Assembly: GCF_018991925.1 (NCBI RefSeq)
Contig: NW_024737068.1
Coordinates: forward strand, 1,369,239-1,433,238
Reading direction: 5' to 3'
Length of the DNA stretch: 64,000 nt
From: Homarus americanus
Lineage: Eukaryota > Arthropoda > Malacostraca > Decapoda > Nephropidae
The notes beneath the pieces are model-generated. The model was given only the letters and a program-made list of their open reading frames with translations, did no database searches and was not told where the DNA came from. Both the position numbers and the translations under genes were made by a program. Every line of letters starts with the position of its first letter. The first letter of the stretch is position 1. Shown one piece after another: positions 1 to 64,000 of the stretch.

Positions 1-360
1 CACCAGCTTATGACACTATTAATCAACTCCTGACACCATAAATCAACTTCTGACACTATTAATCAACTCCTGACACTAGTAATCAACTCCTGACACTAGT
101 AATCAACTCCTGACACCATAAATCAACTTCTGACACTATTAATCAACTCCTGACACTAGTAATCAACTCCTGACACTAGTAATCAACTCCTGACACCATA
201 AATCAACTTCTGACACTATTAATCAACTCCTGACACTATTAATCAACTCCTGACACTAGTAATCAACTCCTGACACTATTAATCAACTCCTGACACTATT
301 AATCAACTCCTGACACTACTAATCGATACCTGACACAATTAATCAACTGCTGACACTCCT
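1..360. repeat. 20-bp tandem repeat
   Basis: The unit is close to aatcaactcctgacactatt, with variants ending in actagt or accata and some aacttc/aactcc exchange. About 18 copies run from the window edge, so the array probably continues to the left. Copies near 320-360 are more diverged. The spacer 361-481 is unique-looking and no gene is seen in it. Confidence 0.95.
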
Positions 361-486
361 GATCACCACTACCGTCAGCAAACACTCCCTACGTCTTTAA
401 ATTTTGTTCTCGTTCTACTGGTCGTGTTCCTGTCAATACACTTGAGGTACACAGGTAGAACTCATCTGTGTGTTAGTCAGGCTATA

Positions 487-3400
487 AAGATCCCATCAAC
501 CAATCACCACTCGAGGATATTGTGTTAGTGACGTCATGGCACCAATCACCACTCGTTTGTTTTAGTGACGTCATGGCACCAATCACCACTCGAGGATATT
601 GTGTTAGTGACGTCATGGCACCAATCACCACTCGAGGATATTGTGTTAGTGACGTCATGGCACCAATCACCACTCGAGGATATTGTGTTAGTGACGTCAT
701 GCCACCAATCACCACTCGTTTGTTTTAGTGACGTCATGGCACCAATCACCACTCGAGGATATTGTGTTAGTGACGTCATGGCACTAATCACCACTCGTTT
801 GTTTTAGTGACGTCATGGCACCAATCACCACTCGTTTGTTTTAGTGACGTCATGGCACCAATCACCACTCGAGGATATTGTGTTAGTGACGTCATTGCAC
901 CAATCACCACTCGAGGATATTGTGGTAGTGACGTCATTGCACCAATCACCACTCGAGGATATTGTGTTAGTGACGTCATGGCACCAATCACCACTTGTTT
1001 GTTTTGAGTGACGTCATAGCACCAATTACCACCGTTTGTTTTAGTGACGTCATGGCACCAATCACCACTCGTTTGTTTTAGTGACGTCATGGCACCAATC
1101 ACCACTTGTCTGTTTTAGTGACGTCATGGCACAATCACCATACGTTTGTTTTGGGGACGTCATGCCGCAATCACCACTCGTTTGTTTTAGTGACGTCATG
1201 GCACCAATCACCATACGTTTGTTTTAGTGACGTCATGGCACCAATCACCACTGTTTGTTTTAGTGACGTCATGGCGCAATCACCGCTCGAGGATATTGTG
1301 TTAGTATCATGGCACCAATCACCACTCGAGGATATTGTGTTAGTGACGTCATGGCACTATCACCGCTCGAGGATATTGTGTTAGTGACGTCATGGCTCAA
1401 TCACCACTCGAGGATATTGTGTTAGTGACGTCATGGCACCACCACTCGTTGTTTGGTTAAGGACGTCATGGTACCAATCACCACTCGAGGATATTGTGTT
1501 AGTGACGTCATGGCAAATCACCACTCGAGGATATTGTGTTAGTGACGTCATGGCACAATCACCACTCGTTTATTTAAGTGACGTCATGGCACCAATCACC
1601 ACTCGTTTGTTTTAGTGACGTCTTGGCACCAATCACCATTCGTTTGTTTTAGTGACGTCATGCACCAATCACCACTCGAGGATATTGTGTTAGTGACGTC
1701 ATGGCACCAATCACCATTCGTTTGTTTTAGTGACGTCATGCCCAATCACCACTCCTTTGTTTTTAGTGACGTCATGCACCAATCACCACTCGAGGATATT
1801 GTGTTAGTGACGTCATGGCACCAATCACCACTCGTTTGTTTTAGTGACGAATGGCACCAATCACCACTCGTTTGTTTTAGTGACGGTATGGCACCAATCC
1901 TCACTGAGGATATTGTGTTAGTGACGTAATGGCACAATCACCACTCGAGGATATTGTGTTAGTGACGTCATGGCACCAATCACCACTCGTTTGTTTTAGT
2001 GGACGTAATGGCACCAATCACTCGTTTGTTTTAGTGACGGTATGGCACTAATCACTCGAGGATATTGTGATAGTGACGTCATGGCACCAATCACCAATCG
2101 TTTGTTTTAGTGACGTCATGGCACCAATCACCACTCGAGGATATTGTGTTAGTGACGTCATGGCACCAATCACCGCTCGAGGATATTGTGTTGGTGACCT
2201 CATGGCACCAATCACCACTCGTTTGTTTTAGTGACGTAATGGCACCAATCACCACTCGTTTGTTTTAGTGACGGTATGTCACCAATCCCCACTCGAGGAT
2301 ATTGTGTTAGTGACGTCATGGCACCAATCACCACTCGTTTGTTTTAGTGACGTAATGGCACAATCACCACTCGTTTGTTTTAGTGACGTCATGGCACCAA
2401 TCACCACTCGAGAATATTGTGTTAGTGACGTCATGGCACCAATCACTGCTCGAGGATATTGTGTTAGTGACGTCATGGCACCAATCACCACTCGTTTGTT
2501 TGTGACGTCATGGCACCAATCACCACTCGTTTGTTTTAGTGACGTCATGGCACCAATCACCACTGAGGATATTGTGTCAGTGACGTCATGGCACCAATCA
2601 CCACTCGTTTGTTTTAGTGACGTCATTGCACCAATCACCACTCGTTTGTTTTAGTGACGTCATGACACCAATCACCACTCGAGGATATTGTGTTAGTGAC
2701 GTCATTGGCACCAATCACCACTGAGGATATTGTGTTAGTGACGTCATTAAACCAATCACCACTCGAGGATATTGTGTTAGTGACGTCATGGCACCAATCA
2801 CCACTCGTTTGTTTTAGTGATGTCATGGCACCAATCACCACTCGTTTGTTTTAGTGACGTCATGGCACCAATCACCACTCGTTTGTTTTAGTGACGTCAT
2901 GGCACCAATCACCACTCGAGGATATTGTGTTAGTGACGTCATGGCACCAATCACCGCTCGAGGATATTGTGTTAGTGACGTCATGGCACCAATCACCACT
3001 CGTTTGTTTTAGTGACGTCATGGCACCAATCACCACTGAGAATATTGTGTTAGTGACGTCATTGCACCAATCACCGCTCGAGGATATTGTGTTAGTGACG
3101 TCATGGCACCAATCACCACTCGTTTGTTTTAGTGACGTAATGGCACCAATCACCACTGTTTGTTTTAGTGACGGTATGGCACCAATCACCACTGAGGATA
3201 TTGTGATAGTGACGTCATGGCACCAATCACCAATCGTTTGTTTTAGTGACGTCATGGCACCAATCACCACTGAGGATATTGTGTTAGTGACGTCATGGCA
3301 CCAATCACCGCTCGAGGATATTGTGTTAGTGACCTCATGGCACCAATCACCACTCGTTTGTTTTAGTGACGTCATGGCACCAATCACCACTCGAGAATAT

Positions 3401-4560
3401 TGTGTTAGTGACGTCATGGCACCAATCACTGCTCGAGGATATTGTGTTAGTGACGTCATGGCACCAATCACCACTCGTTTGTTTTAGTGACGTCATGCAC
3501 CAATCACCACTCGTTTGTTTTAGTGACGTCATGGCACCAATCACCACTGAGGATATTGTGTCAGTGACGTCATGGCACCAATCACCACTGTTTGTTTTAG
3601 TGACGTCATTGCACAATCACCACTCGTTTGTTTTAGTGACGTCATGACACCAATCACCACTGAGGATATTGTGTTAGTGACGTCATTGCACCAATCACCA
3701 CTGAGATATTGTTAGTGACGTCATTGCACCAATCACCACTCGAGGATATTGTGGTGATGTCATGGCACCAATCACCACTCGTTTGTTTTAGTGATGTCAT
3801 GGCACCAATCACCACTCGTTTGTTTTAGTGACGTCATGGCACCAATCACCACTGTTTGTTTTTAGTGATCATGGCACCAATCACCACTCGAGGATATTGT
3901 GTTAGTGACGTCATGGCACCAATCACCGCTCGAGGATATTGTGTTAGTGACGTCATGGCACCAATCACCACTCGTTTGTTTTAGTGACGTCATGGCACCA
4001 ATCACCACTGAGAATATTGTGTTAGTGACGTCATTGCACCAATCACCGCTCGAGGATATTGTGTTAGTGATCATGGCACCAATCACCACTCGTTTGTTTT
4101 AGTGACGTCATGGCACCAATCACCACTCGTTTGTTTTAGTGACGTCGCACCAATCACCACTCGTTTGTTTTAGTGACGTCATGGCACCAATCACCACTCG
4201 TTTGTTTAGTGGACGTCATGGCACCAATCACCACTCGAGGATATTGTTAGTGACGTCATTGCACCAATCACCACCGAGGATATTGTGTCAGTGACGTCAT
4301 GGCACCAATCACCACTCGTTTGTTTTAGTGACGTCATGGCACCAATCACCACTCGTTTGTTTTAGTGACGTCATGGCACCAATCACCACTCGAGGATATT
4401 GTGTTAGTGACGTCATTGCACCAATCACCACTCGAGGATATTGTGGTAGTGACGTCATTGCACCAATCACCACTCGAGGATATTGTGTTAGTGACGTCAT
4501 GGCACCAATCACCCAATCACAACTCGTTTGTTTTAGTGATGTCATGACACCAATCACCAC
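487..4560. repeat. Two-monomer minisatellite with TGACGTCA in most units
   Basis: This is an array of roughly one hundred units of two interspersed types that share one half. Type A has CTCGAGGATATTGTGTTAGTG and type B has CTCGTTTGTTTTAGTG; both continue into ACGTCATGGCACCAATCACCA. Type A is about 42 bp and type B about 37 bp. Most units hold a perfect TGACGTCA palindrome and a CCAAT pentamer. Single-base deletions are common (ctgagg for ctcgagg, gtaatg for gtcatg). The many open frames across the array, on both strands, are repeat artefacts and not genes. Confidence 0.95.
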
Positions 4561-4860
4561 TCGAGGATTGTTTTAGTGATTGAGTGGCGGTATGGCACCA
4601 ATCACCACTCGAGGATTGTTTCAGTGATTGAGTGACGGTATGGCACCAATCACCACTCGAGGATTGTTTCAGTGATTGAGTGACGGTATGGCACCAATCG
4701 CCCTCAGTTGTTTCTGGTAGTGGGCTGGTGTAAACAATCACCACTCGAGGATTGTTTCAGTGATTGAGTGACGGTATGGCACCAATCGCCACTCGAGGAT
4801 ATTCTTTTAGTGATGTCATCGCACCAATCACCCCTCTAGGATTGTCTTGTGGCACTATTA
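4561..4860. repeat. Diverged edge of the minisatellite
   Basis: These units are longer (about 48 bp) and have changed sequence. GGATTGTTTCAGTGATTGAGTGACGGTATGG replaces the TGACGTCATGG part, so the palindrome is lost. About six copies are visible, followed by decay into unique sequence near 4,840. This is the usual pattern of older repeats at an array margin. Confidence 0.85.
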
Positions 4861-5057
4861 CTACAGCGTTGTGGCACTCTACAAAAGGCACCATCTGTAC
4901 CATAACACTATACACACTACATAAATGACGTACTACAGAAGTCGACTGTTTAATTATTCAAAGCTACAAAACATTGACCTATTTTCCTCCTCAAATGCCT
5001 CCTGGGGTCTATGTAGGAGTAGGTAGACGTGATATGTGGTGATACATACATGAGCAG

Positions 5058-5099
<42 letters not shown>

Positions 5100-5235
5100 A
5101 GTATCGACCAGAGCTACTTCGCCCCACCCATGAATATTGTATGGCAGGTCACATGTCCTCCCAAAGCCTTACCAAGATACGGTACGTAACATTTTAACTG
5201 AATAATGTGTTACCGGAGTGATGGATTGTTCGTGG
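4861..5235. other. Non-coding stretch with a (GA)n microsatellite
   Basis: No gene is seen. A pure (AG)n run occupies about 5,060-5,096. The rest is unremarkable AT-rich sequence. Confidence 0.7.
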
Positions 5236-6147
5236 TAGGTGTGGTGGTGGTGGTGGTGTGTGGTGGTAGTGGTGGTGGTGGTGGTGTGTGGTGGTGGTGT
5301 GTGGTGGTAGTAGTGGTGGTGGTGGTGGTTGTTATTGGTGTGGTAGTGGTGGTGGTGTTTGGTGGTGTGTGGTGGTAGTGGTGTGGTGGTGTGTGGTGTG
5401 TGGTGATGGTGTGGAAGTGGTGGTGGTGGTGGTGGTGATAATGGTGTGTAGTGGTTGTGTGGTGGTGATGTGGTGGTGGTGGTGTGTGGTGGTCTGTGGT
5501 GGTGGTAGTGGTGGTGGTGTTTGGTGGTGTCTTGGTGGTGAGTGGTGGTGTGGAATGTGTGGTGGTGGTGGTGGTGGTGTGTGGTGAGCCAGTGGTGGTG
5601 GTGGTGTGGTGGTGGTGGTGGTGTGTGGTGGTAGTGAGTGGTGGTGGTGGTGTGTGGTGGTAGTAGTGGTGGTGTTTGGTGGTGTGTGGTGGTAGTGAGG
5701 TGGTGGTGAATGGTGATGGTAGTGGTGGTGGTGGTGGTGGTGATGGTGGTAGTAGTGGTTGTGGTGGTGTGTGGTGGTGGTGGTGTGTGTGGTGGTGTGT
5801 GGTGGTGGTGGTGGTGTGTGGTGGTAGTAGTGGTGGTGGTGGTGGTGGTGGTGGTGGTGGTGTGTGGTGGTGGTGTGTGGTGGTGTGTGGTGGTGGTGGT
5901 GGTGTGTGGTGGTAGTGGTGGTGGTGGTGGTGGTGGTGGTGGTGTGTGTGGTGGTGTGTGGTGGTAGTGGTGGTGGTGGTGTGGTGGTGGTGGTGTGTGG
6001 TGGTGGTGTGTGGTGGTAGTAGTGGTGTGGTGGTGGTGGTGGTGGTGTGTGGTGGTGGTGGTGGTGTGTGGTGGTGGTGGTGGTGTGTGGTGGTGGTGTG
6101 TGTGGTGGTAGTAGTGGTGTGGTGGTGGTGGTGTGTGGTGGTGGTTG
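5236..6147. repeat. (GGT)n/(GT)n satellite
   Basis: About 0.9 kb is made almost only of GGT and GT words on the + strand (ACC/AC on the other). The long open frames on both strands (poly-His/Thr/Pro or poly-Val/Gly/Trp/Cys) are low-complexity artefacts. Confidence 0.95.
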
Positions 6148-6575
<428 letters not shown>

Positions 6576-6690
6576 ATAGATCCACAATGAAAACGTGGAT
6601 AAGATAAATCTTGATAAAATCACACGGGAAAAGGGAAACAACGGAGCACCTTAGCTTTCGTCTTTATTCCTATACCACAATGGATAAATG

Positions 6691-6844
6691 TACAGTCGCT
6701 AAAACAACTATCTGTGCAGGTGGGGGTCGATATGCTCCGAAATTTTACGTGCTACTAGTGACAGCCCTCATATACCAAAATTTATCGTCCATGGTCTCAT
6801 TGTTTCCCACAAAGTATACACAGATAGTTGTTTTAGCTACTGTA
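6691..6844. repeat. Short foldback (inverted repeat)
   Basis: An arm at 6,691-6,716 pairs with an arm at 6,819-6,844. The inner 19 nt (6,698-6,716 against 6,819-6,837) are a perfect reverse complement, core ctaaaacaactatctgtg. The loop is about 100 bp. It looks like part of a non-autonomous mobile element next to the (AT)n tract. Confidence 0.75.
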
Positions 6845-7630
6845 TGTATGTATGTGTTTGTGTGTATGTATGTGTACAGGTGTGAGGCACAAATGATGTT
6901 GGTGGTGGTGGTGTTGTAGTGTGAGGCAGTACCACAAAAACTCTCCTCTATTATTCAACACTTTAGCCAGCCACACATCACCTCTGTGTGTGTGTGTGTA
7001 TGTGTGTATGTGCGTGTGTGTTTCAATTGATCTTCTTTCTATCATTTTTAACACTGTAAGGTTGTGTGTTTCCTGTACTCAGAACACCTCGAATTTACAC
7101 ACGTCTGCACTCACTGTCACTCACAACCATTCATTCCATCGCCACAGTCCAGTACAACCATACACACGAGTTTTCTAACAACCCAAATATCACAATAACA
7201 ACCACTACATCATCCTATATCCTACAATCACTCTACCAACTATGTTCTACAACTATTAATACTCCACAATACTCCGCAACCACTTTTAACAACCACGACC
7301 AACAACCATAACCACACTCTATAGCCCCAACCACATTCAGCAGCCACACGCCCGCAACTAAGACTCAACAGCAGCAACCACAAACCACATCCACACTCCA
7401 CTGTCACAACCAACAACCACAACTAGTTCGCTGACCAAAGAGTAATTGATTTAAAGTAATCGACCAGAACATGTGTGGTCTAGGGTGATAAATATATACG
7501 CACATGAACATGGTGTATTATGCACACACACACGCACACACACACTACCTCACCAACACTGCATCACCAACAATATTTCTCCAACAGTCACCAACAATAG
7601 ATTCATTATATATGTTACAGAGGTAGAGGT
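6845..7630. other. Non-coding, probably Ir25a intron
   Basis: Contains (GT)n-rich patches near 6,845-6,880 and 6,985-7,022, then CAA/CCA-rich sequence (7,180-7,430) and (CA)n near 7,523-7,540. No convincing upstream Ir25a exon with a signal peptide was found here. Confidence 0.5.
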
Positions 7631-7750
7631 TGTTTGGTCTCGTTACAGTTGCTTTGGTCTCGTTACAGTTGCTTTGGTCTCGTTACAGTTGCTTTGGCCT
7701 CGTTACAGTTGACTTGTTCTCGTTACAGTTTCCTTGGTCTCGTTACAGTT
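7631..7750 (+). repeat. Six 20-bp repeats, each ending in a splice-acceptor-like CGTTACAGTT
   Basis: Exactly six 20-bp units, consensus gctttggtctcgttacagtt, run directly into the first recognised Ir25a exon. The last unit supplies that exon's acceptor (CGTTACAG, then TT of the exon). All six carry the same CGTTACAG, so five decoy acceptors lie 20, 40, 60, 80 and 100 nt upstream. The frame of the exon stays open through the array back to about 7,634. Confidence 0.9.
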
Positions 7751-7874
7751 ATGACGTATGACGAGGACAACATGCTGGTAAAACAGAGCCTCGACGCGGC
7801 CATCTCTTACTTGGAGAAAAATACAGGAGAAGGCGCTATGGTGGACGGCAAGCACATCTACGCCATCCCGAAAG
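7749..7874 (+). CDS. Ir25a exon 1 of window (start of amino-terminal domain)
   Basis: Encodes [20 protein letters not shown] and on to YAIPK. The acceptor is CGTTACAG in the last 20-bp repeat and the donor is AAAG/gtgagt. It enters with two bases of a split codon and leaves in phase 1. The ATG inside it is internal: IR25a proteins have more sequence N-terminal to this point. Confidence 0.88.
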
Positions 7875-8104
7875 GTGAGTAACAACAATAAAATCTCTAG
7901 GCCTAATTTAACCTAATGTTTATCTACCTTTTTACTTCTTCTACGAGGTTAAGTGATAGCTAATAGAGTTATATTTTGTTTGAAAATATTTTGGAGATGA
8001 TTAAATGTTGTCAAGTTGATTTTTTTATTTAGTTAGATGTGGTTGTGTGTCTTTGGGTGAATGGATGGGTCGTTTATCATAGTTTCCCATATACGTTCTT
8101 TATG

Positions 8105-8136
<32 letters not shown>

Positions 8137-11100
8137 GAATGGTGTATTGTTTATGCCTAACTGCTATGTTTATGTATTTTGCTCTGTTAGGGGAATATCT
8201 ACAGTACAAAAGCTTATATTTATGATAGTGTTTTTTTTATCTCAAAGACAAGCTAATTTATCGGTATAGTAATTGGTAACCTAGTAGTAATGTATAGAAT
8301 TGTTAAATTATGCGTCAATATTTATAATTGCCTGTACAGATGTGTTCACTGTGTATACAAGAAAGCCCAGAAAACTAGAAAATATTACTGCTTAAGTATT
8401 CGTTAAGTTGTGCTCAAATTTCCCCGTTATAAGTTAAATCATAATAGCCTACGTCCTCACTTGTAAAATCTCTTTCAAATTTGGAGAGAAAAAATGCAGA
8501 AACAAAAACTAGTTACGTGGTCAAGAGAATCTCAAAGAAAACCACTAGAGTTAATGGTATTACAGAACATGACAACACACTCACCAACGCACTCACCAAC
8601 ACACTCACCGTTATCTAAGTCGACCACCCTCTGTGAAAAAGAACTTCCTTATATTCGTTCTGTATAATAACTTGGCGATCTTGTAGTTATGTCCCCTCGT
8701 GTTGGTGGTGCGTGACATCACAAGAAAATGTCCCGGGTTCACGTTTTCCATCACTGTCAAGATTTTGAATGTTTCAATGAAATCTGCCGTATCATTACTG
8801 CCCTTGACCCGTAACTTCAGAAACAGGGCCACCGGGATATTTTGGTGCCCTTGATTCGATAAACGTGATATTGAAAACCATTCCCCAATGCGTGTCTCAG
8901 TTCACGACACACCATAAGAAATTCCCAAACACAAGAAAGCTCTCTGTGACGTTACATGATCGCCAGCGGAGGCAGTCAAAGGCTGATCAATACTTGGCTA
9001 ACACTCACCTAGAACCTACCTCTATGACCACTACACCGTGTTGGTTTACACTCTCGTAATTTGTGTATAAATATTCATACACTACAGTTATGGAGAATCA
9101 ATGGCTAATCTCTTATACTCAAGAGGACTTAAGGCCACCGAATCTAAGAGTCATTCCACCAAGACCTGGCCTTTGTGAGTTAACCAAAGTGACCGATACT
9201 GCCCGGGCACTCACCTAGATAACTGTAGCGTATCAATATAACCTATTCGTAGTGCATTACCATTGGTGAAATATACAACAGGTTGAGTGCGTGTCGTCCT
9301 GTACTGAGTCTCGTGAGTGGTGTTCTCTGTGTGTGTTGGGTTAAGTGAGTCAGACTGAGTTAGGTTGAGTGAGGTTAACTTAGGTTGTCTTAGGTTAAGT
9401 TAGATATACAGTACATACTTTGACTTCTAATTCCACGCCTCTTCTTTTAAACTCAATCTCTTGGTCACAGGAAACGATGTCGAGGTGACGGTCAACAAAT
9501 CGTGTGATCTAATGGACGAAGCTATCGACGCCGGCAAGCCACCTCACATAGTACTCGATGCCACCACTACGGGCATGATCTCTGAGACCATCAAGAGTTT
9601 CACCAGAGCCCTTACCCTCCCCACCTTCTCCGCCTCATACGGCCAGGAAGGAGATATAAGGCGAGGATCCCTAGGAGACAGACAGATAGGTAGACAGACA
9701 GATAGGCAGGTTGGTAAACACTAAACAGATAGGCAGGTTAACAGAGAGACAGGCAGATAGACAAACAGATAGACAGAGAGATAGACAGACAGACTTGAAA
9801 TAGACATAGAACCCATATCATAAAAGTTGAGTCTTGCAGTGTAATGATGTTATAAGGAACACAAGTTAAGGTCAACAGCCATAGACACGTATAGGTGCTG
9901 ATGGCGTTTGTCACCTGTTTAGGGAGTGGCGGAAACTAACACCTAGTGAAGAGGAGTACCTGGTGCAGTTGATGCCTCCAGGTGACATCATCGTCCAATC
10001 AATCAGGGACATCGTTCGTACTCAAAACATCACTAACGCGGGGATAATCTATGACGATACTTTCGGTAAGTTCTTCGTCAGTACCCTTTCCTTTACACAC
10101 ATGTCTTTATCACCCTTCCCTCTACACACATGTCTTTATCACCCTTCCCTCTACACACCTATCTTTATCACCCTTTCCTCTACACACCTGTCTATCACCC
10201 CTTCCTCTACACACCAGTCTTTATCACCCTTTCCTCGCACACCTGTCTTTATCACCCTCTCCTCTACACACCTGTCTTTATCACTCTCCCCACACCTGTC
10301 TTTATCACCCTTCTCTACACACCTGTCTTTATCATCCTCTCACACACCTGTCGTTACACCCTTTCCCCTACACACCTGTCTTTATCACCCTTCTCTACAC
10401 ACCTGTCTTTATCACCTTTCTCTCTACACACCTGTCTTTATCACCCTTTCCTCTACACACCTTTTCTTTATCACCTCTACACACCTCTCTTTATCACCCT
10501 TTCCTCTACACACCTGTCTCTATCACCCTTCTCTACACACCTGTTTTTATCATCCCTTCTACACACCTGTCTTTATCACCTCCTCTACACACCAGTCTTT
10601 ATCACCCTTTCCCCTACACACCTGTCTTTATCACCCTTCCCCACACACCTGTCTTTATCACCTGCCTCACACACCTGTTTTATCACCTCTACACACCTGT
10701 CTTATCACCCCCACACAATCTGTCTTTTCTCCCCACACACCCGTCTTTATCACCCCCCACACCAGTCTTTATCACCCCCTTCTCTACACACCTGTCTTTA
10801 TCACCCTTCCCCCACACATCTGTCTTTATCCACCTCTACACACCTGTCTTTATCACCCTCCTCTACACACCTGTCTTTATCACCTCCCCCACACACCTGT
10901 TTATCACCCTTCTACACACCTGTCTTTATCACCCTTCCCCCTCACACCTGTCTTTATCACCCTTCCCTCTACACACATGTCTTTATCACCTTCCTCTATA
11001 CACCTCTCTTTATCACCTCCCTCTACCACACATGTCTTTATCACCTCCCTCTACACACCTGTCTTTATCTCACCTCTAAGTACCTGTCTATCTAATCTGT

Positions 11101-11776
11101 GAAAGAAATCAACATTGGTTTTTTACATCAACGTGAGGCCAAAATGCCTTTCATCTTGAGTCAATATCTCTACACACACACACACACACCTCACACACAC
11201 ACACACAGGAAATGTCCAGGAAGGCAAGAACCACCTTATAATATTATATATATATACAATTATTATTATTATTATTATTATCATTATTATTATTATTATT
11301 ATTATTATTTTATTTTTTTATTATTATTATTATTTTACATATTATTATATATTATTATTATTATTATTAAATATTTTAATGTGCGATTTTAAAATGCATT
11401 CTCTCCTCCTCCTACTACCTCCAATCCTCACCATCATTCTCCACCACTATCCTACCTCCCACCAACACCATCACCACCCTCCTCACATCCTCCCCACCAT
11501 CCTACTCTCCACCACCACCACCACCACCACCTGCTCCAACACAGTGATGGAACACAAGTACAAGTCACTGCTACAGAACCTCCCTTGTCGCCACATTATG
11601 ACGAGGGTGGAGGCGACGAGAAGGAAGTGAGGAGACAGACCAAGAGACTCAAGGTTGGTGGTGTCTCTGTACTGTGTGTGTGTGTGTGTGTTGTGTGTTG
11701 AATGGTTTATTGAAAAGTTCTGCAGTCCAAAGGCTGAAGAACCAATAAAACCATTTATTATTGTGTGTATGTGCGT

Positions 11777-11810
<34 letters not shown>

Positions 11811-14800
11811 CTGTGTGTGTGTGTGTGTGTGTGTGTAAGGCCCCCAGTAGAGTACCTGTACTATTTATCTACTGCCTCCAACCTCTCCCTTCCTCTCCCC
11901 AGGACGCAGACATCGTTAACTACTTCGCCGTCGGCAGCGGGGACACCATCAGCCGGATCCTGGATGCCGCCACAGCCAACGACATGTTCGGCCGGAAGTA
12001 CGCCTGGTATGCCCTCTCTAAGGTATGCCCCTTCTCTAATCCCTCTCCAACATACGATCTGTCTTCGGGAGGCCTCTATAAGATACACCTTCTGTAAGAT
12101 ACGAGTTAGCTCCTCTCTGAACTTCGCTAAAAACATGACAATTTGCAGTAATCTAATAATGGTAATCATGTATTCAGTTCACGTGTATAAAGTTAATCGT
12201 CAAAAGATATTAAGAATTCAGTTTAGTTAGTGTTCTCGATCCCTAAGTGCTTGTTAACGGCTGTAGGGTGAGTCTTGTTTACATCTGGCCATCACCTATG
12301 ATAATTACACCTGTGAGGATTGTTTACTCTTGGCCTTGAGGTTGGACAGGTGTTAGTATAGACACAGGTGGAGGACTGACAGGTGTTATCGTCACTACAG
12401 GATAACCAGGATATCCAATGTGGTTGTGAGAATGCCTCTATAGTCTACCTGCGGCCTCACACTAGTGCAGACAGTCGCGGAAGAATCGCCATGCTCCAGC
12501 GAGACTACGGGCTTACCAGCACCCCTGAGATCGACGCTGTGGCTTACTTCGAGTACTTCATGCGAGGCATCTTAGGCGCGGCGTGAGTAATGATGAGTCT
12601 TCATTGTGTCACCTCTTTCGTGTGCTTGTGTCGAGGCTCTTCACTACAACACTGTGTGGATATATTAGTGTGTGTTATAGGTTAATAATAGACTGGTCAA
12701 TAACTATAGTAATTCGCTATCCAACACTGACAAACATATACCAGCTGGCTACTGAACACACATACAGTTACTAAGAGTGTAAGATGGCCGATTTCTTTTC
12801 GATATTCACTTGTCACCATTTTTCTAGTTGGTAGTTTTTAAGGTATGGTGTGTGTTATGGTGCCATGTGGTGTGTGTTATGATACCATGTGAGTGGACAA
12901 CTACCATGGTAACCAATGAGAGGGAGTGAGTGGTGTAATCTCTTCATACAGGAAGATGGCGGCTGCTGGCAAGTACACAGACTTCGAGTACCTGAGGTGT
13001 GAGGAATTCAGCGAGGACAATCCCCCCGTCAGGAACGACTTTGACCTACGCTCTGCCCTCCAGTCGGTGAGTCAGCTGAAGGGTCACGGTGTTAGCTATA
13101 TATTTTGCATTATATTTCCCACGTCAATAAAACTAGCATAATAACTATAATTTACTGTATCGGGTTGTTTAATGTATTCCTTGTATTAAAAACCTTACCT
13201 ATACTTCTCCCTGGTGGCAGGTGTCAATGACCAACACCTGGGCGAGTATTAGCTGGGGAAGTAATGGCATGTCGTACCCAGATGTCCCTCTTACTATGGA
13301 CAAGTTCAAGATTCTCGCAGGACGAACAGCGGAGCGCAAGACCTTGGGGGAATGGTCGGCTGGGATGCCCGGTACACTTATGTTCAAGAGTGGCCAGACC
13401 CTTAGTGATTTCCAGGTAAGCTTCCCCTCTATCCTCACCCTCCCCTCTGCCAGGTGAGTCTCTCTGACCTCACGCACCTGGTCTCTAACTTGGGTGACCT
13501 CCTTACCTTCAGACATTAAGGAAACACCGATACTCATAACACTAATGGGGATTATACCTTCATCATTGAGGTTATAGTGACACATTATATTGATCTGGTG
13601 TTGTCGTGTCGCTCTGAACCTTACTGTCAGACCGTGAGGCGTGGTACTACACGTGTCTTGTCCTCAGCAGCTAATGTGTACAACTCTCTGTCCACCACCG
13701 AGGGAGAGGGACGACCTGTATACCCCTGTGAAAATAACACTCATTAGCTGTTTACTTTCTCTTCTTTTGATGTTTGTCTTGTATTTATCCATGTGTTGGA
13801 TAAATATAATTTCATGGTCCATAATGTTTGGATCTCCCTCCCTCCCTTCTCTCCTGGTGCATGGACCCCTCCCTCAATCCTGTTCTTTCCTGCTGCACGT
13901 CCCTTCCTTCCCTCACACTTTCCCTCCTCCCCCCTTCTGGTGCATTAGTCTCTCCCTCCCACCCTCCCTTCCTTACCCTTTCTCTTGTTGCATTCTCTCT
14001 CCCTTCCCCCTTCCTTCCTGCCTTCCTTCTCTCTTATTACACGGTTCCCTCCCTCCCTTCCCTCCCTACCCCAATGCATCAAGTAACCCTAACGTCTGTT
14101 TCTCCTGCTGTAGGCGGTGACTGTGTACAGGGTGACCACAGTACAGCAACCTCCCTTTATCATGAAACGCACCAACGAAGACGGTGAAGACGAATACTAC
14201 GGCTACTGTATCGACCTCATCAACGAAATCAAAGAAATCATCAACTTCGAGTAAGTCCTTCAACCTCTTCCTTGACCGTCTACACCTCAGCCTCTAAGTC
14301 ACTTCAAATTTATGGTCGATTAAGCATTTATTTAAGCCTATAATTACCCCCCAGGCCTATAATTGTGTTGTATCATTCCGGTTCCACCAGATACGAGATT
14401 GCAGAAGCTCCTGATGGCAAGTTTGGCACGATGGACGACAACCATGAGTGGAACGGCATGATCAAGCAACTCATCGAGAAGGTTGGTACCCCTGAACACA
14501 CCGAGGGAACTAGTTTGTGTGTGTGTGTGTCGTAACCCTGGTTTATTTGTTTATTTATTTGTTATTACTATTATTTATTATTAGTAGTAGTAGTAGTATT
14601 CTGTGACACATACGTTTATTTATCACTGACTCACACATCCTGAGACTCACAACAGCTTTTCTCCTACAGCGTGCAGACATCGCCTTGGCACCATTATCTG
14701 TCATGGCTGAACGGGAGAACGTGGTAGACTTCACCGTGCCTTACTATGATCTGGTAGGCATCACTATCCTCATGAAGAAGCCCAAAGTGCCCACCTCACT

Positions 14801-17800
14801 CTTCAAGTTCCTAACTGTGCTGGAGCCTGAGGTGTGGTTGTGTATCCTCTTCGCTTATGGCTTCACCAGGTGAGTTAGGGCTTCGATATCACATACATAC
14901 AGTACTTACATACAGTACATACATGTATACACACATACATAAACTAAAGGACAATGAATAACCGGTCAGTATGTAGTGTGTAGCCGGAGTTAGTTCACTA
15001 CATACAATCATTCATTACTCATTGTTATCCGAATAGTGAATAAGTGGATCTCACGTCCTTACACCACCACCACACCCACTACCACCATTACCACCACCAC
15101 CACCACCATACCGTCACTACCAACACCACATCACCACCATACCACCTCACTATCACTACTATACCGCCTTTCATTACCAACACCACACCACCATCACCAT
15201 TACTACCAATGATATCTTCCTGTCCACATTCTGTCACCCTGAACATCTTCCTGTCCACATTCTGTCACCCTGAACATCTTCCTGTCCACATTCTGTCACC
15301 CTGAACATCTTCCTGTCCACATTCTCTCTCCTAAATCATCTCCTATACACATTCTCTCTCCTAAAACATCATTCTGTACACATTCTCTCTCCTACAGCGT
15401 CCTCCTGTATATCTTCGACCGGTTCAGCCCCTACAGCTACCAGAACAACAAGGAACGCTACAAGGATGACGACGAGAAGAGAGAGTTCAACCTGAAGGAG
15501 TGTCTATGGTTCTGTATGACTTCCCTTACGCCCCAGGTAGGTGCTGAAGGAGGGAGAGGAGGAAGGAGGTTTGGGAGAGAAGAGGGGGACATGAATAGCA
15601 GAAGGTGGAGTAGGAGGAAGCTAGCAAAAAAGGAGGAAGAAGAACAAGAAGATGGAGGAGGAGGAGGAGGAAGAGAATGGGTAGGAAGAGGAGGGTGGGA
15701 AAGTCCAGTCATTGTGTCTATGTTGATGAGTGGATATGTGTTATTGTATGTTGGTGGTAAGAGGAAAAATGTTGTGTTCCTGTGTTCCTGTGATGTTGTG
15801 TTAGGGAGAGCATCACTCAGCGCCCCTTGTGTTTACCCCTCGTGTTCGTCTCTCGTCTCTTCAGGGTGGTGGAGAGGCGCCTAAGAACTTGTCCGGAAGG
15901 CTAGTAGCGGCGACCTGGTGGCTCTTTGGGTTCATCATCATCGCCTCCTACACGGCTAACTTGGCTGCCTTCTTGACAGGTTAGTTGAGATGCCTTATTG
16001 TCACTAATACTAAGACATCCACAAAACTAGTCCCTTGGGAAATTGGGTAGAAATAGCGGCAGAAAAGGAGGGGGGGGAAGGGGGAAATAGGAACTAAGTG
16101 TTCTGGAGAGGAGGTATAGAGGAAAGTGAAAGACTGGGTATTTAACATGGGAAGACCTGGGACCTCAAGAGCTTTAGAAATAATCAAGAACAAGGCATCA
16201 CGTTAACAGGTCATCACGTGAACAGGTCATCACGTTAACAGGTCATCACGTTAACAAGTCATCACGTTTGAGTTAAGGAATAATTGATTGTTTGAGAAAT
16301 GATTTGTTTGAGTTTTCTTATGGCTAGTGTGATTATTATAACTATTATGAGTCATGTAACACCTAACTGAATAACTCTGACGACACCTTTGTATTCCCTC
16401 CTTCAGTGTCGCGTTTGGATACTCCCATTGAGTCCCTGGACGACCTCAGTAACCAGTACAAGGTCCAGTACGCCCCCATGAACGGCACCTCCACCATGAC
16501 CTACTTCGAGAGGATGGCTTACATAGAGAAGAAGTTTTACGAGTGAGTGATGAGTCGTTTAAGGGGGACACTTCACACGAGAGCACCTGTCGTTTGTTTC
16601 ACCTGATGATTAAAAGCCCTAACGATACCTTGGTGGTTTAGGTTAGGTTAGGTTAGGTCTAAAGGTGAAATAAGCTGGGTGCTGGTTTTCACGGAGCGTC
16701 TTTATTAATTTATTTAAAAAGAGGTTCTTATTTAATGTGTCCCTTCCAGTACATCTTCCCGTCACCACCACACCTCCCCATCACCACCACACCTCACCAC
16801 TACCACCACCACACCTCCCCACCTCCCATCCACCACCACCACCACCACACCTCCCACATCCACCACCACACCACACCACCGACCACACCACCCCATCACC
16901 CCCCATCCCACCGACCACCTCACCACTACCACCACCACCTCCCCCTCACCACCACACCTCACCCACCACCACCACACCTCCCCATCACCTCCCCATCGAC
17001 CACACCACCCCCATCACCACCACACCTCCCCCACCACCACCTCCCCATCACCACCACACCTCCCATCACCCACCACCACCTCCCCCATCCCACCACCTCA
17101 ACCACCACCTTCCCCATCACCACCACCACACCTCACCCATCACCACCACACCTCCCCATCACCACCACCTCCCCATCACCTCACCACCTCCCCATCCCCA
17201 TCCGCCACCTCCCATCACCCCACCTCCCCATCACCACCCCTCCCCATCACCACCCCCACCACCCATCACCACCGCCACCTCCCCCCTCCCCACCTCCCCA
17301 TCACCACCACCACACCTCCCCATCACCACCACCACCCACCTCAACCACACACCTCCCCCATCCCCACCCACCCACCCCCATCACCACCACTCCCCCATCA
17401 CCACCACCTCCCCATCCCCCACCACCACCACCTCCCATCCACCCACCACACCTCCCCATCACCACCACACCCCCATCCCCACATCCACCTCCCCCATCAC
17501 CACCACACCTCCCCCCATCTGACCACACCTCCCCATCACCACACCTCCCCTCACCACCACACCCATCACCACACCACCAGACCTCCCCATCACCCCACAC
17601 CCACCACCTCCCATCACCACCACCATCACCACACCTCCCCATCACCACCACACCTCCCATCACCACCACCCCCCATCACCACCTCCCATCACCACCACCC
17701 TTCCATCACCACCACACCTCCCCACCCCCATCACCCCCACCACTCCCCACCTCACCCACCCACCTCCCATCACCACCACCTCCCACCCCCATCCTCCCAT

Positions 17801-20800
17801 CACACACCACCACCTCCCCATCACCACCACACCTCCCCATCACCCACCCCTCCCACACCCACCACCTCCCCCATCCCACCACCTCCCCATCACCACCACC
17901 TCCCCATCACCACCACCTCCCCATCCTCCCACACCTCCCCATCACCCACCTCCCCATCTCACCACCACCTCACCGACCACACCTCACCTCCCACCACACC
18001 TCCCCGTCACCACCACACCTACAATATACATTCCCTCCATCAGGATCTGGAAGGACATGTCACTAAACGATTCGATGTGACATTTAGAGAGACCAAGTTA
18101 GCTGGACTACCCCGGTGACAAATACACCAAGATGTGGCAGTCGATGCAGGGAGGCTGGACTACCCATCACCTTCAAGCCGTGCTGGAGAGTGAGAAGTCT
18201 ACCTCCTCCAGTGAAGGATTTGCCTACCTGAGTGTGTTGTGACAGAGAGAGCGAAGGGGGTGGGGGATAAGGAGGAGAGAGAGGACTGGGAGGGGGGGGA
18301 AGGAGGGGAAGAATGAGAGGGGGAGAGGAGGATTAGCAGAAGAGGTAGAGGGTTGAGAGGCGAGGAGAATAAGAAAGGTTGAGGTGTGATGGTGAAGATG
18401 TGGGGAGAGATGTGTTAAACTGGCTGTGCAATTTAATAATAATCTTCTTACTGTACAAAAAAGATGAATTATTAATGATATATATAAATAACATTTTGTA
18501 GATTAACATTTTGGTTTACCGTGATGGCATCCTCATTTTACTATAACCATCCATATATTTATAAATATAGTTGCATGGCATAAGGTCAACGTTTCTTATA
18601 TAGTTATGGTATAAAGTCCAACGTTTCTTATGGTTATGGCTGGTCAACGTTTCTTATATGGTATGGCATAAGGTCAACGTTTCTTATATGTTCTTGTATA
18701 TTCTAACGTTTCTTTATAGTTATGGCATAAGGTCAACGTTTCTTTATGTTATGGCAGGTCAATATAGTTATGGCATAAGGTCAACGTTTCTTATATAGTT
18801 ATGGCATAAGGTCAACGTTTCAGGTTATGGTATACAATAGTTGTATAGGTCAACGTTTATATAGTTATGGCATAAGGTCATTTCTTATATAGTTATGGCA
18901 TAAGGTCTTGTTTCTACCATAAGGTCAACGTTTCTTATATAGTTATGGTATAAAGTCAACGTTTCTTATATAGTTATGGTATAAAATCGATGTTTCTTGT
19001 ATATTCTGTCTCCCCCTGGCGGCGCATTATGAAAACATTACATCACAAACTATATCGTTAGACAAAGCATCAAATCACAGGTTGTTACGCTGATCTAAGT
19101 AAATTTTTTTTTTTATTGAGACGCAGAATATAGTAACGGTTACTAAGCAGTCACATTAGACTCAGTAACGCCACTTGACCTGTGATATTAAATGAAATAA
19201 TCAGATCAAGATACTTATATACACACTAACGTTTACTCGCGTCTAACACATAGTCAAAAATTCTTCTGACTGTAGCATCTCCTAATAAGTAACAGTAAGT
19301 TCAGAGCGGGATGTAACGCGAGCTTAAGTAACGGATGTAACGTATGGTGAGTCACAATACATATCCCTGTTACGCTCCGTCACCTCAGTAACACGTAACA
19401 TCTCCTGACCAGTAGTAACAGTAAGCTCAGAGCGACATGTAACGGGTTGGTGTGGGCGTGTGACCAACAGGGGACGCGACACAGATCCGCTACGCCATCC
19501 TCACCTCTTGTGATATGATGTCAGTCGGGGACGAGTTCTCCAGGAAGCCTTTTGCCATAGCCGTCACCAAGGGCTCGCCCCTCAAAGACCAGCTCTCAGG
19601 GGCGTGAGTAAATAGATAATACACTTTTATTCCATTTTTTTAACATTTCAACCTTTTTTGGAATGTGTTTTTCTAAGAAGTTTTGTTATTTTTGAGAATG
19701 TGTATTTTTTTTTTAGTGGTGCTTTTTGGTGTTTTCGGTGTTTTTGGTCTGACGGAAAAGCCAGCATGTCCAGATTTTTTTGGCCCTGGTAAATGAAGAT
19801 ATTTTTCCCTGGATGAATTTACTTTTTGATGGCGTGGATCTATTTTTTTTTTTTTTTTGCACTTGGTGATGTTTTGCTGCCATACAACACATTTTTTATA
19901 TGTGTTAAGCATGGCTGTTGTCAGACTGCTGGGCGTTCGTGTTTGGTGATCCAGCATGGATTCATTTTTTTTTTTTCAAGAATGCACCAGAAATTTTTGA
20001 AGTAATTTTTTTCCTTATTACACGAAACATTCTTCAAAGGAAACTACTATTTTTTTCCTCTCCAAAAATCGTCTTAAGGATTACTCTCACTGTTAGCGTT
20101 GATTGGGTACAATATATCCATCTACAGAGTAATTGTTTTTAATCAATGATAACAATTTCTGAAGACAACACAGTCACAGAGTATTTAATGAAGTACAAAT
20201 CGTAGGTGTTGTCTTAACTAACCTGAACTTTTCTCCAACATACACACAACACGACGCATTCTGTCTGTCCATAATCCCGTGGCGATTTACCTTACACACA
20301 CACACACACACACACACAGGTAAGTTAACTCTCGCATCCCACAGCCATGTCCACAGCACCGCCTGTCTGGTCTCTGTCTCATTACCTGAAGGGGCAGAGC
20401 ATGGTGTCCGCGCCACAGAGGTCCTGACTTACGCCCTCAACATGTTCCCTGACACCGTAACCACCTTCTTCTCACTGACCTCCCCGTCTCCCTCCCACCT
20501 CCCACTCTCAGGTGACGCTACAGATATCCGCTACCAGGTGCTGACCAACTGTGACCTGCAAATAGTCGGGGAGGAGTTCTCTCGGAAGCCTTACGCCATC
20601 GCCGTTCAGCAAGGTTCTCCTCTCAAGGACCAGTTCAATGATGCGTGAGTTGGTCCGTACAGGTGGATGACACTCCTCAGTCTTCCCACACACACACACA
20701 CACACACAGTAACAGTAGCCTTCACCCTAGTGTCTCAGCCTTCCATATATTTAGTCGCCTCCACATTGACTTCTCGCCTCTATCACTCGACCTGTTTCAT

Positions 20801-23800
20801 CCTCAACTGTCACCCTCATCTGCCACCCTCAACTGTCACCCTCATCTATCACCCTCATATTTCAACATCATTTTTCTCACTCATCTTTCACCCTCCAACA
20901 ACACCTCCCCGAACACCAACCTGTACTTTGTCCTTCACGCTGCGGCTCTCTATCCCACTGAAAGTATCACAGTGTAAACAAATCCCAGTTAACACACGCT
21001 TACCTCCCTTATTCCTGTAGTTTGGTACCAGGTGAGTATGTTGACTGTGTAGTGACGATAGTCGATAGTTTTCTAGTTGTCATACTTTGTTCTGAACTGA
21101 ATAAAAATGTATAAACTTCAGTCTTGTGAAAGATTATAATCCTCAGTACCCAAACAGCTGGGAGGACGGTAGCATTTATTGAAGGTATGATACTGACTTC
21201 ACCCCATCCAACACACCCTCTGCCAGTTACAATATATAGGCAAATCATCCTACATGGAAAGAGTAGGATGGGAGTATCAATCGAGAGGAGTCCTACGTAA
21301 AGTCATCTCACTACAGTTCCTTCTTCAGTCTCTTGATAACATACAAGCCTATGATCTCCTGAGCTGATAGCGTACACTGTCTGGTCGCTACTGCAGGTTC
21401 CTGGTGGTGTAAGAAAGACAAACTAGAGGAGAGGTGTGTGTGTATGTGTGTCTTAATCTTCAGTACATTAGCTCCAAAAATAGTATCTATACATAGGGTG
21501 ATCGATGAATTTCAAAATGAGCACTGTGACTCCTGTTGTCTCTTATGGGTTGTCAAAATCCTTCATCCGTTGTGTCATATTGTCTCAACACAAAATCGTC
21601 AAGATACTTTTTTGGAGGGCGAATGTACATGTATGTTTTTCTGTCCTTTACGTACGTTGTTGTCTTGTTCTTGTGCTTGATATATGATCATCTGTACGTA
21701 CTTCACTCAACACGTACCAGTTAATCACGTACAGTGGTAAATAAAACACTAAGTCATTGTTTCTCTGCCTGCGTGTGTGTTTGTGTCACCGAGGAACCTA
21801 AAGACGACTGTAAATAAAGAAAAAATGAAATAATGATAAATAGAATGTAACTGTTTGTACGTGGTAGATTAGTAACATTATTGATTTTTTGTTTTGTGTC
21901 TAATTTGTGAGGACAAGTTGATTATTATTGCCTGTTGTTATTTTTGTTTTTGTTGATTATCTTATTTTGTTTTCCTTGTCTTCCTCCTCCTCCTCTCCCT
22001 CTTTTGTCCCTTATTATCAACTCCCTTACGTTTCTGTTTTCCTTGTATTCCTTTCTTCTTCTTCCTCCGTCTTTCCCACATCCTCTTCTTCCTTTCTCTC
22101 CCACTTCCTTCTCCTCCTACTCCATTCTTGCCCCACTACCACCACCCCTTCTCCCCACCACTTCCCCTTTCTCCTTCTCTCCATCACCACCTCCTCCTCT
22201 TCCCTTCTCTCCTCTGCTCTCCCGCACCCCACCACCTCCTCCCCCTACAGGATCCTGAAGCTGTTGAACCAGAGGAAGTTGGAGACGCTGAAGGAGAGAT
22301 GGTGGAATCAAAACCCTGAGAAGAAGGTCTGTGAGAAAGACGACGACCAGAGTGACGGTATTAGCATCGAGAACATCGGTGAGTGAGGGAGAGGGGAGAG
22401 GGAGAGAGGGGGGAAGGGAGGGAGGAGTGAGTGAGGAAAGGAAGGGAGAGAAGGAGAGGGAAGGGTGGGAGGAGAGAGAGAGAGAGTGCGTTACAGGGAG
22501 TCACACCATCATATAGTTAGACTAGAAACTCCCATAACACCATATTGTTTACATACTAACTCATCCCGCGGCCGCCAGGTGGTGTGTTCATCGTGATCTT
22601 CGTGGGCATCGGGCTGGCGTGCGTGACTCTGGCCTTCGAGTATTGGTGGTATAAACATCGTAAAGGCCCCCGCGTCACTGACTCCGCCAAGGTGCTGGCC
22701 GTCAGGGAATACCCCACCAACGACGTCGACAAGACCAACTTCAACCCTGAAAAGTCCGATTTCAACACGCAATACAAGTACGTCATATCTCTTTATTTAT
22801 ACACGAGATCTTTTTATTTATAGGCCTACACAGATGTCTCATGAAGCGTGTGTAGAGGTAGTTGTAATGTCACCATGTTATTTCTGTTGTTTTTTTTTGC
22901 CATAGAATGTGCAATAGGGAGTGGCGCCTCGAGAGTATTAAGCTCTGTATCACATCCTGGCTGATCATACAACAGAGCTGACCAGAGCTAAACTAGTCTT
23001 AGAGCTAATCTCAGCCAGAATCAGTTAGGGGTGATTAGAGCTAGCCATAGAGAAGGGAGATCAGAGCTAGTGATTGGAACTACAGCAGCAATCAGAGCTA
23101 GTGATCAGAGGTAGTAACAGAGAGGTGAACAGAGCTTGTGATCAACTTAACGTAAGTAAAGGACACTGGCCTTGTAGTAACACACTGGGCTTCGTATTCA
23201 CAAAGACTTTACATGTATAATTTCCCTCGTAACTGGTGCTACCTGAACGTAACAAAGTAGAGTCTCAGTACAACTCTAATATAATTCTGGATGTCTTTCT
23301 TGTGCTTTAGAATAATAAGTGATAAATGAAGTTGTTCTTAAATCGCCAGTTACGAGGAGATATCGATTAACAACCCCTTGAGAAACTATGATGTGATGTA
23401 AGGTGTCTAAGGAACACTTCTCTCACAAGGCGTCGTGACGGAGCCTCTCTGTGTACTGTGTGTAGGCGACAGACACAGCTTCATCAACCCATCGAGTAAA
23501 TTCCTTGTTTTTTTTTTTCTTCTCATTCTTCCAAGCAGCCCTGTGATCCAAAACTGAGGGCAGAGATATACGAGATGACCTTTTGACTTCTCTCAGTAAG
23601 GACCTGGCAGGCTGTGGTGGTCTCAAGCCTAAAAACCAGACACTTGCATGTACTCTTAAGTCCAGATTGTGTCTTTCTGAAGAATTTTTTATTTCTTACT
23701 ATTTCTTCTCCGTTTCTTGAGGACCTGAGTGATGATAATGATGGTTTAAGATTATTTTTATGGTTCACAGCACAACCACTTCCCTTCACTGAGCTGCATG

Positions 23801-26800
23801 CGTCATAAGTCCCGGTGCACTTGTTTGTAATATTCCTCATTATTTACATTTTCTGTATTTTCATAAACATTGAAGAGCTTCTGAAGAGATTAAACAAGAA
23901 TAGTAAACATGAGTGACCTTTTTGGAGAATCTAAAAATGTTTACAATAGATAAACACAAAAACAGACTGACAGAGACAAAAACACACACACACACACACA
24001 CACAGACTAATATTCATACATATACATACAACCACGTCTATACATACACAAACATACAGTCAAACACAAATAACATCTATAACACACAGCTGAGACAGTA
24101 GTGAGGACAGTAACCAACACAACTACTACAGGTACTTCCCAGGCAGTAGGTGTTGACAGGTTAAGTATAGAGAACAGCTGGAAGGTGTCCTACCACAGAG
24201 GACATATAAACACGTGATTTAAATATTTCCACAAACCTTCCTCTGTGTGTGTGTGTGTGTGTGTGTGTTTTGTTTTTAAGCACATAATTTCAAGTGATAT
24301 GACTGCACACGATAGCACTTCTGTTTTGCACTGTTTACTCCAAGTTCTTCTGTGATTGGTGTTAAACGGACCAAACCTCAGAGGGTCGGGTTGTTTTCCC
24401 GAAGGTGGTGACTGCCGGAGAGAGGTTAGGGAGAGAGCGTCAACTAGGAGGGAAAGTCCAAGTAGGAGAGTCTACTAGGAGAGATATTCTACTAGCCCCT
24501 TGTGTATAGGATCTCCTCTTGCTGAATAAAATCTGGCGTTAATCGTAAAAAATACTAAAAGTGACGTCCCTGTAGTTAAAGGGGTTCAGGTCTATGAATC
24601 AGTTTCAATAATGACCTCAGTCTCGACCACTATCTCCTACTTATAGAAACAAACTCTCTTCCCAACGTCCAATTAAAATTAGTTTCAAGACAGTTATGAA
24701 ACCTAATATATAAAGCCATCACTACCGATAAGTTCCATGTTGCGATTCACTTTAACCTTTGAAAAAAAAAAAGGAATAATTTCGATCCTCTTCACCTGAT
24801 TCTTCCAGATATGTCTTTTGTCACTGTAACTCTGATGACCTACAGTGAATTCCCTAAACTAATTGGTGCTGTTGACGTGTATTGTATTGAAGCGATATAA
24901 TGAACCATAGAACAAGATATACCACACACCCCAAAAAGTACCTAGACGATTTGGTGTTTAGACAATTATGACACAACGGATGAAGGATTTTGATAACCCT
25001 ACTGAGACAATAGGAGTCTTAGTGTTCTTTGTGAAATTCATCGATCACCCTCCATCAAGATACTTTTTGAGATGTGTACAAGAGCTGATAACATGTCACT
25101 CACTAAACCTTATGGTAGTTTTCTTTGTCGAGTTGATGTTCATAGTGTGACTGCTTATCTTCAAACCACTCATCTTCTTACCTGACTATATGAACTTTAT
25201 CAACCAATTACTAGAATACTTTAACAACAATTAAGTCTCCCTCATAACCTTGTTAGTTGAGATGGATTTTCATAGTTTATCCAAAATTCGAATCCCTCTG
25301 CTTATTTCAACTGAAAAGTAACCACCCTAACGCTAACCTAACTTAAACCTAACCTATATTAAGCTATCCTAACCTAACCAGCTATCCTAACCTAACCAGT
25401 ATTAACCTAACCTAACCTATATTAATATAACCTAACTAGACCTAACCTAACCCCCAGATAGCGTTAGGGTGATTAATCTGCAGGTGATCCCATATGCTAG
25501 TATCAATAAACTGCCAGTGTGAAGAGAACATATCCTCGCGGTTCGTATAAAATAAATACCAACCTTCTGGATGTGAAGTCAACTGAGGTCTGGTCCGTTG
25601 ATGTGTACCGTACAGTACACACACACTCTCTCTCTCTCTCTCTCTCTATGCATGTATAGTATAGTCGGCCCTTCAGAGTATTTGCATAATTTATAAGTGA
25701 ATTAAAGCATTGGTGTTATTTTTGGCGGAGACTTGAATATTCTTCCGCCTATGAGTAAAGAGCAATTGATTTGTGTGTGTAAGGGTTTTGATCTCATAAC
25801 TCAGGGTTTTTAGATACATTCTCTCGTAAGGGGCCAAATAAATAGGAGATTCCAGTCAAGAGTTTATTAATATAAAAAGTACATCACAAGTTCTATTTAT
25901 ACTCGCTCACGCTTTCCACACAAATACAACAAAAATATAATAATATATCTTCCATTCTAGAAAACTTTACCACTTTATAGCTATGAAAACAGTTCAAGTA
26001 ACAACAAGTAACTCAGCACGGTATTAGAACATCCAGGAGGCGGGTTATCTGAAGAAACACTGGCTGGCTCCCACAGTCTGTTCGCTACCCAATCGCGTCA
26101 TACTTGTAGGCCTCGGGACATACTACAGTATATAGTCCCCCTGGCTCATTTCTTGGCAGCTGAATTTTCATCACTACTACAGTCATTTTCCTTCACTTAT
26201 AAGAGCGCTATGTACCCCATCACTCCTGGAGAGAGAATGCGGAGTGCCCCAGTGACAGCGAGGATACCCTGACCACAGTACCACACCTCGCACACAAACG
26301 AACACACGCACTGGAACACAACAAAATCTAGCGGTAACTCGCGTAAGGGCTATCTACTCTATTCCCTTACAAGGTGAGGTATGAATCCTGCTGAGCTAAC
26401 CCTCTCACACGTCAACAAACCGATGGCACTGGCAGCAACATATCTTATTTTCTGTTGCGGTTTGTTTGGATACATTTTTATTACAGATCCAGTGTCCATA
26501 TTTCTTTGGCCGACTGTACATCAAGCTTGTTGTTAATATTTTCTTTAATTATATTTTTCTTATAATACTTTATGATTTGTTTACCTGCTGATATGTGTTA
26601 ATTTTCAAACTGTAATAACTGTACATTAAAAACAACCATGTAAAATAGCCGCCTTTAAACCACTTACAATTAAATAACAATAAGTGAGCATGAAGAGGAT
26701 CTAATTGTAGATATAGAGGCAATTTTGGATAGATGAATAACCAGCTTAATAGAACAGTGTTTAGTACTTTAGAAATGGTAGCGTCCTTACGGCATGAATA

Positions 26801-27121
26801 ACCTAAACATCAATCTAAAATACCAGTTAAAATTCATTCATAAAATTAACTTACCTATGTTTTTGTTTCTTTGTTTAGAATTTACGCACCACACATACCG
26901 TTACCAAGCATATCAGCACAGCTTGTTGCCTCCTACTAACCCAAGCTACAGTTCAGGCAAACGAAGCATATAATCCCACTTTACCCGGTATCCCTCTCCT
27001 CTCTCACTTAACCTTCATCACCATACTACTGCCGTACCTTACCTGACATTAACTTGACTCTCTCTTACCCCACAGCACCGGAGAAGGCTTCGACATCGCG
27101 CCCGTGGCCAACCCTTGGTAG
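7749..27121 (+). CDS. Ionotropic receptor 25a (IR25a) gene, 5'-incomplete, 19 coding positions
   Basis: IR25a is the widely expressed co-receptor subunit of chemosensory (also thermo- and hygrosensory) ionotropic receptors, a variant ionotropic glutamate receptor that works in the dendritic membrane of sensory neurons. The assembled exons give an amino-terminal domain (exons 1-8), S1 (9-11), M1 (11-12), pore loop (12-13), M3 with [11 protein letters not shown] (13), S2 (14-17), M4 (18) and a short tail ending ANPW. The S1 ligand arginine is in [11 protein letters not shown], the S2 hydroxyl residue in [10 protein letters not shown], and the S2 acidic residue is the Asp of the DAT motif. Total is about 2,692 coding nt, about 897 aa, against roughly 950 aa in Drosophila, so only the N-terminal exon or exons are missing. 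Oddities are a duplicated S2 exon, two frame-broken exons and one GC donor. The family call is from remembered conservation. Confidence 0.95.
7875..9470 (+). other. Ir25a intron 1 of window
   Basis: Non-coding, with (GT)n at 8,106-8,131 and short (ccaacgcactca) repeats near 8,580-8,607. It holds a degenerate LINE fragment (listed separately) and irregular ggttaagtgag/TTAGG-like words near 9,340-9,405. Confidence 0.8.
8611..8850 (-). mobile_element. Degenerate fragment of a non-LTR retrotransposon ORF2 C-terminus
   Basis: The minus-strand frame reads [20 protein letters not shown], then [13 protein letters not shown] and [11 protein letters not shown]. This follows the post-RT pattern of CR1/Jockey-type ORF2 (RGDxIExxKIL, TRGHxxK, RxxIRxxFF). 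It lacks the RT core and loses the frame after FFTE, so it is a relic inside the Ir25a intron, opposite in orientation to the gene. Confidence 0.6.
9471..9660 (+). CDS. Ir25a exon 2 of window (amino-terminal domain)
   Basis: Encodes [20 protein letters not shown] to [11 protein letters not shown]. Acceptor is ttggtcacag. The only donor that keeps the conserved GDIR-EWR junction is ATATAAG/gcgagg, a GC donor. It leaves in phase 2. Confidence 0.9.
9661..9922 (+). other. Ir25a intron with GACA/GATA repeats
   Basis: The 5' part (about 9,676-9,795) is degenerate (GACA)n/(GATA)n. No gene is seen. Confidence 0.8.
9923..10065 (+). CDS. Ir25a exon 3 of window (amino-terminal domain)
   Basis: Encodes [20 protein letters not shown] to [10 protein letters not shown]. 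Acceptor tcacctgtttag, donor TTCG/gtaag. MPPGDII...I and NAxIxYDDxF are conserved in IR25a. Leaves in phase 1. Confidence 0.93.
10070..11095. repeat. About 28-bp pyrimidine-rich minisatellite in an Ir25a intron
   Basis: The unit is near acacacctgtctttatcacccttcctct, with about 37 irregular copies and many small indels. All three + frames stay open for over 300 codons ([19 protein letters not shown]), which is a composition artefact and not a gene. Confidence 0.95.
11096..11544 (+). other. Rest of Ir25a intron
   Basis: Holds (CA)n at about 11,172-11,208, (TTA)n at about 11,262-11,372 and CCA-rich sequence up to the acceptor ctgctccaacacag. Confidence 0.8.
11545..11653 (+). CDS. Ir25a exon 4 of window, with 1-nt frame break
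   Basis: Begins [20 protein letters not shown], conserved in IR25a. The frame then meets TGA. One base deeper, the expected charged segment [14 protein letters not shown] is open to the donor CTCAAG/gttggt. The length (109 nt) is also one base short of what the flanking phases need. This is a single-base deletion near 11,605-11,615, either a sequencing error or a real mutation. Confidence 0.85.
11654..11902 (+). other. Ir25a intron with (GT)n
   Basis: Two (GT)n tracts lie near 11,672-11,696 and 11,762-11,836. No gene is seen. Confidence 0.8.
11903..12022 (+). CDS. Ir25a exon 5 of window (amino-terminal domain)
   Basis: Forty codons in phase 0/0: [20 protein letters not shown] to KYAWYALSK. 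Acceptor cctctccccag, donor TCTAAG/gtatgc. Confidence 0.93.
12023..12400 (+). other. Ir25a intron
   Basis: No repeat or gene of note. The acceptor is cgtcactacag. Confidence 0.7.
12401..12582 (+). CDS. Ir25a exon 6 of window (amino-terminal domain)
   Basis: Encodes [20 protein letters not shown] to [11 protein letters not shown]. The donor is GCGGC/gtgagt, phase 2. It corresponds to the NATIMFMKP to FLTIKE region of the fly protein. Confidence 0.93.
12583..12951 (+). other. Ir25a intron
   Basis: Contains two partial copies of gtgtgttatggtgccatgtg near 12,848-12,890. Otherwise featureless. Confidence 0.7.
12952..13066 (+). CDS. Ir25a exon 7 of window (amino-terminal domain)
   Basis: Encodes [20 protein letters not shown] to DLRSALQS. 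Acceptor cttcatacag, donor CAGTCG/gtgag. Phase 2 in, phase 0 out. DxEYLxCxxF is conserved. Confidence 0.93.
13221..13415 (+). CDS. Ir25a exon 8 of window (end of amino-terminal domain)
   Basis: Sixty-five codons in phase 0/0, encoding [20 protein letters not shown] to SGQTLSDFQ and including [12 protein letters not shown]. Acceptor ctggtggcag, donor TTCCAG/gtaagc. Confidence 0.92.
13416..14113 (+). other. Ir25a intron with long polypyrimidine tract
   Basis: The region 13,828-14,080 is almost pure C/T with irregular ccctccctcccttcc words. Open frames across it are artefacts. Confidence 0.8.
14114..14250 (+). CDS. Ir25a exon 9 of window (S1 begins)
   Basis: Encodes [20 protein letters not shown] to [16 protein letters not shown]. 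QxPFIM and [10 protein letters not shown] mark the start of S1 of the ligand-binding domain. Acceptor ctgctgtag, donor TTCGA/gtaagt, phase 2. Confidence 0.95.
14391..14481 (+). CDS. Ir25a exon 10 of window (S1)
   Basis: Encodes [20 protein letters not shown] then [10 protein letters not shown]. Acceptor gttccaccag, donor GAGAAG/gttggt. WNGMIKxL is the typical iGluR S1 element. Confidence 0.95.
14670..14869 (+). CDS. Ir25a exon 11 of window (S1 ligand Arg, first half of M1)
   Basis: Encodes [20 protein letters not shown] to CILFAYGFT. The Arg in MAERE aligns with the invariant iGluR arginine that holds the ligand alpha-carboxyl. [11 protein letters not shown] follows, then M1 starts at VWLCILFAY. 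Acceptor ctcctacag, donor ACCAG/gtgagt, phase 2. Confidence 0.96.
14870..15397 (+). other. Ir25a intron with CCA-rich and 31-bp tandem repeats
   Basis: The region 15,060-15,200 is (CCA)n-like. The region 15,207-15,390 has about five copies of a 31-bp unit containing cttcctgtccacattctgtc, decaying toward the acceptor; the last copies provide its pyrimidine tract. Confidence 0.85.
15398..15536 (+). CDS. Ir25a exon 12 of window (M1 end, M1-M2 linker, pore helix)
   Basis: Encodes [20 protein letters not shown] to [12 protein letters not shown]. [19 protein letters not shown] and [18 protein letters not shown] are very conserved in IR25a. Donor CCCCAG/gtaggt, phase 0. Confidence 0.97.
15537..15864 (+). 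other. Ir25a intron, GA-rich
   Basis: The region 15,545-15,705 is A/G-rich (ggaggaggaagag-type). No gene is seen. Confidence 0.75.
15865..15979 (+). CDS. Ir25a exon 13 of window (pore, M3)
   Basis: Encodes [20 protein letters not shown] then [18 protein letters not shown]. This is the iGluR-wide [10 protein letters not shown]3 signature. Acceptor gtctcttcag, donor ACAG/gttagt, phase 1. Confidence 0.97.
15980..16406 (+). other. Ir25a intron with 16-bp repeats
   Basis: About five copies of tcatcacgttaacagg lie at 16,196-16,266. A G-rich patch is near 16,068-16,085. No gene is seen. Confidence 0.8.
16407..16542 (+). CDS. Ir25a exon 14 of window (S2 begins)
   Basis: Encodes [20 protein letters not shown] to [24 protein letters not shown] carries the S2 hydroxyl ligand residue. 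Donor TACGA/gtgagt, phase 2. Confidence 0.96.
16543..18043 (+). other. Ir25a intron filled by a C/A-rich minisatellite
   Basis: After (ttagg)-like words at 16,641-16,657, the tract 16,745-18,020 is an irregular array of tccccatcaccaccacacc-type units. The 443-codon open frame across it (His/Pro/Thr/Ser only) is an artefact, as are the Gly/Val/Trp frames on the other strand. Confidence 0.93.
18044..18231 (+). CDS. Ir25a exon 15 of window (S2), multiply frame-broken
   Basis: It starts in frame as [11 protein letters not shown] and then hits TGA. Conserved pieces follow in other frames: RETKLA, then [19 protein letters not shown] and [18 protein letters not shown]. At least three small indels are needed. 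The total length (188 nt) still fits the flanking phases 2 and 1. Acceptor ctccatcag; proposed donor CCTGA/gtgtgt, weak. This is either a local cluster of read errors after the long C/A-rich array or a real lesion. Confidence 0.8.
18232..18559 (+). other. Ir25a intron, first part
   Basis: A GA/GGGA-rich tract lies at about 18,243-18,400. The rest is AT-rich and no gene is seen. Confidence 0.7.
18560..18992. repeat. About 31-bp tandem repeat upstream of the duplicated exon
   Basis: The unit is near atagttatggcataaggtca plus acgtttcttat, with about 13 copies, several truncated. It lies in the intron before the exon pair 16a/16b. Confidence 0.9.
18993..19470 (+). other. Ir25a intron, last part
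   Basis: Has two related segments about 115 bp apart, around 19,275-19,330 and 19,390-19,445. Both read close to catctcctaa/gaccagtagtaacagtaag, then gctcagagcg and atgtaacg, a diverged direct repeat just before exon 16a. No coding sequence is seen. Confidence 0.6.
19471..19603 (+). CDS. Ir25a exon 16a (alternative S2 exon)
   Basis: 133 nt encoding [20 protein letters not shown] then [20 protein letters not shown] and LSG. Acceptor gtgaccaacag, donor GGGGC/gtgagt; phase 1 in, phase 2 out. It is the tandem homologue of exon 16b. It retains the acidic ligand residue (first Asp) and FSRKPxAIAV but differs at many following positions. No stop and no frame break. The 16b version is closer to the IR25a pattern of other arthropods as I remember it, so this copy is the derived one. 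Confidence 0.88.
19604..20511 (+). other. Intron between the alternative exons
   Basis: A T-rich stretch (poly-T runs at about 19,705-19,715, 19,839-19,858 and 19,963-19,978) is followed by (CA)n at 20,296-20,319. The segment 20,321-20,440 looks less AT-rich but shows no conserved protein. The acceptor of 16b is ccactctcag. Confidence 0.7.
20512..20644 (+). CDS. Ir25a exon 16b (alternative S2 exon, canonical-like)
   Basis: 133 nt encoding [20 protein letters not shown] then [20 protein letters not shown] and FND. Phase 1 in, phase 2 out, exactly as 16a; donor GATGC/gtgagt. [32 protein letters not shown] is nearly invariant in arthropod IR25a. The first residue is the S2 acidic ligand position. 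Confidence 0.95.
20645..22250 (+). other. Ir25a intron
   Basis: Has (CA)n at 20,688-20,708, repeated caccctcaactgt/catct words at 20,805-20,870, and a long C/T-rich tract (21,965-22,250) that forms the acceptor pyrimidine run. The open frames here look accidental. Confidence 0.75.
22251..22378 (+). CDS. Ir25a exon 17 of window (end of S2)
   Basis: Encodes [20 protein letters not shown] to [12 protein letters not shown]. Acceptor ccccctacag, donor ATCG/gtgagt. LKxxWW and [13 protein letters not shown] are conserved. Phase 2 in, phase 1 out. Confidence 0.97.
22579..22777 (+). CDS. Ir25a exon 18 of window (M4 and cytoplasmic tail)
   Basis: Encodes [20 protein letters not shown], then [12 protein letters not shown] and a tail ending [13 protein letters not shown]. 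Acceptor gccgccag, donor TACAA/gtacgt, phase 2. Confidence 0.96.
23225..23357. repeat. Small foldback, MITE-like
   Basis: cctcgtaactggtg at 23,225 and cgccagttacgagg at 23,344 are inverted copies (13 of 14 match), about 105 bp apart, in AT-rich sequence. Probably part of a short non-autonomous element. Confidence 0.5.
25320..25452. repeat. Interstitial CCTAA-type (arthropod telomere word) cluster
   Basis: Irregular cctaacctaacc words alternate with tattaa. TTAGG is the ancestral arthropod telomere unit. The run is short, degenerate and internal, so it is not a telomere. Similar short runs occur at 16,641, 38,083 and 45,728. Confidence 0.75.
27076..27121 (+). CDS. Ir25a last coding exon
   Basis: Forty-six nt completing a split Asn codon, then [14 protein letters not shown] and TAG. 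Acceptor cttaccccacag. The frame fits exon 18, and the splice site, open frame and stop agree. The tail is shorter than in the fly protein. Confidence 0.85.
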
Positions 27122-28106
27122 ACTGGCGGCAATGTTAATAAAGTATGCTTGCTGGAGCCCCGTGTTGTAAACCTCTCCGTGCGGGCCACACGACACTGTT
27201 GGCTGTGTCTACATCGTAACGTTGTGAATAACTACGCTGAAGGTGTCTCAACAATCACCAAATTAGCTACTGTTAAATTGAAAGCTAAAATTAGTGACAG
27301 TTTTTAAGTTGCAAGTACTACGGATTGCCACGCAGAGAAAGAGGGTTGTCTTGAATGCCAAGGTTTTTAGTACTTGTAACCGCCACTCGTACGTCTCAAC
27401 TGACCTTCAATAATTTATTTCTCTTAGAAGCACAGTCAACCAGTTTTACTTAGCTTGTTATCAAGGGTTACTGCGTATTGTTAGGCTATTCATACTCAAT
27501 TGTTTTTTTTATTATATATGCATCGTTGTTTTCGATGTGGTCGATGATTTTTTTGAATCCGCCTCAATAAATGATCTGTTTATTCAAATACCTTTATGCA
27601 AAATATACACATACATGCACAGTGTATCCCTACAGTTATAATATATGTACACAGAGTGATAATTCTTGTGCAGTATACATAAACGCACAATGTATACATA
27701 CAATATGTAAGAAACAACAGCTTTATACATACAGCATCCTGAGCCGCCCAACGTATGTACTGTATGTCTCAGGGTTACCCAAATCACATAAGTTCTTAGT
27801 CCGAATAAAGTGAAATGTAAAGCAGAATAACCTTAACGCCTTACTGACAATGTAAAATAAATAGCCTTTGTCCCTCAAGTATGTGTTATTAATGTGTAAA
27901 TGACGGCCAAGAGCACCCCGCTACCATGTATAGATTCTCATATAGCCTCGTGTACTGATCGCCATATAGCCTCATGTTCTGATCACCCATATACCCTGAT
28001 ATATTGAACCCTTGTTATATAGCGTGTAGTAATAAGCACTTGAGGGTGTCTGCAGATATGTGTACGATACTGCACATTAAAATAAAGTCAAACAAAAATT
28101 ACTTTA
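27122..28106 (+). other. Probable Ir25a 3' untranslated region
   Basis: AATAAA hexamers occur at 27,137, 27,566, 27,804, 27,856 and 28,081. The first lies only 16 nt after the stop, so several poly(A) sites are possible. No competing gene is seen. Confidence 0.55.
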
Positions 28107-30125
28107 TATATTTACGTGTATAGAGAGTTCACGGTGATATGAGGGGAGTAGGTCAAGTTTGTTTTGGAATTCTTCTAGTTTGACGAATGTAATCACAGCT
28201 GAAGGAAGTGTGTAAGTTATCTGCAGAAGTTATATGTTCCAGAGGACATTGTTACGCCAAGTTGGGTGTCCCAGAGCTGCTATGTCTCGATTTACGGTTA
28301 AAATTCATTGTCCAGTATGGTGTTTACAGTGTGGTGTTCCATTGGCAATCTTACGTCTGATGAATAATGATTGGCTGGTTACAATGGCTGGGGTGTAATG
28401 ATTGGCTAAAACCTACCTGGATTGATTATGGTGCATTGTGATTGACTGCTGCAGACTCCCCTGATCACCAGCGTCAGGTAATTAAGCTTTGGCAGAGCAC
28501 ATACCCTCCCTCTCCTTCCTCTACTGAAACAATCTCATCCACACCCTCCTCCGTTGTGCTGTTTGACCCCCCTCCTCCCAGTGCTATGAATTGACACCAC
28601 ATCACACTGTCTCCTGCAGCATTGAGAACATGTACCACCTTTTGTCGTCTTCTTCGACTACCACTTAAAAGTTTTCGTAGATTGCGCGAGTAAACAGAGC
28701 ACATCGAACGCTGGGAAACAGTGAGCTTGTTGTATTGTGACATTTTTTTTCTTATTATTATCTATTTTTTTACTTTGTGGTGTACCAGGAGATACATATG
28801 AGTGTGCCCTGATTATGTGACGTATACAGAAGATAGGCTTGCCCAGTAAACCGTGGGATTTATGAGTCACTTGGACTTTGGATTCATGTTACCCAAAATT
28901 GCCAGGTTGAGATAGGAAAGGTAGGCTATATCCCCTCCTGTGGTCTGGGTATCTGTGAGCCTGGTGGTGTTGGTGAACTGGTTATACTTACTGGTACTAA
29001 ATCACACCGGATATCAATCACACTTACCTCCACAATAAGGATGTTTTTTACCGAAACCAATGGACCGCCAACTCAGTACAACAATCCTCTCCCGCCACTG
29101 GGAGTGTGAAGACTGCGGGAAGAATAGCCGCAAGGGGGCACCACTGACAATTCTAGCGTGCGTCCTCTGTCGGAAAACCAGACTACACAAAGCCGTTACT
29201 ATCTCGCCCAACATGATTTCAAGGCGGGGCAGTAACTGTGCAGGATTTGAACAGTATCAGCAGCGCCCTCACACAGGCCTCCTCCCGGCGTCGTCATCCC
29301 AGTCCTGTACTAAATTACTAACGAGTGTAAGGTCTTGTATAACGACCCTATCTATACCTTGATGTTTATTTTACGTTTTATCTTTATGTGTCACTTAGGA
29401 TAATTACATACGATAGAAGTTAATTATACATATAATAGAAAAGAGTTATGTAGATAAATATTTTACGGTGAATGTTGATTATTATATGTCGGATAATATA
29501 ACACAGATTTATATGGGTTATATAATAAAAAATATATCGTAAAGTTTCAAATATATTATACCCAGATAATTGTTGTTTGACTACTTCCATCTCTAATGAA
29601 CTTATAAATATTTAATACAACTCAAATAATGGAAAACGATGCAGAGGTCACAAACAGCTAATGTCTGTCTGTCTCCAATAATTGTCGGGAAGTATAGTAT
29701 AATTATTATACTGTGCTTCCCACACTTCTCACACGCAAACCTCCTCTGTCTTGGCCTAGTTCACTTTTCTCCTTAGCAGCTACCTGAGTCATTGTTCGTT
29801 CGGCTACACTAAGTCAAAGAAGAGCATCTGGGTAAGTTTATCACATTGACTCGAACAGGAATGAAGGAAGATGGTGAGGCGGAATATTGCCAGGATATAC
29901 GGACTGACTCTCACGTTGGCATCTTGGACGCGACACGACCAAAGAGCTGTAGTTAAGGGATTAACAACACTATCTTAGAGAATGTAGAGGGTTGTAGATA
30001 ATGTAGAAAGATGTAATGTAGATTCTCGCCATGATTACAAAACTACCGAACTATTTAATCTAATTTCTACCAAAAGGATTTTAAATCTATACTAAATTTT
30101 GTGACGCTATTGACTATACAGCAGT
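28107..30125. other. Intergenic, nothing recognised
   Basis: AT-rich. The GC-richer patch 29,040-29,300 has open frames on both strands, one with two CxxC pairs, but there is no conserved protein and the neighbourhood does not support a gene. Confidence 0.5.
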
Positions 30126-30330
30126 TTGGGAATGATGGTGTTGTGGTCTAGTGGCTCCATCACTCGCCTCGTGTTTTTTAGGTCTGGTTCGTGCACAGTT
30201 CACCACTCAGCTGTATATGGGTGACTAACTATACGAGACTCATTTTGAGAACACAGTTAATTTGGGAAGAGAAATACTATCGCTGTAATCAGATAAAGTC
30301 TTTTAAGACTTTTTCACATATTTTTTGTGA
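30126..30330 (+). mobile_element. Candidate tRNA-derived SINE
   Basis: GTGGTCTAGTGG at about 30,142 resembles a pol III A box and GGTTCGTGCAC at about 30,185 a B box, with tRNA-like spacing (about 45 nt). ctccatcactcgcctcgtg between them is tRNA-head-like. The body runs on into AT-rich sequence. No clean tail or target duplication was recognised. Confidence 0.5.
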
Positions 30331-32870
30331 ATAAAAGTAGTAAACTGAACTGAGTCTTGCCTGATCCTTCGCTCATCCGCTTGTTGTAAACAGACCAAAC
30401 TTCAGCAGTTTATTTTCAGGGAAATTAGAATTCGGGAGAAAACTTCAAATAACTATAAATATGATAAACCTTGTACAGTAATAATTTATTGAGACGACTA
30501 TTTTGTATTACGAAAGTGTATTAATGAATAAGGACGAGGGTGGAGAGGGTTACTATAACAAGTTTGAAGTTCAAAGACGAGTTGAGCGACTACACGAGCT
30601 GTCTCACGTTAATAATTGTGGTTCTAAACTATTGATTATTGATATATTTAAGTGCCAATGATCTAAGGTCTAGCACTCATTATGTTTACAAGTGTCAGGA
30701 CTCATCAATAGTCACAATTAAATCCACGTTCCACACACTGGGCTCGAGTGGTTTGAATCAACAGAAGTTCGAGACGGTGTTGAGGAGGTGACTCCGGGTG
30801 AGGCGGGTACTCATTTACCCAGTGTGTTACCTACGGCTGGGGATTACAGACGTCTCTCTTTCGCTTGTGGAATCGCAGGTGGGGTACAGAGTATTGGCAG
30901 TGCCGTTTAGGGAGCTGGGGAGTCATAGTTTTCAGATATTTAAGGAATTATTTTAAGTAATTGATCTTCAACTGCCACTTAATTTTATTTGTTTAGGTAA
31001 ATTTACAGTTTTGTGTTTTGTTACGGGTGACTGAATTGATCTGGAGCTTGGACAATGGTCACGAATGGTGTTCCCACATTAAACATAAGGTACTACTGAG
31101 TCTTTCTATTTGTGATATATTCCACACTTGGGTGGGGGTAGGTTAACATTTGTCATAAGTATATATGACTTGATTAGGCAAATGGACCCAATAATATGTT
31201 TAGATAGTATGTCAGTGAAGAATTTTTCCCTGGCTGGTTGATTCCGTATATTTCACACTGCAATAGGATCCCTGATTAAGTTTATATTAATTTTAAGTAC
31301 TCGGTGTTGTCCGGTATAAGCTTCTTGCATCGAGTTTTTTTTGTATTTTGTATTTTCTTGGAGCTATTTCTAGGACCCGAGTGTTCTCTGGGGAAATTTT
31401 CGTGGACTGAGTTGGTTATACGCGTCAAGTTTTCCCCAATTTAGAAAAAAATTGAAGTGGTTCTGTAGTTTTGGTGTTTATGGTCCCTGTAACTTATTAG
31501 TTATTGATATTTATGGTTTTAAATAAATTTCATTATCTGTAACTTGAGAAAAAATTAATCTTTATTATATTAAGATCCAAGCCCCCTGTATTCCCTTAGT
31601 AGTTTAAGGTATACTGTCAAGCTTTAGAATATTGGTTAATCTACTTGGTGACCAGATTAAGCTCTTGATAGTGTTTGACGTAAGGTACACAAGTTCTAGG
31701 TAGGAATTAAGAATCTCTAGATCGGCTGATAAGTACTTTGCCGTCAGTATGAATGTCAAATTAGATTATAGATAAAAGCCTACCTCCCTGTATAATGCTC
31801 AAGAATAGAATTAAGTTTTAAAATCTACATTAGATCGGCTGGAAAAAATATTTGGTCGTGAAGTATGAATGAACATTATTAGATCTAGATAAAAAAAAAA
31901 AAAAAAAATACCAAGTCTGATAGAGTAGCTGAAAACAATGATTACAATAATTCAGTTTGGAAAATCTTGAGGAAAGTATACGTTTAATTAGATAAAGAAA
32001 TGTATACATGAAGTTGAGAATCGGGCTGTGAACGTCCTCTCGGCTGTTGTGGAGTGTGAACATTGTAGTAGCGGTGATTGTTTGTGGATCCGGTACAGTT
32101 ACAGAAATTAAATTGCATCTTAAACATTTATGTAGTCATGTAAGTAAAATGTAAAGGTTTTCATTGGGTTTATAATATATTTACTAAACTATTTATGGAG
32201 TACGTACTTAGTTTCTTGGTTTCGAAGTTTAACGAGTATTTCAATGTAAAGTTTTGAAAGTAAAAGGTAAAACAATGCATATGTTACCAATGCATTACCT
32301 GTACAACTTTTTAATTTTTTTTCTCATTTATAGTATTTTGCATTAAAGTTGATAGATAAAAGCTTTTCAGGCAATGCTCGACACGTCTTGATTTCATATA
32401 TACAACCATTTGATATTATTCATATTTAATTTAGTAATAATCAGTACAAATTAAGTTTAGTCTTCTGGTGAACACAAAATCCTGTCAGTAGAATGGGAAC
32501 GTTTTTGTGTAGGCCTGTACTATTAGTTATTGTAAGCAGCAGTAACGTTGTTTCCTGGACTAAAATACCTCTGACTCCAACCTTGTACAGAGTCCCTTCT
32601 GAACTGAATGAAATATAGTGTAGTTTTCGGTAGCCGAGGAGAAAGAGGATGATGTTTTCTTGGAGTGTGTGTGTGTGTCTCGCCGTCTCCCAGTAGTGCG
32701 GAGAATAGTGGCTCACTCGCTTGAATGCTACAGTAAGAGGCGCTGCTGATAATTCAAGGTTTAAACGCCCACCGGTCTCACTATGACTGACCAGGATGCC
32801 TTTTGTTTCAGGTGTGGGCAGCAGTAGCGGTGCTTAAAGAGAGACACTCTACTGCTGAACCGGAGGTGCG
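30331..32870. other. Intergenic, nothing recognised
   Basis: AT-rich with a poly-A run at 31,891-31,909. No coding sequence was recognised. Confidence 0.5.
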
Positions 32871-32877
32871 TGAGTGA

Positions 32878-33030
32878 CGAACTACTAGCACTTGCTCTAC
32901 ACTTACCAAGCTGTGACGTGAACCACTAGCACTTGCTCTACACCTACCAAGCTGTGACGTGAACCACTAGCACTTGCTCTACACCTACCAAGCTGTGACG
33001 TGAACTACTAGCTCTTGACCTACTAGCACT
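32878..33030. repeat. 41-bp tandem repeat
   Basis: Three full copies and a partial one of a unit containing ctagcacttgctctacacct and accaagctgtgacgtgaac. Another worn copy lies at about 33,177-33,215. Confidence 0.9.
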
Positions 33031-34201
33031 ATCTACAGTGGTAACCTCTTAGTTAACACTTGTGCCTTGTATAGAAACTTTATCGAATAAAAAGGAAAGA
33101 GTAAAATTTTACGTTGGGGTTATTTGAACCCGTCAGACTTTAAATAGGGGTAAAACTGGAAAAAAAGGGAGAACCACTGATCTACACCTACCCAGCTGTG
33201 ACGAACTACTAGCACTTGACTTTGACCATCCTAGCAGCCTCCTCGGCGACATTTCCCCCTGTTAAATGTTTCTTGTATACCCGCAGTTTGTATACATTGA
33301 TAACTTGTATTATCAACATATTCTTTTTGTAAATTTTGAGTATTCTACTGAATAAAAATCGAATTAGTGTCGTCGTTTTGTGTTTAGTTAAGGCTTCATT
33401 TTCTTATGGTTCTCCCTGACACGCAAGATTCACGTGCTGAATATTGTTTTGTGCTGTACTGGGTGTTGACAAGGGGTTGAACGTTGTCTTGTTATAATGA
33501 AAATGCCAAATAGTTCTAAATGGTGTATTAAGAGGTAATACCTAGCAAATGAATTGATAAACTTCTTATTGTGTAAGATCCTTAACCACTTGACGTAGAA
33601 TATTGAACAAAATATACTCTAGCATAAATAATGAAACCAGACAATTATAGTCGGCTGAATTATACAAGTACACTAACTTGATACTGTACTTGGAAATATC
33701 AATGGAGCGGTCTACCAGCCCAAGCTGAGGAATAATGAACCGTGCTGGGCTTAAATACCATTTGTCAAATTTCTCGAGCATTGGAGAGCTCCTACACTGG
33801 CCTCTCTTCTTCGGGATGGCCACCTCTAGTGGGTGGTCCTTTGGTAAAACATACAGCCCGCGTCCGTGACGTCACTAGACGGTGAGCGATTACCACCGTT
33901 CCTATAATTTGCAGGGGCGTGTCTCAATGTTGTATATTCATGCAGTATAGTATATTAAATGTGAATGGAAGAGAATTCATTTTCTAGCCTGCAAAAACAT
34001 AATATAAGTGTTGGAGAATTTCAGCACATGCGCGGGCTTGTGTTTTGGTAGATCAGCTGGTCTTGTTTTGTGTATTGACGTTTTCACCTCCGCGATGGCT
34101 TGCATACGGCAGCTGAAGAAAAACCCTTGGTGATGCTTAGTGAATATTATAATGTAATTAATGAAGAGTGAAATTTAACATAGGAATCGAGGTGTTTTTA
34201 A
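33031..34201. other. Upstream region of the membrane-protein gene
   Basis: Contains a perfect TGACGTCA octamer at 33,867-33,874, and cacatgcgcgggc at about 34,026-34,038, which resembles an NRF1-type GC palindrome. No TATA box at a convincing place. These could be promoter elements of the gene starting at 34,202; that is inference only. Confidence 0.4.
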
Positions 34202-35131
34202 ATGATGAATATGTACACGTGTGTGGAGAGTGTTAGGAGAGCAGTGTGCTTTGTGCTGGTGCCACCACCCGCTCTCCTACTACTGCTAGTCTCCTCAGTA
34301 GTCCAGCTCGGCGTTCCTACAATATCGCCGTTCCTCTTGCCTCGTAACACCGTTAAACTGTTGGAGTTTGAAACTATACTCTGCCACACCCCAAATAATC
34401 ATCTGTTATTTACAGTAAAGTTTAATATGACGGAATTTAATAGAACAGAGTGTTCGGTCTTCAAGCATTATTCAGTGAACGTTAGGGAGTCACTGGGCAG
34501 GAACCCTGAGTTACGGGACTCCTCAGGCCGACAGTGGTACAATTTGAGTTACACCAAAGATGTAAAAACACTCAGGATTTACATAACAGGCAAAACGACT
34601 CTTCATACGTCGTGGAGGAGGGCGCCGCTGGAGGAGTGTAGCCGGAATACTCTAATCTTCAGGTTCCCTCACCCAGAAACTAATCTGGCTAGATATTCCA
34701 AAAACAAGACTTTCTCAACCTCGACAAAGAGGAACAAACCCCCCTATAATGGTTTAGATCTTTATAGAGATCTCATGAAGGAAATAATGAAGAACAAGCA
34801 CCCAGAGCATCACTTCCCGACCAGTGTTGTGTTCCCTTATGCCTTGGGCAGCATCTTCGGGTTCGCGGTTTACGTGCGCTGTTGTTTATATAGTCATAAA
34901 AGTAAGGTGGTGGAGCGTGTGAGGACTGTCACTATCACCAGGAGGATACCCATACTAGATTCTGGCAGCAGCTCGCCTTCACACACCGATCACCAACAGT
35001 ACCACCATCCCCATCAACAGTGTCACCATCAACAAGACTTACCACCATCCTATGATGATATCTGTCTTGAGGAACTACCGCCATCCTTCTCCGAGGTTCA
35101 GGCTGCACAATGTGACAATAGTTCATTACGA
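34202..35131 (+). CDS. Unrecognised single-pass membrane protein with PPxY tail, exon 1
   Basis: 310 codons from the first ATG, with nearby alternative Met at codons 2 and 4. Residues 16-37 are hydrophobic (LVPPPALLLLLVSSVVQLG) and should act as signal peptide. The ectodomain, about 40-205, has N-glycosylation sequons at N75, N80, N114 and N168 and Cys at 61, 84 and 146. A membrane span lies at about 207-230 (YALGSIFGFAVYVRCCLY), followed by SHKSK as stop-transfer. The tail is rich in Ser/His/Gln and carries LPPSYDD (about 280-286) and LPPSF (about 292-296). PPxY is the ligand of NEDD4-family WW domains. A gtgagt donor after Arg310 fits a second exon; read-through would add only 14 residues. 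The family was not recognised. Confidence 0.75.
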
Positions 35132-36232
35132 GTGAGTACCAAGCGCTGGTCTTTTATTGTACACTGGGGTTGTTGAGTCGGCGTCCAACCTTCATTACCG
35201 ATCAGCTATAATCCTACTTCAGGTTCCTTACTGTTTCTGCTATCCAATTTGATAAGGTGCTTAACCAACAAAAGCTACATCGCCCACATATTGATTCTAG
35301 TTAGTTAGGTAGGTTAGGGGAAGGGGTAAGCCGATACCTGCTTCAGCAAATATGTGGGTTTGAGATGGACTTCTCTACAAGGCGCTGTGAATCTTGTATT
35401 GACGGACCTTACCATACTGCTATCTTTAATACTGTACCCCCCTCCCCCTAAAAAACCGAATAGATGTCGTAAGAAAATTCATGACCTATTTGGCAGGAGT
35501 GTCAGAATCATTTTAACTTGTTTATCGATTTATTTTATTATAATACTTCAGTCACCTCTCTCCTCAGTTATCTTGTCTTGGTTTATGGATGTTTCAGTAA
35601 GTCTCCGTACATATCTAGGTTACTCACGCTGTTAGTGATTACTGTAAACGCCTTTTATTATATTATGGATGTTATACAAATGGCCCAGCAGAGTTGTGAG
35701 TCGGTTGCTTCGGGCTTATACAGAACACAGTTTGTTCTTGATTAGACTGCACTATTTTCTGGCATATTCAATAAGGTATGTAGTATATACAGTCTCGCCC
35801 AACCAGCTACAGTACTTGGAACTACCCCCATGTGCCAGCCGCAACGTGAAGCCGAAACAAATGAGTTTATAATATTGATGCATCAGAGACAAGTTAATTT
35901 TTTAACCATCAGATGGCGCACCGTGGTGTTTATGGAGAGATACAGGGATGGTGGACCATGACGTAACGTGACATAAAGTGAAACAGCCGATAATACTGTC
36001 AGATAACTGTATGACTTTCCCTGGATAACAATTGATTATTCTGTAGTCGGCAGCACCCAGGATTAGTTCACTGACACATGGTAGTGTTACTGTGGGGGTG
36101 AGCTCTAGGAAACAAGAAAACTTTGGGCAGTATAGTAACTGTTGCTTTAAATCTTCACCAGTACTACCTATAATAGCCTGTCTGTCTGTCCATTTGTCTT
36201 GTATAACATAATACCTGTGTATTATTTTCCAG
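35132..36232 (+). other. Intron of the membrane-protein gene
   Basis: GT (gtgagtacc) to AG (gtattattttccag). Holds no recognisable gene. A TTAGG-like tag (ttagttaggtaggttagg) lies near 35,300. Confidence 0.55.
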
Positions 36233-36265
36233 ATACCTGATGAAGAGCGGGGCCAGCAACAGTAA
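36233..36265 (+). CDS. Membrane-protein gene, exon 2 (C-terminus)
   Basis: After acceptor attattttccag the phase-0 frame reads IPDEERGQQQ and stops at TAA, giving a 320-aa protein. Supported by good splice sites and matching phase only, with no homology. AATAAA at 36,690 could end the transcript. Confidence 0.5.
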   Translation: MPDEERGQQQ

Positions 36266-37560
36266 GGAATACAAGACGGGTCCAACGTGAGGAGACTGTG
36301 AGGGTGTTCGCTGCTACAAGTGATGCAATACAACAATTGACAATACCTGAGTGAAACACATGTTATGTACACACATGTCTTTCACGGTGTACTTCTGAAC
36401 CCAGTAAAATATTGAAGACACAAAGTGGTGGCGATGTAATTGTGCTTCAGTTTTCAAGTCTCCCGTATACAGTGACTCGTTTTCTGTCGTGCGTTATTCT
36501 CCCTGGCAAGGCAGACTCTTCTAATTAACTTCAAATACTTTCATCTATAGAATTTACACACACATTATATTTGTTACTGTATCCTTAATAATTACAATAG
36601 GATACATGATTTCGGATTTACTATTGTCAGTAATTTCTTCCTGTTATTAACTTATTACATGTATTAAATGATTTAAGAACAAGATGCACAATAAATCAGA
36701 CTTGATTATCTATATGTATCTTGCCAACTACTAAGATAGTTTTCCAATATTTATCTACACTCGTGCCGACTTAACACTCTTTAGACTCAATTTATATCTT
36801 TGAATAGTAATCTAAATATATATGAATTGTTACGTATGTGAAACTACCTTTTAAGAAATACATTATATATGATAGCGTAATGTTGTCGATCGTCTGTAAG
36901 TGTGTTATGTTGAGGTAGAAACAGGTGAGAACCTTGTGTTTGGATACAGTTCACACATGTCTGAATATAAACAATATAATGATTGTTAATTTCTTTGTTC
37001 TTCCTAATTGACATTGTTCCTCAAGCCATAATGCAGGAGTTGGAATTAAAGACACAATCTGCCTTCATTTATTGATAATTGTTGCGCTAACTATAGGTGA
37101 TGTTGGCTTATGTGAAACAACACGATTACACCAGATGTTTACTTTCATGACATAATCCTGAAGTGGAATTTTGGTTAAAATTTGCTAAAGTAAAACGGAA
37201 TTCTATCTTGATTTAAATCGAAAGATAGAGCAAAAAAATAAATAAAAATACGCTTAACTCAATAATGTTTTTGGCGCAAATGAATTTTTATCGAGTTAAT
37301 TGGAAGGTTCCAAGCTCACAGCTGAAGGCATATTGTTGACTTTATACTCGCATGGTTATGTTCCGCCAATCAGTGGAACTTCAGTAGTTTTCTTAGTTTA
37401 ACAAATTTATTGACATGGCTTAGAGTACAGTTTGCGTATTCTGAGTAATTCAGTCAGGTCTTGACACTAAGGGTGGTATCACTTCTCACTACCACGCAGG
37501 ACAGAGGTTCATACACAAAGAAATACATCATATTCATTAACACCGGGGTCGCGTGGTACA
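36266..37560. other. 3' UTR candidate and intergenic sequence
   Basis: AATAAA at 36,690-36,695. The rest is AT-rich and no gene is seen. Confidence 0.5.
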
Positions 37561-37574
37561 CCTGCGCATGCCCA

Positions 37575-37785
37575 AACCGCCAAGCTTTTGAGGTTGAATT
37601 GGTCAGTCGCAAGATGTTTACCGTGTGTGTTGGATGTGTGTCAAAGTGGCCAACCAACTTTTTATTAACGAATCCGCTGCCATCGACATTTCCAGGCCCA
37701 TGGTGTTCTTTCTGCAAAGGTCGTCAAAGTGTCATAGTGAGGTGTAGACTTAATAACGTGAAGATAAACACGTTTGATTTTGCAC
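37575..37785 (+). repeat. Dispersed repeat, copy 1
   Basis: Shares ordered blocks with 40,720-40,915: gtcagtcgcaa(g/a)atg, ttaac(g/t)aa, then gacatttccaggcccatggt against gtcatttccatagcctatgg, then ttctgcaaa/tttgcaaac and aaagtg, in the same order and spacing. The open frame at 37,461-37,943 crosses it and is probably not a gene. Confidence 0.55.
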
Positions 37786-37847
37786 GAAGACGCAAAATTT
37801 CAAAGAAAAAAAATTCTCGTTGTGGCTTCATAGTTTCTGCATATAGG

Positions 37848-38335
37848 GAGGGTTCAAGGAATTACCCAAAAGTACCCAAAAGTACATTAAATCAGGGTAA
37901 AATCTTAACGAATATCTGTTATACATACACAAAACATGTCTAATAATATTTTTAGTGTAATTTTGAAAAAAGTAATTTGTAAGATGAAATAATAAACAGT
38001 GAAAAACTATCAGTATTGGCGAACGCTAAATTCCAAAGAGTTCGTGAACAAGGGATAACTCAGATCCATCGTGACGCACTCCGCTAACCTAACCTAACGC
38101 AAAGTAAATCCTACGGCTATGTTAAATACCCCAAAGTAACAGAAACATCGGTAATTATATCTCCATTTTGGATAGGTGACTTTGGAATTTAGCGGTTTTC
38201 GCTGTTTATTATTTCGACTACATTTCAATGAAAACATTATTAATCAGGTTTTATTGATGTAAAACATATATTCGTTAAGATTTTACCCTGATTTAATATA
38301 CTTTTGGGTAATTCGTTGGACCGTATAGGGACGCT
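37848..38335. repeat. About 490-bp foldback element
   Basis: The left arm, about 37,848-38,042, is the inverted copy of the right arm, about 38,172-38,335. Matched blocks include atcagggtaaaatcttaacg against cgttaagattttaccctgat, aataataaacag against ctgtttattatt, and gctaaattccaaag against ctttggaatttagc. The centre holds gctaacctaacctaacg. No transposase is inside, so it is MITE-like. Confidence 0.8.
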
Positions 38336-40719
38336 TGATTGAACAAATTACACATCAGCGTGAACAAACGTGTTTTATAATACGTTTATCAGAAAACACT
38401 ACTATGCGCTACCCGGCCGCTAACATCCTCCCACAAGTGATAATCAAGGTAAGGTCAAGTTAGGGTTTCTTTCTTTTTTTCTGTAGTTATACTCAACCGA
38501 ATCTTTACTGGGTATTATTTTACTGTTTATTTATTTTGTTTGTTTTTCATTTTAGCAATTTTGTAGTGTTGTTATTGAAGGTCTGCATCTTTAAACTCCT
38601 TCCTTAAATTATACGTTCCTTACTCATCACTCTTATACATTACAAAATAATAAAAAATCAAATAATAAAAATAGCAATGAATGTGAAATCGTTGTATTTA
38701 TGTGAACGAATTCCGGTTATGAAAATTGTTAATAACCGTCTCAAAACGCATGTCGATATTGTTGTTGTTATAATTGTTGTTCACTTTTTATCTTTAAAAC
38801 TGGTTAAATAAACACTATCAATTTCAAATCCTGTGCCATCTGTGTCCATTTTAATAAGTAATGGATGACTATTCCTTGGTCAAGTTTACCTACACTCTCG
38901 GCACACGGGAAACATTACTCCCATCGCCTTCATGCATTGTTTGTAGTCATGCTGAACTGTTTACTTGCATCTCTTATAAACATACTTATCCAATTGTAAT
39001 CCTGCGTGACAACTTTAATGAATAAATATTATGATTATTATTATGATTATTGGTATCTCAAGTTTCCATGGTTTACGTATGCCTTTTGATGTTTGAAATG
39101 GTGTTTTGTATAATCTAAAACAGCGTTCATCCTAAGTCTTTGTTAATATGTGTTATATGTAGAAGTCTGTTGAATAGGTCAGGGCGAACCGTCACAAAGT
39201 TTTACGTATGTTATACACCACTAGAGTGTGTTAGTGTTAGTGTTTCAGGAGTATATCTCTTGTCATCGAGACATAAACCGTCTTAAATTTTTTCTTCATA
39301 ATTATCATGTCTCCTTGTCAGGTGTTGTTTGTTTAGACAGCAGTTCTCACAGAAATTATTTTCACATTAATTTTCTGAAATAAGTGACCCCCCCCCCCCC
39401 AAATCGCAGCTTTTGTCTGTCCATTATTTTGTGGCAATGTTAAATTTACTAAGACGATTTTGCGCCGCATATTGAATCACAATTAAGTAACACCGTACAG
39501 CTACTCCCCTTAGTTAATTGTCACACACTTATGGACCTCCTCTCTGTTGTTATTATTGCATTACTTAAACACTATGTTCTGATCAGATAAACTTGCATTA
39601 GAAGTTTTATTGCATGTATGTGTATGCAACTATGCCACATGTGGAGGGGGGGGGGGAGAGAGCGGCGACCTTCCCAGCTGCCGTCCAACCGTCAGTAGCC
39701 ATTACATAATAAGGTTTCATGTTAGTATGGAAGTGAAGGAACCACAACTTGGAGATATAACTTTATTTCTAAATGAACACACAATATGGGTTACGGACAC
39801 AGTACTATCTGTCCACTGTAAATAATGCGTCACCTGTTCTCTCCCAATATGACTGTCCCAATAGGGTTTCAAATATTAGCTGTGTATTAATAAATCACAA
39901 AGCCAGCACTCAAATACAGCAATGTTATGACACAATATTAGTTTATATGAAGTATTATATAACTTACAATTTTGTCAATATCCAGTCGATCCTCTGCCTC
40001 AATGAGCATGCTACACAGCCGGGAGGAACAAAGTCGACAAGATGTAAGCAAATAATTAAGGTCTCTGTCGTAACCGTTCCCACACCTTCATGCATTTCCT
40101 CTCTATACACTGCCTGGTTTTCTATTCTACTCCCTAATCTTTCTTCATGAGTCCCCAAAAGTTTTCAGTGGGAGGACCAGTCACTTCATTTCTCGTCATT
40201 TCTATTCCCGTTACTACTCTGTTGGTGTGGGTGGGAGAACGCTCGTGAACCTGATTGGGAGGGAGGTGGTTCTGGGATTATGTATACACGCATAGACGGT
40301 AATAGGAAGGTGGTCTAGAGTATAATGTATTCCGGTACAGATTACTATAAACCCATACATTAATTATCTCTCGCTATCAGTATATAGGCAAGCAAAGGCC
40401 CTAAACTGACACCCTCCAGTACACTGCTCTATCGAACTTGTACAGTATATAACAAACATTAATTGTTGTGTACAGTATTTCCTACATAAAAGAAAATGAA
40501 CAAATGACATTGTTAAATGACTTGTGTAAATGGTTAAGATTCGAAACAGGACCACCACGGAACTGTATGCTGTATAGAGATACAGCCAAGAAATAAATAC
40601 TAATACTTTACAGCATTTTTATAGCAAATTTATATTCTTACAGATAACTTTACTATTAAATTTCATGTAAAGTACAATCAGCCAATAAGCGGAAATCTCG
40701 GAGTCGCGTGATATTAAGA
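38336..40719. other. Intergenic, nothing recognised
   Basis: AT-rich, with a poly-C run at 39,389-39,399 and a poly-G run at 39,644-39,655. No coding sequence was recognised. Confidence 0.5.
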
Positions 40720-40940
40720 GACGGAGTTTGTCAGTCGCAAAATGGCGTGCGTTTCTGTGTGAAGGGCGCTGATATTTTTCAGTTACAAAACCACTCAGTA
40801 TTTATTTATATTTTTAACTAACGCTTCTGCAATTGTCATTTCCATAGCCTATGGTGTTTTGCAAACTTCAGTAAAGTGGTCCAGACTGCCATTATCGTGA
40901 AAATAAACTTTAAGTGAAATTGATAATTAAAAAAAAAAAA
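40720..40940 (+). repeat. Dispersed repeat, copy 2
   Basis: Diverged partner of the repeat at 37,575-37,785, in the same orientation. It ends in a poly-A run at 40,928-40,942, which may be a retroposon tail. Confidence 0.5.
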
Positions 40941-41400
40941 AAACTGGTAAATGATCAATTTGTGACGAAAACGGTTTAGAGTAAAGATTTTGTTTTCTTT
41001 ATATCCCGATATACAAATCAATAAACAGTAACGTTCCATAGTTGTCGTCTACCTTGACAACATTTTCTAAAATCATTAACATAGCTTGAAGTGCAAGATA
41101 TATGTTATACAGGATGTAACTAATGTTCGTCGTACTCTTACATCGACGAGCTGAAGAATATTTCAGAATGGGTCTTTTAGAATCAATGCAGAGGAACTGA
41201 TAAACACTCATGAGGGATCACGTGTGAGAATTGCTAATCTGTATGTACGTTTATGACATTCAGCTGATGTATATGGCCTTTTGAGGTACCCTGAGCTATA
41301 TATCTTGCCAATGATAAGACATTCAGGACTGTTATGTACAATATCCACTTAAGTCTAAACAACATTGAAGAAATAGTAAAGACTGCCTTACTATATAAAG
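40941..41400. other. 3' flank of GTPase gene 1
   Basis: AT-rich. No poly(A) hexamer close to the stop was identified with confidence. Confidence 0.4.
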
Positions 41401-44170
41401 TTATAATTTATGATACCCAAGTGAAGTATCTTCTCTCTGGGACAAAAGATCATCAATTAACAATTTAAATTTGTTATTCAGAGCAATGTTTACATGTTGG
41501 AGATAATGGTGTTTACTTATCTTGAGTTGTCCTGGACAATTTTCCCGTAGAATATCATCAATGATCTTGTTGGAGCAACGAAGTATATGTTCTGGGGGAA
41601 GGTGAACTGATGCCCGAGACTTCTTGTTAATGTCAGTAACATGTTCACTCGCATTACACCTACATTTTTTACATTTGTAAGTAATGGTACCTTTACCTGA
41701 CGAGAAGCTAGAAAAGGAGCTCGTTGGTTCTACTCTTTCTGTCTCATGATTTGTCCGACATTTAATACAGAAAAGAATTTCAGGATACTTCTTAGTTTCG
41801 TCTTTAGACTGAGAAAATTTCTTCGCCGGGTTATAAAAATGTCCAAGGCTGTCTATGGCCGCCATTCCTGCACCCAGAAGACCTCTTGAGGGAGCCAGTA
41901 AAAGAAGCTCGACCCATTGTTTAGAGAGGGAAGCATTTTCCTGACATACTTCATCTGCACAAGTTGTTAAGATGCTCTCTACACTAGACACGCCGGACTC
42001 TTGAGCACTTTTTAGGTGATGCAAAACTGAGGCAAACCCCCATACTTGTTCACAGCTCTCAAATGTTTCTTTAGTCATACATTTAGAATTCTGACAAGAA
42101 ATTATGAACTTCTTCAGTTCAGCTTTCAGATCACTCACAGCCGAGTCCATTACTGTTGTGGCATAAGCTGCATTTTGTGAGGCTTTAAAAGTATTAACAG
42201 AGAGAGGTGACAGCTCTCGCAAGATCATGTCACACTTCTTCCAGCTCTTGTTCCCAATCTTCCAGCACATCATGTCCAATTCGTCAATTTCTTGCCCTGG
42301 ATTTCTATTGAACATAGAATTATTGAATTTTAAGAAGGACTTGGATTCTATTCCATAGGACCTCATTGCCTCGACGACTGGAGGAACCTTCTGGTTGTCA
42401 ATAAATGTGATAAAAGGGATCAAGTGATGAGCAACTCGCTGGCCAAACTGTGTTGACAAATAGTCCATAAGGAGGCGTTCTGAAGAGGTAAGACGCACTT
42501 CATGAGCCCGAGCTACAAAACCAACAGCATGGATATCAAGACCGTTTGAGGCAGCATTTCCGATGAAGGTTTTAAGTAAGTGAACCTGATCATCCACTTG
42601 TGGCCCCGAGGAGTCGTGTAAACCTGGAGTATCAATGATAGTTATAGGAGTCTCACTTTCCATGAAGCAAAATGTATATGCAGTAATAGATGTTGTACGG
42701 AAGTATGCATCCTTTGAATTTGGCTCTACATAAACCAAGTCATCAGATGGACTTTTGGCATTTTTGATGCAGCTGGCAATGAAGTTGACAAGCGTGGTTT
42801 TCCCGCTACCAGAAGCTCCAACGAGGAAGATAACCTTTTCTTTCTCTTTGGAACTGACGACACCAAAATATTTCCTCGTCATACCACATATATCTGAGAG
42901 TGATTTAATTGGTTGAAGGATTCTAGACTCATTGTCGAGATGTTTACTTGAAGTTGGTCTGGTGGCTGTGGTGTGTGACTGTGCATAATCGTCCAGTTTT
43001 CTTTTATTTGTCACTAGTCTGGAAACTGTGGAATATTCTTCTACTTTACCAGAATTTTGTCGTTTATCTATATGTATATGTGAAGTTGTCTGTAAGTTTT
43101 TATTGTTATTCTGAGAGTTTGGGCTACTGGTCTCTGGCAAATCGCCAACTGTATTTTCACTCATGGGTTCTCGCAGACTTCTACAAGGATCTTTACCTAA
43201 TGAATATGGGTTGTTAATAGTATCAGGATATGAATGATCTTCAGCAGTTGACCAAGAGTACAGTTCTTGTACATCATCTGTGCGGTGGCTACTGGCTGAG
43301 GGTGTGTTACTCTGTGTCAGCTGAGGGTGTACAGAAGCCTGAGTTTGTTGTCCTAGTTCTGGAATCTTTGGAGAACTTCTGGAGCTAACGTTTGATTGCT
43401 TTATATTTGTTTGTTGACTAACATCTTCATCAGCCTTAAATCTTGAGTTTTGAAGTTCCAAGTTCTGATTTCCGACAGTAATTGTAGCAGCATTTACCGC
43501 TTTTTCTGTCACTTTAACACCAGCTCCTAATGGGTCACCTGTAGCCATTATAATGGGTTTCATGAGACGTACAGAGTAAGGGGTGTCAGAAACCTTGGAA
43601 TTCTTAAGTATATGGCAGAAGTCGTCTCCACTTTTCTTGGCTGATGTCTTGGTAACTGGGGAAACTGTATCATTATCACTGCTATACACATGTGCCTGTT
43701 TAAAATTTGTCGCCGTTTTTGGGGGGACAACAAACTTAGAATTTTTAAATAATACATTTAAAAGAGAAGTCTCCATTCTAGCTATATCATCATCCTCTAT
43801 ATGCTCTGAGAAAAACATCAACATGTGAGCATTGTATTTACGGCTAACTGAACTCACAGTATGTTTAAAACAGTCTGGGATAATGTTTCTACCTTCCTCC
43901 TCGAGGACTTTACTTCCCTGAACAAGAAGAATGTTCTTACAATCTAGTATGCCTATGTCTTTTACCCAACGTCTGTCTTGATGTGCTTCATCTTGTTTTA
44001 AATCACTTAAGTCCTTTCCATGCCAGGTTCTTAGAGTGTAGAAGATACGTTTTTGAGTTTCAACCTTCAGTATACTGTCATGGCGGTAGAACTCTTTGGC
44101 TGAGGCGCAGTAAATCCACCCAGGGAACACCTCCTTCACTTGTACATCGATTTCTTCCAGGTCTTCGTGG
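41401..44170 (-). CDS. Family GTPase, long form 1 (large 3' exon, 5' incomplete)
   Basis: About 920 codons, open from the acceptor tattctttttag/C to TAA. In order: an N-terminal domain with VFPGWIY, RRWV, LLVQGSKVLEEEG and VSSVSRKYNAHMLMFF; a Ser/Thr/Asn-rich disordered linker; a P-loop GVVSSK..VIFLVGASGSGKTTL at about residue 440; TTSITAYTFC (switch-like); DTPGLHDSSG (G3); LTSSERLLMDYLSTQFG; ITFIDNQKVPPVVEAM where NKxD would be expected; KFNNSMF; helical region; then CIKC...ITYKCKKCRCNASEH, a likely zinc site. There is no signal peptide or membrane span, so it is probably cytosolic. The GTG at 44,139 is not a real start: the frame continues to the splice site. The 5' exon was not found. Function unknown. 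Confidence 0.85.
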
Positions 44171-44380
44171 CTAAAAAGAATAGATTAATTTAACATGCAA
44201 GTATGATAGACCTACACTACAAGATGTTTATCTTTCTAAGGCATAAGGGTCTTGGTCCTCAAAGGAAGGAGAAAAATGCACAATGTGTACAGAAAGGCCT
44301 ACACAACATGACGCCAGGATGCCATAGATTGATACTGTAGAGAGAGATTATCCCCGGGAGGGAGATTAAATCATGAGGGG
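44171..44380. other. Upstream intron or flank of GTPase gene 1
   Basis: Begins with the intron acceptor tract on the minus strand. No exon was recognised. Confidence 0.4.
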
Positions 44381-45362
44381 AGACTGGTTGATACCGACAC
44401 CTGGTTGACTAATATCTGGTTGATACCGACACCTGGTTGACTAACATCTGGTTGATACCGACACCTGGTTGACTAACATCTGGTTGATACCGACACCTGG
44501 TTGACTAACATCTGGTTGATACCGACACCAGGTTGACTAACATCTGGTTGATACCGACACCTGGTTGACTAACATCTGGTTGATACCGACACCTGGTTGA
44601 CTAACATCTGGTTGATACCGACACCTGGTTGACTAATATCTGGTTGGTACCGACACCTGGTTGACTAACATCTGGTTGATACCGACACCTGGTTGACTAA
44701 CATCTGGTTGATACCGACACCTGGTTGACTAATATCTGGTTGGTACCGACACCTGGTTGACTAACATCTGGTTGATACCGACACCTGGTTGACTAACATC
44801 TGGTTGATACCGACACCTGGTTGATACCGACACCTGGTTGACTAATCTGGTTGGTACCGACACCTGGTTGACTAACATCTGGTTGATACCGACACATCTG
44901 GTTGGTTGACTAACATCTGGTTGATACCGACACCTGGTTGACTAACATCTGGTTGATACCGACACCTGGTTGACTAATATCTGGTTGATACCGACACCTG
45001 GTTGACTAACATCTGGTTGATACCGACACCTGGTTGACTAACATCTGGTTGATACCGACACCTGGTTGACTAATATCTGGTTGATGACACCTGGACTAAC
45101 ATCTGGTTGGTACCGACACCTGGTTGACTAACATCTGGTTGATACCGACACCTGGTTGACTAATATCTGGTTGATACCGACACCTGGTTGACTAACATCT
45201 GGTTGGTACCGACACCTGGTTGACTAACATCTGGTTGATACCGACACCTGGTTGACTAATATCTGGTTGGTACCGACACCTGGTTGACTAACATCTGGTT
45301 GATACCGACACCTGGTTGAGACTAGCACCTGGTTGATACTGACACCTAGTTGACCAGCACCT
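44381..45362. repeat. 32-bp tandem repeat
   Basis: The unit is ctggttgactaacatctggt plus tgataccgacac, about 30 copies. aatatc and ggtacc variants are interspersed at semi-regular spacing, so there is some higher-order order. The last copies decay into tgaccagcacctgg. Confidence 0.95.
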
Positions 45363-46074
45363 GGTCGTGCTACTAACAGGCTTGATACTACAGGTACCTA
45401 GTTAATCATTATCCTTCCCTCTCTTTATATCAAATCTTTATCAACTTGTGAGGAAGTGATGTTGAAGAAGAGACCCAGAGAGACGTGAGTGTGGCAGGAA
45501 GCCGTTGTATAATACATAGATAAACCGAATACTTCCAACTTCAGATCATCGTGGTAGGAAAGTGTTGGGGTATATGCTTGTTCTTGTGACTCAAGGTATC
45601 TGTTATGTTCCCCATCCTCCTCGTAGCCCTAATATTGAAAGATGTTTTAGACGGTAACAGGAGAAAACGGCCCAAACCAGAACGGCCCCACTCAGACTGT
45701 CAACATGGCTGCTATCATGCTCAGTTTTGGTTAGGTTAGGTTAGAGTTAGGCTGTTTTGGTCACAGGGTGGGGCCGTTTTGGTTTGAGTGGGGCTGTTCC
45801 TCTATTTCAACATTTATTCTTTCCAAACTAATAATGGCTTCAGTCATTTCCCGAGGCATATTACATAACATGTATGTTACAATTACTTTATTGTAGTATA
45901 TTACAGGATGTGTTGTTCACTTCTGATATTATTCCTGGACCTTTATTCTTCATTCTCAATGAATCGACACATTTAGTCGTAGTTGTTCTCAGAAGTAAAC
46001 AAAATGAATGAAAATACATAATTATTAACAGTTTGGGTTATGCATTAACATCTGAACAATAAAATTACTCACTC

Positions 46075-46078
<4 letters not shown>
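45363..46078. other. Spacer without recognised gene
   Basis: AT-rich, with gttaggttaggttag at 45,728 and a weak repeated gtttggtcac/gtggggccgtttt motif around 45,665-45,795. Confidence 0.5.

Positions 46079-46170
<92 letters not shown>
46079..46170. repeat. (AT)n microsatellite
   Basis: About 92 bp of AT dinucleotide. One of two such tracts flanking the perfect inverted repeat at 46,252-46,304. Confidence 0.95.
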
Positions 46171-46173
<3 letters not shown>

Positions 46174-46251
46174 TGTGGGTGCACGTGATCCAGGTATATG
46201 CTGATAACCACAAGGAAACAAGAAAACACAGTTCCCAAGCGCTTTCGTGTA

Positions 46252-46304
46252 ATTCACATCTTCAGGGGTGAGTACACACTGTACTCACCCCTGAAGATGT
46301 GAAT
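46252..46304. repeat. Perfect 24-bp inverted repeat, 5-bp loop
   Basis: Arms 46,252-46,275 and 46,281-46,304 are exact reverse complements (core cttcaggggtgagtac against gtactcacccctgaag) around acact. The repeat sits between two (AT)n tracts. Confidence 0.95.
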
Positions 46305-46308
46305 AGGA

Positions 46309-46309
<1 letters not shown>

Positions 46310-46368
<59 letters not shown>
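46310..46368. repeat. (AT)n microsatellite
   Basis: About 59 bp of AT dinucleotide, followed by the atccacaatgaa flank also seen after the tract at 6,470-6,572. Confidence 0.95.
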
Positions 46369-46375
<7 letters not shown>

Positions 46376-46978
46376 CATTATCCACAATGAACACTGACAA
46401 TATAAGATGATTACTATCCTTAATATATACAAAGTTTTTATTAATTTTCTGAAACTGACATTCGTAATAATATGAAAATTAATAATGGTTAATACTGGTT
46501 TATTAGTAAAGTTTTCATACAAGAGACAACTGGTGCAAACTCTTAAAAAAAGTTATAATCAACTTTTATACATGCTAGTCTCGGGATTATTGTAGAGAAA
46601 ATGCTTAAGTGATTATGACTTAAGTCCCCCATCACTTTTCCTCAATAACTCGAGGAGCTATTAAGACACCTCATGTAATAAAACCAATGAAACAAAATCT
46701 CAAACTAAAACACATTAAAATACCCTTAATTAACCTCTATAATCTTGTGATATCTATATCTATAATTTGACATCTCCGATAATTTGATGTCTCCTATAAC
46801 ACTAATTTTAACATTGTTTTATAGACAATAAAAAAAAAAACGTTAGGAAATCCATGACCAAAAAAAAAAATACATCACATATCATTATCTACTGTGCTGG
46901 ATGGTAAATATAGGAATCATCTCTAAAAAATAACATTACAGTGAGACATAAAACATCCAGCATATTACTGTAATCCAA
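46369..46978. other. AT-rich spacer
   Basis: No gene is seen. Two poly-A runs lie at about 46,831-46,840 and 46,860-46,870. Confidence 0.5.
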
Positions 46979-47125
46979 GTTACAGTGAATCCTCTATGTG
47001 TAACGGACTTCTCTCTCCATTTTATCCGTTAGATGGGGGGTTTCACATCTAAGGGACCCTTGATATAACGGAGTTCCATCATTTGTTAGATGGATGCGTC
47101 ACATGTTACACTATACTGTATAAGG
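46979..47125. mobile_element. Possible pogo/Tigger-like MITE remnant
   Basis: tacagtgaatcctctatgtg then taacggac resembles the termini of pogo/Tigger elements (CAGT...CCTC...TAACG). The other end read on the minus strand is tacagtatagtgtaacatgt. The terminal match is imperfect and there is no internal coding capacity, so this is tentative. Confidence 0.35.
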
Positions 47126-47366
47126 TTAGTCTCGGTTAGCAATAACATTTATGCATTTCTTCTTTCTATACACTTCTGACTGCCATAGACAATCATGTAC
47201 AGGTATATTATCCCAATACATATAACCTGACCTGACTTGACGTAACCTTTCTATTTTTTAAGTTATAGTTTTGTTCGTGTAACATATAACTGGCAACTTA
47301 GTTTTGGTTACCCAGTGTTTAAAACAACTTTAATCTTACTGGTTGACAAATCAAATTCATTTAGCG
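47126..47366. other. 3' flank of GTPase gene 2
   Basis: AT-rich. Nothing recognised. Confidence 0.4.
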
Positions 47367-50292
47367 TTATTTGATCATTTTCTGAAGGTTCTTAATGAAT
47401 ACAGTAAAGTCATAACTTGTAAAATCAATAATGTAATTTAAAAAGTATTGTACATTTACTGGATATTCTGGAATGGAGAATTGTGACATAACTTTAGTCA
47501 AAGAGCTTTTCGTGAGGTCCAACACCTTGTTCACACTAACAGCAGAAGATTGTGAGGGATCCTGATCTTGTGATCTAATTAAATGTTTAATGCCATCACA
47601 GGGACACTGTGTACACTTGTAGGTGATCAATGAAGGATCTGATCCAACTACAGGCATAGAAGACATTAGACCAGGCTTTGGTCTTCCCAATATATGATCT
47701 TCTTTACAATCAACACAATATAAAACTTCCCGCACATGTTTACTGTTGGTTGTCGTTTTACTGCGGCAACTGTCGTCAACAAACTTGTAGAGAGGCGCCA
47801 TACTCCGGAGGACGCCTACTCCGGCTTTTAGTAACTTTCTTGAGGGGGTAAGAGAGAGTAGGTGGATGCAGTTCAGGGGGTCATAACCTTTTTCCTTGCA
47901 TACTTCTTCAGCAAACTGTGTCAAAATAGACTCAGTCTTTAAGGGGTAAGATATTTCAATTGATTTTAAACATTTGAGAGCCGCTGTTAACTCCCAAACT
48001 TGTTCCCCTGTATGAAGAACTTGTTTTAGGTTTTGTTTTAAGTTCTTGATGTAGTTAATGTATGTCTTTAGTTCAGCTCTCAAATCTCGCTCGGTAGATT
48101 CTATGACTGTTGTTGTATACATTTCATTCTGAAGGGCTTTCATGGTGTTGACAGAGAGAGCGGGAAGACTCTGCAGAGATTTCAAACATTTCTTCCAGTT
48201 CTTCCTCCCAAGTTTCCAATAAGCAATGTCCAGCGCATCAATTTCATTATTTTTGTCAGTACTAATAGCAGAATTGTTAAATTTCAAAAAAAGGTTACAA
48301 CGTACACCATAGTTTTTCATGGCTTCCACAACCGGCGGCGTTTCCTGACTGTCTGCAAATGTGACAAACGTGATGAAGTGATCTGTTATGTCCTCACCAA
48401 ACAGTGTCGACACATAATCCATAACAAGTCGTTCTGACGAGGTTAGGCGTACCAGGTGAGCTTGTGCCACAAAACCAATGGCATGGATCTCGTAATTTTG
48501 GGAGGCAGCATTTGCTAGGAAGGTTTTGAGGGACTGGACATGATCTCTCACCTCCGCCCCCGAGGAATCGTTTAGTCCAGGAGTGTCTATGACGGTGATA
48601 GGAACGTCCTCTTCTCCATCACAGAACGTATAGGCAGTTATGGATGTGGTGCGTGATTTTACGTCATTTGAGCTTCTTATTACATGTACTAATTCACCAC
48701 CAGCACTCTTAACACCTCTGAAGTAATTCGCAACAAAATTCACCAGAGTGGTCTTGCCACTTCCTGAAGCTCCGAGAAGAATTATGGTTTTGTGTGTCTT
48801 GTCAGAGTGAACGCCGTAGTATTTTCTCGTCATTCCACACGCCTCATAACCTTCCTCCAGTGGCTTCAGGTAACCTGACAACGGAGTGATATTCCCTTCA
48901 TCTTCAGAAACACTTTCTTTTCTGAATCCCTGAAATGTTCCTTCAGATAAATCTTTGGTCGTTGAACTGCCTACTTCAGAGCCACGCGTTTCCTCAAATG
49001 ATAACCGCGGTTCATTCACAAGAACCTTGGCACTGGGAGAACCTGAACTCTCTCCCTCCTCATCTTTCTCAGACGTACACAATACTTCCTGAATGTCGTT
49101 TTTTCCTCTTGAACTTTCCTCCACGTGTATATCTTGCTCTGCCTCAACAGTAACAAGATCGCTTGATCTCTTTTCTGCCCGCACTTCATCTTCACAAACC
49201 TCTGTATCATCAGAAACAAATATTCTCTTTAAATTCGGGTAGAGGTTGCTGCTCGAGCATGTTTCTTCCTGTGCCTTGCCTGATGTACCTTCGTTCCCAC
49301 TCTCCTGTCGTCCTTCAGTTGGTAAAAGTTGTTTACTCGTTGCTAAGCAGCTGTTGCTATCACCGTGATCGTGAAGTGGCAGATTCTCAGCCGACGAGGT
49401 GGTGCTTGCCATCTTCCCGTCCCGGATGTTAACAATGACACTATGTCCTCCACAATCAAAGTTGTTCTCACTTACAAGGACTTGTATCTTTGGTTTATTT
49501 GATTCAAATTTAATGGTTGTTTTTATGTCAATCACATCGTTTGTTGAACTAATTGCGCAACTAGACTGACTCACGTCTTGCTTCTGAGTAGTGCTAGAAA
49601 TATTTGTAGAGTTGCTCCAGACTGTTGTCCTCACAACAGAGGCATAAGTTGATGCAACTGAGGTGCATGAAACAGGCGCCAACAGGGATGCAGTAAACGG
49701 ATATTTGCTGGGCTCAGATTCCATCAAAAGGCGACAAAATTCCTGCCAGCCGTGTTTACTGCCTGTAACCTTACGTCCATCCTCTCCTTCTGGATAGATG
49801 TAGGCGTGTGTGAAGGCTGAACAAACTTCTCTTGGAATACGGCTGACCGCGACACCACTGACCACATCAAGGAGATATTGTCTCAAGTCATACACTACAA
49901 GATCGTTTATGTTGCAAGAAAAATGCACAAGCATATCGGCACAATACCTATAGTTAACTGAGCTCACAATGTGGTCCTCATTGTGGGGTTGAATATCACA
50001 TCCTTTATGCTCTACTATTTTACTTCCCTCCAAAAGAATTACATCTCCATCTTCACCCTTCATATTATTGTACTCCCGCACCCATCTTCTTTGTTGGTAA
50101 ACTTCATGTTTCTTCAATACATCATCAATAAGTTCCTTTTTCAATGTAAAAAACTTATATCTGGGAGGACACAGCTGGGTGCTGGTGTGGTGGTAGTCGT
50201 GTGGAGGGATGAGCTTCCTTTCTACTTTATCGTAAATCCATCCTGGTGTTACGTCGCTGTTTAGTGCATATACCTCCTCTCTTTCTGGTTGT
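47367..50292 (-). CDS. Family GTPase, long form 2, exon 2
   Basis: Reads QPEREEVYALNSDVTPGWIY from the acceptor tctttttttag/A to TAA. With exon 1 the protein is 983 aa. Architecture matches long form 1: N-terminal domain with TPGWIY, RRWV, LLEGSKIVEHKG and VSSVNYRYCADMLVHF; an acidic Ser/Glu-rich disordered linker of about 270 aa; P-loop TIILLGASGSGKTTL at about residue 510; TTSITAYTFC; DTPGLNDSSG; LTSSERLVMDYVSTLFG; VTFADSQETPPVVEAM; KFNNSAI; then YCVDCKED...ITYKCTQCPCDGIKH. The intron position and phase equal those of long form 1, which points to duplication of the whole gene. No transmembrane segment. The ATG at 50,144 is internal. Confidence 0.88.
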
Positions 50293-52770
50293 CTAAAAAA
50301 AGAAAAAAAATCACTTTTACGTTGACTTATCGAATATTTTGTCTCTTGTTAAAAAATTTTGTTTATTAGAATAATATTTAACAATATTATTTATAAGTTA
50401 TTATGAACTTGAATACAAAGACGATAGATATTATATGAAGTGAAATATACGTTATTGAGCTACACATAAACTGACATAATAACAGAGTGAAGGAAGAAGC
50501 GGGTGTTTGTTTGGTATACCGTATATACTTTGTATACTTTCTCTTCTGAGATGACATATGTACTGAAGGGGTCAATATCAGGAGACCACGGGGGCCAGCA
50601 GACTTGCTCACCATGTCCGTAAATCTTCCAGCGAAATTTTCTTCAAGGAAATTTCGCAAAATCAAACATAAATAACAAATGGTCATAACTTCCAACTGGG
50701 GAACCAGCATGTCAATATGTACACCTACTGTGATATTCTGCTCAGCAAAGAAAAATGGGACTCTGTATCGAAACAATAACGCCATGGAAATTTCTTGAAC
50801 ACACGAGGCTACATGTGAGTGACACTCTAGGAGCGAGTAATCGTTGCTGCTACCCCCTCCTCGCCAGGTGTTGCGTGGCGGGAAATTATCAACCACTCAT
50901 CAAATAGAATCGAAGTGACGTCACCACAGTGACGCCCCAATACGGGCTGACAGAAAGCCATACACAACTCGGGAGCATCTTCACTTCCTGATCCCTCAAA
51001 CTTAATATAGATTTCCTTTGGTTCACGTGCTGTTTGTCTGCTGGCCTACGTACAAGTCCTCCTGTGTCCAAACAACTTATCGGCTTATCTGTCACGCCAA
51101 GTCTTAATACTTCTTATATTTCGTCTTAGGTTTGTTCAGCCTTAGTTACACCAGTATGGAAATAGGTAAATCTAAAAGCTCCCTAGCTGATGTGAAACGC
51201 CGATCTTAGTAACTAGTGAATACGCACTATTAACGAGGCAAACTTACTAATAAAGACGTATGTGGTTTTGGCCCTAAAATGTAAAAACCTCTTCAGTAAT
51301 TCTTATAAGTGATTAATTAATGTCGAGCCTGCATGTACTTGCGTGATAATTTAGTAAAGACACGCGTGTTGAGTCCTGAACCTGCTTCTAGGTCCTTTGA
51401 TTATTATTTTGTATATAAGTGTAATAAAAAATATTTCAATTCGTTTTAACAACCCTATACCATAATAGATAACTACTTAATTAACTACAGTACCATTAAC
51501 TTGCTTACACTATACCTTGTCTACGGTTGAGACTTCTGGTTAACATCCTGCCTAATTTATAAAGTAATCATTGGATGTGTTATATATAAAGACAACATAC
51601 TGTTAACTATAGGTTTTGATAATCCGTAACAGGACTGTATCACCCTATCGTGCAAGAGTCCACACCAAACATGAAATTTTGGGCTATAACGAATGTGTTC
51701 ACGAAACCTGCAGTATTAGGGTTTTTAGTTCACCATGTTCGCACATTATGGCGGTTAACTCGTCCAGGCATGAAAGGTGGCTTCATCAGAGAACACTTTT
51801 TTAGGAGCTTCTCTTCATCATTCACGTTCAGTATGGAACATGCAAACTCAGCACTGAAGCTTTCCATTACATTGCAAAGCTTGGATTATTTACAGTTTAG
51901 ACATGAAAAGGTGCAATTTCTTGTGTGAGGCTGTACAGTTGATCTAGCTGCAGTTCACTTGAGGCACGACGAGTAGTTTTTCAGGGGCTGTGTTGGAATG
52001 TCTCTTGGACATTAGCAACGGTATCTTCAGAAACACCTGGACGTCCTCTTCAAGGCGAGTCCATCACACTTCCTGTCTCCCAAAACTTGTGAAGTCGCCA
52101 CCTAATGCTGGGTTTGGAGGGAGGAACCTTTCTATATTGACGGCGGTAATTCCGTTCAACAGTTGTCACTGATCTCGACTCGACAAACCAGATGACACAT
52201 TGAGCTTTCTTGTGTAATCTTTATTCAGGTTTTCATCGTTATTAACTAGACTATTACAAATTGTAAATCGACTAAAAGAAACAATAATTACTCAATAACA
52301 AGATGCAAAAAACTGCCCAACTCCACTTCTCTTTTTTTTTCAAATTTTAAATTCTAAGTTTTTACTGGTTTACGATTGTCACGAAGACATGAGGGAACAT
52401 TCAGTTAACAGACACCAGCCATTTGGTCAATTCGAACAAACTGTTTCCCCTTTGCTCCCCCGCACCCAATCCTCTAACACTGTAGATCTCGCACTAATTT
52501 CTGTTCTACAATTTATGCTCGTGTTTATTCATTGAGAAGCATTGAAATAAGATTACCTGGACATTTTCTTCCATGTCTGACCCCAAGTGAAGAACATTGA
52601 TCTGTATATGGTGGAAAGTCGTAGTACAGATAGTGGAGGCATCCATAAACAAACCATCAGTTGATGTGTGACGTGACGCGTAACCTATCTTCGGACATTC
52701 TACGTCTTTGTTGGGAAGCATCAAGTGTACTGTGATGAAGGTAACAAGAGAGAGGGTTGGGTACACTTAC
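50293..52770 (-). other. Intron 1 of GTPase gene 2
   Basis: GT-AG on the minus strand, about 2.5 kb. The open frames inside (for example 50,387-50,896 minus and 51,650-51,928 plus) show no recognisable family. The region 51,040-51,150 partly resembles 59,330-59,410. Confidence 0.55.
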
Positions 52771-52796
52771 GTTGCCATGGTTGAGGAGGAAGTCAT
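52771..52796 (-). CDS. Family GTPase, long form 2, exon 1 (26 nt)
   Basis: ATG then TSSSTMA and the first two bases of a Thr codon, followed by a consensus donor AAC/gtaagt. The phase matches the acceptor at 50,292 exactly and joins in frame to QPEREEVY. Chosen because it supplies an ATG, a strong donor and the right phase upstream of an exon that clearly continues 5'. Transcript evidence would settle it. Confidence 0.6.
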
Positions 52797-54722
52797 GTTC
52801 AGCTGTGTCACTCGAGTGCAGCTCCAGTATGACAAGTGTACCGCAGTCTGATGACTAGTTGTGTTGTCAGAACCATCCAGGAAGGTACGCCAATACCTGT
52901 CAAGTATGTGGTTTTATTATATGCAAATTAAAGATGAATGAGTCGCGTAATAATAATAATATATAATTAGTTACTGATGTACAGTCAACCAAAGATGCCT
53001 CCACCCCACCCTGGCTCTCGTACTCACAATTTTACCTGGCAACACATGGTGAAATAAGGTCGTATGTAATAATGTGATTGGTGGACATTAGATAGTGACG
53101 TTCCATAAGTGAAATTTATCTTATCCGGTACATTTGTTTACACAGAAGTCAACATAATGTAGTTTAGTATTGACAAATTCTGTGGTCGATTCAAATATCA
53201 GTAAGTTGATGGTAATTAATAAAGTGTTTGATGATTTACACATACAGTACACCTTGGTGGTAGGACTGCACCTCCCATGGTTACTCGAAAGTGATTCTTA
53301 ACATTTGATGTACAAGTAATGAAAGGTAAGGTAAGGTTTTCAAAGCCCTGCCTACTCTGAAAAACTAATATAAATTTCTGACGGAAACGTTGTAGAATAA
53401 ATTATTTTTATTGTTTTCCTTTTCTCCCTACATAAGACGCAATATATACTGTACGTATATGTTGGCATTTATAAATATCAACCCAATTACGTCATTTCTA
53501 CAATAAGTTTGAGATGCACTTATAGACTTACATGGTGAGTATAATTAGTTGATAGAAGTTACTAGAATATACAGTAGTTAAGAATTAGACGATCCGGTCG
53601 GTCATTCACCCATGGCGCGGTGCAACTCTCCTAATCCCCACTATATTTGTGCGTTCCCCCCCACACACACACTCATCATTCTGTCGCTTTATGTAACTTG
53701 CTGACAAAACCTATGACCCTTCAGGCTTCTACGCCCTTAATGCATGAGTCATAAAGGCAAGCATGAACTTAGCATACTTCCCAGATGGGCGCTGTAAACG
53801 CTTCACCTTGCACAGGGTGTAAGGGGGTGCCCAATAAACTAGCCACCTCGAGGGCAATCTAATCTAATCTATATTTTCGCGGGGAAAATGTCATGCCTAA
53901 TTTGACTTATCTCCTTAACTATAAATTATAATTGTTTATATTCGGCAAACTTATTAATTCTTTACAAATTAGATTTTTATTACATTTGCTAATTAAGCAA
54001 GTCGTTGTTTCACCGTTTTTTGTTTTCCCGTTTTCCTAGCCATTTCGGGCGGCACATTTAAAATTTTACTTTGTTAGCTCGATCTGAATAACTAGGGTTA
54101 CAATGTTATACACAACTTAGTATTCTAATACTTCGTGTCAAGAAATATTTACAATTGTATGGACAGATATCGCGATACTTTTCGCGACAAGGCCTTTGTG
54201 GTCAAAATGATGCACTTTATGAAATATCTGCCCAATTACACAACCTCTAAGACTGAAAACATCAAAAGGTAAAGCGGTAACACATTTATTTCTCGCCTTG
54301 TGTTCAATCCCTGGCTGGGGACAGATTGCAAGGGGTGTAATCATGCATGACACGACCAAACAAGCTATCATGTTACACACCTACAAGATGCGTACACAAC
54401 ACAACAGATTGCCAATAAATAGTCTTGCCATAGCCCAGAGATCAACGCAGCAACTGACTAAACATCCATATTGAGAAGTCCAGTTATTTTCACACGATTG
54501 TACCTGTATAGTTGTTGGCAAGAATGATTATTTGTTTATAAAACTATCATGTCACGCACCTTATGTGAACTTGGTATACGCAAGTGAGGATAGCGTGTTT
54601 ATATTTGATATACTATTCTTAAAAATATTAACCAAATTATTTTCTCGTGTTGGTAAGTTCTCATCACTGCTTACGGGTATTTATTTTTTCTTTACTTTTA
54701 TTACGATTTATTAAACTTCTCA
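52797..54722. other. Intergenic and 5' flank of GTPase gene 2
   Basis: The segment 53,700-53,875 (ctatgacccttcaggcttct to aatctaatctaatctat) looks like the 3' end of a retroposon with a short ATCTA tail. No coding sequence was recognised. Confidence 0.4.
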
Positions 54723-54734
54723 TTGACGGTAGAT

Positions 54735-54882
54735 GCTCCTGATAGGCTGAATCATAACTGGGATAGGCTGAGACACAACTGGGATAGGCTGAGGCACAAC
54801 TGGGATAGGCTGAGACACAACTGGGATAGGCTGAGGCACAACTGGGATAGGCCGAGGCACAACTGGGATAGGCTGACAGTTG
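54735..54882. repeat. 21-bp tandem repeat
   Basis: Seven copies of gataggctgagacacaactg with G/A variants. The repeat-derived frames are not genes. Confidence 0.95.
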
Positions 54883-54931
54883 TCGTAGGGGTGTTCTGTA
54901 GTGCAATAGCTATATTGTATGCGGTAAAAGA

Positions 54932-55165
54932 CGTTCATTATACCCATCTACTCTGTATGGTAGACGTTCATTATACCCATCTGCACTGTATGGTAGTCGT
55001 TCATTATACCCATCTACACTGTATGGTAGTCGTTCATTATACCCATCTACACTGTACGGTAGTCGTTCATTATACCCATCTACACTGTACGGTAGTCGTT
55101 CATTATACCCATCTACACTGTATGGTAGTCGTTCATTATACCCATCTACACTGTACAGTATGTGG
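54932..55165. repeat. 33-bp tandem repeat
   Basis: About seven copies of a unit containing gttcattatacccatctaca plus ctgtatggtagtc. Starts 50 bp after the 21-bp array. Confidence 0.95.
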
Positions 55166-55766
55166 TAAAGGTTTATATTAAGAGACATAAATGTTTCGCT
55201 TTCTTTTATTTGATGTAAACAGAAGTTGACTCTTACCACCAACTATACAGTATATACAAATAGCATAAATTACAAGGCATATTTGTAAACAACCAAACAC
55301 ACAGGCACCATTACATGAGTAATTACAAGTTTTATCTCGAAGGATACTAATTACAATAAGGCCCTTTCCCCCCAAAGGTAAACACGATAATCTCCTAATT
55401 GGTGATCACTCTAACACAAGTTTCAAAATATAAATCACAAGTGAAGGAAGACTGACAATAGCGGGTGCCGACATTTGCTCACAAGACAGAGTTGGGAAAA
55501 ATAAGTTTTAATAAAAATCAAAATAATCGGGTTGTTTTTTACCCAATTATTCACATTTCATTCTTTTATACAATAGTGATGGCCTTTTTTCTATGTAGTA
55601 TGTTTAAAGTCATTAAATTATACTGTATGTTATATGAAAATTTTCTTTTTTTTTCTGTGGATATAATTTGGCCCAACTATCTTTATGAAAGGTTATTATT
55701 CACTTGATTGAAAAACTTATCATTTACTGAATTTGTATATAATAATGAAATTTAATCAAATTTCTT
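55166..55766. other. AT-rich intergenic sequence
   Basis: No gene is seen. Open frames are short and Phe/Tyr-rich, as expected for AT-rich DNA. Confidence 0.5.
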
Positions 55767-56030
55767 GTAACTGCAGTATACTGTTACTAAAAATAATTTT
55801 CCTAAAATAAAAACAAAAAAATATACCTATGACTATTTTAAAATAAACATTATTGTTGTAAAAATACACTAAGATGCAGGAACCTACATATAGCTACACA
55901 TAGTAACTGCAGTATACTGTTACTAAAAATAATTTTCCTAAAATAAAAACAAAAAAATATACCTATGACTATTTTAAAATAAACATTATTGTTGTAAAAA
56001 TACACTAAGATGCAGGAACCTACATATAGC
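55767..56030. repeat. Recent tandem duplication (128-bp copies, 136-bp offset)
   Basis: 55,767-55,894 recurs at 55,903-56,030, by eye without a mismatch, starting gtaactgcagtatactg and ending acctacatatagc. An 8-bp spacer (tacacata) separates the copies. Confidence 0.92.
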
Positions 56031-56743
56031 ATGATTATGAAATACACATAGAATCCAAAAACTTAAATCTGTATGAACATAATATAATAAGAAATAATAC
56101 TTATGATTTCCAGAATTAGGAAGTAAATGCTTCTATATTTATATAAAATAAATATTACATTTTGTTCATACAGTATAAGTCATAAAGTAACCAATAAATA
56201 CACATAATTCAGTAAGGTATATAATAATAATGCAGACTGAGCAGGTAGGTACACAAACACAGACCATGACCAAATGAGTAAATTCACCCAGTAACTTTAA
56301 CCAACTGATATGGCTCTGGGAAGTTACCAACTAAGTTATATTAAGAAGAAACATTAGTAAAGCCACAGTAGCCACTTAAATACACCTAATTTAGTGAGGT
56401 AATAATGCTGACTGAGTACAAAAATAACTTCATCTGTCACACATGAATATTATATAAAGAATGACAAAAAAGTAATTGTGCTGTGACTGTCTATCTGTAT
56501 TGTTATAGATTTTTGGATGATAAATAGTGATAGTACACTAAATAATATAATTACTGTATATATTTTTTTAGATTATTTTCTTTAAAATAAAAATAATTTT
56601 GATTATAATCAATAACATTTTTTCTGATTATATTACTTCAACAGTTCAATAACTTCCAACATGAAGATGAATGAGAGGTGTACCTAAACTACACTGTAGA
56701 CATTAACTAACATTATACAAAACGTCATAAGAGATGAATACAT
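56031..56743. other. AT-rich intergenic, 3' flank of GTPase gene 3
   Basis: No gene is seen. Confidence 0.5.
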
Positions 56744-56749
56744 TTTATT
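56744..56749 (-). terminator. Poly(A) signal of GTPase gene 3
   Basis: AATAAA on the minus strand begins only four bases after the first stop codon, so the 3' UTR may be very short. Confidence 0.5.
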
Positions 56750-56752
56750 TCA

Positions 56753-58435
56753 TCACTCCACTAGAAGGTCGTGGAAATATTTCAGCAACGATTCACCAGA
56801 TGCTTTGTTACAGTCGCCACGCACTCCTTGGATTACCACCACCTCTTCCTTCAATTTCTCCAACATTTCAATCCTTTTCATAAAGTTGTGGCGTTTCTGC
56901 ATCTTTTCAGACTCGATCATTAGGTCAATGTATTCTTTGGTTGACAGTGGGTTGGGCTTCAGGGCAATTTCTTCGAGTCTTTCCACGTGTCTCTGAGCCT
57001 CCTGTATCAAGTCAATAAGCATTTGAGCGTGGTCATTGATATCTTGCTCTATGGCTTGAATTGCACCTTCCTTAGTAAGTTTGTCCGCTTCAGCTTTCTG
57101 ATAACGGTCCAGCAGTTCCTGCACAGTGCGCGTTTCCTTTACCGAGGTGTGCTCGTACCTGAAGCTCATGTTCTTATGGAGGTCCCAGAAGCACTTATCA
57201 GGACAGATTCTACAATTACCATCTGTTATGGCCCAACAATTAGCCTTGTTGTCATCATCAGGAATATAACACGGATAATGACACGTCATGTTACATTTGA
57301 TACAATTGGTTACATATTCTTTTGGATTCAAGTCAATCTTAGTAATCTTAGGAACGTCAACTTCCTCCTCATAATTTGCACTCCCTTTCATGTCATCGTC
57401 AAGACGAGCCAACATATCTCTCTCCTGGTTCAAGTTTGAAAGCTTTCCCAGACCCAAGTGAATCTGATTCTGCAAACCAATTACCACTAACTGTAGACGA
57501 CTTCGCTCCTCAAGCACCTGTTTGGTAAGTGTTAGACTTGCTGGAGAGGTTTTCCCCAACTTCAAAAAGAAGTTCTGCAGGCTCCGGTACCCCATCTCCC
57601 AGAACAACTTGCAGATATAAGCCGAATCTTCATCATCCGAGTCTGAGTCATCAGTATCATTATCAGCAGTTGCGTTACAGGCATACAGTGCGCTGTTGTT
57701 GAACTTATAGAACCCAGAGTAGTGAACACCAGCTTCCTTGAGAGCGTCAAGAACTGGAGGAGTCTTGGCATCAGCAAACGTAGCCATAACATAAATGTTG
57801 TCTTTAATATCCTTACCAAACATAGATGACAGGCCATCATAGACGTATCTCTGTGTCTGTGTTAAGCGAGCAGCAGAGGCAGGGGTAACAAAGCCAACTC
57901 CATCTACTTGATCAATGCCATAATCTTGTTTCAGAAATGATTCTAGTTGACTCATCATTTCACGGTCACGCTGAATTCCTCTTGTGTCCCCAAAGCCTGG
58001 AGTATCAATCAGCACATAGTTGTACTCAAAGGGCATACCAGGTAACTGGTAGAATGCATAAGCTGTGATCATATCTGTTTGACTCTCCGCCTGAGAACGC
58101 TTTGGGGCATTTTTGTCGTCAATCAACACAAGTCTGAACTTGTCAGTGAACTCAACACGGTATATGAAGTTGACCATGGCATTGATGAGAGTTGTCTTAC
58201 CGGTACCTGTAGCACCCACCATCAGTATCACTTTGGTCGGCCTGTTGGTCTTTTGGCCGAGAGACATCTTCTGCACCTTGTCCTCAACACTCTTGTGCTC
58301 CACCTCCATCATCATTTTTCGAATTTCCATACCATCTTGCGTGCCATGTGAGGTGCTAAAAATGTCCCTCGCTCGCACCTTCAGTTTTGCTCCATCATCG
58401 TCAGGTGTGATGGACGAGGTGGATGCCGGCGCCAT
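56753..58435 (-). CDS. Family GTPase, short form (560 aa)
   Basis: Starts at MAPASTSSITPDDDGAKLKV; the upstream GTG in the same frame is not credible as a start. P-loop KVILMVGATGTGKTTLINAM at about residue 73. TDMITAYAFYQ switch-like; DTPGFGDTRG (G3, the septin/AIG1-style form). GFVTPASAARLTQTQRYVYD, then ATFADAKTPPVLDAL in place of NKxD, and YKFNNSALY. An Asp/Ser-rich insert (DNDTDDSDSDDED) lies at about 273-285. A Cys/His-rich block CIKCNMTCHYPCYI...CRICPDKC follows at about 380-430, then coiled-coil-like Glu/Lys/Gln-rich C-terminal helices. No membrane span or signal. It is the compact member of the family found in long forms 1 and 2. AIG1/GIMAP-like by motif style; the cellular role is unknown. 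Confidence 0.9.
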   Translation of the reverse strand: MAPASTSSITPDDDGAKLKVRARDIFSTSHGTQDGMEIRKMMMEVEHKSVEDKVQKMSLGQKTNRPTKVILMVGATGTGKTTLINAMVNFIYRVEFTDKFRLVLIDDKNAPKRSQAESQTDMITAYAFYQLPGMPFEYNYVLIDTPGFGDTRGIQRDREMMSQLESFLKQDYGIDQVDGVGFVTPASAARLTQTQRYVYDGLSSMFGKDIKDNIYVMATFADAKTPPVLDALKEAGVHYSGFYKFNNSALYACNATADNDTDDSDSDDEDSAYICKLFWEMGYRSLQNFFLKLGKTSPASLTLTKQVLEERSRLQLVVIGLQNQIHLGLGKLSNLNQERDMLARLDDDMKGSANYEEEVDVPKITKIDLNPKEYVTNCIKCNMTCHYPCYIPDDDNKANCWAITDGNCRICPDKCFWDLHKNMSFRYEHTSVKETRTVQELLDRYQKAEADKLTKEGAIQAIEQDINDHAQMLIDLIQEAQRHVERLEEIALKPNPLSTKEYIDLMIESEKMQKRHNFMKRIEMLEKLKEEVVVIQGVRGDCNKASGESLLKYFHDLLVE

Positions 58436-58836
58436 TGTCTTGACAGTAGAGGACTTCACGCTCTGCGAACATGGAGAAACACGATGCCATCAGTGTCGCT
58501 GACGAACTTCTCACCACAAATGCAAGTTGCAACATTGATTCAAAATAAATAAAATGCAATGTTCACCTCAAAGAACATCAAATATGTAGATGTATTCCAC
58601 ATTCTTGAAGGAAACATGAAATAATGGATGCCTTTCAAAATTAATGTTCATGACTCAAGTACTGAGACAATAACGACAAGAATATTTCCCCGGGCAGGTT
58701 AGCACCGTGTGAAAGCTGTCACCTTGGCGTACTAGTCGGTCGTTGAAACGATCCCCCCCCCCTCCCCTCACATCGCCTGATCTACGTGGCAGAAATGTTT
58801 ATCTCTTTAAAAAAAATTAATTTACATATATAAATA
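58436..58836. other. 5' flank of GTPase gene 3
   Basis: A possible 5'-UTR splice acceptor (catgttcgcag) lies 27 bases before the ATG on the minus strand. A poly-C run is at 58,752-58,763. No other gene is seen. Confidence 0.4.
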
Positions 58837-59010
58837 TTACATATTCAATTTATTTGTCCGTGAAATATTTTGATGGCTTTCTTTTAAAATACTTGATAAT
58901 CCCTTTCTACTTAGCCACATCCAGTAAATATAATCTAACATAAGCATGATCATTGTATTCGTATCCTTCTTATTACTACAGTTAATATTTAACATTAAAA
59001 AATGCAGAAA
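58837..59010 (-). repeat. Inverted-repeat arm 1 with small open frame
   Basis: The minus strand reads LNINCSNKKDTNTMIMLMLD then YIYWMWLSRKG, closely matching the plus-strand arm at 59,408-59,640. Nucleotide identity by eye is high (the block acaatgatcatgct is identical). Confidence 0.7.
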
Positions 59011-59407
59011 TAATTTGCTATTGACATTGCAGACTGTATTCAAGAAATTTTTAAACCATTTAATTATCTCTTTGTTATGGAAGCAGAAGTAAAATATATG
59101 TAGAGGATATTCTACCTCACATCATCTTACACAACTATCATATATCATAATCAAGTCACGTCATCGACAAGCCACGCCCATACGAGGTTTTATAAGCAGA
59201 CACAGACCCAGGAACATTCATTCACAGTCCCACTTCCATTACATAATGTAAATACTCTATATTGGTTGATGGATGTCTCAAACATTCTCCAGTGCCGGCT
59301 GTCTCCAGGGTCTAGAGTCTTCATGTGTCCAGACATCTTACTTATTGGCTCGGCTAATCGCGCTCTTTCTATTCTTTTGACTTAGGGGCCTTGTCCAGCC
59401 TTAGTTA
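59011..59407. other. Spacer between the inverted arms
   Basis: About 400 bp without recognised gene. Its end (59,330-59,410) shares gtgtcca..., cttagg and agccttagtta words with 51,060-51,150. Confidence 0.4.
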
Positions 59408-59660
59408 TAATGTTTAATATTAACTGTAGTGATAATAAGGATAAGAATACAATGATCATGCTAATGTCAGATTATATTTTCTGTATGTGGTTAAGTAGAA
59501 AAGAAAATTATAATGTTAAGGAGACTATAGCCTTTATTAAAGGCAGGATATATTATAATAAATGGATGATCAAGTGTATTTTAAAAGAAAAGTTATCAAA
59601 ATATTTCACTTACAAATATGTCAATATGTAAAATGTATACAGTATATATGTAATTTGTAA
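59408..59660 (+). repeat. Inverted-repeat arm 2 with small open frame
   Basis: The plus strand reads FNINCSDNKDKNTMIMLMSD then YIFCMWLSRKE and continues to KYFTYKYVNM. It differs from arm 1 by an internal insertion of about 65 bp after SRK. The shared reading frame suggests both arms descend from one coding (possibly transposon) sequence; the family is not identified. Confidence 0.65.
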
Positions 59661-59944
59661 AATTTATGAATAAAAATATATATAATAATAATAATAATTA
59701 ACGTTTTATTGAAAGAGCATGACAGCCGGAAGGCTGAAAATATACAATTACATAATTGGGGAATGGTTCTCTTGATTTACAAATGATGTACAAGTAACAT
59801 AAGTGATACAAATATGATATATAATAATTAGGTGTTGATAATTTTTACAATGGTTAGGACTGGGCTGTTCTTGTAGCAATCAGTTCGTGCTCCTATGGGC
59901 TGGATGCGTTTGGACAGGTGTGTGGCCACGTGGCCAGGACAGTA
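59661..59944. other. AT-rich spacer
   Basis: Contains (ATA)n-like sequence near 59,670-59,697. No gene is seen. Confidence 0.5.
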
Positions 59945-61250
59945 CATAAGAACATAAGAAAGTGGGATACTGCAGGAGGCCGACTGGCCCATACAGTGCA
60001 GATCCCTTTCACACCCATCCCAGCACTTCCATGTGCCTATCCAACTTCGTCTTGAAGCTCCCTAGCACTCGATCCTACAAACCAGTGCTTGCCTATATCT
60101 CGGAATTTATCTAATATTTGTTCTAGTTATCGTTATTACTGAGTTAGAACATCTTCCATTTTCCTTGTTAATCCCACTTACCCACTTGAACACCCATCAT
60201 ATCTCCCCTAACTCTACGCCTCTCTAATGAATGCAAGCCTAAGCTTTTCAGTCTTTCTTCATATGGAAGGTTTCTAATATTATGGATCATTTTTGTCATT
60301 CTTCTTTGTACTCTCTCCAAAGAATCTATGTCCATTCTATAATAAGGACACCAGAATTGAACCGCATAATCCATGTGTGGCCTCACTAATGCTAGGTAAA
60401 GTTTCAAGATAACGTCAGCAGTTCTGTTACTCACACTCCTAGATATGAACCCAAGAATCCTGTTTGCCTTGTTGCGAACGCTAATACATTGTTTTCTAGG
60501 TTTCAAGTCGTTGCTAACAAATACACCTAGATCTTTTTCACAATCTGAGTTTTCTATTTCCGTGTTACCTAGTTTATACTTAACGTTTGTATTCGTCTTC
60601 CCTATCTGTAGTACCTTGCATTTATCAGTATTAAAATTCATTTGCCAGTCTACTGACCACTCATGTAAGGTATCTAGATCTCTTTGAAGGTGTTCAAAGT
60701 CACTGTCTGAATTTATCACTCTCCCCATTTTGGTATCATCTGCAAATTTACTAATCCTACTAGTTATACCTAAATCAAGATCATTAATGAATATAACAAA
60801 CAGCAGAGGGCCTAATACAGATCCCTGGGGAACTCCGCTTTTGACCGCACCCCAGTCTGACTTTAATCCATTTATGCTGACTCTTTGTTTCCTACCAGTT
60901 AACCATGACCTAATCCATTTTAATAATGATCCACCTATTCCATGTGCTTCTACCTTCCTTATCAATCTCTCATGAGGGACTCTATCGAATGCTTTACTGA
61001 AATCTAAATAAATTATATCATATGACTTATCATTATCTACCGCTTCATATACTTCTGAGAAAAAGCTAAGCAAATTTGTGAGACAAGAACGTCCCTGGGT
61101 GAACCCGTGCTGAGAAGAATGAATTAAGTTGAATGTTTCAAGGTGGCTTCTGATTTTTGTAGCAATAATTGACTCTAGCAACTTGCCTATGATTGACGTG
61201 AAACTAATGGGACGGTAATTTGATGCAATGCAGGTGTGCTCCATCCTTCA
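59945..61250 (-). mobile_element. CR1-like non-LTR retrotransposon, 5'-truncated copy
   Basis: Minus-strand element. The 3' end is two TTCTTATG units (plus strand cataagaacataagaa at 59,945), the kind of 8-bp repeat that ends CR1 elements. The 5' end stops inside the RT domain near 61,245, typical 5' truncation. Confidence 0.85.
60168..61244 (-). CDS. Reverse transcriptase fragment (CR1-like ORF2)
   Basis: 358 codons beginning inside the RT domain. Order: SNYRPISFTSIIGKLLESII, QHGFTQGRSCLTNLL, IYLDFSKAFDRVPHERLI, VSGVPQGSVLGPLLF-type block (KSGVPQGSVLGPLLF), FADDTKMG with the catalytic Asp pair, then the thumb and DYAVQFWCPYY, RVQRRMTKMI, SLERRRVRGDMMGV. The frame ends early (GVQVGKWD) relative to the sister copy, so the C-terminus is lost by a frameshift or deletion. 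Confidence 0.9.
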   Translation of the reverse strand: MEHTCIASNYRPISFTSIIGKLLESIIATKIRSHLETFNLIHSSQHGFTQGRSCLTNLLSFFSEVYEAVDNDKSYDIIYLDFSKAFDRVPHERLIRKVEAHGIGGSLLKWIRSWLTGRKQRVSINGLKSDWGAVKSGVPQGSVLGPLLFVIFINDLDLGITSRISKFADDTKMGRVINSDSDFEHLQRDLDTLHEWSVDWQMNFNTDKCKVLQIGKTNTNVKYKLGNTEIENSDCEKDLGVFVSNDLKPRKQCISVRNKANRILGFISRSVSNRTADVILKLYLALVRPHMDYAVQFWCPYYRMDIDSLERVQRRMTKMIHNIRNLPYEERLKSLGLHSLERRRVRGDMMGVQVGKWD

Positions 61251-61489
61251 GGTTAGGTCAGGTGAAGCCGTGAGGTCAGGTCAGATCCAGCCACATTCAG
61301 TATTGCTGTGTTTTTGTGCTTTTCCTTCGAGTTGAAATTGCCACTTTTGTATATCACTCGTGGGTTGATCGTCAATCTTTGCACTGCACTGTTGGTGTGA
61401 GGATGTTGATAAATCCAGATGGGAAGGCGGAGATGGGGGAGGGGAAGGCCCGACAGACCGGGCTGGCAGCTGTCTCCATGATCAAGAGA
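61251..61489. other. Spacer between the two LINE copies
   Basis: Starts with gttaggtcaggtgaagccgt-type words and holds no recognised gene. Confidence 0.5.
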
Positions 61490-61552
61490 CATAAGAACAT
61501 AAGAATGGAGGAAACTGCAGTGGGCCTATTGGCCCATACTGGGCAGTCCCGT

Positions 61553-61798
61553 TTACACCCAACCCCTATTGCTCATATAAGCATCCAACCTATGTTTGAA
61601 GCTATTCAGTGTATTCGAGTTAATGATGATATTTGGTAACTTGTTCCATTCATCCACTACTCTGTTTCCAAACCAGTGTTTACCAATTTCATGCCTAAAT
61701 CTAAATTTGTCTAATTTAAAACCATTGTTACGAGTTCGCTCCTGGTTGGATAGTTTGAGTACCTTTGTAATGGCCCTTTGTTTAGCCCTGACTTCCAC
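61553..61798 (-). pseudogene. ORF2 C-terminal piece of the longer LINE copy
   Basis: Reads NNGFKLDKFRFRHEIGKHWF, then GNRVVDEWNKLP and TLNSFKHRLDAYM, the usual post-RT ending of CR1-type ORF2. It is out of frame with the RT part by one small shift. Confidence 0.8.
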
Positions 61799-62742
61799 TT
61801 ATACACCTCTATCACGTCGCCCCTCGCTCTACGTCTCTCGAGGGAGTGCAAATTAAGATGCTTTAACCTGTCTCTATACTCAAGGTTCCTAATGCCCGGG
61901 ATTAGTCTTTTCATCCTCCTCTGAATTCTTTCCAATGATTCTATATCCATTCTGTAATACGGTGTCCAGAACTGAACTGCGTAATCCAGGTGTGGTCTCA
62001 CAAGAGCAAGATACAGTTTTAGGATGACCTCACTAGTCTTGTAACTAACACTCCTTTGTATGAACCCAAGTACTTTATTAGCCTTGTTACGAGCAAAAAC
62101 ACATTGTTTACTTGGCTTAAGGTTCCTACTTATCATTACTCCTAAATCTCTCTCGCAGTCGGATTTCTCTATGGCATCATTGTTCATCTGGTATCTGGTT
62201 TCCCTGTTTACATCTCCTATACTGAGTACTTTACATTTGTCCACGTTGAATTTCATCTGCCATTTTTCAGACCATTCGAAAAATTTGTTTAGATCTTCCT
62301 GTAGTTTTGCCGAGTCCTCGTCAGATTTAATAACACGTCCTATTTTAGTGTCATCAGCAAATTTACTTATGTTGCTGTCTATGCCGATATCTATGTCGTT
62401 TATGTATATAATAAATAATAATGGCCCAAGTACTGAGCCTTGGGGAACTCCACTTGTGACGTTGCTCCAATGGGACTTAGTGCCGTTAATGCTCACTCGC
62501 TGTTTCCTGTCCTGTAACCACGCCCTAATCCATTTAAGGATGTTACCTTTGAGGCCATGTGCTTCTACCTTTCTAATTAGTCTTTCGTGGGGGACTCTGT
62601 CGAAGGCTTTGCTAAAGTCGAGATATACCACATCATAATTGTGCCCCTCGTCCACCGATTCGAAAACTGATGAAAAGAATGTTAATAGATTAGTTAGACA
62701 AGAACATCCGCTTATGAAGCCATGCTGGGAATCATTGATCAA
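61711..62742 (-). pseudogene. RT domain of the longer LINE copy
   Basis: SQHGFISGCSCLTNLLTFF, VYLDFSKAFDRVPHERLI, SGVPQGSVLGPLLFIIYIND, KFADDTKIG (catalytic Asp pair), SLERIQRRMKRLIPGIRNLE, SLERRRARGDVIEVYKW. The N-terminal RT part (VIPIFKKGDRS, SNYRPISLTSIVGKLLE) is readable at about 62,760-62,900 in another frame. Confidence 0.85.
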
Positions 62743-63230
62743 TCCGTGCTTCTCCAGGTGATTTCGAGTTTGAAATGATTGCTTCCAGTAATTTGCCTAC
62801 TATTGATGTTAGACTGATTGGGCGGTAGTTAGAGGATAGTGATCTATCCCCCTTCTTGAAAATCGGTATTACATTCGCTATCCTCCAGGATTCTGGTACT
62901 ACACCTGTTTTAAGGACATGTTAAACAACTTTGCTAAGGGCATACTAAGCTCTTCCTTACATTCCTTTAATACTCTGGCAAATATCTCATCGGGACCAGG
63001 TGACTTATTAGGCTTTAGTTTGTCTATTTGCTTACTAACATCGTTACTAGTAACTACTACTCACTTAATTTGTTTTCTTCACTTTCTCTGAATAGAGTCG
63101 GTGCCTCGGGTATCATGTTTAAATTTTCGGTGGTGAAAACTGTTGAAAAATATTTATTCAAATTATTGCTTATTTCTCCGTCGTTATCAGTGAGTTCGCC
63201 GGTATCTGACCGTATTGGTCCAATCTTTTC

Positions 63231-63968
63231 TCATGTTTTAGTTTGATACATTTGGTAGAATCCTTTGGGATTTGTCTTCGCCTCCCTAGCTATCCTTACC
63301 TCATTATTCCTCTTGGCTTTCCTTATCTCGGTTTTAACCCTACTCGCCAATATCTTATAATAATCCTGGAGGTAAATTTCGCCACGCTTTATCCTTCTAC
63401 CAATAGCCTTCCTTTGGCCAATGATGTTCCTTAAATAATTATTTATCCATTTAGGGTCATTGTTGTCTGATCTGATTTTTTTGTATGGTATGTTCTGCCT
63501 TTGTGCATTAAGTAACTCATTATTTAATTTGTCGTGGAACTCGGCAATCTCAGATCTCGTTATCAGGTCAGAGTCACCTGTCAGGTTTACGGCCAAGCGC
63601 AACACCCCCTCTCTCAGCTGCCTCTTTAAACTGTCAAAGTTTGCCCTTCTGAAATCTGGTACTTCAGTGGAATTTTCCTTACGTCTGCCCTGAAAATCTA
63701 ACTGGAATCTAATTTCTTTGTGATCGCTGTTTGCAAGTTCGTTCCCTACCTCGACATTGCTAATGAGGTTTTCTCTGTTCGACAGAACTAAATCGAGTAT
63801 ATTATTACCCCGGGTGGGTTCAGTTATATGTTGACTTAGGAAACAGTCCTGGATCGTCTCGAGAAAATCCTCTGAATTTGAGTTACCCGTAAGGTCAGTC
63901 CAATCTATTTGGCCAAGGTTAAAGTCGCCTACTATACAGACTTTGTTGTGTGTGGAAGCCCTGCGCAT
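63231..63968 (-). pseudogene. Endonuclease and linker part of the longer LINE copy
   Basis: VCIVGDFNLGQIDWTDL and NSDHKEIRFQL are the GDFN and SDH motifs of APE-type endonucleases. The following Lys/Arg-rich linker (RSDNNDPKWINNYLRNIIGQ) is typical of the EN-RT connector. The upstream endonuclease is beyond the window edge or out of frame. Confidence 0.85.
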
Positions 63969-64000
63969 TTCATCCCAGATAAGTCGCTCATTGACTCTAT

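Follow-up and report, generated by a model that had tools for sequence, protein, structure and literature searches.

The Ir25a locus

The window, that is, the whole stretch of 64,000 nucleotides of Homarus americanus DNA that was analysed, carries a gene for the co-receptor Ir25a, in which two versions of exon 16, called 16a and 16b here, lie between exons 15 and 17. In a tblastn search of the 64-kb window, the H. americanus Ir25a protein Q95VU2 (P0007), which is deposited as 'Ionotropic glutamate receptor subunit' and which we take to be cDNA-derived, aligned exon by exon over residues 37-936, and its orthology to the gene spans the N-terminal domain, the ligand domain and the channel. No exon for residues 1-36 was found within the window by this search, and the end of the last exon was taken from the printed sequence. 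The features of the window are the following.

7749..27121, strand +: Ir25a gene, represented by the exons that encode residues 37-936 of Q95VU2
18044..18231, strand +: exon 15, upstream neighbour of the pair, ending in phase 1; frame-broken in the window, intact in contig C11501
19441..19470, strand +: acceptor region of 16a, pyrimidine-poor
19471..19603, strand +: exon 16a, the alternative version, residues 769-813, first and last codons split with the neighbouring exons
19635..20140, strand +: T-rich intron stretch behind the 16a donor, with 17 runs of at least five T; a possible splicing control element, noticed post hoc
20512..20644, strand +: exon 16b, carried by the deposited lobster protein and by the majority of the Ir25a proteins seen
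22251..22378, strand +: exon 17, the common downstream exon, entered in phase 2
22579..22777, strand +: exon 18, encoding M4 together with part of the C-terminal tail; contains the lobster equivalent of one antibody peptide
27076..27121, strand +: exon 19, which is the last one and encodes the remainder of the C-terminal tail up to the stop; the second antibody peptide has its lobster equivalent here
41401-44184, 47367-50348 and 56753-58489, strand -: long single-frame ORFs, P-loop GTPase-like (AIG1, E 2e-6; AIG1, E 3e-10; Septin, E 2e-6, respectively)
60168-61247 and 61711-62796, strand -: two ORFs for reverse transcriptase (RVT_1, E 8e-36 and 2e-30, respectively), presumably left over from retroelements

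Kilobases of a degenerate tandem repeat, with a recurring unit containing GTGACGTCA, occupy positions ~480-4850. Within the gene, the exon at 9471-9660 has a gc instead of a gt donor (9660-9666; a GC-AG intron), and more than 1 kb of low-complexity, CCA/TCA-rich sequence lies at 16700-18000, immediately 5′ of exon 15.

In the window, the frame is interrupted both in exon 15 and in the exon at 11545-11653, and since the deposited protein is intact we read these breaks as sequence errors. A second, error-rich copy of the locus is found on the 21-kb contig C11501, in which exon 15 is intact and errors occur elsewhere. As it harbors both 16a and 16b in the same order as in the window, the pair is no joining accident of a single contig, though both contigs are from one assembly. 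The use of C11501 for measuring selection was abandoned, its apparent substitutions amounting to 4-7% in exons and introns alike. A genome-wide protein search gave matches in eight places at E <= 10, four of which lie below E 1e-3, namely the two exons 16b and 16a in the window, the 16b copy of C11501 and an exon of an Ir8a-like gene on contig C22214. The 16a copy of C11501 scored poorly in this search (E 0.19) because of the errors in that contig, but was matched at E 2e-82 as DNA; the matches on C16801, C1845 and C20332 were weak (E 0.02 to 8, 32-39% identity). At E < 1e-3, the search thus found no further Ir25a locus besides the window, C11501 and the Ir8a-like gene. The public gene model of the window locus, P0133 ('Ionotropic receptor 25a-like 1 [Homarus americanus]'), is fragmentary: it reads continuously from 16a across intron sequence into 16b and leaves out exon 17. 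We take this stringing together of both exons as a modelling error, and the model probably needs correction.

Anatomy and frame logic of the exon pair

As stated in a preliminary description of this DNA, 16a and 16b are each 133 bp long, have an AG acceptor and a gtgagt donor, are entered in phase 1 and left in phase 2, and are open throughout. Q95VU2, which carries 16b and lacks 16a, matches both exons over residues 769-813 when compared with the 64-kb window (16b, E 1e-23; 16a, E 3e-15). The divergence reported there is real as well, only its extent of about 15 of 44 residues has to be adjusted to 14, the other 30 residues being equal; at the nucleotide level 42 of the 133 positions differ (12, 8 and 22 at codon positions 1, 2 and 3, respectively). 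The likeness of the two exons exceeds chance. The frame logic put forward in the same description was borne out when the four splice combinations were translated with the intact exon 15 from C11501, since exon 15 of the window is interrupted by in-frame stops and frame breaks: an open frame results from 15-16a-17 and from 15-16b-17, joining of 16a to 16b gives a stop at once, after A813, and direct joining of 15 to 17 gives one two codons on. Reading through the 16a donor leads to the same truncated end as 16a-16b joining. The pair has the sequence features by which mutually exclusive exons are recognized in the accessible part of PMC5740500, as the two are neighbouring internal exons of similar sequence and length, in the same frame, without an in-frame stop and with GT-AG borders; the same source also names junction reads for each exon, with none joining both unless the join gives a premature stop.

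Conservation of 16a

With the 16a segment as query, a protein search gave 76 proteins, five of the 16a type and 71 of the 16b type; a search with 16b added more proteins of the 16b type, and a search among short proteins added P0133 and nine of the 16b type. Of 142 proteins fetched, P0133 was omitted as carrying both exons, and the 16a type makes up five of the 141 examined, all five being gene predictions that may have weak RNA support. Lobster 16a is identical at 45/45 residues to the corresponding segment of the Ir25a 'isoform X2' of both the spiny lobster Panulirus ornatus (P0001) and the shrimp Penaeus chinensis (P0002), and matches those of the porcelain crabs Petrolisthes manimaculis and P. 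cinctipes and of the mantis shrimp Oratosquilla oratoria at 42/45, 41/45 and 39/45 residues, respectively. Despite the identity of their 16a segments, the N-terminal domains of the P. ornatus and P. chinensis proteins agree at 300 and differ at 125 of 425 aligned residues, and a relic would not be kept in this way. Four of the five 16a-type proteins are full-length products of the order 15-16a-17, and the P. ornatus isoform X2 model, which stops right after 16a, is a truncated annotated 16a product. None of the true crab, crayfish, krill, amphipod and isopod proteins seen is of the 16a type, in a set where clustering at 90% identity may hide isoforms. The 16b segment of the lobster is for its part identical at 45/45 residues in Cherax, Hirondellea and Trinorchestia.

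Comparison of 16a with 16b gave a dN of 0.28 and a dS of 1.17 by the NG86 method, the only estimate quoted, as dS was saturated under maximum likelihood. Twelve of the 30 residues common to the two exons use different codons, and in none of 100,000 trials did 42 random substitutions lead to 14 or fewer residue changes. In view of this conservation, which is new evidence, 16a is probably functional.

Duplication of an exon rather than of a gene

Trees were built from 36 hand-chosen proteins. In that of the exon (45 residues; 39 rows, 29 of them different), which has only 45 columns and an unsettled bootstrap, 16a forms one clade (96/93) from which Oratosquilla branches first. In the backbone tree, made from the C-terminal 520 residues, exon excluded (36 rows, of which that of the truncated P. 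ornatus protein covers a different span), the five 16a-bearing proteins are scattered among their relatives, and a tree constrained to group them is worse by 304 log units (p-AU 1.6e-5). P. cinctipes has proteins of both types (P0004, 16a; P0078, 16b), which are identical at 283/283, 338/338 and 105/105 aligned residues outside the exon and at 29/45 residues inside it; they are encoded on different contigs and may be alleles or recent copies. That 16a forms one clade and the rest of the protein does not, together with the P. cinctipes pair and the arrangement of the lobster locus, argues for an exon duplication within one gene. Thus, 16a and 16b are to all appearances an old tandem duplication of one internal Ir25a exon. 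Because Oratosquilla is a stomatopod, the duplication is most likely older than the divergence of stomatopods and decapods, a dating that is tempered by the backbone tree, where Oratosquilla is grouped with amphipods.

What the exon choice would change in the protein

In the numbering of Q95VU2 (P0007), the exon starts at D770, which is aligned with a glutamate of kainate receptors that we take to be ligand-binding, and its residues 810-812 form the start of the helix where the flip/flop segment of AMPA receptors begins. Four positions are nearly fixed among the 136 proteins of the 16b type, with D773 present in 135, Q801 in 134, Q802 in 131 and N811 in all 136. All five 16a proteins depart from them, having Q or E at 773, T at 801, K at 802 and S at 811, and are also uniform at the positions of A777, I778, S781, S786, L810 and G812. 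Residue 773 lies three residues past D770, at what we presume to be a pocket-lining place in AMPA receptors. Over 35 Ir25a proteins, four of which are 16a forms, 21 of the 45 exon columns are invariant. It is plausible that the exon choice alters function; the different ligand-domain dynamics put forward in the preliminary description may follow from the changed residues, whose location is suggestive.

Placing the changed residues on AlphaFold models was dropped because the models are too weak over the exon, where both have long stretches below 50 (mean pLDDT 67.1 for Q95VU2, a 16b form, and 69.3 for P0002, a 16a form). Helix, strand and helix occur at matching places in the two models, with one extra short strand in the 16a form.

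Splicing signals

With a pyrimidine fraction of 0.44, the acceptor of 16a is the lowest of the 19 acceptors scored, the last exon not being among them; the next lowest has 0.56, and the 16b acceptor has a strong pyrimidine tract. Behind the 16a donor there are 9 runs of at least five T within 200 nt, as against at most two behind each of the other 18 donors, a density reached by 1 of 1276 overlapping stretches of the window. The whole 908-nt intron after 16a has 17 such runs, which is reached by 4 of 630 stretches, and the C11501 copy has six in the first 200 nt behind its 16a donor. A weak acceptor together with U-rich sequence downstream of the donor points to 16a as the regulated exon of the pair, in need of a U-binding splicing factor, which is only a lead obtained post hoc. 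Inverted repeats near the exons were considered as competing RNA pairings; the 21 pairs found are mostly simple CA/TG repeats or purine/pyrimidine stretches, and none is convincing.

A probable mutually exclusive exon pair and its alternatives

The comparative evidence argues that 16a and 16b are very probably a deeply conserved mutually exclusive exon pair, of which each working mRNA takes one, giving two co-receptor subunits. In the mechanism that we propose, either 16a or 16b would be picked for each Ir25a transcript, and exclusivity would be enforced at least by the reading frame since, with an exon length of 133 nt (1 mod 3), joining of 16a to 16b stops after 16a and skipping of both shifts the frame. 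The two subunits would share one scaffold and differ in a stretch of S2 that is bounded on one side by the acidic ligand residue and on the other by the start of the helix that harbors the beginning of the AMPA flip/flop segment. Both forms would presumably be made in lobster sensory neurons, and the switch could be expected to change gating, assembly or tuning. A truncated product ending after 16a may exist as well, since the end of the P. ornatus X2 model coincides exactly with that expected from joining or read-through. The earlier proposal of two forms arising by a one-of-two choice has thus gained strong comparative support (45/45 residues in three decapods, the isoform names and a clade of its own), and its flip/flop placement has to be corrected: the exon had been said to end just before the flip/flop segment, and in the alignment with kainate receptors it instead overlaps approximately the first six residues, a figure that depends on the exact start of the cassette in AMPA receptors, which we have partly assumed.

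Could 16a be there for its stop rather than for its residues? It might act mainly as a poison or truncation exon, the stop after A813 leading to mRNA decay or to a receptor without the end of S2 and M4, and so set the dose of Ir25a or make a truncated partner. That 16a-16b joining and read-through of the 16a donor end at the same residue, that the P. ornatus isoform X2 ends exactly there, and that in human AMPA genes up to 12% of the junctions link flip with flop (so far as the accessible text of PMC8257547 covers them) would all be in keeping with such a role. However, four of the five 16a-type proteins run on into exon 17, and a poison exon needs no conservation of amino acids accompanied by synonymous change. 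We regard this role as unlikely. We consider it slightly less probable still that one-of-two splicing takes place with functionally equivalent forms, the choice being neutral or only setting expression. The absence of variation in 21 of the 45 exon columns among 35 Ir25a proteins, including four 16a forms, would fit equivalence, but positions 773, 801, 802 and 811, which hardly vary within the 16b class, differ from it in each of the five 16a proteins, where they are mostly restricted to one residue, which suggests a selected difference.

By far the least probable, and about equally so, are two further readings. An unused, decaying relic of the exon duplication would be in line with the weakest of the 19 scored acceptors and with the lack of 16a in the deposited lobster protein, but not with residues that are identical in three decapods of different lineages, a dN well below dS, and an intact frame and splice sites. 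The 16a-bearing proteins might otherwise come from a separate, paralogous Ir25a gene, or the pair be an assembly artefact of the window. The occurrence of the P. cinctipes 16a and 16b proteins on different contigs is, taken alone, compatible with two gene copies, and the second lobster copy on C11501 is short and error-rich; nevertheless, in the window as well as in C11501 a single gene has both versions located between its exons 15 and 17, a 16a gene lineage is rejected by the rest of the protein (p-AU 1.6e-5), and the genome-wide search gave no additional Ir25a locus at E < 1e-3.

Implications

Ir25a is usually regarded as a single invariant subunit. If the switch is used, Ir25a expression maps conceal two receptor types, and the diversification of neurons with common co-receptors gains a directly testable candidate. 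Decapod Ir25a has been reported in many, most or all olfactory neurons, according to the accessible parts of PMC6150509 and PMC7067487, and the latter places two Ir25a antigen peptides of P. argus in the C-terminal tail. Since the lobster counterparts of both peptides are encoded by exons 18 and 19, which lie 3′ of the exon pair, an antibody against the tail cannot separate the two full-length forms and would miss a truncated one. As a broader and tentative proposal, to which we give somewhat less than even chances, eumalacostracan Ir25a, a co-receptor of near-universal occurrence, may be a two-state subunit, in which a choice between 16a and 16b, regulated by cell type or stage and pre-dating the stomatopod-decapod split, sets the binding, gating or assembly of a neuron's IR complexes, forming a layer of chemical coding that is invisible to C-terminal-tail antibodies.

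Comparison with known systems

The 16a sequence is already public in the form of database isoforms, and no description of the exon pair itself was found in a full-text literature search, which covered titles, abstracts and accessible main texts; the string 'splic' is absent from the main text of the crustacean papers PMC6150509, PMC7067487, PMC11939437 and PMC10390513. The Ir25a isoforms X2 of P. ornatus (P0001) and P. chinensis (P0002) have the same 45-residue 16a, letter for letter; P0001 ends after it and P0002 enters exon 17, and both are named merely as database isoforms. The 16b-form Ir25a of other arthropods represents the same gene with the same exon product but, in contrast to the lobster locus, no second version of the exon was seen among their proteins. 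In the lobster gene on C22214 (near 11635324), to which we assign the name Ir8a by presumption, the corresponding segment lines up at the same position and shows 60% identity with 16b across 42 residues (59% across 44). This gene was considered as a second home of the duplicated exon, and the exon was found there as a single copy in the 17 kb examined.

The closest parallel is the flip/flop system of the AMPA receptors (GRIA1-4). As far as the accessible part of PMC8257547 describes them, the flip and flop exons are 115 nt long (1 mod 3) and encode 38 residues, of which 8-10 differ, reaching the S2-TM4 linker; their joining leads to an early stop and probable decay, and joined junctions make up to 12%. 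Like the flip/flop exons described there, 16a and 16b are tandem homologous S2 exons with a length of 1 mod 3, in which the frame would enforce a one-of-two choice and double inclusion gives an early stop. Unlike them, the Ir25a exon starts at the ligand acid and ends approximately six residues into the flip/flop region, and the linker is encoded by the common exon 17, so that the two systems do not cover the same segment; in addition, the Ir25a pair belongs to an IR co-receptor. The Ir25a pair is, on this evidence, flip/flop-like in its predicted logic but a distinct exon, located mostly upstream of the flip/flop segment and, if used, it would give the glutamate-receptor superfamily a ligand-domain switch by exon choice that is separate from flip/flop.
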